From assembly GCA_021646405.1 (NCBI GenBank), contig SOER01000022.1:1-49937 (forward strand): 49,937 nt of DNA, written 5' to 3'. The notes below the pieces were generated by a model. The model did not search any database and was not told the DNA's origin. It was given only the letters and a program-made list of their open reading frames with translations. Below are positions 1 to 49,937 of the stretch, one piece after another; position 1 is the first letter of the stretch; each line of letters opens with the position of its first letter. A program made the translations under genes and the position numbers. This stretch comes from Candidatus Loosdrechtia aerotolerans (GTDB lineage Bacteria; Planctomycetota; Brocadiia; Brocadiales; Brocadiaceae).

Positions 1-134
1 TCCATGACGGAAGTGCACGGACACTGATGGATACGATCAATAACACGGTAAATGAGAAAGACATGCATGGCAGGACATCACATCTGAGCCAGCAGGAGTT
101 ACAAGACCTGGTTGAGTTCATGAAGGCATTGTAA
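1..134 (+). CDS. C-terminal fragment of a di-haem cytochrome (hydrazine synthase gamma-like tail), partial
   Basis: The window opens inside a reading frame (codons from base 3) that ends with TAA at 132-134. The last 43 residues begin HDGSARTL and end with an LSQQELQDLVEFMKAL-type helix. This is the usual C-terminal signature of bacterial di-haem cytochrome c peroxidase/MauG proteins, the fold of the hydrazine synthase gamma subunit. It lies 65 bp upstream of hzsA, so it is very probably the preceding subunit gene of the hydrazine synthase operon. In Kuenenia the gene directly before hzsA is, as I recall, the haem-free beta-propeller subunit (order gamma, beta, alpha), so a gamma-like end here would imply a beta-gamma fusion or another gene order. 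No haem motif falls in the fragment, so the subunit assignment is inference. Confidence 0.7.
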   Translation, partial: HDGSARTLMDTINNTVNEKDMHGRTSHLSQQELQDLVEFMKAL

Positions 135-199
135 AGCAGGCATGCGTAGAGGTGTTTTGAGAAAATTTTAGATGAGAAATGAAAGGAGAAGACCAACTG

Positions 200-2629
200 A
201 TGGGTAAGAAAAAAATGTCAATAGCAATGGCATCAGCCCTGGTGGCAGGTGCGTTGGTCTGTGGGGAGGTTCTTGCGGCTGGCAATCAGGTCATGGTTGG
301 CGGATCGAAGCCGGGGAAGGCCTTATGGACTGATTATAGTGGTATGTCAAAAGAGATACAGGGTCCTGTCGATGTGATCTTATTCACCCAGTCACCGAGG
401 ACACCCGAGGGCGATCCCTATCAGAACTATCCTCACTATGTACCAAAGGGGAGCAGGATCGTATCATACAATTTAAAGACAAGAGAGTTGAAGGTATTGA
501 CCGATGATTTTGCATCAGCATTTGATCCATGCACCTATTGGGACGGTAAGAAGTTTGCTTTTGCCGGAATCCATAAAAAGGGTGGCGGATGTCAGATCTG
601 GGAGATGAACGTAGATGGAAGCGGTTTGAGACAGATGACAGACTATAAGGGAACATGCCGCAGCCCGGTTTATTATGCAGCAGGAAGTATCGAGGAAGGA
701 AAAGGCCGGATTGTATGGCGAGACAGGTACTTTGAAGGAGACTGGAAGGTAAGGGGTGATGTAGAGAAGACAGGGTTTATCATCTTTGCAGGATCTCCGG
801 AAGGGGTAATGGATGAGTACCATCAGCCCTATGCCTATAACCTGTACCGGTTAGATACGCAGGGTGGACATGTAACCGAGAGGATAACGGGTCATGTGCT
901 CTCAGGGATCGAGTATCCTCACCTGAACACGTCAATCGATCAAATCACGTACAACATAAGTTCCAACTTTGAGCCATGGTTGACCCCGGATGGAAACATC
1001 CTTTTCTCAAGTGTCCAGGCTAATGGAAGCAGGGCAGGAGGAGAAGGCCGTGTGATGATTTGCGTTGATAACTGGGATGGAGCATATCCAAGGCCGATTT
1101 ACGGGAACTGTGATGGTGAGATTGGTGGTGCGTCCAACAGGTCCCAGGCAAAGATTACGTTTGGTGACAGGAAGCTGGTCTTTGTAGAATCTCCGTACAG
1201 GAACTGGGGGGTAGGTCAGCTGGCAGCAGTAAGCTGGGATTCACCATTCAATAATACGTATGAGAAGTTAAGCAAGGATGAGGGTGGATTATACAGGAGC
1301 CCTTATCCGCTTCCTGATGACAGGATGCTGGTATCGTATGCAGAACGGGGTGACTTTGGTATTTACTGGTTTGATTTCAAGAACTGCAAGGCAGGGGAAC
1401 AGGTCTACAACGATCCGGAGTGGAACGAGCATCAGCCAGCCCCGATATATGCGAAGTATAAGCCAAGGTGGATCAACACCTTTACAGCAGGAGACAGCTT
1501 TGGTGTAACAACCGTGACATATCAGCCGTTTGACCAGGTAAAGGTGGAAGGATATCCGCACTCCTGGGGAACCTGGATCAGTTTTGATACAACATTAACC
1601 GACCTTCCGGTAGGTCCTTATCCTCACCAGAGGGCAAAGGAGATGAACCATGGGGATATCAAGGCGGTAAGGATAGTCCAGGGAGTACCGTGCGTAGAGC
1701 CTGAAGAGTCAAGGTTTAAGGTAGGGGCAGGAATGCACCTCTTAGGCGGAGACAGGTCAAGCACTAACTCAGGAACGGCATTCCAGCAGAGGAAGATCAT
1801 CGGGTATCAGTATGTAGAGGATGATGGCTCGGTGGTAACCTCCCAGGTAGCTGATACTCCATATTATATCCAGATCCTGGATGAGAGGGGAATGGCAGTC
1901 CAGACGGGATTAACATGGGCATATTTAAGACCGTATCATGGCAGGATCTGCAGTGGATGTCACTATGGATCATACCGTGGAAGGGCATTCAAGAATCAGC
2001 ACTCAAAGGCATTGTATAACTGGTGGTATGATGACAGGAGCCACTATGATTCACCATTTGCCTTTGCCCAGGTAAGGTTAGACAAGGAAGGTTTCTATCA
2101 GGGGGTAAAACATGGTGAGGATGTTGTGGTACCGGCAGACATCTACTATGGAGGTCCATCAGGAACAACCTCCCAGCCAGTAGAGGGATTGACCGAGGAG
2201 AAGAGGAGAACGGTAGACTTCCGGAGGGATATCCAGCCGATAATCGATGCAAAATGTGCTAAGTGCCATAATGAGACGAATCCGCCGAATTTAACGGGAG
2301 GAGTAAAGCCGGTTAGTGTAGACGGGATAGCGGCATTTAGTCAGTCCTACAATAGTTTACTGGAGCCTCAGAGGGGCAAGGATAAAAATATTGGAGGCAA
2401 GTATGTAAATCCATCAGCAGCAATCAACAGCTTGTTGATCTGGAGGCTGTATGAGGAGTCATTAAGCCAGTTTAGCCCCCGGGATGATGTATTCCCGATA
2501 GAAGGTCGGGTACTGCATGATAAACTCCTGACTCCTGAGGAGAGGTACTTGTTTGTAGAATGGATTGATCTGGGAGCACAGTGGGATAACATCCAGGGTC
2601 CTGACTTCTATGCAGGCTACAAGCGCTAA
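200..2629 (+). CDS. hzsA: Hydrazine synthase subunit alpha (HzsA)
   Basis: Alpha subunit of the anammoxosome hydrazine synthase, where hydroxylamine and ammonia are thought to condense to hydrazine. The 809-residue product has an N-terminal signal peptide ending near AAGNQ, an all-beta region, and two haem c sites: CSGCH at 584-588 and CAKCH at 686-690. Tyr592 and Cys304 lie one residue from Kuenenia Tyr591 (unusual ligand of haem alpha-I) and Cys303 (zinc site), as I remember that structure. ATG at 200 is chosen over an in-frame ATG at 179 because AAAGGAG (182-188) sits 11 bases before it and the signal peptide then starts cleanly. The gene follows a gamma-like tail by 65 bp and ends at a strong hairpin, so it is the last gene of the hzs operon. 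Codon use looks like that of a highly expressed gene. Confidence 0.96.
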   Translation: MGKKKMSIAMASALVAGALVCGEVLAAGNQVMVGGSKPGKALWTDYSGMSKEIQGPVDVILFTQSPRTPEGDPYQNYPHYVPKGSRIVSYNLKTRELKVLTDDFASAFDPCTYWDGKKFAFAGIHKKGGGCQIWEMNVDGSGLRQMTDYKGTCRSPVYYAAGSIEEGKGRIVWRDRYFEGDWKVRGDVEKTGFIIFAGSPEGVMDEYHQPYAYNLYRLDTQGGHVTERITGHVLSGIEYPHLNTSIDQITYNISSNFEPWLTPDGNILFSSVQANGSRAGGEGRVMICVDNWDGAYPRPIYGNCDGEIGGASNRSQAKITFGDRKLVFVESPYRNWGVGQLAAVSWDSPFNNTYEKLSKDEGGLYRSPYPLPDDRMLVSYAERGDFGIYWFDFKNCKAGEQVYNDPEWNEHQPAPIYAKYKPRWINTFTAGDSFGVTTVTYQPFDQVKVEGYPHSWGTWISFDTTLTDLPVGPYPHQRAKEMNHGDIKAVRIVQGVPCVEPEESRFKVGAGMHLLGGDRSSTNSGTAFQQRKIIGYQYVEDDGSVVTSQVADTPYYIQILDERGMAVQTGLTWAYLRPYHGRICSGCHYGSYRGRAFKNQHSKALYNWWYDDRSHYDSPFAFAQVRLDKEGFYQGVKHGEDVVVPADIYYGGPSGTTSQPVEGLTEEKRRTVDFRRDIQPIIDAKCAKCHNETNPPNLTGGVKPVSVDGIAAFSQSYNSLLEPQRGKDKNIGGKYVNPSAAINSLLIWRLYEESLSQFSPRDDVFPIEGRVLHDKLLTPEERYLFVEWIDLGAQWDNIQGPDFYAGYKR

Positions 2630-2685
2630 ATAACGGTATATTTATAGTTGATCGTTAAGTAGCATATGCGATGTGAGAAGTAGGT

Positions 2686-2735
2686 AAAGAGCTGGGTTTG
2701 GTAGGTTTTTCTCTACTGCCCGGCTCTTTTCATTT
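2686..2735 (+). terminator. Rho-independent terminator after hzsA
   Basis: An 11-bp stem with one G-U pair joins AAAGAGCTGGG (2686-2696) to CCCGGCTCTTT (2719-2729) and runs into TTTTCATTTT. It begins 57 bases after the hzsA stop and separates the hzs operon from the hao promoter. Confidence 0.85.
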
Positions 2736-2805
2736 TAAAAAAAGATATTATAATTATGTAAGGTTATCAAAAGGATGTTATGTGACATATATAGCTAAAA
2801 TATCC

Positions 2806-2833
2806 TTGACAAGCATCACTGCAAATGTATAAT
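2806..2833 (+). promoter_or_regulatory. Sigma70-type promoter of hao
   Basis: A perfect TTGACA (2806-2811) and a perfect TATAAT (2828-2833) are separated by 16 bases. Transcription would start near 2840, giving a leader of about 180 nt. The hdh gene has nearly the same arrangement at 7489-7516. Confidence 0.8.
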
Positions 2834-2891
2834 GGGAAGACTTTTGATATCTTTATGGTAATATCTGTTAAAACCATTCGTAATAATAATG

Positions 2892-2909
2892 CTGGAAGGG
2901 GGTGGTTTG
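2892..2909 (+). promoter_or_regulatory. Shared 18-bp leader element (Shine-Dalgarno-like) upstream of hao
   Basis: CTGGAAGGGGGTGGTTTG matches the hdh-leader element at 7596-7613 at 16 of 18 positions. Allowing G-U pairs, it can pair over about 15 nt with the usual planctomycete 16S tail (assumed GGATCACCTCCTTTCT), yet it lies 110 nt before the hao start, which has its own GGAG. It may be a ribosome standby site, the start signal of a short leader ORF (ATG 2926, seven codons) or a protein-binding site. Confidence 0.55.
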
Positions 2910-3018
2910 GATAGCCTAAGAGTTTATGATACTGAAGGTTATCAATTAATTGTTTTGGATGTGATAGGGGATAAATGCAAGTTAAATTGTGCGATAATAA
3001 GAGAAAGGAGAAGGTTTG

Positions 3019-4629
3019 ATGCTTGAGATTTTGAAGAAGCCATTATCCAGAGTTGCAGGTCTGACTCTTGCAATAGCTGGGGTGACGCTGCTTACGTGTA
3101 CTATGGAAAATGGTACCGCAAGAGCAGAAGGTCCTACGTTTCAGGATATAGCATCGCAAGTGTTTGGTCAGCCAGTTGGTCCTGATAATGATGGAACGCT
3201 CTATATATTCGGGTTAACCGCAAAATATACTGAGCCGGAATATGTTGAGGGGCGCGGCCCATATAAATCATTCTTAAAATTTTTGCCCTCTATTCGCTGG
3301 TACGACCCGGAATATTACTGGACTAACGGGAGCCAGACAGAAGGTGTATTCAAGAATGAAGAATGTGTACTTTGTCATACTGTTCAAACACCTACAATCG
3401 TAAACGATTGGAAGTTGAGTTCGCATGGAAATGCCGAGCTGAGAAGAGGTATTGGTGTAAAGAAAGATGGGCAGCCGTATGATGGTATAGTTGGCTGCGA
3501 TACCTGCCATGGTAACAATCACCAGAAGTTATTCATGCCTACCTATAAGCACTGCGGTGAGTGCCATCCGCAACAGACTGCAGAACACAGGTCAGGCGCG
3601 TTAGGGTCACACACTCATGCGTTTACCGTAAATACGTTAGAATTTGCCTGGCAGTTAGGAAAACCTGCTGAAGAAGTTGCAGGTTGTGCAGAATGTCATG
3701 CTATTGCTGAAAACAGATGCGACGGTTGTCATACCAGGCATATCTTCAGCCCGGCTGAAGCAAGGAAGCCAACCGCCTGCAGATACTGCCATATGGGTAT
3801 TGACCATGATGAGTGGGCCATGTATAATACCTCTATCCATGGATGTCTATACGAAGCTGAATCCGGAACAATGGATTGGAACAAACCTCTGAAGAAAGGA
3901 AACTACAGGGTTCCGACATGTGCATATTGCCATATGCAGGACGGAAATCACAATCCACAACAGTTCGGTACGATTTACAGTGATATGGGTATGTTTGAAG
4001 TTGACCGAGGAGCACCCAGATATAAGGCAAAAAGGGATGCCTGGATAAAGAAATGTCAGGATTGTCACTCACCGAGGTTTGCTGCTGACAAATTGAAAGA
4101 AATGGATGATGGTATCCGGTTGAGCTTCACCAAATGGAGAGAGGCTGCTGCTGTAATCGTTGGTTGCTTCCTGGATGGTGTTGTTGATCCTATGCCGGAA
4201 GGTTCTCCGCCTGACTGGTACGGTCACTATACATTCAGCTTATTACCTGGTGGTGATCCAAGATTTTATGCAACTTCAAACCTTGAGCGGTTAGGTCTTG
4301 AAATGATCTGCTACCTGATCGGAAATACTTACAAGGCATTAGCCCACATGAGTATGTATAACGCAACATACGGAAATGGTGGTGCCTTTGAAACAGACAG
4401 AAAGTTGATTGAAATCAAGACAGAGGCTGCTAAATTGAGAAGGTTTGCAGCGATTGAAAAGAAGATTGAGTTAGAGCATAAATCCGAGGCATTCTGGAAG
4501 CATGGTGAATATTCAGATCTCCTCCCCGGCTGGAAGAGGAAACCTGGCGATGTTGATGTTGAATGGTTCAAGAGAACTGATATTCCTCACCGTGCAAATG
4601 CAGATGCTGGTGTAGAAGTACATCACTAA
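3019..4629 (+). CDS. hao: Hydroxylamine oxidoreductase, octahaem, oxidative type (kustc1061-like)
   Basis: Octahaem cytochrome c of the anammoxosome that oxidises hydroxylamine to NO and so recycles hydroxylamine lost from hydrazine synthase. The 536-residue product has a signal peptide and eight CxxCH motifs (CVLCH, CDTCH, CGECH, CAECH, CDGCH, CRYCH, CAYCH, CQDCH). Downstream lies the motif MSMYNATYG, whose last Tyr is residue 451 when counted from ATG 3019. That is the position I recall for the P460-crosslinking Tyr of Kuenenia HAO, which marks an oxidative, trimeric enzyme. The rest of the sequence also reads like kustc1061. An in-frame TTG at 3016 exists, but GGAG (3007-3010) lies 8 bases before the ATG, which is the better start. 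It has its own promoter, a long leader and a double hairpin after the stop. Confidence 0.95.
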   Translation: MLEILKKPLSRVAGLTLAIAGVTLLTCTMENGTARAEGPTFQDIASQVFGQPVGPDNDGTLYIFGLTAKYTEPEYVEGRGPYKSFLKFLPSIRWYDPEYYWTNGSQTEGVFKNEECVLCHTVQTPTIVNDWKLSSHGNAELRRGIGVKKDGQPYDGIVGCDTCHGNNHQKLFMPTYKHCGECHPQQTAEHRSGALGSHTHAFTVNTLEFAWQLGKPAEEVAGCAECHAIAENRCDGCHTRHIFSPAEARKPTACRYCHMGIDHDEWAMYNTSIHGCLYEAESGTMDWNKPLKKGNYRVPTCAYCHMQDGNHNPQQFGTIYSDMGMFEVDRGAPRYKAKRDAWIKKCQDCHSPRFAADKLKEMDDGIRLSFTKWREAAAVIVGCFLDGVVDPMPEGSPPDWYGHYTFSLLPGGDPRFYATSNLERLGLEMICYLIGNTYKALAHMSMYNATYGNGGAFETDRKLIEIKTEAAKLRRFAAIEKKIELEHKSEAFWKHGEYSDLLPGWKRKPGDVDVEWFKRTDIPHRANADAGVEVHH

Positions 4630-4638
4630 TCTTGAAAA

Positions 4639-4659
4639 ATCTGGCGTGAAAAGCCAGAT
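4639..4659 (+). other. Small hairpin downstream of hao
   Basis: ATCTGGC (4639-4645) and GCCAGAT (4653-4659) form a perfect 7-bp stem with a 7-nt loop, 10 bases after the hao stop. There is no T-run, so it more likely protects the 3' end or works with the next hairpin than terminates alone. Confidence 0.55.
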
Positions 4660-4670
4660 CTGTTAAATTA

Positions 4671-4710
4671 CGATGAGGGTAGCAGAAATAAAAATTTGCT
4701 ACCCTCATTG
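4671..4710 (+). terminator. Terminator-like hairpin between hao and trpB
   Basis: ATGAGGGTAGCA (4673-4684) pairs with TGCTACCCTCAT (4697-4708), a 12-bp perfect stem extended by two further pairs, with an AT-rich 12-nt loop. It is followed by TGTGTTTATAGGTTTTTT. It should end most hao transcripts before trpB. Confidence 0.75.
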
Positions 4711-4748
4711 TGTTTATAGGTTTTTTATTTAGAATGAGGAGTTTGATT

Positions 4749-5999
4749 ATGCGGACAACAGCATTAAAATCAAAGTTTTTTAAACCTCAAACATTACCTG
4801 CCGAAGCGCCAAGCCTGCCTGATAAGTCAGGACACTTTGGATGTTTTGGCGGAAAGTTTGTTCCGGAAACGATAATGCCTGCCTTGGAAGAATTAGAAAA
4901 GGCTTATGAAGAGGCGAAAAATGACCCAACCTTTACTGCAGAACTGGAATACTATCTAAGGGAGTATGTGGGAAGGCCTTCACCTCTTTATTACGCTGAA
5001 CGATTAACAAAAAAGCTTGGCGGTGCAAAGATCTATTTGAAAAGGGAGGATTTAAACCACACTGGTGCGCACAAAATAAACAATACGATTGGTCAGATTC
5101 TCCTTGCGAAAAGGATGGGAAAGAAAAGGATCATTGCTGAGACAGGGGCCGGGCAACATGGGGTTGCCACAGCAACTGCCGCTGCAATGTTTGGAATAGA
5201 GTGTAACGTGTATATGGGTGAAGAGGACATCAGACGCCAGTCGTTGAATGTCTTTAGAATGAAACTCCTGGGGGCAAAGGTGATTCCGGTTGCTAGTGGC
5301 TCAAAGACACTCAAGGATGCAACCAATGAGGCATTTCGGGATTGGATGGCGTCTGTACGACATACGCATTATATCTTAGGATCGGTCGTTGGTCCGCATC
5401 CGTACCCGATGATGGTGAGGGATTTTCAGACAGTAATTGGTAAAGAAGTGAAAAGACAGATACTGGAGAAAGAGAACAGATTGCCAGACTGCCTTATTGC
5501 ATGTGTCGGTGGCGGGAGTAACTCGATGGGACTGTTTCACCCTTTTATCGGAGATATACACGTTCGGATGATCGGTGTGGAGGCCGGAGGGATTGGATCT
5601 GATATTGGTCAGCACGCATCAACATTAACAAGCGGTGAAATCGGTATTTTACACGGCAGTGCCAGTTATGTACTGCAGGACAGTGATGGGCAGACACTCC
5701 CTGTTCACTCAATTTCTGCCGGGTTGGATTATCCCGGTGTTGGTCCGGAGCATAGTTATTTAAAAGATGCCGGAAGGGCAGAGTATGTTTCGGTTACAGA
5801 CGATGAGGCAGTAAATGCCTTCCAGGAATGTGCACGGTTAGAGGGAATTATTCCGGCCCTTGAGGCGTCGCATGCAATTGCATTTACCATGAAATTTGCT
5901 CCACAACTCAGGAAAGATGAGGTAATTGTTGTGTGCTTGTCCGGTAGCGGCGATAAAGATTCTTTTGAGGTTGCAAAGAAACTTGGATATAAGATTTGA
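4749..5999 (+). CDS. trpB: Tryptophan synthase beta chain
   Basis: PLP enzyme that condenses indole and serine to tryptophan. The 416-residue sequence shows the classic TrpB1 motifs: [10 protein letters not shown] near the N-terminus, HTGAHKINN with the PLP lysine at 109, [10 protein letters not shown], the GGGSN phosphate-binding loop, and CLSGSGDKD near the C-terminus. The open frame extends upstream to 4710 inside the terminator. ATG 4749 is preferred because GAGGA (4736-4740) is 8 bases upstream and conservation begins soon after. trpA follows after 95 bp. No trp leader peptide or T-box was seen, and no other trp gene is in the window. Confidence 0.96.
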
Positions 6000-6094
6000 T
6001 TCAAAGGCGGATAGGGTTATTTTTCTTAGAACGACGTATAGAATTCATTCATTGTTTATGGGTAATCGTATGAGGTGTTTATTAACAGATTTTC

Positions 6095-6898
6095 ATGAAT
6101 AGAATCGATGAAAAATTCCGTGAATTGAAAGGAAAAGGAAAACCTGCTTTTATACCATTTATTACGGCCGGAGATCCGGACCTGCAAACGACAAAGGATT
6201 TAATCTTAGAATTTGAGAAGAGGGGGGCAGACATTATTGAACTCGGTATTCCTTTTTCTGACCCTATTGCAGATGGTCCTATTATTCAGGCGTCCTATAG
6301 CAGGGCTTTAACGAAGGGTATTAAAGTTGTAGAAATACTCGATATGATCTCACTCCTTCGCAGGGAATCTAACATACCGATTGTCTCAATGGTATCGTAT
6401 AGTATCGTTTATAAACAGGGATATCAGACTTTTATTGAAAGGGCACGTGATGCCGGATTGGATGGTTTTACTATTCCGGATTTACCTGTAGAAGAAAACG
6501 ATGAGATATTCGAAATAGCAAAAAAATATGATTTCAAAATTGTTTGCTTTATTGCACCAACTACAACAGACCAGCGTATGCTTTCTATCACCCGGAAAAC
6601 GCAGGGGTTTTTATATTATATTTCAGTTGTAGGGATTACCGGAGTAAGGGATACATTACCGGATGATATCCTTCAAAATATCAATAAATTAAAACAGAAA
6701 ACAAATGTTCCAATTAGTGTAGGTTTTGGTGTTTCTACTCCTGAACACGCAAGGATGGTTGGGAATGTTGCCGATGGTGTGATTGTTGGTAGCGCTATTG
6801 TAAGGGAAATTGAAAAAAATATTACAAAATCCCGTAATGAATTGGTAAAAAATGTTGGTGGTTTAGTTGGTGAATTGGTACTGGGTGTAAAAGGTTGA
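6095..6898 (+). CDS. trpA: Tryptophan synthase alpha chain
   Basis: Alpha subunit of tryptophan synthase, which cleaves indole-3-glycerol phosphate to indole and glyceraldehyde 3-phosphate and channels indole to TrpB. The 267-residue TIM barrel has the catalytic acids at the textbook positions Glu49 and Asp60 in the motif IELGIPFSDPIADGP, and the phosphate loop VGFGVSTPEHA. ATG 6095 gives a normal family N-terminus. A GAGG at 6072-6075 is too distant to be a good ribosome site, so translation may be weak or coupled. The gene closes the trpBA pair that sits between hao and hdh, with no functional link to anammox catabolism apparent. Confidence 0.95.
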   Translation: MNRIDEKFRELKGKGKPAFIPFITAGDPDLQTTKDLILEFEKRGADIIELGIPFSDPIADGPIIQASYSRALTKGIKVVEILDMISLLRRESNIPIVSMVSYSIVYKQGYQTFIERARDAGLDGFTIPDLPVEENDEIFEIAKKYDFKIVCFIAPTTTDQRMLSITRKTQGFLYYISVVGITGVRDTLPDDILQNINKLKQKTNVPISVGFGVSTPEHARMVGNVADGVIVGSAIVREIEKNITKSRNELVKNVGGLVGELVLGVKG

Positions 6899-6982
6899 GT
6901 TTCTGGCAGCGGGAAAAAACAGTGGACACCTGCTTAAGTTTTGAAATGAATCTGCTGTAGAATTAATGTGTTGTTGGTATAT

Positions 6983-7052
6983 AACTGACATTCAAGAAGT
7001 TTCCTGCCAGGTTGTGGAAATTTCTTGTAAAGAATACAGTTGTTGAGACAAT
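6983..7052 (+). repeat. Copy of the end of the 25345 repeat element
   Basis: AACTGACATTCAAGAAGTTT (6983-7002) and, 38 bases further, TTGTTGAGACAAT resemble AACTGACATTCGAGAGGTTT and TGTTGAGATAAT at 25345-25407 in the same order and spacing (57 against 50 bases). This looks like a solo end or decayed relative of that element. Confidence 0.5.
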
Positions 7053-7100
7053 CTATAGCATTCATATGATGAAACCGGATATCACAGAGAAAAGGGGTGG

Positions 7101-7124
7101 CACGGACAAACTGGTTTGTCCGTG
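7101..7124 (+). terminator. Hairpin, possible terminator of trpBA
   Basis: CACGGACAAA (7101-7110) and TTTGTCCGTG (7115-7124) form a perfect 10-bp stem with a 4-nt loop, followed by TTTATA. It lies 200 bp past trpA, so it could end that transcript or be an operator-like palindrome. Confidence 0.5.
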
Positions 7125-7290
7125 TTTATAGAATCAATTCCGATTTATCATGTTCGGTTGCATTTCTGGGTTACTATAATGCGTGGTAGAGGAGATAAAG
7201 AGAAAAGATACCTCCGTCTTAATCCCATATGCATCAAACTAAGGAATTTTCATGTTCAGTATAAAATGCTCTCTTAACACCATAAAAAGC

Positions 7291-7319
7291 CGAGATTCTT
7301 CGCGGAGTGAAGAATCTTG
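7291..7319. other. Hairpin in trpA-hdh intergenic region
   Basis: CGAGATTCTTC (7291-7301) and GAAGAATCTTG (7309-7319) pair over 11 bp with one G-U pair and a 7-nt loop. It has no T-run. Its role is unknown; it may be part of a decayed repeat. Confidence 0.45.
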
Positions 7320-7488
7320 AAAGGTTTTCACTGGTAAAGAGAAAGGTACAAGAACTTATAGTGGTCAGGTACTTATCACCTTATTGGTTATTATACAACA
7401 CCTTACAATGCAATATCCTGTTGGAAAATAATACGAATGGTGTACGCAAGTGATAAGTTTATTATTCTTAAAAATATTAACTTTTGTA

Positions 7489-7516
7489 TTGACTTAAGTA
7501 CAAGTTTAAGTATAAT
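7489..7516 (+). promoter_or_regulatory. Sigma70-type promoter of hdh
   Basis: TTGACT (7489-7494), a 16-base spacer and a perfect TATAAT (7511-7516) mirror the hao promoter. From the -10 box to the start codon is 191 bases here and 186 bases in hao. Confidence 0.75.
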
Positions 7517-7595
7517 GGCAGTTCCAAATCATTGGGTAAATTTTGAATATTATATAAGACATATGCCTGAGGTATGTTTTATATGCATAGGAAAT

Positions 7596-7613
7596 CTGAA
7601 AGGGGGTGGTCTG
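7596..7613 (+). promoter_or_regulatory. Shared 18-bp leader element (Shine-Dalgarno-like) upstream of hdh
   Basis: CTGAAAGGGGGTGGTCTG is the partner of the hao element at 2892-2909 (16 of 18 identical). It can pair with an anti-Shine-Dalgarno tail over about 15 nt with G-U pairs but is about 94 nt upstream of the hdh start. An 18-codon ORF begins 13 bases after it (ATG 7626, stop 7680-7682). Confidence 0.55.
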
Positions 7614-7706
7614 CAAGAGTCAGCGATGGAGTTGTTTTACCGAAAATGCAATCGAATGGCGATTGTGGAGAATGGACAATGAGAAAGGAGGAGAATGTAA
7701 AAGAAT

Positions 7707-9413
7707 ATGCGTAATTTTCTAAAAGTAACGTTGATGTCTGCATTAGTAGGTTGTGGAATGATGGGTGCCGCATCCACTTTAATGCTGAAAGAGGCAAAGG
7801 CTGTAGAAATTATTACCCATTGGGTACCTCACGAAATTTATGGTGCACCGGGAGAGCCTGATAACAGTGGTAAGGTCTTCTTCTCTGGTTTAGGCGCAAC
7901 ATATTCCGGGTATCCGAAGCACGAAAACCCACCACCATATCCGGGGAAGTACAGCAAATTTTGGAGAACATTGCCTGCTTATCGTTATTACATCCCGGAC
8001 TATATGTATAACAGGGATGAAGTAAGACCTTCAAATCCAATTAAGGGTACCTTCCAGAATGAGCAGTGCCTTGCATGCCATTCAGTTATGACACCTGGTA
8101 TTGTAAGGGACTGGAAGAAGAGTGCTCATGCAAGGGCAGAACCGGCTCCGACTGGTTGCGATACCTGTCATGGTAATAATCACCAGAAATTAACCATGCC
8201 ATCATCAAAGGCTTGCGGAACCAGTGAGTGCCACGAGACACAGTACAACGAACAGGGGCAGGGTGGTATAGGCTCACACGCATCATGTTCCAGCTTTGCA
8301 CAGATAGAGTGTGCATGGTCAATTGAAAGGCCGCCTGGTGATACTGCCGGTTGTACATTCTGTCATACAAGTTCAGAAGAGCGATGCAGCACCTGCCACC
8401 AGAGGCATCAGTTTGATCCAAAGGTTGCAAGGCGTGCAGAGCAGTGTAAGACATGTCACTGGGGTAAGGATCACAGGGATTGGGAAGCATATGATATCGG
8501 TCTCCATGGTGTAGTTTATCAGGTGAATAAATGGGATCCACAGCAGTTCGACTGGACAAAGAAGCTGGCTGATGCAGATTATGTTGGCCCAACCTGCCAG
8601 TACTGCCACATGAGAGGCGGCCATCACAATGTGCAGAGGTTCAGCACCGTATATACCAGTATGGGTATGTCCATGGCTGATCGTGGCGCACCGCTCTGGA
8701 AGGAGAAGAGAGATCGTTGGGCTTCAGTATGTGACGATTGTCATTCACCAAGATTTGCTCGTGAAAACTTGCAGGCCCTGGATGAATCCGTTAAGGATGC
8801 AAGTTTGAAGTATCGTGAGACCTTTAAAGTTGCAGAGGATCTCCTGAAAGATGGTGTTAGTGATCCAATGCCTAAAGATCTTTGTCCGGATTGGTCAGGT
8901 CAGCATATCTGGAGTTTAAAGATCGGTGCTTATCATGACGGTCCAGAGTATGGCGGTAAGACGGGTGAATCCGGTGAATTCAGGATGTCGAACGTTACAG
9001 ATGTGGAAAGGCTTTGCTTTGAGAGCGTAGGATATTTCCAGACATACGTCTACAAGGGTATGGCTCATGGTTCATGGAACGATGCTACATACAATGATGG
9101 TTCATTCGGTATGGATCGTTGGTTGGTTAACATAAAGCAGAATGCTTCTCGGGCGCGGAGACTTGCTGCTCTTGAGAAGAAGGTTGGTATTAACTGGGTT
9201 CCGGAGGATTACTGGAAAACAGGTGAGTGGCTTGATCAGTTAACCGGTCCTTATATCGTAAAGAATCACCCTGGAAAAACCATTTTCGATCTTTGTCCGG
9301 ATCCAGGTTGGTTAGATACCCACCATGCACCTGCTGAAGAGGTCGAGTATATCAATAGAAAGCTAGAGGAACTTGGTATGAAACACGAAGGTCATGGAGG
9401 TCACGGTCACTAA
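7707..9413 (+). CDS. hdh: Hydrazine dehydrogenase, octahaem (kustc0694/kustd1340-like)
   Basis: Oxidises hydrazine to N2 with release of four electrons, the energy-conserving step of anammox, in the anammoxosome lumen. The 568-residue product has a signal peptide ending near EAKAVE, then eight haem sites: seven CxxCH (CLACH, CDTCH, CTFCH, CSTCH, CKTCH, CQYCH, CDDCH) and one CX4CH at residues 170-176 (CGTSECH). Tyr462, in the motif NDATYNDG, sits where I recall the P460-crosslinking Tyr of kustc0694. The N-terminal motif ITHWVPHEIYG and the His-rich tail are also typical. The start follows a strong GAAAGGAGGAG site. The gene has its own promoter, a long leader and a terminator, so it is monocistronic. 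Confidence 0.96.
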   Translation: MRNFLKVTLMSALVGCGMMGAASTLMLKEAKAVEIITHWVPHEIYGAPGEPDNSGKVFFSGLGATYSGYPKHENPPPYPGKYSKFWRTLPAYRYYIPDYMYNRDEVRPSNPIKGTFQNEQCLACHSVMTPGIVRDWKKSAHARAEPAPTGCDTCHGNNHQKLTMPSSKACGTSECHETQYNEQGQGGIGSHASCSSFAQIECAWSIERPPGDTAGCTFCHTSSEERCSTCHQRHQFDPKVARRAEQCKTCHWGKDHRDWEAYDIGLHGVVYQVNKWDPQQFDWTKKLADADYVGPTCQYCHMRGGHHNVQRFSTVYTSMGMSMADRGAPLWKEKRDRWASVCDDCHSPRFARENLQALDESVKDASLKYRETFKVAEDLLKDGVSDPMPKDLCPDWSGQHIWSLKIGAYHDGPEYGGKTGESGEFRMSNVTDVERLCFESVGYFQTYVYKGMAHGSWNDATYNDGSFGMDRWLVNIKQNASRARRLAALEKKVGINWVPEDYWKTGEWLDQLTGPYIVKNHPGKTIFDLCPDPGWLDTHHAPAEEVEYINRKLEELGMKHEGHGGHGH

Positions 9414-9483
9414 TATAAGGGCATGGCGAAGCTACGGCAATGAGAGATTAGCAGGATAATAGTGTTTTTTCTCTTGTTGTTCT

Positions 9484-9526
9484 AAAAAAAGAAGCTGTGC
9501 GGGGTTTGCACAGCTTCTTTTTTTTT
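9484..9526 (+). terminator. Strong rho-independent terminator after hdh
   Basis: GAAGCTGTGC (9491-9500) and GCACAGCTTC (9508-9517) make a perfect 10-bp stem, extended by A-T pairs, followed by nine T. It begins about 70 bases after the hdh stop. Confidence 0.9.
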
Positions 9527-9647
9527 ATAAACGAACGCAGGAACGAAATTGTACGGATTATTTCTTTTCTGTGTAGTAGTAGTAGTTAAATAATAACTAA
9601 GAAGCAGCGTAAAGTAGTATTAAATATTTAGTGGAGTGTAGGTGTTT

Positions 9648-10862
9648 ATGAAACCATACAGAAGCATCGTTGGACTAGTTTTATTGGTAATCTTTTCTAT
9701 ACCTATCTCATGTAATAAGACCAAAGAGGAGATGGAAATAGCCGAGACCTTATTGAGGGAGAATAAACTGGATGAGGCTCTGACAACATATACAAGGGTT
9801 ATAGAGGCCGATAATAGCCTGGTCGAGGCGTATTTTGGACGAGGAAAAGTTTATGCAGAACTAGGAAAACTTGAGGATGCTGCAAATGACTTTAGAAAAG
9901 CGATTGATTTAAAACCAAATTATATTAATGCCCATAAAAAATTAGCCGAAACATTTATTAAGATAGGTGCACCTCTTGATGAATATCAAAAACGCGTTAA
10001 AGCTATAGAGGATAACCCGAATAATCCTCTGACTTATGTTGATCTTGGCGTTTTTTACCATAAATTAGAAAAAGATATCGACGCAATAGAACAGTATAAA
10101 CAAGCACTGGAACTCGATCCGGATAATCCCTATATTATGTATAATCTTGGTGTTGGTTATCTGGATATGGGTTTATACGAAGATGCAGAAGAAATCTTCA
10201 CACAGGCAATTGAAATAAATCCGGAGTATGATAATGCACACTATAATTGTGCCGTAGCCTTACATAAACAGGGAAAGATTGATGAGTGCATGAACGAGCT
10301 TAACAAGACCCTTGAGATAAATCCGAAGTACTCGAATGCCTATGTTGTTTTTGGATTGATTAAGCTGAGAAAAAAGAAGTTTGAGGAAGCGATTGCCGAA
10401 TACAATAAGGCTATGGAAATAGAACCCGATAATCTCATGGCACGTTATCAAAGGGCTATCGTTTTTGCTCTGCAGGAAAGATATGATGATGCACTTGCAG
10501 AAAATATGAAAATACTGGAGAAAGACCCAAAATTTGCGAATGCAGCATATAATATCGGTGTGATCTACCACAGAACCGACAGGCTTGATAAAGCGATGGA
10601 ATGGTATGATAAGGTTGTAAAAAAGATTGATCCGCTCCATGAAGACTCATATTACAACAGAGGCCAGATCTATTCAGCAATGGATGATCACAGTAAGGCT
10701 TATAGTGATTATATAACGTATAGCATGATTACAAAATGGAGAACGGGTAAAGACCCGGCAGTTGTGTATAACGAAGATGAGATTAAGGAGATGTTTTTAC
10801 ATTCTAAACCGACTTTAGAAGGTCAAATGAAAGATCAGGAACTCGAATTAAAATCAAATTAA
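9648..10862 (+). CDS. TPR-repeat lipoprotein
   Basis: 404-residue protein with a hydrophobic leader and a lipobox-like IPISC near residue 22, so probably lipid-anchored, followed almost entirely by about ten 34-residue TPR units (for example LDEALTTYTRVIEADNSLVE and the NPYIMYNLGVGYLDMGLYED type). TPR arrays act as protein-docking scaffolds; no enzymatic motif is visible. ATG 9648 is preferred to GTG 9642 because GGAG (9633-9636) is 11 bases upstream. One base separates its stop from the next TPR gene, so the two are co-transcribed. It follows the hdh terminator. A scaffold or assembly role for exported cytochromes is only a guess from position. Confidence 0.85.
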   Translation: MKPYRSIVGLVLLVIFSIPISCNKTKEEMEIAETLLRENKLDEALTTYTRVIEADNSLVEAYFGRGKVYAELGKLEDAANDFRKAIDLKPNYINAHKKLAETFIKIGAPLDEYQKRVKAIEDNPNNPLTYVDLGVFYHKLEKDIDAIEQYKQALELDPDNPYIMYNLGVGYLDMGLYEDAEEIFTQAIEINPEYDNAHYNCAVALHKQGKIDECMNELNKTLEINPKYSNAYVVFGLIKLRKKKFEEAIAEYNKAMEIEPDNLMARYQRAIVFALQERYDDALAENMKILEKDPKFANAAYNIGVIYHRTDRLDKAMEWYDKVVKKIDPLHEDSYYNRGQIYSAMDDHSKAYSDYITYSMITKWRTGKDPAVVYNEDEIKEMFLHSKPTLEGQMKDQELELKSN

Positions 10863-10863
10863 T

Positions 10864-12021
10864 ATGTTAAAACAACTATCAGTTAAAGGAGTTATCCTGC
10901 TCTCGGTTTTTTCATTCCAACACTTTGGATTTGCAAAGGATCCTTCTCCTGTCGGAGACAGGTATTTTTACGAAGGTCAATGGGATGAGGCTATCAAAGA
11001 ATATGAGAAGTGTCTTGCGAAGAACAGAGAACAACCAGAGGTTTATTTTCGGTTAGGAAATGCTTATGCGAAAAAAGGAGAATTAGAGCAGGCTGTTGAG
11101 GCTTTTACTATAGCGACTCAACTCAAACCCGATTATCTTGAGGCATATCAACGATTATCCGAGGTTAGCATACAAATTGGGGTTCCGGAAAATGAGACGA
11201 AAATGTATTTGAAAGAAGTCCGGAGGAACCCAAATGATGCAGATGCCCACTTCCGTTTAGGTTTGTCATATTACAAACATAATATATTAGAGGATGCCAG
11301 GAGAGAATTCGAGACAGCGATTGGACTCAATCCGAAAAAAGCAGAGGCATACTTTCACTTAGGAGTTTTGCATCAGGATTATAATGCACATGAAAAAGCA
11401 ATTGAGATGTACAGAAAAGCGGTTGAGATATCACCAGAGCATGACCACTACCATTTCCGTCTGGGGGCTGCTTATCACAAAATAGGGCAATTGAATGACG
11501 CTATCTCAGAATATCAACGGGTTATCGAATTAAATCAAAATTGTACAGAAGCATATACCAATTTAAGCAGTGCCTATCTCGCAAAAGATTTACACCCTAA
11601 AGCCATTGATACTTTAAAAAAGGCATTAGAACTGAGCACACCTGCAAGTATTGCCAGGATCCATTATTATCTTGGGAATATTTATGGTAAGATGAGAGAG
11701 TTTGATAAGGCAATAGCGGAATATAAACGATCAGTAGAGATTAGTCCCCGGTTGATTGCACCCCATTATAATTTAGGTATTCTTTATTTAAAGGAGAAAA
11801 TGGCAGACCAGGCCATAGAAGAATTTACCAAGGTCGTTGTGTTAGATCACGATTATGCTGATGCTTATTTAAACCGCGGTAAGGCTTATGAACTGAAAGG
11901 CGATCTTAAAAGTGCACAGAACGATTATAACTCCTTTCAGCATGCAAAATCTGCGTTTGGAAGGGTATACAGAGAAGAATCCTCGCTGAATTATAATGAA
12001 GATTTGAACTTGCTGGAATAG
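10864..12021 (+). CDS. Exported TPR-repeat protein
   Basis: 385 residues with a signal peptide (cleavage near FGFAKD) and roughly nine to ten TPR units through to the C-terminus. It resembles the preceding TPR lipoprotein in layout, including the motif in which QLKPDYLEAYQRLSEVSIQI parallels DLKPNYINAHKKLAETFIKI of the neighbour, so the pair probably arose by duplication. The start ATG is 1 base after the upstream stop, with no separate ribosome site visible, which suggests translational coupling. There is no catalytic motif. A periplasmic scaffold role is likely from the family, but the partner is unknown. Confidence 0.85.
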   Translation: MLKQLSVKGVILLSVFSFQHFGFAKDPSPVGDRYFYEGQWDEAIKEYEKCLAKNREQPEVYFRLGNAYAKKGELEQAVEAFTIATQLKPDYLEAYQRLSEVSIQIGVPENETKMYLKEVRRNPNDADAHFRLGLSYYKHNILEDARREFETAIGLNPKKAEAYFHLGVLHQDYNAHEKAIEMYRKAVEISPEHDHYHFRLGAAYHKIGQLNDAISEYQRVIELNQNCTEAYTNLSSAYLAKDLHPKAIDTLKKALELSTPASIARIHYYLGNIYGKMREFDKAIAEYKRSVEISPRLIAPHYNLGILYLKEKMADQAIEEFTKVVVLDHDYADAYLNRGKAYELKGDLKSAQNDYNSFQHAKSAFGRVYREESSLNYNEDLNLLE

Positions 12022-12063
12022 GGTACTATCCTTTATGAATAGCAAAAACCGCTCCGGATGAGA

Positions 12064-12157
12064 TGTCAGCAGGAAAGAGGCTGATCGCCCTGTGCTCTTC
12101 ATAACCCACACAGTCATTTTCCTAATGCTTTTAACCTTGAACCTTGAACCCTGAACC
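12064..12157 (-). repeat. Dispersed ~100-bp repeat, copy C (inverted)
   Basis: On the minus strand this reads GGTTCAGGGTTCAAGG, then TTAAAAGCATTAGGAAAATG, ACTGTGTGGGTTATGAAGA and GATCAGCCTCTTTCCTGCTG. The same blocks in the same order occur at 18565-18681 and 22281-22355. It lies between two convergent genes. Confidence 0.7.
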
Positions 12158-12173
12158 TCATTGATTTTTCATC

Positions 12174-12194
12174 ACCCCTACGGGGTTATTTTTT
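12174..12194 (+). terminator. Terminator of the TPR gene pair
   Basis: ACCCC-TAC-GGGGT (12174-12186) followed by TATTTTTT. It can serve the + strand TPR genes and, with the A-run after it, weakly the convergent gene. Confidence 0.6.
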
Positions 12195-12257
12195 AAAAAA
12201 CGAAAGCGTTGCTTTATTGCTAGTTCATCTTTCGGTCTTTATCCTCTTGATTCCCGG

Positions 12258-13820
12258 TCACCTTTTCTTGGCTGTTTTATCAGTGTCAGATTTATAATCT
12301 TTCACACACCGGAAACCAATACTCTTGTTTCTCTCCTCTGGTTTTCCGAACATCCTTACAGCACATCGCATTTTATATACGTAAGGGGCAAATAAAGAGC
12401 TTCCTTTTATAATGCGGACACCTGTGCTTATTTCAGGGCCTTTAGGATTCATGCTTGGGCTGGTGTGGAAATACTCAGCATGATACCAGTCATTGCACCA
12501 TTCTGAAACACCGCCGGACATGTCGAGACATCCGTAAACACTTTTTCCCGTTTCAAAGCTTCCTACGGATAAAGGTGCATTTTCTCCGACATTACAGAAC
12601 TTGGCGTCCCATATATTCCCCCACGGGAATCTCCGGCCGTCAGTTCCCCGTGCTGCCTTTTCCCATTCAGCCTCTGTAGGCAAACGTTTACCGGCCCATG
12701 CCGCATAAGCGTAGGCATCGTACCAGTCTATTCTGTTTACCGGGTAGTCAGGGTAATCGTAATAAGGATAATCCCAACTTGTGTGGGGAGTACCAGGCGT
12801 ATGATCTTTATTTTCAGGTTCATCCGGGTGGCATTTACTGTGGTCGCTCGTTTCTTTCATATATTGTAAAAATTCCCAATACTGGGCGTTGGTTACCTCA
12901 TATTTATCAATGGAAAATGCATCAAGATATACCTCATGTTGAGGACTCTCCTCAGCAATGAATTCATCCTCTCCGGAACCCATGATGAATTTTCCTGCCG
13001 GTACAATCACCATTTGATTCCATTTCTCCGCATTTTCTGTTAAGGCCTTTTTCATTTTTTTACTTCTTTCTGCTAAAACTATCTCAGTTCGTTGTTTTTT
13101 CTCGGCCGGGCTGAGTCCTTTCTCTAATTTGTAAATGTATACAGATACATCTTCTAATGTTTTTTGGTAATTTTTATCAGATTTCGTTTCCGGAGGTTGC
13201 GCCTCCAACAATTTTTTGCAGGTATCGAGATGGACAAGGGCTTTTACTGTATTTTTCAACTCCCAGTAAATACCTCCCATGTGATAATGAATAGATGGTA
13301 TTTTGGGATCCAGCAACTCTGCTTTCTTATATTCTATCAATGCCCTTTCCAAATCTTTCATTTCTTCCCGATATCTGTTACCCTCTATAACATGGAGCAA
13401 TGCCTGTTTTGTTATCTCTTCTGGTGTAGCGTCGGAAGGCAGTCCGAGATCATCTTTTGTAATCTCAGTCTCGGTGATTTTTTTACTCATATCAGAAGAT
13501 AGCGGGGTAAGTGGTGTACCGTCCCGTTTACAGAATTTTTCACCGGGATTTCCCGCTTCTTTACACGTTGGGCATATAAGATCCTCATGATCATATTCGA
13601 TAAGTTGTAAACCATCAATAGTGCAAAAACTGACATCACCGGGATAAATCCTGTTACATTGGGGACATATTTTATTTTTTAAAATGTTTTCTCTTACCTG
13701 AGATAGGGCTTTTTTATTTAGAGGGGGATTTTGTACTTCTTTTTTGACTTCCTCTGCAATAGATACGGTGTGTTGGATCAGTAAGGGTAAAGACAGAAAG
13801 AGAGAATACACTATTTTCAC
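12258..13820 (-). CDS. Exported double zinc-ribbon / TPR / FGE-sulfatase-domain protein
   Basis: 520 residues from GTG 13820, chosen because GGAGG precedes it by 9 bases and the product then begins with a signal peptide (MKIVYSLFLSLPLL). After the signal come two CxxC-type zinc ribbons (CPQCNR...SFC and CPTCKE...KFC), a TPR-like pair around EYKKAELLDPKIPSIHYHMG, a charged helix and a C-terminal formylglycine-generating-enzyme-like domain with the motifs VPAGKFIMGS, SIDKYEVTNAQYWEF, GKRLPTEAEWEKAARG, FPWGN, MSGGVSEWC and GFRCV. The two catalytic Cys of true FGE are not evident, so it is more likely a binding member of the SUMF1/C-type-lectin-like family. It stands alone, convergent with the TPR pair. 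Confidence 0.85.
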   Translation of the reverse strand: MKIVYSLFLSLPLLIQHTVSIAEEVKKEVQNPPLNKKALSQVRENILKNKICPQCNRIYPGDVSFCTIDGLQLIEYDHEDLICPTCKEAGNPGEKFCKRDGTPLTPLSSDMSKKITETEITKDDLGLPSDATPEEITKQALLHVIEGNRYREEMKDLERALIEYKKAELLDPKIPSIHYHMGGIYWELKNTVKALVHLDTCKKLLEAQPPETKSDKNYQKTLEDVSVYIYKLEKGLSPAEKKQRTEIVLAERSKKMKKALTENAEKWNQMVIVPAGKFIMGSGEDEFIAEESPQHEVYLDAFSIDKYEVTNAQYWEFLQYMKETSDHSKCHPDEPENKDHTPGTPHTSWDYPYYDYPDYPVNRIDWYDAYAYAAWAGKRLPTEAEWEKAARGTDGRRFPWGNIWDAKFCNVGENAPLSVGSFETGKSVYGCLDMSGGVSEWCNDWYHAEYFHTSPSMNPKGPEISTGVRIIKGSSLFAPYVYKMRCAVRMFGKPEERNKSIGFRCVKDYKSDTDKTAKKR

Positions 13821-13949
13821 AAGAGAAAACCTCCAAAACAAGGGTAAAGATTATGTAAACTAAGCTCTGCGGCAATGAAAGAGATACGATAAAGCATCTC
13901 CTTGTCCCGCTGAACTAACAGATAAAATCTGATAACAACTTAAAAGGAC

Positions 13950-14510
13950 TTAAGGTTTCTTTTCTGCCATCTCCAGGCCACTATTTTCTAAAGTTTTTTG
14001 ACTTTCTTTTTCAGAAACCCAATCTGACCATCTTCCCCATTCGACATATTTTTTACCATCGGATAACCAGTATTGAGTACCGTCTCTTTCTCTCTTAAAA
14101 GAGAGGTTCTCAACATTGCGAACCTGGGTCTGTTTGACAACGTGAAAAAAGTAACAGTCGACCTGATGAAAATTAATCTCCGACGCATTTGTTACTTCTT
14201 TTAACTTTAAATCATCAATGGTCAGTTTTTTCTCGCCTAATTTTTTTTCATCTACCGGAATTTCATATGTGGTTATTTCGGTTACTTTAATTGTAGTAGG
14301 TGTAGGCTTATCGTCGATCCAGGGGATGGGCACGGTTCCCCCGTACGGCGCAAAAGACTGATGGTAACTATCCTTCTGTTCTCCAAGCTTGCCGAAGATG
14401 TCAATATGTTGTGCATAAACTGGCCCTTTACCTATAAAGGAAATACTAAAAAAAGCGGAGATACCCAACAGTGTGCCTATTGTCATATATTTTGAACAAA
14501 GAATACGCAT
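13950..14510 (-). CDS. Exported hypothetical protein
   Basis: 186 residues from ATG 14510: a signal peptide (cleavage near GPVYAQ), a PYGGTVPIPWIDDKP motif, then a Lys/Glu-rich region with the ends TYEIPVDEKKLGEKKLTIDD and GTQYWLSDGKKYVEWGRWSD. I do not recognise the family. The open frame reaches 14597, but that upstream part overlaps a promoter on the same strand (14569-14597), so the inner ATG, preceded by AAGAAGGGA, is the real start. It is likely periplasmic or in the anammoxosome lumen. Confidence 0.75.
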   Translation of the reverse strand: MRILCSKYMTIGTLLGISAFFSISFIGKGPVYAQHIDIFGKLGEQKDSYHQSFAPYGGTVPIPWIDDKPTPTTIKVTEITTYEIPVDEKKLGEKKLTIDDLKLKEVTNASEINFHQVDCYFFHVVKQTQVRNVENLSFKRERDGTQYWLSDGKKYVEWGRWSDWVSEKESQKTLENSGLEMAEKKP

Positions 14511-14568
14511 ACGAAATCCCTTCTTATAATAGAGAATAACAGAAAAATTGAATGAAATTAAAATGGGA

Positions 14569-14597
14569 ATTTTACATAAAAAAAGTATATTTGTCAA
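14569..14597 (-). promoter_or_regulatory. Promoter of the exported hypothetical gene (minus strand)
   Basis: Read on the minus strand: TTGACA (14597-14592), a 17-base spacer, TAAAAT (14574-14569). It fixes the gene start downstream, at 14510. Confidence 0.65.
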
Positions 14598-14662
14598 TTA
14601 GTATAGAATATTTACCTTTTGTTGACCCCTTTCATTAATATTACAGCTTATAAAAAAATGAC

Positions 14663-14691
14663 TTGAACATCTATAAACTTTGTGGTAAAAT
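14663..14691 (+). promoter_or_regulatory. Promoter of the 11-haem cytochrome gene
   Basis: TTGAAC (14663-14668), a 17-base spacer and TAAAAT (14686-14691) on the + strand, about 155 bases before the start codon at 14847. It is back to back with the minus-strand promoter at 14569-14597. Confidence 0.55.
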
Positions 14692-14846
14692 CTGCGAGCT
14701 TTTTGATAGTTAAACGGAGTTATATATACCGGGCAAAGTATAACTTATTTACCTTTAATTTTCAGAATTTTCATATATGATAGATTTAATCAAGTAGCAA
14801 CGGCAAAGGCCTTTATTATAAAACGTAAGAACAGTAGGAGGAATTT

Positions 14847-16067
14847 ATGGCGCGGTTGAAGCAGTTATTGGAATTTGTTCGGAGAAGAAAAAAACTGGTA
14901 GGCTTCTTTACCATAATTGCGTTGGTTATCTTTTTTGTTACCATGAGGCAAGTTTATCATTACTCAGAGACTAGTGAGTTCTGTGCCAGCTGTCATGAAA
15001 TGAAGATTCACTATGATTCATTTAAGGCGTCGAAGCATCATAATGAGCATGTTGAGAATTGCCATGCCTGTCACGTTGGACCTGGTTTAAAAGGTTATGC
15101 ACATGCAAAGCTGAGTGATGGAACCCATGATTCTATCATGCACGCGTTTCAGGCTTACTCTGACGGTTCCTTTATCGAGGTTGCAGAGGACAGTCTTGAG
15201 ATAATAAACGATAACTGCGTACACTGCCATTCTGAAGGTTTTACGAAAGATAAATCTCATATCGAATTTGCGACAAAAAGTAACAAACATGGTGGTACTG
15301 TTGGGACGTTACTGAACAGATTAGTATGTACAGATTGTCATTTAGGTGTTGTTCATCCTCACATGCCTGGTGACTTATTCAAGGCCTATGCAGGAAGGAA
15401 GATTAAACCATTTGGTACGTATGAAGAGACAGATTGCCTTGCCTGTCATAAATTGGCTACACCCAAGACCGTGAAGGAATGGACAAGGGGCGTTCATGCG
15501 GTAAAAGGGGTAACATGTATTAGCTGTCATGGAAATGATCACAGGGCTATTGTGAAAAAGCGGGGTTATGTTTCAGCAAGTGTCTGCGGGGAATGTCATC
15601 AGAATCAGTTTGTTGAATTTCGTGAGAGTGCACATTATAAAGGTCATCCGGTTGCTACATCAAGCCCGTTTGATGTGATAAGCACAAGGCTATTGAATAT
15701 TCCTGGTTGTAAAGATTGCCATAAAATGAGTTTGGTCAGCGAGTCTGATAGGATCGGTGGAAGTTGTAATGCATGTCATACAAGTCATGAATTTTCGGTA
15801 GCCCAGGCAAAGGCATATGACGCTTGTGAGAAATGTCATATTGGCGGACCGGATCATGCTCAATTAAAAACCGGTGAGGGCTCGGTATTTGGAAAGGTCT
15901 TAAAACTACGCAACCAGGGTATCATAACGAAAGAGCTGGTTACCTGTCAATCGTGTCATGGTCCAAATAAGTCTCATAACTTTAGCAAGGTATCGATACC
16001 GCAGGATATAAATGTGTTGCTTTTCGGGGGGTATGGATATGTAAAAGCCCCGGCAGAACACCGATAG
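14847..16067 (+). CDS. Membrane-anchored 11-haem cytochrome: NapC/NrfH-like head fused to truncated HAO-like domain
   Basis: 406 residues with one N-terminal membrane helix (about 18-33) and eleven CxxCH motifs starting at residues 46, 72, 124, 161, 197, 224, 247, 288, 307, 327 and 367. The first four follow the NapC/NirT/NrfH quinol-dehydrogenase pattern (SETSEFCASCHEM after the helix). The last seven match haems 1-7 of HAO, including CLACH-x3-TPKTVKEW, CISCHGNDH, CGECHQNQ and the closely spaced haem 4-5-6 block (compare GCKDCH...CNACH...CEKCH with GCAECH...CDGCH...CRYCH in the hao gene here). Haem 8 and the crosslinking-Tyr domain are absent. It probably passes electrons between the quinone pool and a soluble or built-in HAO-like centre. 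It has its own promoter, an AGGAGG ribosome site and a terminator. Confidence 0.88.
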   Translation: MARLKQLLEFVRRRKKLVGFFTIIALVIFFVTMRQVYHYSETSEFCASCHEMKIHYDSFKASKHHNEHVENCHACHVGPGLKGYAHAKLSDGTHDSIMHAFQAYSDGSFIEVAEDSLEIINDNCVHCHSEGFTKDKSHIEFATKSNKHGGTVGTLLNRLVCTDCHLGVVHPHMPGDLFKAYAGRKIKPFGTYEETDCLACHKLATPKTVKEWTRGVHAVKGVTCISCHGNDHRAIVKKRGYVSASVCGECHQNQFVEFRESAHYKGHPVATSSPFDVISTRLLNIPGCKDCHKMSLVSESDRIGGSCNACHTSHEFSVAQAKAYDACEKCHIGGPDHAQLKTGEGSVFGKVLKLRNQGIITKELVTCQSCHGPNKSHNFSKVSIPQDINVLLFGGYGYVKAPAEHR

Positions 16068-16095
16068 CTCAGTTAATTTGAGCTTGATTTACCAG

Positions 16096-16133
16096 AATCC
16101 CACCATACTATTAATATGGTGGGATTTTTTTTT
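16096..16133 (+). terminator. Terminator after the 11-haem cytochrome gene
   Basis: ATCCCACCATA (16097-16107) pairs perfectly with TATGGTGGGAT (16115-16125), with a 7-nt loop, followed by a T-run. Confidence 0.9.
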
Positions 16134-16167
16134 ATATTGTATTCGATAAAAAGAGGGAAAAACTCGG

Positions 16168-18090
16168 ATGGGAAAGAACGTAGTACAAAAAATCTTAAAC
16201 TCACATCTCGTATCCGGCAAGCTAAAAAATGGTGAGGAGATCGCTATCTCTATTGATCAGACACTTACGCAAGATGCTACCGGTACTATGGCATATTTGC
16301 AGTTTGAAGCTATGGGTATTCCAAAAGTAAAGACAAAACTTTCCGTAAGTTATGTTGACCACAATATGCTTCAGACAGGTTTTGAGAACTTCGATGATCA
16401 TCTGTTTCTTCAAAGCATTGCACAGAAATACGGTATATATTTTTCCAAACCGGGGAATGGGATCTGTCATCAGATACACTTAGAGCGGTTTGGAGTACCA
16501 GGAGAAACCTTGCTGGGATCCGATAGTCATACCCCTACCTGCGGAGGATTAGGTATGCTGGCAATAGGGGCTGGTGGGCTTGATGTTGCTATTGCAATGG
16601 CCGGAGGGCCTTTCTATATTACGACACCAAAGGTAGTATTCGTAAAACTCATCGGGACATTACAACCGTGGGTGACAGCAAAAGATGTAATATTAGAGGT
16701 ATTGAGAAGGGTAACTGTAAAGGGTGGTGTCGGTAAGATATTTGAATATGGGGGCGAAGGTGTAAAGACACTTACCGTGACAGAACGAGCCACAATTACT
16801 AATATGGGTGCTGAACTGGGAGCGCTTACTTCGGTCTTTCCGAGTGATATGCAGACAAAGAAGTATCTTAAGATGCAGGGAAGGGAAAATGTGTGGAAAC
16901 CTTTAAAGGCAGACTCCAGTGCCAGGTATGATGAAATTATAGAGATCGACCTTTCTGCCCTGGAACCATTGATTGCCAGGCCCCATAGTCCTGATAATGT
17001 TTGTAAAGTGAGTGAAATAAAAGGTATAAAGGTTCAGCAGGTGTGTATCGGAAGCTGCACGAATTCATCATACCATGATCTTATGATTGCTGCAGCAATG
17101 TTAAAGGGGAGAAAGGTACATCCTGATGTGAGTCTTACTGTTTCTCCGGGTTCCCGGCAGGTGCTGGAAATGGTGACGAAAAATGGTGCGCTGGCCGATA
17201 TGATTGCTGCCGGTGCGCGTATTGTAGAAGTTGCCTGCGGACCCTGTATTGGTATGGGACAGGCTCCGCCTTCGGGAGGCATTTCTGTGAGATCATTTAA
17301 CAGAAACTTTGAGGGAAGGAGCGGGACGGCAAATGCGCAGGTTTACCTGGCCAGTCCTGAGACGTGTATAGCAACAGCAATTCATGGCGTGGTGAGTGAT
17401 CCCAAAGATTTCGGCGCCCCGATAGTTATTAAATATCCAAAAAGCTTTATTATCGATGACAGCATGATACTTCATCCTTCTGAAAAACCAGAAGAGGTAA
17501 CTGTTATCAGGGGGCCGAATATAAAACCCTTACCTAAAAAAGAGCCCATGCTGGATACATTAAGAGGTGAAGTGCTCTTAAAGGTAGGAGATAACATTAC
17601 TACTGACCACATCATGCCAGCCGGAGCAAAGGTTTTACCACTGCGGTCAAATATTCCTGCCATTGCTGAATTTGTATTCGAAAAGGTAGATAAGGAGTTT
17701 GTAAAACGCGCCAAAGAAAAGGGTGGGGGCTTCTTAATCGGCGGGGTAAATTATGGCCAGGGTTCAAGCAGGGAGCATGCTGCATTGGCGCCAATGTACC
17801 TGGGGGTAAAGGCCGTTATTGCCAAATCCTTTGCCCGTATCCACCGTGCTAACCTGATAAATTTCGGCGTTCTTCCTTTGACCTTTGAGGACGAAAATGA
17901 TTATGATTTTTTTGAGCTGGGAGATACTATTGAATTGCCTGATATAAAAAATAAGTTAAGGTCTAAAGCCGGGATTACCGTACAAAATGTGACAAGAAAC
18001 AAGGAAATAAAACTGGTGCATACATTGTCTCCTCGCGAAATTGATGTTCTCTGTGTCGGCGGTTTGTTAAATTATCAAGCCTCGAGTTGA
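16168..18090 (+). CDS. Aconitate hydratase
   Basis: 640-residue aconitase that interconverts citrate and isocitrate through a 4Fe-4S cluster. Cluster ligands are visible in CIGSCTNSS and CGPCIGMG, and the swivel domain has GDNITTDHIMPAG, NYGQGSSREHAAL and ANLINFGVLPLTF. The length fits the shorter aconitase group found in many anaerobes (AcnA-like, about 640-650 residues) and not the 850-900-residue AcnB group. It stands alone, 100 bp after the cytochrome gene and behind a terminator. Its 3' end overlaps the convergent zinc-ribbon gene by 16 bp. It serves the oxidative branch from citrate to 2-oxoglutarate. Confidence 0.95.
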   Translation: MGKNVVQKILNSHLVSGKLKNGEEIAISIDQTLTQDATGTMAYLQFEAMGIPKVKTKLSVSYVDHNMLQTGFENFDDHLFLQSIAQKYGIYFSKPGNGICHQIHLERFGVPGETLLGSDSHTPTCGGLGMLAIGAGGLDVAIAMAGGPFYITTPKVVFVKLIGTLQPWVTAKDVILEVLRRVTVKGGVGKIFEYGGEGVKTLTVTERATITNMGAELGALTSVFPSDMQTKKYLKMQGRENVWKPLKADSSARYDEIIEIDLSALEPLIARPHSPDNVCKVSEIKGIKVQQVCIGSCTNSSYHDLMIAAAMLKGRKVHPDVSLTVSPGSRQVLEMVTKNGALADMIAAGARIVEVACGPCIGMGQAPPSGGISVRSFNRNFEGRSGTANAQVYLASPETCIATAIHGVVSDPKDFGAPIVIKYPKSFIIDDSMILHPSEKPEEVTVIRGPNIKPLPKKEPMLDTLRGEVLLKVGDNITTDHIMPAGAKVLPLRSNIPAIAEFVFEKVDKEFVKRAKEKGGGFLIGGVNYGQGSSREHAALAPMYLGVKAVIAKSFARIHRANLINFGVLPLTFEDENDYDFFELGDTIELPDIKNKLRSKAGITVQNVTRNKEIKLVHTLSPREIDVLCVGGLLNYQASS

Positions 18091-18371
18091 GGCATAATGT
18101 CTGAGGACGGGACCTGTTTTTTATATAATTTCTGAATAGTACGTAAGTATCTTTTACCAATAATCAAGGCACTATCGTATTCGTATATTTTGAAGCAGAA
18201 TTGGCATTCAACATAATTATCTTTCTGATGCAAATTTGGTAAAATACTGCTCTCATCTGTTCGTTTTCCTAACTCAGGTGATTGTTTGATGATTTGAAAG
18301 TTGCTCATAAAAACTTTAAATTTTTTATCATTGCCACATGCAGGACACACAAAAAACGTATTTGTTATCAT
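18075..18371 (-). CDS. Small zinc-ribbon protein, hypothetical
   Basis: 98 residues with two CxxC pairs, CPAC near residues 9-12 and CQFC near 56-59, which fit one four-Cys zinc site, and a basic C-terminal helix (IIGKRYLRTIQKLYKK). The start is supported by a GGGGGA ribosome site 6-7 bases upstream. It is convergent with aconitase and overlaps its last 16 bp. It may bind nucleic acid, but no specific family is recognised. Confidence 0.7.
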   Translation of the reverse strand: MITNTFFVCPACGNDKKFKVFMSNFQIIKQSPELGKRTDESSILPNLHQKDNYVECQFCFKIYEYDSALIIGKRYLRTIQKLYKKQVPSSDIMPQLEA

Positions 18372-19034
18372 ATATTCCCCCGATTGTAGTAATTATACAA
18401 TCTCCATAATTAACACCCTATAGAAACGAAGTTCGACGTAACGAAAAAACAAAACTTTTAAATATTTTGTTCCAGGGATTGAAGAAAACAGGAATAGGAT
18501 ATAACCTTTTATCCTGTTGTTTGCCTAACCTCTTTAGGAAATTCTTCTATCTCTCGTAATTATTCAGGTTTCCGGTTCAGGGTTCAAAGTGTTAGAAAAA
18601 GGACTGTTTGGAGGTTATAAAGATTCACGGTGTCAGCCTCGCTTTTCCCCTGCTGAACCTTAAACCGGGAACCCTGAACCTGAGTAGCTACTATCTCTCA
18701 TCTTTAAAAACCACAGGAACATACCGTAATCTGTAAAAGGAGTAGAACATCTAATGTATTTCAGCTGTTTCTTCTCCTTTTATAAACTTATTTACAAACT
18801 TTCATAACTTCCTTACAGAAGTATCCTTTTAGAAAATTTTATATCCTGTTCAATTCCATATGCTTAGTACTATGAAATGGGAAAATGGATGATGAGAGTA
18901 ACTATTTTTATAGTGAGCGGGAACCAAAATAAAAACTTTATTGTTTGATACATCATATTTTTCAGTAAAAGATAGCTGTCATTTTATGTTTACGAAGGCG
19001 ATAATCAGGAGGGCAGGTATGCGATAGTACATAA
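18372..19034. other. Intergenic region with dispersed repeat copy B
   Basis: About 660 bp with no credible gene. The central part is repeat copy B (18565-18681). Just before the next gene, AGGAGGG (19010-19016) precedes ATG-CGA-TAG (19019-19027), a start followed at once by a stop. Confidence 0.6.
18565..18681 (+). repeat. Dispersed ~100-bp repeat, copy B, with inverted ends
   Basis: Starts CAGGTTTCCGGTTCAGGGTT and ends AACCGGGAACCCTGAACCTG, which are imperfect inverted repeats of each other. Inside are GTTAGAAAAAGGACTGTTTG, GAGGTTATAAAGATTC and TCAGCCTCGCTTTTCCCC. The inner blocks recur at 22281-22355 (+) and 12064-12157 (-). The size and ends suggest a MITE-like element. Confidence 0.7.
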
Positions 19035-20081
19035 GTGATTGTTCGAATGAGAATGGATAAGATAATACCTTTCGGGACTATACAAATGTTAAAAGGTTTG
19101 AATGAAATTACGATTAAGAATTCTATAGTGAGAAAGTATTTTATCATGCTCCCCGTTCTAATAATGGTGAGCAGCCTTTATCGGCAGCTTTCGTTTGCTG
19201 ATAGATATGATGATTCGAATAAGTACTATCTGGACGCCTATAATTTATACAGGTTAGGCAAGGTTGATGAATCCCTGGAATTGCTAAAAAAGGTAATAGA
19301 GATAGATCCCGACCATGCTGAAGCGTATTTTGGTATGGGCAGCATTTACTTCAGGCAAAGTAGATTTGCTGATGCTGTCAGGGAATTTACTAATGTTATC
19401 CGCCTAAAACCTGAATATGCACAAGCATATGAACGGCTTTGGTTAGCATATAAAAGATTGGGTATGAATGATGGGGCGGAAGAGGCATTTCGAAGTTATA
19501 GAAAAGTAATTGCGGAACGCACGCGAATCATGAATGAAGAACCACCTCAGGTTGTAAAATCTGCTGATCTACCATCAAACCAATCATCCGAAGCAGTAGG
19601 GGCACAATCACCCAGGGTAAAAGGAGAAACTCCTCAAGCAACAGGGATAAAGTCATCAGCGGAAAGAGATCAAAAAATAAACGTTACGGAGTCTAAACCT
19701 GTAAGGTCGGAAACTGAAGTAAAAAAATCTTCCACAATAGAGATACCAAAGTCATCTTCCAAAGAGACAAAAGTAGCCAGGGCAAAACCGAAAGAATCCC
19801 TCAAACAACCCCCTGAAGTAACCTCTGTCATAAATTCCAATCCGGAATACCGGTCTCCGGTTGCAAAAGCAGAGGGAAGCAAGCCCAAATACCGATTACT
19901 TTTCAAACCGTTTAAGAGTTTTTTCAGTAAAAGCTCAGAGGTATTGAAAAAGTCGTTTGTTAGTAGATTTCTGAAAGGTTTTATTTATTATATTATCGTC
20001 GTTCAAGTGTGGTTATGTATTGTGGCCGTTCTGTTTATCTACTGGCGTAAAGGTTTTATTCTGAAAAGAGAGGAGGAATAA
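19035..20081 (+). CDS. TPR protein with C-terminal membrane anchor, partner of CcsA
   Basis: 348 residues from GTG 19035. The N-terminal hydrophobic stretch (about 35-55, MLPVLIMVSSLYRQLSF) looks like a signal anchor, followed by two or three TPR units (about 60-160), a Ser/Pro/Lys-rich linker (about 165-285), and a C-terminal membrane helix (YIIVVQVWLCIVAVLFIYW) with a basic tail. The start is uncertain: a good AGGAGGG lies 18 bases upstream of the GTG, and in-frame ATGs at 19047 and 19053 are alternatives. The stop abuts the ccsA ATG with no spacing. By position it may help cytochrome c assembly, as TPR proteins such as CcmH/NrfG do in other systems; that role is inferred. Confidence 0.75.
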   Translation: MIVRMRMDKIIPFGTIQMLKGLNEITIKNSIVRKYFIMLPVLIMVSSLYRQLSFADRYDDSNKYYLDAYNLYRLGKVDESLELLKKVIEIDPDHAEAYFGMGSIYFRQSRFADAVREFTNVIRLKPEYAQAYERLWLAYKRLGMNDGAEEAFRSYRKVIAERTRIMNEEPPQVVKSADLPSNQSSEAVGAQSPRVKGETPQATGIKSSAERDQKINVTESKPVRSETEVKKSSTIEIPKSSSKETKVARAKPKESLKQPPEVTSVINSNPEYRSPVAKAEGSKPKYRLLFKPFKSFFSKSSEVLKKSFVSRFLKGFIYYIIVVQVWLCIVAVLFIYWRKGFILKREEE

Positions 20082-20924
20082 ATGAGTCTAATAAATATTA
20101 CATTGATTGTGTACATAATAGCATCCGTCGCTTATATAGCGAGGGAAGTCTGGAGGTCTGCCGGTACAAGATGGGTGTCTACAGGCCTTTTTATTTTAGC
20201 ATTTTGTCTGAATTTGTTCCTGGTCATAAAACGGTCTATAGATGCCGGACATCCCCCTTTTTCTAATTTATATGAATCATTAATATTCTATGCCTGCTGC
20301 ACGGCATTTGTATATATCATCTTTGAGTTTTTCTATAATTTTCGGGTTGTTGGTGCCCTGGCATCTGTTCTGTCAATGTTAATATTACTCTATGCAACGC
20401 TCCAGGATGATACGATTAGACCTATTATGCCTGCATTAAAAAGTAACTGGATGCTCGTTCATGTTATTACCTACATGCTTGGATATGCTGCATTTGGTAT
20501 TTCATTTATAACCAGTATTATATTTCTGGTAGTTAAACCTTTTGCAAAGCAAAAAAAACGTAGCGGGGAAGGTGAAGAGATATCACCAATAAACTTTGAT
20601 AAGTTGAGTTATAAAATAGTTGCTTTCGGATTCCCTTTTCTCACCTTAGGTATGGTTACCGGTGCGGTTTGGGCAAAAAAGGCATGGGGCGATTATTGGT
20701 CCTGGGATCCTAAGGAAACCTGGTCTTTAATCACCTGGTTTGCATATTTAGTATACCTCCATACTCCCCTTATTATGCCAAAAATGAATGTAAATAAAAC
20801 GAAAACTTCGGTTATTTTAGCGTTTTGGTTACTCATCTCTTTTGGAATTGTAAATTTTACCTTTGTCGGCTTAAATTATCTGCCGTCTGCTGCAGATAGT
20901 GAACACATATATGGAGCTAAATAA
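20082..20924 (+). CDS. ccsA: Cytochrome c biogenesis protein CcsA (CcmC/CcsA haem-handling family)
   Basis: 280-residue polytopic membrane protein with about eight helices and the WWD-type haem-handling motif WGDYWSWDPKETWSLITW at about residues 205-222. Conserved His residues occur near HPPFSNLYES and LVHVITYMLGY. It presents haem for attachment to CxxCH proteins on the outer face in system II maturation. The ribosome site AGAGGAGGAA lies inside the end of the upstream TPR gene and the two genes abut. The demand is clear: this window alone encodes at least 29 c-type haem sites. CcsB/ResB is not in the window. Confidence 0.92.
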   Translation: MSLINITLIVYIIASVAYIAREVWRSAGTRWVSTGLFILAFCLNLFLVIKRSIDAGHPPFSNLYESLIFYACCTAFVYIIFEFFYNFRVVGALASVLSMLILLYATLQDDTIRPIMPALKSNWMLVHVITYMLGYAAFGISFITSIIFLVVKPFAKQKKRSGEGEEISPINFDKLSYKIVAFGFPFLTLGMVTGAVWAKKAWGDYWSWDPKETWSLITWFAYLVYLHTPLIMPKMNVNKTKTSVILAFWLLISFGIVNFTFVGLNYLPSAADSEHIYGAK

Positions 20925-21033
20925 GGTTTAAGCACAGTATTTGTTCTGATTGTAATCAGAGAATTTAAAAATGGTACTGGAAGGAGGATCCCGATAACCT
21001 GTGGAATCCGCAGATTTACGCATAATAATGGGG

Positions 21034-21057
21034 AGTGGCAATTTATGAATTGCCACT
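21034..21057. other. Hairpin over the folD stop codon
   Basis: AGTGGCAATT (21034-21043) and AATTGCCACT (21048-21057) form a perfect 10-bp stem with a 4-nt loop that contains the folD stop codon complement. There is no T-run on either strand. It may protect the 3' ends of the convergent ccsA and folD messages. Confidence 0.5.
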
Positions 21058-21966
21058 TTGGATTCCTAATCTTGACTTAAGGGATCTCAGGGTATTTCGC
21101 ATAAGCATGGTAATGGTCATAGGGCCAACACCTCCGGGGACAGGTGTAATATATCCTGCAATCTCCTTGGCTGCATCAAAATCTACGTCACCCTTTAAAA
21201 TAGGAACCATCTTTTGGGGATCATTTTTGCTGGGTTTTTCGCCAACCCTGTTAACACCCACATCGATAACGCATGCACCCGGCTTAATCCATTCCGGTTT
21301 TACCAAGCCAGGAACACCTGCAGCAACGATCAGAATGTCTGCGCGTTTACAATGATCGGCAAGATTTTTGGTTTTTGTATGAACGATCGTTACTGTTGCA
21401 TCGGCCCCTTTTCCTCTCTGAATTAACATATTGGCAATTGGTTTTCCCACAATATTCGAACGCCCGACAACAACGGCTTCAGCACCGCTTGTCTCTATGC
21501 CGGAACGTACAATCAATTCTTGAATACCGGCGGGTGTACAGGGGGGGAATTTTACCTCTTCACCGCCTATCATAAGGCGTCCGACATTTACCGGATGAAA
21601 ACCATCAACATCCTTATCCGGATCAATAGCATTGATAACCTTTTTCTCATCGATATGTTTTGGAAGTGGAAGCTGGACGAGGATACCATGGATTGAATCA
21701 TCTTTATTATATCTATCGATAAGGGCGAGGAGGTCCTTCTCTGAAATATCGGCCGGTTGATTATCCTGTACCTCCTGAAAACCGAGCCTGTGGGCCGTTT
21801 TGATTTTCAGGGTAACATATGATATAGAGGCAGGGTTACTGCCTACCAGGATAGTGACCAGTCCTGGCACCACACCGTATTTTTCTTTAATTTGTGTGGT
21901 TTCTGTGGTGATTTCTTGTAGAATTTCTTCTCCGATATCGGTCCCTTTAATTAATTTTGCAGTCAT
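21043..21966 (-). CDS. folD: Bifunctional methylenetetrahydrofolate dehydrogenase/cyclohydrolase FolD
   Basis: 307-residue FolD, converting methylene-THF to methenyl- and formyl-THF, also a step of the Wood-Ljungdahl methyl branch used by anammox bacteria for CO2 fixation. Conserved motifs: YVTLKIKTA with the catalytic Lys, ILVQLPLP, DPDKDVDGFHP, PCTPAGI, VVGRSNIVGKP and ITPVPGGVGPMT. The start at 21966 has AAAGGAG upstream with normal spacing. It is convergent with ccsA and monocistronic in appearance. The length is slightly above the usual 280-300 because of short insertions around NRVGEKPSKNDPQK. Confidence 0.96.
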   Translation of the reverse strand: MTAKLIKGTDIGEEILQEITTETTQIKEKYGVVPGLVTILVGSNPASISYVTLKIKTAHRLGFQEVQDNQPADISEKDLLALIDRYNKDDSIHGILVQLPLPKHIDEKKVINAIDPDKDVDGFHPVNVGRLMIGGEEVKFPPCTPAGIQELIVRSGIETSGAEAVVVGRSNIVGKPIANMLIQRGKGADATVTIVHTKTKNLADHCKRADILIVAAGVPGLVKPEWIKPGACVIDVGVNRVGEKPSKNDPQKMVPILKGDVDFDAAKEIAGYITPVPGGVGPMTITMLMRNTLRSLKSRLGIQSGNS

Positions 21967-22021
21967 AAACTTAAAATTCTCCTTTCTAAAATATGCATCC
22001 GTTTCATGGTATTCTTGTTGA

Positions 22022-22540
22022 AAAATAGTAAAGGGCTATAAAGAAAATATCGTATTCAAAAATCCTAAGAATGATAGTATAACGGCTTAAAAAATACAAC
22101 TCTTTTCTCAATCTGTACTACAATCCATCAGCTTCTTGTTTTTCTGCGTGTTTTTCATGCCGCCATTTCCGTAAGTGTTTTAATATCAAGGGCCGAAGCT
22201 GTCATCAGCGAAAATGAAGCAGAAAGAAAAACAAGAAGTACCACTCTTGAGCTCCGGAGGAGCGGCATGTTGGTAACTCCTCAGGGTTCAGGGTTAAAAG
22301 CGTTAGGAAAAGGACTGTTTGGATGGTATAAAGATTCGGGACGATTAGCATCGATTGTTTCCACATATACATCAAGCTTAGGAATAGTGCTGTACTTTTT
22401 GGTGTTTGGTCGTGGGTGTGTGTGCAGGCTAAAGACCTGTGGCTGCATGAGTGGTTGCCTTTGGCAACCTGGTGTCGCAAAATGTAGCTGCATCCCTTTA
22501 GGGTGCGTTTCACGTGATTGATCAAATGCTTGTGAAAGTT
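22022..22540. other. Intergenic region with repeat copy A and small hairpins
   Basis: About 520 bp without a gene. It holds dispersed repeat copy A (22281-22355), a perfect GGTTGCC-TTT-GGCAACC hairpin (22453-22469) and a GCATCCCTTTAGGGTGC palindrome near 22490. An 84-codon + strand frame here overlaps the repeats and has no ribosome site. Confidence 0.6.
22281..22355 (+). repeat. Dispersed ~100-bp repeat, copy A
   Basis: Contains TCAGGGTTCAGGGTTAAAAG, CGTTAGGAAAAGGACTGTTT and GGATGGTATAAAGATTC, then GGGACGATTAGCATCG, matching the order of blocks in copies B (18565-18681) and C (12064-12157). Confidence 0.7.
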
Positions 22541-25192
22541 CTATTTCAGAACATGGGCATAACTGTTTTCTAACAGTTCCTTTTTTAAATATTCCACCTT
22601 TTCCATCGCTTGTTTTATCTTAATAAAGATTAAGCCACGTATATAGCCAAATAATTTTATAAATCTCTGTTCATCTATAATGCACATATAGGAATCAACT
22701 GCCTTCTTGTAATAATCTGCCAGCTCTTCTTCATACAACATAGCTAATTCTTCATAAAGGTTCCCAATCCTATACAATGCATTAACCGGTATTATTCCTT
22801 CAAACTTTTCTATTATTTCAGAAAGTTTGACTATTGCCTCTTTGTAATAGATTTTTGCACCATCATCGTCTCCTTCGTCGTACAATGCTAATCCTACATA
22901 ATGATATGCTTCAGCTACGGCATACGAATGCTCCTGTGCATCCCTCTTTCTCCCTTCTTTAAGTTCTTCTAATATATTTTTATATCGTTGCTCCATCGCT
23001 TCAACGAGACTGATACTGAGTGGAATATCGGCATCTTCCAGTTCATTTTGGCTCTCTACTTTTACACAGGGAAGGAGCAGTTTTGAAAGGCTTTTTAAAC
23101 TTAACTCCTTTATATAATAAAAGTTACCTACAGAAGTAAATTTCCTGTTCTGTCCTGTATACCGTAAAATGATATCTATCTCTTCTTTTGTCATTCTAAA
23201 TTCTTTACTCAAGAATAAGGATAGTCCGGTATCGCTTGCTTGATTCAATTCCCTGCGCAGCCGTAATAGTTTGGTAAGAATTGCCAATTTGTATGAGGGT
23301 TTTTGCCCGTGTAATACCGTTCTCCTGAAAAAAATAAGCCATGGTTCTCGGCAAGAGAACTTCGGACTTTTGGCAGTATTGTAGAAGACTTCTAAGGCAG
23401 TTTTAAGCTTATTCCTTTCCCAATCTTCAGATTCTCTATAGTTGAGTTCCCGATATCTTTTATCAATTCGATGAAAATATTCTTCTATGAGATCTTTCAT
23501 TTGAATAAAACTTATTTTCCGAAAGAGCTTTAATTCATGGGGGCTATACTTTAGGGCGTTTCTATAAAAGCTGATTGCCTCTTCATTTCGTTGGTCGTGG
23601 TAACTTTTATCCCCGAGATATTCATACAATCTTTTGATCATCCTTATAGGCTCAAGTTTTTCCTTATCATGCGGGTCTGAACGATAAATTTCTTCAAATT
23701 GTTTAATTATAGATTCTGGTGTTTGAATTGATTCACTTATAAGAGAGTTTAGCCCTTTCGTATATTCAAGGAAGGAACTGCATCTCTGTCGCAGATCATC
23801 ATCAATATCCTTACACATCATAGCCTTTTGTAAGCATTCTTCCGCACTACGAAACATACCAAATTCTACATATATCTTACTGAGGTGAAAGAGAGCTGAT
23901 CCGCTTGTATTGCTGTTTATCTCCGGATAATCTTTATGCTGCCACGTATAGTTGCTCACTCCTGTCTTATAAATAATAGGGACAACCTCAAAGCGGTTAT
24001 TTGTGATACGAACAACGTGTACTGTTATTTCTCCGGTTTCAGCGTGAATTGCCACGCCTGGAATTTCTTTTCCGTTGGGGAACTTCATCCAGGGATTTTT
24101 TTTAATAACACTGGCAGTAAAAACGGTGTCCTGCCCCTTTACGAGTTCTTTCGATGTTAGTATGGTATTCCATGGTAATTCATCTTCTTTTTCTGTACCT
24201 GGCCTGACGATTTTAAAGTTCCTTAAAATGTCAATTTCGTTTTTCTTGAAGAGGCTCCAGTTGCTTATCTTTCTTAATAACCTTTCATTTTGTGCCACAT
24301 CACCGGGTAATATTCTGAGGCTCATTTCGCCGCCCAGATTTTTAACAATAATTGCACTGAGTGCTGCTTCAGGGATTCCTCCAACTCCTACAATCAAATC
24401 AATTTCGTTTCTTGCAGCAGCGAGAGTAGGGGTGAGGTCATCGTCCTTCACAAGGATCACTTCTGCACCAAGACCCCTGATCGTCTGAATCAGTTTCTTA
24501 TGCCTTGGTCTATTCAGGACAACCACCTTCATTTTTTTGATCTTATTTTGAATGTTTTGTAGGCTAATTGTCCCATGCTCGCTCTTTATTACACTTTCGG
24601 CCATAAGCCATAAGTTCTTTGTAATACTGTGCGTTACATTAACACCTACGCCTTTATACTTATTACCAACAATGGTTTTAACACCATACATATCCGGAGA
24701 ATTAAATAATCCTCCCCGTTCGCTGTATCCGACAGCAAAAATCGTTCCGCCTCTTGCTCTTTCACTGGTGATACACTGGTCATTTTCAAAGGCACTGAGC
24801 ACAATGTCTGCTTCTGTATCTTTCGTACCGCTTGCAGAGCCAAATTGTTCCCCTATATAAAGCATTGGCATATCTTTTCGCTCACCCTCTGCATTTACTA
24901 CGTATGCCTTCCACCAATTAAAGCTGTTATAGATATGCCTGAGCCACCAGATGGCCATGCTGCGTAAGCGAAAGACATTAAAACCTTCACCGTTTGTACT
25001 AAAGTACTTATGAGATCTTGCCGCAACAATGCCAACGGCGTGCCGTAATTCGTTTCTCTGTATAAGTTGAAGACCTGTTTCTGAAATTCTTAAATTATAC
25101 TCTTCAGGGATATATGCTTCGGTGATGTAGGGATCTTCTATCTTTTTAGAATCAAAACTTATATCCTTTATAAAAGTAATATTGTTTTTCAT
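22541..25192 (-). CDS. Fructose-1,6-bisphosphatase class II (GlpX)-like domain fused to a TPR/helical-repeat region
   Basis: 883 residues. Residues about 45-400 follow the GlpX fold: PMLYIGEQFG (109-118), a DIVLSAFEND block (129-138), GGLFNSPDMYGVKTIVG, RPRHKKLIQTIRGLGAEV (228-245), VGVGGIPEAALSA and LGGEMSLRILPGD (286-298). Residues about 430-883 are helical repeats, with TPR-like units near the end (YAVAEAYHYVGLALYDEGDD). Compared with E. coli GlpX as I remember it, metal ligands Asp33 and Asp85 align with Asn67 and Ser133, while Glu57, Glu88 and Glu213 appear kept (Glu103, Glu136, Glu275). It may therefore be a non-catalytic or altered phosphatase. It stands alone between two repeat-rich gaps with a weak ribosome site. 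Cytoplasmic; function unknown. Confidence 0.8.
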   Translation of the reverse strand: MKNNITFIKDISFDSKKIEDPYITEAYIPEEYNLRISETGLQLIQRNELRHAVGIVAARSHKYFSTNGEGFNVFRLRSMAIWWLRHIYNSFNWWKAYVVNAEGERKDMPMLYIGEQFGSASGTKDTEADIVLSAFENDQCITSERARGGTIFAVGYSERGGLFNSPDMYGVKTIVGNKYKGVGVNVTHSITKNLWLMAESVIKSEHGTISLQNIQNKIKKMKVVVLNRPRHKKLIQTIRGLGAEVILVKDDDLTPTLAAARNEIDLIVGVGGIPEAALSAIIVKNLGGEMSLRILPGDVAQNERLLRKISNWSLFKKNEIDILRNFKIVRPGTEKEDELPWNTILTSKELVKGQDTVFTASVIKKNPWMKFPNGKEIPGVAIHAETGEITVHVVRITNNRFEVVPIIYKTGVSNYTWQHKDYPEINSNTSGSALFHLSKIYVEFGMFRSAEECLQKAMMCKDIDDDLRQRCSSFLEYTKGLNSLISESIQTPESIIKQFEEIYRSDPHDKEKLEPIRMIKRLYEYLGDKSYHDQRNEEAISFYRNALKYSPHELKLFRKISFIQMKDLIEEYFHRIDKRYRELNYRESEDWERNKLKTALEVFYNTAKSPKFSCREPWLIFFRRTVLHGQKPSYKLAILTKLLRLRRELNQASDTGLSLFLSKEFRMTKEEIDIILRYTGQNRKFTSVGNFYYIKELSLKSLSKLLLPCVKVESQNELEDADIPLSISLVEAMEQRYKNILEELKEGRKRDAQEHSYAVAEAYHYVGLALYDEGDDDGAKIYYKEAIVKLSEIIEKFEGIIPVNALYRIGNLYEELAMLYEEELADYYKKAVDSYMCIIDEQRFIKLFGYIRGLIFIKIKQAMEKVEYLKKELLENSYAHVLK

Positions 25193-25344
25193 TTCTTACT
25201 GAAAAGCTATGTTTTTCAATACTTTTTTCCTTCTTAAAAAAGTATAGCACTTTTTCCTATATATGTTAAGTATTTCTTTAATATTACGGTTAAATGCATG
25301 TAACCGAACTATTCCCGAAATAAGTCATTATTCGCGTCTTTAAA

Positions 25345-25844
25345 AACTGACATTCGAGAGGTTTTCAGATGAAGAGGTTCTCAAAAATATACATGTGTTG
25401 AGATAATTCAGGATGTGAGAGAGGAGAGAAAAAAGGTACTATTCCTCCAAAAAGTACAGCAAAATTCCTTAGCTTGATTGTATAGGGATTTTCATTTTAT
25501 GTAAGCGTGTTTACGGGTAGGTGTTGTTATAAGGTTAATGATGTTACTATGATGCAACAGTGATTCTTTATGTTCAATTGTTTTTAATCCCGAAGGGATG
25601 CCATGATTATAGCAAAAGACCTCAGAAGAATTGTAAACCCCGAAGGGGTGACATACTTGTAAATAAAAAATGAAAATAACAGCTAACCCGGAACGGTGGT
25701 GCCAAAACCTTGTAGTAAGCTTGTCGAACTAACAGCTTCATAATGTCACCCCTTCGGGGTTATTAGTCTGTGGTTTATTCTTTTGCTACAATCATTTCAC
25801 CCCTTCGGGGTTAAGTACATAAAAAACCTCTTGAATGTTGGTTT
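25345..25844. mobile_element. 500-bp element with imperfect inverted ends and nested GAAGGGG palindromes (candidate MITE)
   Basis: The left end (25345-25371) begins AACTGACATTCGAGAGGTTT. The right end (25818-25844), read on the minus strand, begins AAACCAACATTCAAGAGGTTT, so the boundaries are imperfect inverted repeats of about 27 bp. Inside, two arms of about 70 bp (25586-25657 and 25743-25813) are inverted copies: each has two ACCCCGAAGGGGT-type palindromes (centred at 25593, 25643, 25754, 25805) around ATGATTATAGCAAAAGA. No coding frame for a transposase exists. A related end lies at 6983. The element fills the gap between two minus-strand genes. Confidence 0.6.
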
Positions 25845-25862
25845 AAAGGGGGAGAGTGATCG

Positions 25863-26879
25863 TTAACCTGGTAATATTGACTTTATACCTATTATTAATG
25901 CAGAATTAGACATCAGGTCTGTCCTTTTGAGATACTGGAAGCCTGTATTTTCAAGCCACTCCCTGTATTCTGATTCATTATAAGACGCACCTTCCTGTGT
26001 ACCAATGAGCATATTCAGGCTAAAAAGTGTTGCAAACGGGGGTTGGGTTTTGGTCTTATCGAGTATAAACTCGTGGATGATAATCTGTCCATCCTCCTTT
26101 AATGCATTCCAGCACTTTTTCAGTATCTTCATGTTATTTTCAGGGCTATAGATATGGAGAAGGTTTGAGATAAGGATTACATCGTAGATATTTTCCCCAA
26201 AATTGTCCTCCAGGCAGTTACCTGCCTGTGTAGTAACACGGTCTTCTATGTCAGCGGATTTAATAAACTCCCGGGTAAGTTTAATGACATGTTCTAAATC
26301 AAACACTACGGCACGGAGATGCGGATTTGCCTTTACGCAGGTGATAGCATAGGTACCCGGGCCCCCCCCAAGATCCAGTAGTATTTTTGCTCTTTCCAAA
26401 TCAATTCTCTTACAAAGGTCTTCTGCTTTTACAGAAGCGATGTTATGCATAGCAGTAATAAAATCTCTGAGGTCATGGGGATCTGCTTCTTCAGGTAAAT
26501 CCCTTAACGATACTGCCTTTCCCGTCTTTATCGTTTCAGGAAGCATCTCCCAGTTTTCCATCATGTTATGGAAATGGTGAATAAAATCGCCCTGATAGTA
26601 AGGTTTTTCTTTAATTAAATAGAGATCTGAAATCTGAGAAGTATAATAACGGTTTCCCTGTTTTGTAAGCAATTCAAGAGAAACAAGGGCGTTTAGGAGC
26701 ATCTCCGTTGCCCGTTCATCGGTGCCAACAGACTGCGAGATGTCTTCAACCGTATGCTTGCCTTTTCTGATAAGAGTAAAGATGTCAAGTTCTACTGCTG
26801 TAAAGAGGATGCACGATTTCCAGTAACCACAACTCAGCTGAAGAAGATGTTCAAAGTAAGGATAATTTATTGTGTCCAT
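25863..26879 (-). CDS. SAM-dependent O-methyltransferase-like protein (family 2, with dimerisation domain)
   Basis: 338 residues with an N-terminal winged-helix dimerisation domain (about 15-85, TAVELDIFTLIRKGKHTVED) and a class I methyltransferase domain with the SAM loop LLDLGGGPGTYA near residues 167-178, the acidic VVFDLEHV, and motif IV YDVILISNLLHIY. This is the layout of the acetylserotonin/CrtF/BchU methyltransferases that act on small hydrophobic acceptors. The catalytic His of plant enzymes may correspond to His in LLHIYSPE. It starts 9 bp after the radical SAM stop, with AGGGG upstream, so it is last in a six-gene operon. The acceptor is unknown; the radical SAM partner suggests a lipid or pigment-like product. 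Confidence 0.85.
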   Translation of the reverse strand: MDTINYPYFEHLLQLSCGYWKSCILFTAVELDIFTLIRKGKHTVEDISQSVGTDERATEMLLNALVSLELLTKQGNRYYTSQISDLYLIKEKPYYQGDFIHHFHNMMENWEMLPETIKTGKAVSLRDLPEEADPHDLRDFITAMHNIASVKAEDLCKRIDLERAKILLDLGGGPGTYAITCVKANPHLRAVVFDLEHVIKLTREFIKSADIEDRVTTQAGNCLEDNFGENIYDVILISNLLHIYSPENNMKILKKCWNALKEDGQIIIHEFILDKTKTQPPFATLFSLNMLIGTQEGASYNESEYREWLENTGFQYLKRTDLMSNSALIIGIKSILPG

Positions 26880-26888
26880 TTTGAACCC

Positions 26889-28487
26889 CTATTTAATGTT
26901 AGATGAAGATAATGACTGTACATTTGCCTCTATTTCGCAGATTAATTTTTGACTCACTTCTTTCACTACCGTAGGGGCAGAATAATCAATGATATCTGCC
27001 TCAAAATCAGACAGGGTCTTCTCAAAGAACATGATCAGGAGATCATTTACTGTTTCGAGTGGTCCCGGTTCCATACTTCTCCTTGATAAGGTTGTTTCGT
27101 TACAGATGAAGGTTTTTGGGAGCGAGGATAATATGGCTCTGCAAACAGTGGTAATGATTTCAGAAAATATATCAACCTTCGGATCTTTTATCTTATAAGG
27201 TATTTCATATGTCGTAAAAGGGGCATGTGTATTAGTGTTCTGATGTATCATAGATTGATAATCAGGTGTTCCCTCAAAAAGGGTCTGCCGGTGATACAGG
27301 AGATGGGCAGTCACGGCGGGAGTAGTCATAATGCGCATTTCCTGCAAAAATTCAAAATTATTTCGTATACTTTCTAACGTAGAGTTTGGTTCAAACATAA
27401 GAAAGCCAAAGGTCGGTTCAATTCCGTATTCCCGCAGCAGTTGGATGGCCCTTTTATTCTCATCAACGGTAGTATGCTTTTTAAATCTCCTCAGTGATGC
27501 AGGGTCTCCGCTCTCCAGGCCCAGGAATACGTTGGTAAGACCAGCCATAACGAGTTTTGAGAGGGAGTGTTCCTCTATATCATTCACCCGGCATTCAAAA
27601 CCAAAACGAATAGTTAGATCATGGGCCAGGATAAGTTCCGCCAGAGTAGCAGCCCGTTCTTGGCCGGATTTTCCCGGCCCAAAGAAATTGGCGTCTGAAA
27701 AATAGAAATCTTTTAAAGAATATTCGGTAGAGAGGGTGAGAATTTCTTCAAAGATATTTTTTGCACTCCTGCCACGCCACTGATTTGTTCTTCCGTAGAA
27801 AGGATTTAAATAACAGAAGGTACAGTGCCCGTAACAACCGCGACTTCCCTGTATATACGTTGCGATGTTTTTCTTCTTATAGAGATCTATATCTTGTCTA
27901 TAAGGATAGGGAAGCTGGTCTAAGTCTTCGATAGGAGACCGGGGATAAAACGTAACTTTTCCGTCGGTATCTCTGTAGGCAAGTCCTGTAATTCTCCCTT
28001 GAGAGAAGGGGAGAGATGATACAGAAGCAGAGGGAGATTCCGGTGTCATTCTTTTTGATATGAGGTGTTTTGCAAGATCAAGGGTTGTAAACTCAGGTTC
28101 ACCAACAGTTACAGAATCAACACAGGGAAAGCTGTTAAGAATTTTCTTATAGGCAAACGTAGGATAGTACCCATAAAGATTGATATGTGTCCGTATATTT
28201 CTTGATTTTACTCCTGAAAGCATGGTAAAGATATCCCGCATCTTTTCCCAAAGATAGAGGGTATGAACACACAGGAGTGAAATATTTTTCTTTGAAAGAT
28301 GGGTAATTGTCTGTTCTACTGACCAATCGTAAAGATGTGCATGAATAATTTCTACCTCTATAGCATGTTTCTTGAGCACTGAAGCTATATATCCCGTAAA
28401 GAGACAGGCCGATAAAGGGGCATTCACTACATCCTCGCATCGGTTTGGATCTTCAGGGCGTGGGGGTTCTAACAGGATTACAGACAT
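26889..28487 (-). CDS. Radical SAM protein with N-terminal B12-binding-like domain (BchE/methyltransferase-like)
   Basis: 532 residues. Residues 1-150 resemble a B12-binding Rossmann domain (GYIASVLKKHAIEVEIIHAH, then VTVGEPEFTTLDL), but the DxHxxG cobalamin-ligand motif is not seen. The radical SAM core has the 4Fe-4S motif CYGHCTFC at 218-225 after IQGSRG, then FYFSDANFFGP, GFECRVNDIEE and FLGLESGDP. The C-terminal third (about 400-532) shows no known motif. Such proteins do ring formation, methylation or C-C bond chemistry. It lies 46 bp after thiC and 9 bp before a methyltransferase, pointing to one pathway. No good ribosome site is seen before ATG 28487. Confidence 0.85.
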   Translation of the reverse strand: MSVILLEPPRPEDPNRCEDVVNAPLSACLFTGYIASVLKKHAIEVEIIHAHLYDWSVEQTITHLSKKNISLLCVHTLYLWEKMRDIFTMLSGVKSRNIRTHINLYGYYPTFAYKKILNSFPCVDSVTVGEPEFTTLDLAKHLISKRMTPESPSASVSSLPFSQGRITGLAYRDTDGKVTFYPRSPIEDLDQLPYPYRQDIDLYKKKNIATYIQGSRGCYGHCTFCYLNPFYGRTNQWRGRSAKNIFEEILTLSTEYSLKDFYFSDANFFGPGKSGQERAATLAELILAHDLTIRFGFECRVNDIEEHSLSKLVMAGLTNVFLGLESGDPASLRRFKKHTTVDENKRAIQLLREYGIEPTFGFLMFEPNSTLESIRNNFEFLQEMRIMTTPAVTAHLLYHRQTLFEGTPDYQSMIHQNTNTHAPFTTYEIPYKIKDPKVDIFSEIITTVCRAILSSLPKTFICNETTLSRRSMEPGPLETVNDLLIMFFEKTLSDFEADIIDYSAPTVVKEVSQKLICEIEANVQSLSSSNIK

Positions 28488-28533
28488 AGTGTAGAGAGCG
28501 TTAAAAAAAACTACGAATATGAAACATTTTTAT

Positions 28534-29865
28534 TTAGAATGCTGCAGGGTTTGCACTTTTTTTGCGGCTTTTTTCCAAGTCTTGTTCATAATATTTCATT
28601 ACACCTTTTAATGAACATAAATTGCCGCACATGGTACAGGTATCCTCGTCCATAGGAGGCCGGCTACCCCGGATTTCCTGTGCCCGCTCCTTTGTGATGG
28701 CAGTTTCGTATTGAGTCTTCCAATCCAGGTCTCTGCGAGCAATACCCATTTTAAGATCCAGATTTTTTACTTTTTCTTTTAACTTTACCATATCACCTAC
28801 ATGGGCTGCAATACGGGCAGCCATGACACCATCTCGAACATCGTCAGGGGCCGGAAGTGCAAGATGTTCGGGCGGTGTAACATAGCAGATAAAATCGGCT
28901 CCGTAACAGGATGAGAGGGCCGCACCAATAGCCGATGAAATATGATCATATCCAGGGGCTATATCAGTAGTAATTGGGCCAAGCATGTAAAATGGAGCGT
29001 TGTTACTCATGCGTTTTTGTATAAGTACGTTAGCCTCAATTTCATCAATAGGGATATGTCCCGGACCTTCAACAATAATTTGCACACCTTTACTTTGAGC
29101 ATATTCAGCGATTTCAGAATTTATAATAAGCTCTTGTATTTGTGCGCGGTCCGTACTGTCATGGATAGCACCGGCCCTGAGGCCATTTCCAAGGCTCAAA
29201 ATGACATCATGTTTTTTCATGATATCTATGAGACGATCAATCTCTTCATAGAGCGGATTTTCCTTCTCATTATGATTCATCCATGCAGTAAGGAATGAGC
29301 CACCGCGACTAACGAGCCCGCCGTACCGATATCCTTGTTTTCTCAGCCGTTCAAGTGTTGTGAGATTAATACCGCAATGGATGGCCATGAACCCAATACC
29401 CTCTTCTGCCTGTTGCTCAATAACATCAAAGAGAAAATCTGATTCCATATGCACAACAGAACCTTTTTTTGCAATAGTCTCAATAGCAGCCTGATAAAGC
29501 GGGACAGTACCCACGGTGAGAGAGATGGAGTCCAGTACACGCCTTCTGATCTGAGGTAATTCCCCCCCGGTTGAGAGTTCCATTAGGGTATCAGCACCAT
29601 ATTTTTCAGCGGTCTGGGCCTTCTTTACCTCCATATCGATATCGATAATATCGGGGGAGGTACCGATACTGGCATTTACCTTTGTCCTGAGTCCTTTTCC
29701 AATACCAACAACGCGGGATTTCCTGTGAGGATTTCCGTAGATAACAATCTGCCCTTTTGCAATACCTTCACGGATAAATTCCGGAGATACATCATCGTAA
29801 ACAGCCGCCTCTTTCATGGCATCCGTTATAACACCTTCGCGTGCAAGCTCTAACTGAGTTTTCAT
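28534..29865 (-). CDS. thiC: ThiC-family radical SAM enzyme (HMP-phosphate synthase, or BzaF-type hydroxybenzimidazole synthase)
   Basis: 443 residues, the short form of the family that turns aminoimidazole ribotide into HMP phosphate (ThiC) or 5-hydroxybenzimidazole (BzaF/BzaA-B, for cobamide lower ligands). Conserved blocks: NASIGTSPD, ADTLMELSTGG, SVVHMESDFLFD, GIGFMAIHCGIN, GLRAGAIHDSTDRAQ, VEGPGHIPIDEIEANV and CYVTPPEHLALP. The C-terminal cluster motif is CTMCGNLC, spaced CX2CX3C, whereas E. coli ThiC has CX2CX4C as I recall. AGGAG lies 10 bases before the ATG. It sits in an operon after bioA-bioD. No TPP riboswitch was seen in the 69-bp gap before it. Sequence alone does not decide between the two products. 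Confidence 0.85.
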   Translation of the reverse strand: MKTQLELAREGVITDAMKEAAVYDDVSPEFIREGIAKGQIVIYGNPHRKSRVVGIGKGLRTKVNASIGTSPDIIDIDMEVKKAQTAEKYGADTLMELSTGGELPQIRRRVLDSISLTVGTVPLYQAAIETIAKKGSVVHMESDFLFDVIEQQAEEGIGFMAIHCGINLTTLERLRKQGYRYGGLVSRGGSFLTAWMNHNEKENPLYEEIDRLIDIMKKHDVILSLGNGLRAGAIHDSTDRAQIQELIINSEIAEYAQSKGVQIIVEGPGHIPIDEIEANVLIQKRMSNNAPFYMLGPITTDIAPGYDHISSAIGAALSSCYGADFICYVTPPEHLALPAPDDVRDGVMAARIAAHVGDMVKLKEKVKNLDLKMGIARRDLDWKTQYETAITKERAQEIRGSRPPMDEDTCTMCGNLCSLKGVMKYYEQDLEKSRKKSANPAAF

Positions 29866-29934
29866 GTGATTTTTACTCCTAAGGTCATTGGGGGGTTAAG
29901 CAGAGCGAAACCCAACAAATCATATTAATAAAAT

Positions 29935-30690
<756 letters not shown>

Positions 30691-32100
30691 TTAACCTGTT
30701 ATAGCCTGTATTGACTTATAGGTACTGCCAATTAACGTATCTAATTCATGAGGCTTAATAATGAACGGAGGCATAATGATAATAATATGACCGAGTGGCC
30801 TGATCAGCACACCATATTTCCTTGCCTCGATGCAGACTTTAACTCCTATCCGTTCTTCCCAGGGATATGGTTCTTTCGTAGTTTTGTCTTTAACTAATTC
30901 AATGGCAGCAATAAATCCGCACTGCCTGACGTTTCCAACATGTTTCAGTGATTCAAAAGTCTTTAGTATGTTACATACCTGATTAATCTTTGTCTCCAGG
31001 TTTTCAAGTATACGGTCCTTCTCAAACAGTTCTAAACTCGCTAAAGCTGCGGAGCATGCCAGTGGATTACCCGTGTATGTATGCCCATGAAAGAAGGTCT
31101 TTAAACTGGAAAATTCTCCTAAAAAGGCATGATAAATTTCCTGTGTGGTAAGTGTGGCAGCCAGTGGCATATAGCCTCCGTTAATACCCTTGGATAACGT
31201 CATGATATCAGGAACAATATCTTCATGCAGGCATGCAAACATTTTTCCTGTTCTTCCAAAGCCTGTAAGTACCTCGTCTACAATAAGGAGGATATTGTAT
31301 TTTTTGCATAAAGTGCGTACACCCGACAGGTAACCTCTTGGGTGCATAATCATCCCGCCGGCTCCCTGAACCAGGGGTTCCATTATGAGGGCAGCAATAC
31401 GGTGGGAGTTTCCCTGTAAGATATTTTCTAATTTCCCAAGACACTTCAATGCACAATCCTTGCGCTCCTCTCCAAGCGGACATCGATAACAGTAAGGTGA
31501 CGGGGCAAAATGGGTTTTAAAATACAGGGGTCTGAAAGCTCCGTGAAACAAGTGTATTCCACCAACACTCATCGTTCCAATGGTATCACCGTGATAACCA
31601 TGCTGTAAGGCTACAAATTCTGTTTTATCCTTATACCCTTTATTCTGCCAGTACTGAAAGGCCATCTTAAGTGCAACTTCATTGGCGGTAGAACCGTTGT
31701 CAGAATAAAAAACCTTCTCCAGCCCTTTCGGTGTAACTTCAATAAGTTTTCTGGCAAGTTCAATGGATGGTATATTGGATAGTCCTAAGAGTGTAGTATG
31801 TGCAACCTTAGCAAGCTGCCCTTTTATAGCATCGTCAATTTCCTTTCTGCGGTGACCATGCAGGTTACACCACATAGACGATATTCCATCAATGTATTCT
31901 TTCCCGTCAATATCTTTGAGAAGGGTACCGCTTCCCTCCTCTATGATGAGAGGGGATTCCTTGAGATAATCCTGCATCTGGGTAAAAGGATGCCAAAGAT
32001 ATGTCTTATCCCATACTTCTAATTGCTCTTTCCTGGTTTTATTTTCCATATATTTTCGTATATTTCTATTGAGGGTATGTGTGTATGATAAATACTGCAC
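30691..32100 (-). CDS. bioA: Adenosylmethionine-8-amino-7-oxononanoate aminotransferase
   Basis: Class III PLP aminotransferase that uses SAM as amino donor to make diaminopelargonate in biotin synthesis. Motifs: WHPFTQM near the N-terminus, DGISSMWCNLHGH, FYSDNGSTANEVALKMA, HGYHGDT, IVDEVLTGFGRTGKMFAC, TLSKGINGGYMPLAAT with the PLP Lys, and FFHGHTYTGNPLACSAAL. Two starts are possible. GTG 32100 has AGAGG about 5 bases upstream and lies 9 bp after the SAM hydrolase stop, giving 469 residues. ATG 32049 gives the more usual N-terminus (MENKTRKEQ) but no ribosome site. It is followed by bioD. Confidence 0.94.
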   Translation of the reverse strand: MQYLSYTHTLNRNIRKYMENKTRKEQLEVWDKTYLWHPFTQMQDYLKESPLIIEEGSGTLLKDIDGKEYIDGISSMWCNLHGHRRKEIDDAIKGQLAKVAHTTLLGLSNIPSIELARKLIEVTPKGLEKVFYSDNGSTANEVALKMAFQYWQNKGYKDKTEFVALQHGYHGDTIGTMSVGGIHLFHGAFRPLYFKTHFAPSPYCYRCPLGEERKDCALKCLGKLENILQGNSHRIAALIMEPLVQGAGGMIMHPRGYLSGVRTLCKKYNILLIVDEVLTGFGRTGKMFACLHEDIVPDIMTLSKGINGGYMPLAATLTTQEIYHAFLGEFSSLKTFFHGHTYTGNPLACSAALASLELFEKDRILENLETKINQVCNILKTFESLKHVGNVRQCGFIAAIELVKDKTTKEPYPWEERIGVKVCIEARKYGVLIRPLGHIIIIMPPFIIKPHELDTLIGSTYKSIQAITG

Positions 32101-32109
32101 ATAGCCTCT

Positions 32110-32922
32110 TTATTTCTTTCGTGGGAGTAAACGAATACATACCGTATCACCTTTCTTCACCCCAAAATATCTTTGAGCATCTCCTTGGTTGACGGAGATT
32201 TCAAGAAAATCCGTACTTCCGAGGAGGGCGAGTGGTTTGCCTGCTTTTACATCCGTATATGTTTTCTGTAATCCTACCAGCTTCTTTTTTCCGACAGTTA
32301 CTTCTATATCTTTTTGATTCTGTTTCAAGCCTTCTATATCTTCGCCGGTAATACTCGTAATAAGATTTCCAAATCTGTCCACTGAGATGATAGTGGCCTC
32401 GATGTGCCCTATCCTTTTATAATGAGGTTTTGGTATATCGAAACATTCCAGCCGGTCAACCCTGGTGCCAAGCTGCCGGGGTTTTAACCCCAACGATAGG
32501 TGGGCTGCTACTGGTGCAAAAATATCACGGCCGTGAAACGTGTTGCTTGGAGCTGGCAAGAAATATTTCCTGTTTGTTACCTGAATGATGCGTTCCGGTT
32601 TTTCTTTCCCGGCGATAAAGCTAAGGAGTCCATTATTCGGTACGAGAAAGAGATAATCGTGCGTTTCAACACACACAATGCCTCTTGCACTTCCGACACC
32701 CGGGTCAATAACAGCGACATGAATAGTTCCCCTGGGAAAGTACTTATAGGATGTAAAAAGGAGGTAGGCGCCATTCATTATATCCTGGGGAGGATTGGCG
32801 TGGCATATGTCAATAATATTTGCCGAAGGATTGATCCGGGTTATCACTCCTTTCATGATACCTACGTATGCATCCTGATTACCAAAATCCGTCAATAGTG
32901 TGATTACCCTTCCCTGGCGCAT
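32110..32922 (-). CDS. SAM hydrolase (DUF62 / SAM hydroxide adenosyltransferase family)
   Basis: 270 residues of the family that includes fluorinase, chlorinase and the common bacterial SAM-hydrolysing enzymes, which split SAM to adenosine and methionine. Signatures: ITLLTDFGNQDAYVG at the N-terminus, the substrate loop VAVIDPGVGSARG, VPNNGLL, and NTFHGRDIFAPVAAHL with the FHGRD motif of the hydroxide-using members, then a C-terminal beta-barrel domain starting near IGHIEATIISVDRFGN. It is the first gene of the operon leading into bioA with a 9-bp gap, unusual company because BioA and two other products of the operon consume SAM. No Shine-Dalgarno is clear before ATG 32922. Confidence 0.92.
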   Translation of the reverse strand: MRQGRVITLLTDFGNQDAYVGIMKGVITRINPSANIIDICHANPPQDIMNGAYLLFTSYKYFPRGTIHVAVIDPGVGSARGIVCVETHDYLFLVPNNGLLSFIAGKEKPERIIQVTNRKYFLPAPSNTFHGRDIFAPVAAHLSLGLKPRQLGTRVDRLECFDIPKPHYKRIGHIEATIISVDRFGNLITSITGEDIEGLKQNQKDIEVTVGKKKLVGLQKTYTDVKAGKPLALLGSTDFLEISVNQGDAQRYFGVKKGDTVCIRLLPRKK

Positions 32923-33050
32923 TACTATAATTCACTTAATCGTATTAAATATATTTTCAGCTAATAGCAATGTTATAGTAATGACAAACTGTAGTAATTT
33001 CAAGGTTTTTTTCGGAGGGATTTTTGATAGAGGCTGGCTGTTTTCGTGGT

Positions 33051-33593
33051 TTACGTGAAGGTGGTGAATTTTTCCTTTGTTACTTTGCATATAGGACATT
33101 TATTTGGGAGTTCTCCTCTTCGTGTATATCCACAAACCCGGCAGATATGGATAGATTTTGGTTCTATATCATGATTTTTGTCAATAACCTTTTTAACTTT
33201 TTCAAGGAGTTTTTTGTGTAATCTTTCAACAAGATAATTCCAGAGAAGATTTCTTTCGGTGATTTTTTCTTTTCGGGATTTTGTCAATCCCTTGTATTCA
33301 GGGGGATACATTTCGGTAATACCAAACTCTTTTCCTGTAATCGCTAATGCTAAATTCTTCTTTGTATTACCGAACCCACATGTTACTATACTGCTTGTCG
33401 TAAATATCCTTTCTAAATGTCCGAGTTTAAGATGATAATTGCTTGCCTGAATATATTCTGAATAGGCAATGGCACGAAATAACCGGGCAACATTTGGAAG
33501 TTTTTCTGCTTCAGCCTGGGCGGCAAAATATCGATAACGCACGTGAGATTGACTTTTACCGCCAAAGGCATTCATAAAATGCTGCTCGTTCAT
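33051..33593 (-). CDS. Rubrerythrin paralog with lost di-iron ligands
   Basis: 180 residues: a ferritin-like four-helix domain (about 1-140) and a C-terminal rubredoxin-like domain with CRVCG and CPICK. Aligned to its tandem neighbour, the first iron ligand Glu (FGGESQAH) is Lys13 here (FGGKSQSH), and the His of the ExxH motif (AEYVH) is Gln49 (SEYIQ), while Glu46, the ITEMYP Glu and the last ExxH (VERLH) remain. The rubredoxin site is intact. Peroxide-reducing activity is therefore doubtful; it may act in electron transfer or bind another metal. It begins 5 bp after the stop of the intact copy with a poor ribosome site. Confidence 0.85.
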   Translation of the reverse strand: MNEQHFMNAFGGKSQSHVRYRYFAAQAEAEKLPNVARLFRAIAYSEYIQASNYHLKLGHLERIFTTSSIVTCGFGNTKKNLALAITGKEFGITEMYPPEYKGLTKSRKEKITERNLLWNYLVERLHKKLLEKVKKVIDKNHDIEPKSIHICRVCGYTRRGELPNKCPICKVTKEKFTTFT

Positions 33594-33598
33594 TTCTT

Positions 33599-34147
33599 TT
33601 ATGTGAAAGCGGTAAAATCTTCCTTTTTTGCCTCACAAAGAGGACATTTATCAGGGGCTTCACCTTCAAGGGTGTATCCACAAATTCTACAGACCTGAAT
33701 TGGCCCAAGTACTGCGTCAGTATTTCTGTCGACAGACTCCTTTGCCTTTTCAAAAAGTATCTTATGCATTTTTTCTGTACCATAAGCCCATCGAAAACTT
33801 CTCTCCGCGCCCTTTTCTCCCTGGAATTTAGCAATCTCTATGAAGGAAGGGTACATTTCGGTGATCTCGTAGTTTTCTCCCATAATAGCTAATCGTATGT
33901 TTTTTTTTGTATCGCCGGGACCAAACGCCGCCATACTATTTGCCACAAATCCACCCTCGAGATGAATAAGTTCACGATAATGGTCACCTGCATGGACGTA
34001 TTCTGCATGAGAGATAGCCCGGAATAGCCGGGCGGTATTAGGAAAATTCTCTTTATCAGCCTGATCGGCAAAATGGAGATAGCGCATATGTGCCTGACTT
34101 TCGCCGCCAAAGGCATTAATTAAGTTCTGTTCAGTCATTGCTTTCAT
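33599..34147 (-). CDS. Rubrerythrin
   Basis: 182 residues. It reduces hydrogen peroxide at a di-iron site fed by its own rubredoxin domain and protects anaerobes from oxidants. Ligands are visible in FGGESQAH (Glu16), SHAEYVHAGDH (Glu49, His52), EITEMYPSF and TEKMH; the rubredoxin site is CRICG with CPLCE. ATG 34147 follows GGAGGAAATTT and overlaps the end of the M48 protease gene by 17 bp, so translation is probably coupled. A second ATG at codon 4 is aligned with the paralog start and is an alternative. It is followed directly by the degenerate paralog. Confidence 0.92.
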   Translation of the reverse strand: MKAMTEQNLINAFGGESQAHMRYLHFADQADKENFPNTARLFRAISHAEYVHAGDHYRELIHLEGGFVANSMAAFGPGDTKKNIRLAIMGENYEITEMYPSFIEIAKFQGEKGAERSFRWAYGTEKMHKILFEKAKESVDRNTDAVLGPIQVCRICGYTLEGEAPDKCPLCEAKKEDFTAFT

Positions 34148-34889
34148 AAATTTCCTCCTTCTTCTCCTCCTTCTTTAAGGTAAGTATATACTCCCGTAAA
34201 AGGTTAATTCTTGTGTTAACTGTGACAAAGAAGCCAAAATTCAGAATACTTAAGGCCCCGTGATGTGACATGAAATTTAAATGTCTTTCTAAAAAATCCG
34301 GTAATCCATCCGGATTAAAACCTGCCCTGCATGCATAGAAAACACCCAGAGAGTCTGCCTCTTGTTCAAATTCCTTTAAATGGGTATGTAATATCAGGTT
34401 TCCATCAGTACTTGTTCCGTTATCCTTGTGTGAAAAGATTTCAATAACATCGTGGTATAACCGTGCAACATGTTTCAAAGATGCGTGAGCAATTTCATGA
34501 CCAATAATCCCTGCCAATTCATCCTCATTTTCTGCAAACTCTAATAAACCGTATGTCAGGTATATATATCCGCCCGGGGCAGAAAAAGCATTAACTGAGA
34601 ATGATTCAATAATCGTACAGGTATAAGGGAGGGTTTTTCTATCCGATAGCAAAACAAGTTTTTGTGTAATGTTATTTACTCGTTTATTGAGTTCTGTATC
34701 TGTACACAGATGAAATCGCTTCTTTATGTACTCATCAACCCGTTTTCCCAACTCAATCTCTTCGTCATCGCTCATCTCCGGTTCGTTATCATGCAGGTGC
34801 CAGGTATCATCGGCGAAACCGGAGTACGATGAAATAAAAAAGATCGTTATACATAAGCCAATAGTGAATAATTTTTTCAATAATCTCAT
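34131..34889 (-). CDS. M48-family metallopeptidase, exported
   Basis: 252 residues from ATG 34889: a signal peptide or anchor (LFTIGLCITIFFISSYSGFA), then an M48 domain with NAFSAPGGYIYLTYGLL, the zinc motif HEIAH at 131-135 and the third ligand Glu in EFEQEADSLG. This is the BepA/YggG/LoiP-like group that degrades or helps assemble envelope proteins. The frame can be extended 5 codons to GTG 34904, with no better ribosome site. Its last 17 bp overlap the rubrerythrin start, linking envelope quality control with oxidative defence. The C-terminus is very Lys/Glu-rich. Confidence 0.88.
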   Translation of the reverse strand: MRLLKKLFTIGLCITIFFISSYSGFADDTWHLHDNEPEMSDDEEIELGKRVDEYIKKRFHLCTDTELNKRVNNITQKLVLLSDRKTLPYTCTIIESFSVNAFSAPGGYIYLTYGLLEFAENEDELAGIIGHEIAHASLKHVARLYHDVIEIFSHKDNGTSTDGNLILHTHLKEFEQEADSLGVFYACRAGFNPDGLPDFLERHLNFMSHHGALSILNFGFFVTVNTRINLLREYILTLKKEEKKEEIYESND

Positions 34890-35064
34890 ACGGTGAAAAA
34901 ACACGCTTGAATGGTAAGGGTAACAGTGAGCCCATGTTATCTTTTATGATATCAATTTTTTGTCAGCTATACCAATGAATTATAGAAAGGTACATTCCGG
35001 CAATACTGCTCCCTGATGGTTTTACCATTCTCGATTGGACTGAAATATTTGATATGGTGACAAT

Positions 35065-35093
35065 GGCGACTAGCACACGATACACTAGTCGCC
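35065..35093. other. Hairpin between the lipoprotein and M48 genes
   Basis: GGCGACTAG (35065-35073) and CTAGTCGCC (35085-35093) pair perfectly around an 11-nt loop. It lies about 50 bp downstream of the lipoprotein stop on the minus strand and has no T-run. It is a possible 3'-end or terminator structure. Confidence 0.5.
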
Positions 35094-35140
35094 TCCTGCA
35101 CCACCTTGTTAGAGAGGTATCTTTTATCCCTTATTTCGGT

Positions 35141-35725
35141 TCAGGGCATCCGCAATTCTTCCTCTTCTATTCTCTCACCCCTGCGCATTTCTCCTTCTCT
35201 CCCTGGTACCACAGGAATAGTTAAAGGAGCGCTAACTCTTTCAGCTCCGGTATGGAATGGATTGACGGAAACAGTTCTTATGTTTATATTAAATCCATCG
35301 CCTTCTCGTGCTCCTCTTGGAGGATAAATCTGAATATTCCAGTTTGCTATATCGGCTGTGCTGATATCTTTATTGAGACTTATCGTATAGTATCCTTTAT
35401 CTGCAGCATCCAATTCGCGCTGTCTTGCCGAATCTTCGGCCAATGGTATGGTTTCGCCATCAATGCTAACATCGAAATTTGTAAGATAATCTGTTCCTAC
35501 TTGAACAAGTACTGAATTAGTCGGTAACATTTCATATTCACCACTCAGGTTTGGTGCAATTCTTACATGTTGCGCCCCGGGTTGAACGACTCTATAAAGC
35601 GAAGGTGCACGGGCGACAGGGGCCCTCTTTGCTGATTCACGATGTATAGCACAACCAGCGGTTGCCATAAGGAATGTGAAGGCTATGAGCGCCAAATTCT
35701 TTTTGTTTATTATTTTTTTATTCAT
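35141..35725 (-). CDS. Putative lipoprotein, hypothetical
   Basis: 194 residues with a typical lipoprotein signal: basic start, hydrophobic core and lipobox ATAGC with Cys25. The mature part has no motif I recognise; SGEYEMLPTNSVLVQVGTDY suggests beta structure, and the tail is rich in Arg and Glu (REGEMRRGERIEEEELRMP). AAAAGGAGGAA lies just before the ATG, a strong ribosome site. It is downstream of the 38-aa ORF and truncated SBBP gene on the same strand and is probably in the envelope. The function is unknown. Confidence 0.75.
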   Translation of the reverse strand: MNKKIINKKNLALIAFTFLMATAGCAIHRESAKRAPVARAPSLYRVVQPGAQHVRIAPNLSGEYEMLPTNSVLVQVGTDYLTNFDVSIDGETIPLAEDSARQRELDAADKGYYTISLNKDISTADIANWNIQIYPPRGAREGDGFNINIRTVSVNPFHTGAERVSAPLTIPVVPGREGEMRRGERIEEEELRMP

Positions 35726-35752
35726 CTGTTTTCCTCCTTTTCATGTAATTAT

Positions 35753-35869
35753 TCATGGGATTACGCAGGATATATCCGTGGCAAGCATTCCAGATATCGA
35801 TGTAATGGTGCAAAATACGAACCAATACACCCAGGGATAAAGTTTCAGAAACTTAATTCTTTTACACAT
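35753..35869 (-). CDS. Small ORF, 38 residues with a hydrophobic segment
   Basis: ATG 35869 is preceded by AAAGGAG with 4-6 bases spacing. The product starts MCKRIKFLKLYPWVYWFVFC, then a Ser/Thr/Ile stretch and ends DISCVIP: a basic N-terminus followed by one hydrophobic segment, like a signal or small membrane protein. It lies between the truncated SBBP gene and the lipoprotein gene on the same strand. It may be a real microprotein or the remnant of a longer exported gene. Confidence 0.4.
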   Translation of the reverse strand: MCKRIKFLKLYPWVYWFVFCTITSISGMLATDISCVIP

Positions 35870-35915
35870 TCATCTCCTTTCTTACCTCCTTTCGTAAAAG
35901 AGCCGGGTAAAATTC

Positions 35916-36674
35916 TTATATACTGCTTCCTGAATATATTGGACCGTATGCGGTATCAAAATTATTATTCGGTTCGTAAGTATCTACACAGGAAAAAAAA
36001 GTAGCCTGTTCCCCGTAAGTGATTCCAGCTTCATTCCGGGCTACCAGCCTGTAGTAATATATCAACCCTCCTGATAATTCACGTATGGTAATATTTACTC
36101 CGGTATCGCTGGAACCGATTACTGTTTGTTCTGGTGAGGTTTTTGCATCCCGTCCTTTTTCTGTACCATATTCAAACCATGCAACCGTATCTAATCCCCT
36201 GGCATTTACTGTCCCATGTAAAGTTACTGAAGTAGTTGTTATATCTGTTGCAGATCCTGTTATTGCTGTTGGGGGAAGGGATGTGGAACAAAGATTATTA
36301 TCAAATTTTGATATAAAAACATCGTAACCGTCATTATAAGAGGCATCAGATGCGTTCGCAGTTGTCGGGAAATCTAATGATTCAGTCCAGCTCCCTATAT
36401 ATACATTCCCGTTTTGATCCATTACCATACAATTGCCGTAACTATCTTTTGTAATGAATACAGTTCCTCCGGGGATACTGGTATAAAATCCTATCCGCTC
36501 ATCAATTTGTCCCTTGTTAGCGATAAAAGGTATCTGAAATTTTCGGACTTTCTGAATAACCTCTCCTGGTAATGGTTCGCCTGTATCTCGCTGTTTAGCC
36601 ATGAGAGATTGTACTGAAAATAGGATAAGCAGGAGGGACATTGGTGCTAAAGAAAGCATGTTTCCTCTTTTCAT
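35916..36674 (-). pseudogene. Truncated SBBP-repeat surface protein with Fn3-like domain
   Basis: 252 residues: a signal peptide (ending near SLMAKQ), the conserved N-terminal block of SBBP beta-propeller proteins (PFIANKGQIDERIGFY, PGGTVFITKD), then at once one SBBP repeat (GNVYIGSWTESLDFPTT to DVFISKFDNNL), a fibronectin-III-like domain (PPTAITGSATDITTTSVTLHG to FFSCVD) and the first residues of what looks like a PPC domain (YEPNNNFDTAYGP) before the stop. Family members usually have many SBBP repeats and several hundred more residues. The junction at TKD-SYGN and the abrupt end suggest an internal deletion and a C-terminal truncation. It may still be made as a short exported protein. Confidence 0.65.
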
Positions 36675-37133
36675 TTTTTTCCCTATGTAAGAGCGTATGA
36701 AAATATGGATAATGTAAAAAAATCAACAACACTCTGTTGTTTATCCTGTTGTTTGAGTATATAATACTTGGTATCTGACAAGAGACACTTTTGGTTTCAC
36801 TTTTCTGTACTAACGGGCGTTATAAATCTGATGAACATCAAAAAATATACCGTGAAAGAAAAAAAATGACTTTTATGGTAAAAAGCAAACTTGTAAGGGG
36901 AGAATTAAGATATATAAAGACAATAAAGCGTGACATATCACAGAGGTGTGCCGTCGCAAAAAGTGTGGCATGTCACATTTCTATAGAAAATAAATCTGTA
37001 AAATGTGGTTACCGGGTGAAACCGTGTCATTTCTCATGGCGAATGTTGAGATAAGCTTCACAGGGTAATAACGCACGTATTACCTGTTCTCTAAATTCCC
37101 CTTCTGAGAAATGACAGAGGGTACTCAGTTTTC
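36675..37133. other. Intergenic region with two operator-like palindromes
   Basis: About 460 bp upstream of the truncated SBBP gene. An 87-codon + strand frame is present but has no ribosome site or recognisable content. The notable features are two TGTGA-N4-TCACA-type sites (36929-36942, 36964-36977) and a weak GGGTAATA/TATTACC hairpin near 37070-37090. Confidence 0.6.
36929..36977. promoter_or_regulatory. Pair of TGTGA-N4-TCACA-like operator sites
   Basis: CGTGACATATCACA (36929-36942) and TGTGGCATGTCACA (36964-36977) are variants of the palindrome TGTGACATGTCACA, 35 bp apart. A third variant lies at 43809-43822. Half-site and spacing fit the 14-bp operators of the CRP/FNR superfamily. The controlled gene is not certain. 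Confidence 0.4.
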
Positions 37134-37526
37134 CTATCTTGTTGGACGTTTTGTCCCGCCAATAATAAAACCAGAGGCAAGACAAATAATGGAAGTGATG
37201 ATTAAAAAGGGCCATGGGTTCTCATGAAATTTTTGATCTAATCCGGCTTTCATTTCTTTTATCCTTTCTTCCCCACTTATCATAGCCTCATCTATGCTGT
37301 GTTTCGTTTTATCTATTACGCCTTTATATGTTTCTGCGGTTTGATTCATAAACTCTCTGACATTTGAATACTTTTCGCTAATTAAATGATTCAGTTCTTC
37401 CTTCTTTTCTCTTGCTGCTTCATCAAGGAGCTGGAGTGCTCTGTTAATTTTTTCATTAGCGCTGATCGCTTTCTCTTCTTTTACACCAGCCTCTGTTTTT
37501 CGACCCTCTTGGGCTTGATTAACCAT
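37134..37526 (-). CDS. ElaB/YqjD/DUF883-like membrane-anchored protein
   Basis: 130 residues: a long charged helix (about 15-95, with EAAREKKEELNHLISEKYSN and IDEAMISGEERIKEMKAG) ending in a C-terminal membrane helix (WPFLIITSIICLASGFIIGG). This is the layout of the ElaB/YqjD family, which tethers stress-related proteins or ribosomes to the inner membrane in enterobacteria. It is paralogous to the next upstream gene (37582-37857), sharing REKKEELNHLI/REKKEEINQLI and a near-identical ENPW...G anchor. It is last of a four-gene minus-strand cluster. Confidence 0.8.
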   Translation of the reverse strand: MVNQAQEGRKTEAGVKEEKAISANEKINRALQLLDEAAREKKEELNHLISEKYSNVREFMNQTAETYKGVIDKTKHSIDEAMISGEERIKEMKAGLDQKFHENPWPFLIITSIICLASGFIIGGTKRPTR

Positions 37527-37581
37527 GGTATATTTTCCTTTCCAATTTTTTGTCCTTATAATGCTTCCTATCCATAAATAT

Positions 37582-37857
37582 TTATTTTGTACGTTTGCAT
37601 GCCGATTCGAAAGAAAAACCTAAGAGAAAACCAACAAAAGCGGCAATACCCACCGATAACCATGGATTCTCACGGACTGTTATATCAATATCAGTCACCA
37701 TTTCCTGTGCTTTTTTTTCCCCACTAGCCATAGTCTCGCTCATCATTTCTTTGATATTCGTATACTTTTCTCTGATCAACTGGTTGATTTCCTCTTTTTT
37801 TTCTCTTGATTGCGTATTTAAGAACTCAAGAACTTCATGTATTTTACTCTGATCCAT
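37582..37857 (-). CDS. ElaB/YqjD/DUF883-like membrane-anchored protein, short paralog
   Basis: 91 residues with an amphipathic N-terminal helix (MDQSKIHEVLEFLNTQSREK), a charged middle (SGEKKAQEMVTDIDITVREN) and a C-terminal membrane helix (WLSVGIAAFVGFLLGFSFES), with glycines spaced as in the glycine-zipper tails of this family. GAGAGGAG lies upstream of ATG 37857. It is about 40 residues shorter than the paralog downstream, mostly in the N-terminal tail and the TAETYKGVIDKTKHSIDEA segment. Confidence 0.82.
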   Translation of the reverse strand: MDQSKIHEVLEFLNTQSREKKEEINQLIREKYTNIKEMMSETMASGEKKAQEMVTDIDITVRENPWLSVGIAAFVGFLLGFSFESACKRTK

Positions 37858-37903
37858 AACACACTATCTCCTCTCTTAATTCACGTATTTTTATACTTAC
37901 TCC

Positions 37904-38284
37904 TTACAATTTTGTATGCATCAATTTATCAGCCTTTGATAGCTTCATCCAGCGTTTCTGGGATACATAATAGAGATGTATTCCCAGGGGAATAAGGAAG
38001 TAGCAGATACCAAGTGCGAAAAGTGTTATAAGTTTCATATCCCTACTCCAGGGGATATAGTAGAAAAATGCCAGATGTATGAGAAAAAAACCATTAATCA
38101 TGAGAATGAAGACCAGAAGTAACAGAAATATACCAAGGTATGCAGACCGCACAATTTTAATACCTTTTACATAGTAGCTTAAGGATTTAATCTTTATCAG
38201 ATCAACGGACGTTTGTTCATATCGCTTTAATAAATCGGTAAAAGCAAAGAGAAGAATGTCGAGAATAATATTTTTTGTTCTCAT
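37904..38284 (-). CDS. Two-helix membrane protein (YqjE/holin-X-like)
   Basis: 126 residues with two long hydrophobic segments (about 48-75, LGIFLLLLVFILMINGFFLIH; and about 85-107, LITLFALGICYFLIPLGIHL) between amphipathic ends. It precedes the two ElaB/YqjD-like genes on the same strand, as yqjE accompanies yqjD in enterobacteria, so it is probably the YqjE-type partner. Sequence similarity to YqjE is not obvious, so this rests on topology and context. It starts 10 bp after the small basic gene. Confidence 0.65.
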   Translation of the reverse strand: MRTKNIILDILLFAFTDLLKRYEQTSVDLIKIKSLSYYVKGIKIVRSAYLGIFLLLLVFILMINGFFLIHLAFFYYIPWSRDMKLITLFALGICYFLIPLGIHLYYVSQKRWMKLSKADKLMHTKL

Positions 38285-38294
38285 AATCCGTTCC

Positions 38295-38468
38295 TCATTG
38301 ACCTTTCTTGTGACCCTTTTCTTTATGTCGTTTTAATACAGTTCGTGCTGCTACTTCTTTTGCTCTTTTTCCGTATCTCCCTGATTTTTTGGCTTTTTTT
38401 TTCACATGCTCATATTGACGCTGCTCTTTCTCGCTCACACCATTTATATGTTCTTTCTTTGCTGGCAT
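38295..38468 (-). CDS. Small basic KGG/plasmid-stabilisation-like protein
   Basis: 57 residues from ATG 38468, which has GGAGGG 6-7 bases upstream; the longer open frame (to 38642) lacks support. The sequence MPAKKEHINGVSEKEQRQYE, then VKKKAKKSGRYGKRAKEVA and a Lys/His-rich tail resembles the short basic proteins annotated as plasmid stabilisation proteins, which have the form KQKR-x-EHI-x-YEKRG-x3-EAERRAW and occur in stress loci of many bacteria. It is first in the cluster with the YqjE/YqjD-like genes. It probably binds nucleic acid or ribosomes; not proven. Confidence 0.65.
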   Translation of the reverse strand: MPAKKEHINGVSEKEQRQYEHVKKKAKKSGRYGKRAKEVAARTVLKRHKEKGHKKGQ

Positions 38469-38566
38469 ACTGTACCCTCCCCATTTATAATTCTCAATAC
38501 AAGTATTACATAAATTATTCCGTTTGTTTTCAAAACATACGAAAAGCAGGTGTTCTTTAAAGGGAT

Positions 38567-38633
38567 GTTGCATCTGAGAGGGGACTTTGTTCTTGATGTT
38601 CCAAGAAAGGAGGGGAACCCAAACAGATGCAAC
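38567..38633. other. Long-range stem in the leader of the small stress cluster
   Basis: GTTGCATCTG (38567-38576) and CAGATGCAAC (38624-38633) are exact inverted repeats separated by 47 bp, which themselves contain GGGACTT and GGGGAACCC runs. On the minus strand this lies about 100-165 nt upstream of ATG 38468, where a structured leader would sit. No known riboswitch class is recognised. Confidence 0.4.
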
Positions 38634-38793
38634 GGATCGCATCTTAAGAATTTTGTCGATTTACTCAATAGATATTAGCAATACGCTTGCCAAAGGACAC
38701 GAAAAACCAAAATTTACAGGTGTGGGGTTTGAAATATAACTGTCGATAAAATCTGAAGTTATGATTATCAACCATGTTCTCTATTTCTTTTGA

Positions 38794-39906
38794 TTACACC
38801 TTTCCATGCATCCTTACCGGTCGTTTCATGTTCGCAAATTTACACTTTCTTAAGTTTTCTTTTCTTGCCCTTCTCTGTGTGAGCTGATCATTCAAATGTC
38901 TTTTCCATAAATCTGAGGTTGATCTCGTTAATTCGATGAGGGAAAACCATTGATTAGGATCAAAGAACCACCGTTTAATGACAAAACCGGCTTCGGCAAT
39001 CATAGCCTCGGCTCTCCTTATAGTAAACTTACGGGATATTTCGGTTCGAATAGTTTCGCCTTTTTCCATGGTAATGTGCAGATTTAGCCCTTTAATTTCT
39101 GCAGCAATCTTACAGTTAGCACGCAGATGCATTTCCATTTGACTCTTTTCACTATCAAAAAATGCGTAATGGTCAAAATGATCTAAATGAAAATTTGCGT
39201 CGAGTTTTCTGTTTACTACAGAAAGAATATTTTTATTAAATTCAGAAGTAACACCCTGGGTATCATTATAAGCAGGCTCTAATACCTCACGTGGCTTAAC
39301 CATATCTAAGCCAAGAAGGAACCGGTCGTTTGGCTCCATTAACTGTGCTATATTTCTTAAGAAGGTTATAGCTTCTTTCTCGTGGAAGTTACCAATCGTG
39401 CTCCCAAAAAGAATAAATAATTTTTCACGTTCGGTAGGAATTTTTTCTATCTTCTTCGTAAAATCAGCCACGATGCCCAGTACTTTTAGATGAGGGTATT
39501 CACTCAGTAATTCTTTTGATGCTTCCTTGAGAACCAATTCATTTACATCAATCGGTATATAGCGTATATCTATTAAACTCGATTGGTATGCTACATTTAA
39601 AAGGGTTTTCACCTTCCAGCTTGCACCTGATCCTAATTCTATAAGATCACCTCCTTGAAAGTTCTCCATTATAGCAGAGGCTGAATCTTTTAAGATGGAC
39701 AGCTCCATGCGTGTTAGGTAATATTCAGGTAAAAGACAAATCTTTTCAAAAAGATTTGAACCACAGGCATCATAAAAATATTTACTCGGGATAAATTTTT
39801 GTGAAGCCGTTAAACCTTTTAAAATATCTCTCCTAAACTCATTCATAGAGGTAACGTTGGTAGGACCGACTATTTCAATTCGGTCAGTGCTGGAAGCGTT
39901 GTACAT
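38794..39906 (-). CDS. egtD: L-histidine N-alpha-methyltransferase (EgtD)
   Basis: 370 residues. EgtD trimethylates histidine to hercynine with SAM, the first step of ergothioneine synthesis. Motifs: KYFYDACGSNLFEKIC, LPEYYLTRMELSIL, the SAM loop LIELGSGASWKV, LFILFGSTIGNF, LLGLDMVKP, AYNDTQGVTSEFNKNIL with the substrate-binding Asn, and IRTEISRKF with the Glu/Ser pair that holds histidine in EgtD. The C-terminal 40 residues are an extra basic tail. It follows the molybdopterin/cysteine-desulfurase fusion gene by 113 bp on the same strand. Keeping the Glu and Ser of IRTEIS supports histidine as substrate rather than another amino acid. Confidence 0.88.
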   Translation of the reverse strand: MYNASSTDRIEIVGPTNVTSMNEFRRDILKGLTASQKFIPSKYFYDACGSNLFEKICLLPEYYLTRMELSILKDSASAIMENFQGGDLIELGSGASWKVKTLLNVAYQSSLIDIRYIPIDVNELVLKEASKELLSEYPHLKVLGIVADFTKKIEKIPTEREKLFILFGSTIGNFHEKEAITFLRNIAQLMEPNDRFLLGLDMVKPREVLEPAYNDTQGVTSEFNKNILSVVNRKLDANFHLDHFDHYAFFDSEKSQMEMHLRANCKIAAEIKGLNLHITMEKGETIRTEISRKFTIRRAEAMIAEAGFVIKRWFFDPNQWFSLIELTRSTSDLWKRHLNDQLTQRRARKENLRKCKFANMKRPVRMHGKV

Positions 39907-40019
39907 GGATAGAGCCTCCTCTCTTACATAACATCTTCCAAAAAATACGCAAAGAAAAGATATCCATACAATAATAAGGATACAGAGTCTCTCTTGACCC
40001 TAATAGTACTTTTTCCCAA

Positions 40020-43000
40020 TTACCGGCAGGGAATAAAGCGTACAATATTCTTTGAATTACGGATTACTGTGTCGAGAAGCGCTATTGTCTCATCAATTTC
40101 TTCTCCGGTAGTTTCAGTCCCGAGAGAAAATCTGATAGAGCAATGCGCTTCTTCCTCTGACAACCCCATTGCTAAAAGTGTATGCGATGGTTTTGGGGAG
40201 CCGGCACGGCACGCAGAACCGGAGGAAAGAGATACTCCTTTTTGATTCAGAGCTAATACTATTGATTCACCCCGCATACCGGGAAGGGTAATATTTAAGG
40301 TATTCGGCAGCCTTTTTATTCTATGACCGTTTAGTTTCACTTCAGGGATTAATTTTCGAATTCCCTCTTCAAGTCTGTTACGCATTTCCGTTACCCTATT
40401 CATGAAAAGAAGGTTTCCCGGTGCAATTTCAGCGGCCCTACCAAATCCTGCTATTCCGATTATATTTTCTGTTCCTGCACGTAATCCACCTTCCTGTTTC
40501 CCGCCGTGGATAAGGGATTCAAGGGAAACTCCGGTCCGGATATACAGTGCTCCAATACCTTTCGGACCATAGATTTTATGTCCTGATATCGATAAAAAAT
40601 CTACACCAAGCGCTTCTACATCTACCGGAATCTTTCCCACTCCCTGTACACAATCGGTATGAAATAAAACCCCATATCTCTTTGTTATGGTTGTTAATTC
40701 CTTAATGGGTTGCAGTGTTCCGGTTTCATTATTTGCAGACATTATGCTTACAAGGCAGGTTCTATCGGTAATGGCGTTGGTTAAATCATCCGGATCAACC
40801 ATCCCTGTATCATCCACCATAAGATACGTTACTTGAAAACCGTACTTCTCCAGCCATTTGCATGTCATGAGTACTGACGGGTGTTCTACCCGGGTAGTAA
40901 TAATATGGTTTTTTTTGTGCTTATTTTGCCCGGCAAATGCAATACCTTTTAATACGAGATTATTTGATTCAGAACCACTTCCGGTAAAAATAATCCGCCG
41001 TGCCGTACAATGTATTAACTGTGCAATACTTCTCCGTGCTGATTCCAGGAGAACCTGGGACTCTTTTCCTTCTTTATAAATGCTGGAAGGGTTTCCAAAG
41101 TGATTATTCATACACCTTGTCATTGCCTCACAAACGTCCGGATGAAGCGGTGTCGTGGCATTATGATCAAGGTAGATACGCCTTTTCGTATCTTCTCTCT
41201 TTCCTGCTGTTATTATAGCTTCTACACATGAGCTGTGTTCGCCGGAGTTTATCTTAACAGCCTTCTCTTGCCCGGAAACTTTTGTCACGTTACAAAGAAG
41301 GGCCTTATAAACAGGAAATCCTGAAATAGGATCGTAACGGGTGTGATCCGTCAATTCATTGATATTACATTCCCGCCATGCCCTGGGTCCTACAGGACCG
41401 CCGCCTCCCATATTTGCATCTACGGTACCTTTCATAATATCATCGGTAACCACTGCCCTCATAATAACGTGTCCTCTTGCAGTTTGAACAAAAACCTGGT
41501 TACCATCTTTAATATCCCTTTCTTCCGCATCGCGGGTATTTATTGTCACTGTCGGTTCAGGCCGTTCTTTGTACAGGCCGGGAATGCCATGATGTTGTGA
41601 ACGGAAGTCGGTAGTTACCCGGGATCCGGAGTTGAAAATCAAAGGAAATTCTTGTAAAAATTCTGGACTGGAAAGAGGTCCCTCCTGGGGCTCTGTATAG
41701 ATTGGCAATGGATCATAGCCGTGTTCTTCAAGGATTATTGAGGCGATCTCAAATTTTCCTGTTGGTGTGTGAAACCCCGGTCTTCTGTCCGTCCGTAAAA
41801 GCCCCTTTTCCCACTTCCTGTACTGGGAGATCGCTGTAGGGACCTGTACGATTCCACCTTGTGCACGTACTTCTTCTAAGGTAAATCCGGATCCTTTTAA
41901 AACATGACGGAGTAACTCTTCTTCACTTTGCGGATAGAGGTGTCCGTAGCCTAAACGGCGTGCAAGTTCTGCCATGATGAAGAAATCATTCCGTGCCTCT
42001 CCCAAAGGATCAATAACCTTTTCCCGTATTCGAAAGATTGGTCCGTATACCATATACGATTCAATTTCATACATGGTTGTAGCCGGGAGTACAATATCTG
42101 CATAAGCTGCGTCAGCAGTGAGCTGGCGATCTATACAGACAAGAAAATCAAGGGCACGGAGGGTCTTCCTCCATATCTCTGGCTGCGGCCAGGCGGTTAT
42201 GAGTGAAGCGCCTGAAATAATAAGAGAACGGATAGGATATGGTTTGCCATGAATGACTGCATCAGGCAGGGCTATAGGATGAGATTCCTTACGGTATAAA
42301 TTATAGATGGGGAATCTGTCGCTACCTATTGTCCTGCGTACATCCGGATTTGGAATATGGCCTTCACGGTTAATGGGAAAGTGGTTTTCCCGCATGGTAA
42401 AACACCAGCCTCCGGGAACATCTAACTGTCCCGCAAGTGCCCACAATACATGGACTGCGCGTATTGCCTGTACGCCGCTGTCACTATATTCAAGACCGCT
42501 GTACATGACAGGTGATACTCCCCGCATACGGGAAATACGCCCCGCAAGTGATATAATCTTCCCGGCAGGAACGCCGGTAATATCCTCTACAACCTCCGGC
42601 CTGAAATGCTGTACATATTGAGAAAACTCATCAAATCCCCTCGTCCAGCCTCTTACAAATTCTTCATCGTAAAGCTCTTCAGCGATAAGGACGTTGCATA
42701 TTCCAAGGGCCAATGCTCCATCAGTACCCGAGCGGACAGGTATCCACTCAGCGTTTGTTAATTTTGCTGCCATTGTTCGCCGGGGGTCTATTACCACTAC
42801 GTGTGCCCCGCGCTCATGCGCCCTGATTGTCCTTTTTAGATCCAGAGGAGGACAGTCTGTGGCCGGATTCGCACCCCAGATGATAATAAGCTCGGCGTTT
42901 TCAATATCTGAAAACATATTCATGAGCATACTACCCATCGTTACATGGGGAGCAATCATTGCGAAAGAAACATAACACAGCGATCCTGCTCCCATCGTGT

Positions 43001-43457
43001 TTGGTGATCCGAAAGGGAATAACACGCTCGATGCTGATGAAATTGCTACTTCTTTTGGTTGATAGATATCACACAGCGAGAGTTCAAAATTTCCACGTCC
43101 GGTATATATTGCAGTTGCTTCGGGACCAAAGTCTCGCCTGGTTTCATTGAGCCTTCTGATAATACTATCGTATGCCTCATCCCATGATATCCTCTCAAAT
43201 GTGTAAGTTCCCCTAGGTCCTTTTCGCTGCATAGGATAGAGGATGCGGTCTTTTGAATAAACAATATCTGCAGAATGCTCCCCGAGTTTACAGATAATAC
43301 CAAAATCTGAACGCTCATCCGGCCGTACCGTATCAATTCGTCCTTCATGATTGTAGGTAACGGTAACCCAGCATCCAGCGGGACAAATTCCACATAACGC
43401 ATGTTTCTCTCTTGTTGTTAATTTCTTGCCACGATGTATTGTTTTTCTTGTATTCAA
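40020..43457 (-). CDS. Molybdopterin oxidoreductase fused to cysteine desulfurase (metallopterin-dependent ergothioneine synthase-like)
   Basis: 1145 residues in one unbroken frame. Residues 1-750 are a DMSO-reductase-family domain: 4Fe-4S motif CGICPAGC (22-29) with Cys56, VLFPFGSPNTMGAGSLCYVS with Cys161 as probable metal ligand, IIWGANPATD, VVIDPRRT, and the C-terminal ANMGGGGP region. Residues 759-1145 are a complete NifS/IscS-type desulfurase: YLDHNATTPL, SESNNLVL, His859, SANNETGTLQPI, SGHKIYGPKG with PLP Lys961, GGKQEGGLRAGTEN and SSGSACRAG with catalytic Cys1083. I recall this two-domain design from the metallopterin-dependent ergothioneine synthase of Caldithrix abyssi; egtD next door supports that role. 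The start is TTG 43457 with a poor ribosome site; no in-frame ATG lies nearby. Confidence 0.87.
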   Translation of the reverse strand: MNTRKTIHRGKKLTTREKHALCGICPAGCWVTVTYNHEGRIDTVRPDERSDFGIICKLGEHSADIVYSKDRILYPMQRKGPRGTYTFERISWDEAYDSIIRRLNETRRDFGPEATAIYTGRGNFELSLCDIYQPKEVAISSASSVLFPFGSPNTMGAGSLCYVSFAMIAPHVTMGSMLMNMFSDIENAELIIIWGANPATDCPPLDLKRTIRAHERGAHVVVIDPRRTMAAKLTNAEWIPVRSGTDGALALGICNVLIAEELYDEEFVRGWTRGFDEFSQYVQHFRPEVVEDITGVPAGKIISLAGRISRMRGVSPVMYSGLEYSDSGVQAIRAVHVLWALAGQLDVPGGWCFTMRENHFPINREGHIPNPDVRRTIGSDRFPIYNLYRKESHPIALPDAVIHGKPYPIRSLIISGASLITAWPQPEIWRKTLRALDFLVCIDRQLTADAAYADIVLPATTMYEIESYMVYGPIFRIREKVIDPLGEARNDFFIMAELARRLGYGHLYPQSEEELLRHVLKGSGFTLEEVRAQGGIVQVPTAISQYRKWEKGLLRTDRRPGFHTPTGKFEIASIILEEHGYDPLPIYTEPQEGPLSSPEFLQEFPLIFNSGSRVTTDFRSQHHGIPGLYKERPEPTVTINTRDAEERDIKDGNQVFVQTARGHVIMRAVVTDDIMKGTVDANMGGGGPVGPRAWRECNINELTDHTRYDPISGFPVYKALLCNVTKVSGQEKAVKINSGEHSSCVEAIITAGKREDTKRRIYLDHNATTPLHPDVCEAMTRCMNNHFGNPSSIYKEGKESQVLLESARRSIAQLIHCTARRIIFTGSGSESNNLVLKGIAFAGQNKHKKNHIITTRVEHPSVLMTCKWLEKYGFQVTYLMVDDTGMVDPDDLTNAITDRTCLVSIMSANNETGTLQPIKELTTITKRYGVLFHTDCVQGVGKIPVDVEALGVDFLSISGHKIYGPKGIGALYIRTGVSLESLIHGGKQEGGLRAGTENIIGIAGFGRAAEIAPGNLLFMNRVTEMRNRLEEGIRKLIPEVKLNGHRIKRLPNTLNITLPGMRGESIVLALNQKGVSLSSGSACRAGSPKPSHTLLAMGLSEEEAHCSIRFSLGTETTGEEIDETIALLDTVIRNSKNIVRFIPCR

Positions 43458-43903
43458 TGGAGATGCTCTCTTGTATGTATTAACACTTTCTATTCATTAT
43501 CATAGAGCATTCTTTCATAAGAAAAACGTATTCCAAAATAATATATTAGAGAAAAAACAATTGGGATATGCTTCCGCTGTTATTTTTTTTAAAAGACTCG
43601 ATGATTCTTTTATTAATTATAAGATATTGTATTACAGTACCTTACTACGATACCGATAAATTCTGGGAAAGTGGTTATCTTATTTGCGGGGAAAGGGATG
43701 TTTACAAATGTTATTTTACAGGAGTTGGATGAAAAAGATCTCATGGCGTAAATTTCAGGACCAACTTTAGCAATGTGTGGCATTTACACACGGGTGTAAC
43801 CGGGGGTGTGTGACATGGCACAGGGTATACACAGGTGCTTGTTCAAAATACTTACAGGCCTTCTTCTGATATGTCTGCTTCAGTAAGGATATGTGCTGGA
43901 TGA
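43458..43903. other. Intergenic region upstream of the ergothioneine synthase-like gene
   Basis: About 450 bp between the response regulator stop and the TTG start. A 77-codon + strand frame crosses the gene start and is not credible. The region has GT-rich palindromic sequence at 43774-43835, including an operator-like site at 43809-43822. Confidence 0.6.
43809..43822. promoter_or_regulatory. TGTGA-N4-TCACA-like operator site
   Basis: TGTGACATGGCACA differs by one base from the perfect palindrome TGTGACATGTCACA; related sites lie at 36929-36942 and 36964-36977. A looser relative, TGTGGCATTTACACA, lies 33 bp away at 43776-43790. It is about 350 bp upstream of the ergothioneine synthase-like gene. 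Confidence 0.4.
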
Positions 43904-44257
43904 TTAAATATATTTTTTCACCTTTTTTAATAATTTATTCATATGGAAAGGTTTTTCAAGAAAATCATTTGCGCCGCATTCTTTAACGGTGCTTTCGATA
44001 CCCGGATGTGCAGATACCATGATAACAGGAATATTTTTTGTAGTTTTCTGATTCTTCAATTTCTTGCAAATAGTTCTTCCGTCTATGCCGGACAATAATA
44101 TATCAAGGAGAATAAGGTCTGGTTTGTATTTTTTTACCCGCTGGTATGCCTCTTCGCCTTTCGTTACTATTTCTGAAGCATAAGCAAACTCCTCAAGGAT
44201 TAACTGGATAACTTCTGATATATCCTGGTCATCATCGATAACTAATATCTTTTTCAT
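43904..44257 (-). CDS. Single-domain response regulator (CheY-like)
   Basis: 117 residues, only a receiver domain: acidic pair in ILVIDDDQD, phospho-acceptor Asp in PDLILLDILLSGIDG, Thr/Ser switch in VIMVSAH and the conserved Lys in FLEKPFH. There is no output domain, so it acts by protein contact. ATG 44257 is preferred to the upstream TTG because AGGA is about 8-10 bases before it. It is 18 bp after the hybrid kinase gene and last in a four-gene signalling operon. Confidence 0.9.
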   Translation of the reverse strand: MKKILVIDDDQDISEVIQLILEEFAYASEIVTKGEEAYQRVKKYKPDLILLDILLSGIDGRTICKKLKNQKTTKNIPVIMVSAHPGIESTVKECGANDFLEKPFHMNKLLKKVKKYI

Positions 44258-44275
44258 AACCAAATTCCTGAATAA

Positions 44276-46567
44276 CTACCGAACAACCGGTATTGTTTTT
44301 TTAAAAGGTACAGTAAAAGAGAAGATTGCTCCTTTACCTTTTGCACTCTCTACCCAAATTTGTCCACCGTGCTGCCTTATTATTTGTTGAGAAATATATA
44401 ACCCCATACCTAGCCCCGGGAATGTTTTTTTGTTTCCTTCATTTACCCTGAAAAAACGGTCAAATATCTTATCCTGATATTCTTCTTCAATACCAATGCC
44501 GGAATCCTGGATGGCAATAGTTGCTTTATCTTTATCCTCCGAGAGTTCAATAATAACTTTGTCTGTTTCAGGCGAATACTTAATTGCATTCGAGAGAAGG
44601 TTTGTTACGACTTGAGAAAGACGGTCTTTATCCCCATAGATTTTTCTTGTTATTTTGCCTTTTGTTGTTATCGTGTGATTATTGGTAGAGGTTTGTATGT
44701 CTTTTGCAATATCTCGTATCCATGTATTTAAATCAAAGTGTTTCTTCTTGAGCTCCATTTTTCCGATCTGTATCCTCGATAAATCAAGTAACTCGTTAAC
44801 AAGTTTTGTCAGTTTATCTGTTTGTTTATCAATTTTTGTGATGTAGAGCCTATACTTCTTATCCTCATTTCTTTCTATCATCTTTTTTAGAAGCTGTGCG
44901 AAGGCCTTAAGGCTTGTTACTGGGGTTTTCAACTCATGGCTTGCAGCGATGATAAACTCATCTTTTCGTCTCTCCTGCTCCTTGTATTCAGTAATATCAC
45001 TGATAATATTTACTACCATTTCCAAATTTCCCTGTGCATCAAATACAGGCCTCGATTTGATTAACACCCAACAGATAGTATTCTTTGATCTATCTTTAAA
45101 GGAGAATATTGCCTCCGGGTCTGGTTCTCCATTCAACACCCTGTTGGTCGGCAGCTCCTTTAAGAAAAGCGGGTTGCCAAGTTCATTGGTAATTTCAAAT
45201 CGCCTGCGATATTCCTTCCAGAGACCAGCTAAATCTGAAATTTTTAATATTTCTTGAACAGGTGGAAACCCGTTCAGTCGTGCACTGATATCATTCGCAT
45301 AGATTAATTTGCCTTTCTTATCAAAGACAAAAATACCATCAGCAACTGTCTGAAAGATGATTTCCAACTGGCGCTTTGAGTTCTGTAATTCTATTTCGGC
45401 TCTTTTCCGGACAGAAACGTCCCGGGATAAGACAACAATGCCTTGAATAATTCCATTTTCTAAAACCGGGCAATAGGATGATTCAATGTAAACCAATGTT
45501 CCGTCGTTTCGGCAAAGACACTCATCTGTCCGGTATACTGGGTATTTCGATTTGATTGCTTCAAGAATGGGGTGACTCCCTTTCACAGGCACATCCCTGT
45601 TTTTCTTGTATATCAGGGTATAGATATTTTTACCGGTAAGCTCATGTATAGTGTACCCAAACATATCTGCTGCTGCTCTGTTTATAAAGGTTATATTTCC
45701 CTTTAAATCAACTCCATAGATACCTTCATTCGTAGATTCCAGGAGCAGCTGTATCTGGTTCATCAATCGTATACGGTCTTCCTCTGCACGCTTACGTTCT
45801 GTAATATCGATATTAACGCCGACCATTCGTAAGGGTTTACCTCCTGTATCATAGAAGGTTTTACCCTTTGTAGCAACCCAGTGGACACTGGTATCCGGCC
45901 AGATAACACGATATTCCGTATCAAGTTGTTTTTGTTCTTTTATGGACCGAAAAACGTCCTGCTCCGCACGCTTCCTGTCATATGGATGAACAATTTCCCT
46001 CCAGTGTTCGTACGTTCCTTTAAATTCACCAGGTTTTAATCCATATAACGCTTCAAGCTCTGACGTCAATGCTATCTCATTCGTCTGTATATTCCAGTCA
46101 AATGTTCCAATACGAGCTGCTTCCTGTGCAAGTTTTAGCCGCTCCTGACTTCTCTGTAATGCCTCTTCAGCCTGTTTGCGTTTTATTTGCTCCTCCCGTT
46201 CATTCAATGCCAGACGAACTGAGGGCACAAGCCGGGATAGGTTATCTTTTAAAATATAGTCCTTGGCACCGCTTTTCAGGGTTTCTACTGCTAGTTCTTC
46301 TCCCCGGTAACCTGAGATGAAAATGAATGGTATGTCGGGGCACCATTCCTCCACTATCCGCAGGGCAGAAATACCATCAAAAGAAGGGAGCTTATGATCT
46401 GCCAGGATAATATCAGGTTTAAATTCTTCCAGCGCATTTTGATAGGTATTCCTGGTTGTTACCCGGAGTAAAACAAATGAAAAATTTCCTTTTTGCAGCT
46501 CACGTTCGATGAGCTCTGCATCGGTAGGCGAATCTTCTAAGAGTAAGATATGGATTTTTTTATTCAT
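44276..46567 (-). CDS. Receiver-PAS-histidine kinase (soluble)
   Basis: 763 residues from ATG 46567, 5 bp after the preceding response regulator stop. Domains: N-terminal receiver (about 1-125, LLEDSPTDAELI and DIILADHKLP with the phospho-Asp), a coiled linker (QIKRKQAEEALQRSQERLKL), three PAS domains (about 140-265, 280-395, 405-525), HisKA with the phospho-His in ASHELKTPVTSLKA, and HATPase_c with NLLSNAIKYSPE, DSGIGIEEE and GLGMGLYI. There is no membrane helix, so it senses an internal or relayed signal. The receiver at the N-terminus suggests it is phosphorylated by the upstream kinase or via the small regulator. Confidence 0.9.
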   Translation of the reverse strand: MNKKIHILLLEDSPTDAELIERELQKGNFSFVLLRVTTRNTYQNALEEFKPDIILADHKLPSFDGISALRIVEEWCPDIPFIFISGYRGEELAVETLKSGAKDYILKDNLSRLVPSVRLALNEREEQIKRKQAEEALQRSQERLKLAQEAARIGTFDWNIQTNEIALTSELEALYGLKPGEFKGTYEHWREIVHPYDRKRAEQDVFRSIKEQKQLDTEYRVIWPDTSVHWVATKGKTFYDTGGKPLRMVGVNIDITERKRAEEDRIRLMNQIQLLLESTNEGIYGVDLKGNITFINRAAADMFGYTIHELTGKNIYTLIYKKNRDVPVKGSHPILEAIKSKYPVYRTDECLCRNDGTLVYIESSYCPVLENGIIQGIVVLSRDVSVRKRAEIELQNSKRQLEIIFQTVADGIFVFDKKGKLIYANDISARLNGFPPVQEILKISDLAGLWKEYRRRFEITNELGNPLFLKELPTNRVLNGEPDPEAIFSFKDRSKNTICWVLIKSRPVFDAQGNLEMVVNIISDITEYKEQERRKDEFIIAASHELKTPVTSLKAFAQLLKKMIERNEDKKYRLYITKIDKQTDKLTKLVNELLDLSRIQIGKMELKKKHFDLNTWIRDIAKDIQTSTNNHTITTKGKITRKIYGDKDRLSQVVTNLLSNAIKYSPETDKVIIELSEDKDKATIAIQDSGIGIEEEYQDKIFDRFFRVNEGNKKTFPGLGMGLYISQQIIRQHGGQIWVESAKGKGAIFSFTVPFKKTIPVVR

Positions 46568-46572
46568 GGATG

Positions 46573-47019
46573 CTACAATGCCGGTTGATTTAAAAGTAAC
46601 CAATAGAGTCCCAACTGCGAAACCGCCTGAAAGAATTGTTCATAATCTATCGGTTTGACAACGAAACTGTTTGTGCCTAACTGGTAGCTCTTCAGTTTAT
46701 CCTCTTCCTGGTTGGAAGAAGTAAAGACGACAACAGGGAGCAGCCTTGTCTGTTCGTGAGATCTGATTGCTTCAAGAACTTCAAGGCCGTTTACTTTAGG
46801 GAGTTTCAGATCCAGGATTATTACTTTAGGGAGAGATGTATTTCGCCTGGCATATTGACCGGTAGTAAAGATATAATCGAGCGCTTCTGCTCCGTCTTTT
46901 ACAGAAAACACCTTTTCATCAAGGTTGTATTCCTTTAGTGCCCGCAGGATAAGTTCTTTGTCATTTTTGTTATCCTCAATGAGGAGTATTTCACCTTCCT
47001 GTATGTTACTCATCATCAT
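46573..47019 (-). CDS. Response regulator, Rcp1-like receiver
   Basis: 148 residues, a single receiver domain with the longer beta3-alpha3 loop typical of the Rcp1/phytochrome-associated regulators: ILLIEDNKNDKELI, an insert around FTTGQYARRNTSLPK, phospho-Asp in VIILDLKLPKVNG, VVFTSSNQEED and NSFVVKPIDYEQF. It starts with three ATG codons that overlap the stop of the upstream kinase gene (ATGA-type overlap), so the two are translationally coupled and likely partners. Output is probably the receiver of the next gene. Confidence 0.9.
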   Translation of the reverse strand: MMMSNIQEGEILLIEDNKNDKELILRALKEYNLDEKVFSVKDGAEALDYIFTTGQYARRNTSLPKVIILDLKLPKVNGLEVLEAIRSHEQTRLLPVVVFTSSNQEEDKLKSYQLGTNSFVVKPIDYEQFFQAVSQLGLYWLLLNQPAL

Positions 47020-49646
47020 TTTCTTCCTCCTATTTCCCGTCCCGGTGTTGTTGCCACAAATACCGATTGGGATGGCAGAGAGAAATAAAAGACTGCGCCA
47101 TAATCTTTCTTACTATCGGCCCATACCCTGCCATTATGCCGGGATATAATGCGTTGAACAATAGCAAGGCCAACACCGGTTCCCTCGAATTCTTCGGGGT
47201 CATGGAGCCGTTGAAAAACAGCAAATAACTTATCCTGGTACTTCATATCAAAGCCGACACCATTATCCTTTATAAAGTAAATAACATACTCTTCGTGTAT
47301 CTGGCTGCCAATCTCAATCAGCCCAACACTTCTTGTTTTCGTAAACTTAATGGCATTTGACAGGAGATTTATCCATACCTGTCGAATTAACGAGGCATCA
47401 GCCCTAACCTGAGACATTTTCTGGATGTTACATTGAACACTGCGTTTTGGTACTAATTCTCTTAATTCCTCAAACACTGACTGAGCAAGGCTTGTCATAT
47501 CAATGTTTTCCATTTTTATTGTTTTCTTTCCCAATTGGGAGAAAGCAAGCAGGTCATCGATAAGCTTCCCCATCTGTTGGGCACCTTCCCGGATGGTCTG
47601 AACAATCCGCTTACCCTCGACATCCAGTTTATCGGAATGGTCTTTCACCAGTATTTTTGAGAAGCTGTCGATTGCCCGAAGGGGGGTTCGGAGGTCATGG
47701 GATATGGAGTAGCTGAATGCCTCAAGTTCTCTGTTTGAGGACTCTAATTGTTCTGTCGTTTGTTTTACCCTGCTATAATCACGCGCTGCAGCAAAGACAC
47801 CCAGCACGTTGCCTTTATCGTCCCGGTAAACCGAGGCATTATAGAGTACATCAGTAAGTTTGCCACCTCTTGAACGGATGGTTAAGGCATAGTCAGTAAC
47901 AAAACCCTGCTTGAATGCCTTTTCATATCCCTCACGCGCCTTATTCGGTTCTGTGAAGTAATTCGAGAAGTCGGTACCAATGAGCTGATCCCGTGGGACT
48001 CCTGTAACTTTAATAGTTGCTTCATTTACATCGGTAACCTTTCCCTCAAGACTAATCGTGACGAGCGGGTCCAGAGATGCTTCGATCAGGCTACGGGCAT
48101 ACTGAGATGCCTGCTTTGTTTCAGTCACGTCGCGTGCTGCAGCAAATACCCCGCGTACCTTTCCCATGGCATCCCGGTATACCGTTGCATTGTATAAAAC
48201 ATCTACTACCTTCCCTGAAGAATGACGGATAGCAAGAGGATAATCCCTTACCGATCCTTCCTTAAACGCTTGCCGATATCCCTGGCGGGCCTTTCTCGGC
48301 TCGGTAAAATAGTTTGAGAAGTCAGTACCAATAAGCCATTCCCTGCTGACACCGGTAATAAACTCTGTTGCATGGTTTACGTCAGTGATCTTTCCTTCGG
48401 GATTGATCGTTACGAGGGGATCAAGACTTGCCTCTATCAAACTTCTGGCATACGCAGACGTTGCATGGAGCTGTTCTTCTACCTTTTTCCGTTCGGTAAT
48501 ATCACGGGCTGCAGCGAAAATACCCAGGACGTTTCCCTTATCATCTTTATAGGTAGTTGCATTGTAGATAACATCGGTTATCTTTCCCGAAACGTGCCGG
48601 ATAACCAGGGGGTAATCCTTTACAAACCCTTCTTTTAATACTTGCAGATATCCTTCGCGTGCCTCTTCAGGTTCTGTAAAATAACTCGTAAAATCGCTGC
48701 CGATAAGTTTATCCTTCGGTACACCGGTTACCTCAACCGTTGCGGCGTTTGCGTCAGTAATCTTTCCTTCCACACTGATCGTTACAAGGGGATCAAGCGA
48801 GGCCTCGATAAGATTCCTGGCATACTGGGATGCCTGTTTCTGTGCAGTAATATCACGGGCTGCGGCAAATACCCCAAGGATATCACCCTTCTCATCTTTA
48901 TATACAGAAGCATTGTACAGTACGTCTGTTGTCTTCCCGGTTACATGGCGAATTGTCAGGGGATAATCGGTAACCTTTCCCCTGGAAAATACCTGCATAT
49001 ATCCCTGGCGGGCCTTTTCCGGTTCAGTAAAATAGTTGGAGAAATCACTCCCGATAAGTTTAGTGCGGGACATGCCGGTTGCGAGAATCGTTGCCTCGTT
49101 AACATCGGTAATTTTTCCTTCGGGATTAATAGTAACAAGGGGGTCAAGACTGGCCTCAATCAGGCTTCTCACGTACTGAGAGGCACGTTTTTGACCTGAA
49201 ATATCCCGGAGGATTTTTGAGAAACCGATAATCTTTCCCTGGTCATCTCTGATTGGGGATATACTCAGAGAGACATCGATCAGACTACCATCTCTTTTTT
49301 TCCTCTGTGTTTCATAATGATCAATATATTCACCGTTCTTGATCTTCGTGATAATCTCATGAAACTCCTCGGTGTGCTGAGGGGGATAGATGATATCAAC
49401 CGATTTACCAATGACTTTACATGCAGGGTAATCAAATATCTTTTCAGCAGCCCTGTTCCAGCTAATAATTTGGCCATCAAGCGTCATACCCAGAATTGCA
49501 TCATCGGATGATTGCACAATAGCTGCTAAAAGACTGCGCTCCTGTTCTATTCGGTGTGAATCATTTATGTGCTGAACAGACAATTTTGTTTTTTCCCTTG
49601 ATTTGGAGGTTTTTAAATTAGTTGAGTTCGGTTTTTCTTTTTTCAT
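47016..49646 (-). CDS. Multi-PAS histidine kinase (phytochrome-like kinase core)
   Basis: 876 residues from ATG 49646 (an ATG four codons upstream, at 49658, is an alternative; GGAAAG lies before the inner one). Numbering from 49658: a first PAS domain at about 40-155, then four near-identical PAS repeats (about 159-275, 276-393, 401-515, 516-632), each starting RSLIEASLDPLVTI and ending GVFAAARD. The kinase core follows, with phospho-His654 in SYSISHDLRTPLRAI, NLLSNAIKF, DNGVGFDMKY and GTGVGLAIVQRI. No membrane helix is seen. It overlaps the Rcp1-like regulator gene by 4 bp. The signal is unknown; no haem- or flavin-binding residue is obvious in the repeats. Confidence 0.9.
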   Translation of the reverse strand: MKKEKPNSTNLKTSKSREKTKLSVQHINDSHRIEQERSLLAAIVQSSDDAILGMTLDGQIISWNRAAEKIFDYPACKVIGKSVDIIYPPQHTEEFHEIITKIKNGEYIDHYETQRKKRDGSLIDVSLSISPIRDDQGKIIGFSKILRDISGQKRASQYVRSLIEASLDPLVTINPEGKITDVNEATILATGMSRTKLIGSDFSNYFTEPEKARQGYMQVFSRGKVTDYPLTIRHVTGKTTDVLYNASVYKDEKGDILGVFAAARDITAQKQASQYARNLIEASLDPLVTISVEGKITDANAATVEVTGVPKDKLIGSDFTSYFTEPEEAREGYLQVLKEGFVKDYPLVIRHVSGKITDVIYNATTYKDDKGNVLGIFAAARDITERKKVEEQLHATSAYARSLIEASLDPLVTINPEGKITDVNHATEFITGVSREWLIGTDFSNYFTEPRKARQGYRQAFKEGSVRDYPLAIRHSSGKVVDVLYNATVYRDAMGKVRGVFAAARDVTETKQASQYARSLIEASLDPLVTISLEGKVTDVNEATIKVTGVPRDQLIGTDFSNYFTEPNKAREGYEKAFKQGFVTDYALTIRSRGGKLTDVLYNASVYRDDKGNVLGVFAAARDYSRVKQTTEQLESSNRELEAFSYSISHDLRTPLRAIDSFSKILVKDHSDKLDVEGKRIVQTIREGAQQMGKLIDDLLAFSQLGKKTIKMENIDMTSLAQSVFEELRELVPKRSVQCNIQKMSQVRADASLIRQVWINLLSNAIKFTKTRSVGLIEIGSQIHEEYVIYFIKDNGVGFDMKYQDKLFAVFQRLHDPEEFEGTGVGLAIVQRIISRHNGRVWADSKKDYGAVFYFSLPSQSVFVATTPGREIGGRK
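47763..49184 (-). repeat. Four tandem ~350-bp coding repeats (PAS domains)
   Basis: Within the kinase gene, four consecutive PAS-coding units with a period of about 117-124 codons share long stretches such as EASLDPLVTI, NYFTEP and GVFAAARD. They point to repeated internal duplication and are a likely site of recombination or misassembly. Confidence 0.85.
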
Positions 49647-49907
49647 AATTCTTTCCATAAATTTTTACTCGCGTATATTTTTATGGGGTCAGGTTAAACG
49701 TTTTCTTACGTATGTGATGAGGGTTTCATGTATTTCTAGTATGGTATTAATGGTTAATTTTAGCAATCATCTCTATACTAATCAACTATGTTATATTAGA
49801 GAGATATAAAGTAACTATTCAGGTACTTTTTGATATAAGACATAAAAAGTGATCAAATTCGTTATTTTTTGCTGGATTTAGTAGAGTTATTCACTTAAGG
49901 TTTAAGT

Positions 49908-49937
49908 ATGAAAGCTTTAACACCAGAAGAAGCACTG
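49908..49937 (+). CDS. Start of a + strand gene, partial
   Basis: ATG 49908 opens a frame to the window edge (MKALTPEEAL) with AAGG 8-11 bases upstream and an AT-rich region before it, divergent from the kinase gene. Ten codons are too few to name a product. Confidence 0.4.
   Translation, partial: MKALTPEEAL

Follow-up and report, generated by a model that had tools for sequence, protein, structure and literature searches.

We describe a pair of neighboring genes in the anammox bacterium Candidatus Loosdrechtia aerotolerans that very probably constitutes an oxygen-independent ergothioneine pathway. The pair lies in the window, by which we mean the whole stretch of DNA analysed (49,937 nucleotides; contig SOER01000022.1). 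One gene encodes a fusion protein that we identify, from its sequence, as a metallopterin-dependent ergothioneine synthase (MES), and the other, egtD, a predicted histidine N-alpha-methyltransferase. Together, they would convert histidine to trimethylhistidine and then to ergothioneine, a route that is well supported by residue-level comparison. From the Caldithrix homolog, we infer that the anammox proteins would act likewise in the cell.

The enzyme type is already known; the notable part is its new host. What is new here is MES in anammox bacteria, for which we found no earlier report: the main text of the study that characterized MES (Beliaeva & Seebeck 2022, PMC9516567) names no planctomycete or anammox host, and an earlier listing in its supplementary Table S1, which lay outside our comparison, is possible. 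A literature search returned no paper dealing with both ergothioneine and anammox, and no anammox metabolite or expression data.

The MES-egtD locus and its host

The features of the locus, with their equivalents in the Caldithrix enzyme, are as follows:

40020..43457, minus strand: MES fusion gene (1145 aa, TTG start, single uninterrupted ORF)
41253..43457, minus strand: N-terminal bis-MGD/[4Fe-4S] module, residues 1-735 (closest solved structure, acetylene hydratase 2e7z)
43290..43394, minus strand: [4Fe-4S] cysteines C22, C25, C29, and C56 (Caldithrix C14, C17, C21, and C48)
42975..42977, minus strand: metal-ligand cysteine C161 (Caldithrix C153)
40023..41183, minus strand: C-terminal NifS/IscS-type cysteine desulfurase module, residues 759-1145 (from domain search and structural match)
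40575..40577, minus strand: PLP lysine K961 (Caldithrix K952)
40209..40211, minus strand: persulfide cysteine C1083 in a mobile loop (Caldithrix C1074)
40140..40142, minus strand: conserved cysteine C1106 (Caldithrix C1097)
40026..40028, minus strand: penultimate relay cysteine C1144 in the C-terminal tail (Caldithrix C1135)
39915..39919, minus strand: egtD ribosome-binding site GGAGG (read from the sequence)
38794..39906, minus strand: egtD, histidine N-alpha-methyltransferase gene (370 aa)

The original prediction of a 1145-residue Mo enzyme joined to a NifS-like desulfurase and followed by egtD holds on every count: the fusion is one ORF, its Pfam and NCBIfam domains cover both modules, and the coordinates span both genes. 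The TTG start has no ATG or GTG among the few in-frame codons 5′ of it. Lying 3′ of the fusion gene, egtD starts with an ATG that is preceded by GGAGG, and 113 bases separate it from the fusion stop codon. Pfam assigns the fusion to Molybdopterin (residues 71-500, E = 4e-40), Molydop_binding (607-719, E = 2e-20), and Aminotran_5 (761-1122, E = 3e-82). The top NCBIfam model for the C-terminal half is NifS (TIGR03402, E = 5e-145, under its equivalog cut-off). The fusion is not a chance product, because full-length copies, 58-77% identical, turn up in dozens of genomes spread over many phyla.

An AlphaFold2 model of the fusion has a mean pLDDT of 86 and a pTM of 0.80. Its top structural matches are acetylene hydratase for the first module and IscS/NFS1 for the second, the same as those for Caldithrix MES. 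pLDDT falls below 50 only at the N-terminus, residues 197-202, the linker (742-757), the C1083 loop (1082-1086), and the C1144 tail (1136-1145). The low scores of the loop and tail would fit mobile sulfur-carrying arms, although low confidence alone is no proof of motion.

Much of the nitrogen lost globally is lost through anammox bacteria, whose metabolism involves handling both NO and hydrazine. The host was expected to be one of them, and it is: the window ORF at 179-2629 encodes hydrazine synthase alpha (PF18582), and its presence on the same contig identifies the host as an anammox bacterium. The gene belongs to a run on the plus strand (179-9413). After it come genes for two multihaem proteins, the first of them hydroxylamine oxidoreductase-like, with a PLP enzyme gene between them. 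With these anammox genes on the same 50-kb contig, contamination was ruled out. The assembly measures 3.26 Mb and is 99% complete. A plasmid search gave zero matches, and promoter-like sites were no more numerous than in shuffled sequences in a promoter/terminator scan.

Other window genes deserve brief mention. A tandem pair of rubrerythrin genes (33051-34147, minus strand), with an adjoining M48 peptidase gene, lies ~5 kb downstream of egtD, and a similar rubrerythrin region occurs ~10 kb from egtD in a Jettenia genome (G005). Positions 22541-25192 (minus strand) encode an 883-aa protein with the unusual combination of a GlpX-type fructose-bisphosphatase domain and TPR repeats.

Correspondence with characterized enzymes

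By its definition, MES joins a metallopterin module resembling acetylene hydratase to a cysteine desulfurase and is encoded with EgtD (PMC9516567). The Caldithrix homolog produced ergothioneine in E. coli, and production was lost on mutating K952, C1074, C1135, or C153; the effect of mutating C1097 was two-fold (PMC9516567). The same study names C14, C17, C21, C48, C153, K952, C1074, C1097, and C1135, and the window protein has all nine (9/9), with a numbering offset of 8 from C22 to C161 and of 9 from K961 to C1144. The Caldithrix abyssi precedent originally cited thus exists and agrees residue by residue, and the proposed alignment of the Mo-domain active sites matches at every Fe-S cysteine and at the metal-ligand cysteine.

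For this comparison, we used a 1136-residue frame from Caldithrix abyssi HyVt-577 (L052), which is 67% identical to the window protein. Since every published residue number fits this frame, it is either the enzyme of that study or, at the named sites, cannot be told apart from it. All nine residues are invariant in 76 full-length homologs, and every intact homolog with a complete C-terminus ends in Cys-Arg or Cys-Lys before the stop codon. In a full-length tree (quick tree), the Caldithrix frame and the anammox copies fall within one 29-row group with 90% SH-aLRT support. The Caldithrix and window enzymes share the two-module fusion, length class (1136 and 1145 aa), association with egtD, and an anaerobic host. 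They differ in that the window protein has ~8 extra N-terminal residues, a predicted rather than demonstrated activity, and an anammox planctomycete as host.

By analogy with Caldithrix, the PLP-dependent desulfurase would move sulfur from L-cysteine onto C1083. From there, the C-terminal C1144 would relay it to the Mo/W bis-MGD centre, whose ligand is C161, and ergothioneine would form when the sulfido group of the metal passes to C2 of the imidazole. Four recombinant MES homologs spread ~1000-fold in yield (PMC9516567), and activity of the window enzyme is therefore not assured.

EgtD scores 358.1 bits against TIGR03438 (cut-off 290.9). Compared with Mycobacterium smegmatis EgtD (4pim, 4uy7), a full-length homolog, 10/10 histidine-site residues are identical: Y45, F53, Y62, T170, N173, Y213, T220, M259, E289, and S291 in the window protein correspond to Y39, F47, Y56, T163, N166, Y206, T213, M252, E282, and S284. 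Roles for most of these ten have been described in M. tuberculosis EgtD (PMC8593015). A methyltransferase of another specificity would have counted against the original reading, and every histidine-binding residue checked is kept. Unlike the mycobacterial protein, window EgtD has a C-terminal extension of roughly 45 residues, and its partner is MES, not EgtB. The classic EgtB route was rejected, because the window genome has no EgtB above cut-off, with only partial matches of sulfatase-modifying-factor type far below it. EanB and EgtB ergothioneine synthases catalyse the same pathway step as MES, but are unrelated proteins.

Distribution, origin, and alternative readings

We find MES in 14 of 59 relatives (in three of them in pieces) and egtD above cut-off in 15, with both in 12. 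Thus, egtD occurs in 12 of the 14 MES genomes, compared with 3 of the 45 without MES (Fisher P = 3e-8, uncorrected for relatedness). In the two MES-only genomes, the contig ends 211 bases past MES (G017) or is fragmentary (G057). In one of the three egtD-only genomes (G047), a 3.4-kb contig carries egtD after a frame of sulfatase-modifying-factor/EgtB-like type. Among well-flanked homologs from other records, 41 of 58 have egtD beside MES; as a point against the pathway, egtD is missing from the nearest 1.5-6 kb at certain MES loci. This co-occurrence across genomes led us to reject the fusion and egtD as chance neighbors. Together with the nine MES residues and the EgtD pocket, it points to an oxygen-independent ergothioneine gene pair, as predicted.

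The fusion-egtD survey across Planctomycetes that had been proposed shows that the pair recurs and that, among the Planctomycetota sampled, MES is limited to anammox bacteria: of 392 genomes drawn evenly from the phylum, nine carry it, all from the window's order. Within anammox bacteria, its distribution is patchy. MES is present in Jettenia, Kuenenia, Scalindua, and the window genome; a congener (G001) lacks it, as does every sampled genome of g11 (probably Brocadia), the largest of the Brocadiaceae genera sampled. Loci found in both sequence collections put Jettenia (G017 = L038) and Kuenenia hertensis (G015 = L039) into the same family as the window genome. A standalone Mo/W enzyme of ~710 aa, also Cys-ligated, is found in several Brocadiaceae (L022, L024, L027, L037) and shares ~35% identity with the N-terminal module of MES. 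Having no desulfurase module, it is a separate enzyme and was rejected as MES. A peroxiredoxin-like gene adjoins it in two cases (L027, L037).

Two gene arrangements occur. The window genome has egtD downstream of MES, as do Jettenia, G008, and Kuenenia hertensis, whose EgtDs are 61-67% identical to that of the window. The order is reversed, with egtD upstream, in Scalindua-type genomes and in G010, a complete Kuenenia genome; there, EgtD is only ~41% identical to the window's. A single origin of all anammox egtD genes was rejected (AU P = 3e-30), as was grouping the G010 MES with other Brocadiaceae copies (P = 1e-36), and a single anammox MES clade was not (P = 0.079); these values come from quick trees with groups named after the tree was seen, and are indicative. 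The simplest reading would be that the genes were acquired at least twice and, in one direction or the other, passed between the lineages of Scalindua and Kuenenia. The Scalindua-type cassette of G010 lies at G010:C1:224932-229289 (L018, L124); in Kuenenia hertensis (L039), which GTDB assigns to the same genus, the cassette is of Brocadiaceae type. Past MES-egtD, the next small membrane-protein genes are common to the window and Jettenia only.

The fusion might instead sulfurate a metal cofactor, or be an oxidoreductase that sulfurates itself and acts on another substrate class, with egtD as an incidental neighbor; we consider this highly improbable. Its Mo module shares fold and Fe-S/Cys ligation with acetylene hydratase (2e7z), a protein without a C-terminal desulfurase, to which it is 26% identical; formate dehydrogenases and polysulfide reductase can be aligned with it as well. 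However, the CQSCD motif of acetylene hydratase corresponds to CGICP in the fusion, so that Pro26 replaces the Asp after the second Fe-S cysteine, a residue with a catalytic role. Similarly, the (Sec/Cys)-His of formate dehydrogenase, in which the His after the metal ligand is catalytic, corresponds to C161-Y162. We rejected both identities on these motif residues. Firm placement of the Mo domain with another substrate class would also have counted against the original prediction; in our tree the domain falls within the full-length MES homologs, and the rival motifs are missing. Cysteine desulfurases often sulfurate Mo cofactors (PMC9516567), but the penultimate relay cysteine is invariant and egtD tracks the fusion across genomes, whether upstream or downstream.

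If the pathway is real, its product or use could still differ, as selenoneine or as a thiolated histidine betaine that serves as a sulfur store or carrier, not an antioxidant. NifS-type desulfurases are often able to use selenocysteine, but no neighboring gene in the window was recognized as a selenium gene. The sulfur transfer of Caldithrix MES is reversible, which would permit a sulfur-buffer role, but ergothioneine is the product of all MES tested so far (PMC9516567), and we give a different product or use very little credence. There is a small, marginally greater chance that the genes are intact but seldom or never expressed, being a cassette gained by lateral transfer and now in the course of being lost. 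The patchy distribution, with MES missing from the congener and g11, would fit such decay, as would a 2-base frameshift in the MES gene of one Jettenia genome (G012). Against this, the window ORF is unbroken for 1145 codons, retains all catalytic residues, and is followed by a good egtD ribosome-binding site, and intact copies persist in several anammox genera. The frameshift itself (G012:C1, L173, base ~3235904-3235922) is an AT insertion, relative to G005, that splits MES in a complete single-contig genome; it is either a sequencing error or the mark of a decaying or switchable gene. Ergothioneine synthesis by MES and EgtD remains our preferred reading.

Thiol context and wider host range

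Planctomycetes are among the major lineages without a documented or predicted low-molecular-weight thiol, as of 2018 (PMC6282198). The residue-level match to a characterized synthase provides a concrete predicted thiol for anammox bacteria. By profile models, the window genome has no recognizable glutathione or bacillithiol enzymes: nothing matched the BshC, GCS2, or proteobacterial GshA models, all of which matched control genomes. Ergothioneine is thus the one recognizable thiol candidate among those tested. As a point against, ergothioneine was not a major thiol in the Chlorobiaceae tested, though some members carry EanA/EanB genes (PMC6282198).

We tentatively suggest, at somewhat less than even odds, that ergothioneine is a main low-molecular-weight thiol of some anammox bacteria, gained via at least two MES-egtD cassettes, one of them common to a Kuenenia and Scalindua. 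Protection against NO and hydrazine, as originally proposed, is a reasonable hypothesis, but conjecture. The patchy genera offer a natural plus/minus comparison between MES-bearing Jettenia, Kuenenia, and Scalindua and related genomes without MES.

The host range of this C-S bond-forming Mo/W enzyme is here widened to anammox bacteria. Far beyond Caldithrix, MES also occurs (L048, L104, and others) in archaea, Actinomycetota, Gemmatimonadota, Acidobacteriota, Nitrospirota, and Gammaproteobacteria. Strict anaerobes may not be the only hosts in these groups, at odds with the 2022 description of MES hosts as “exclusively anaerobic”.
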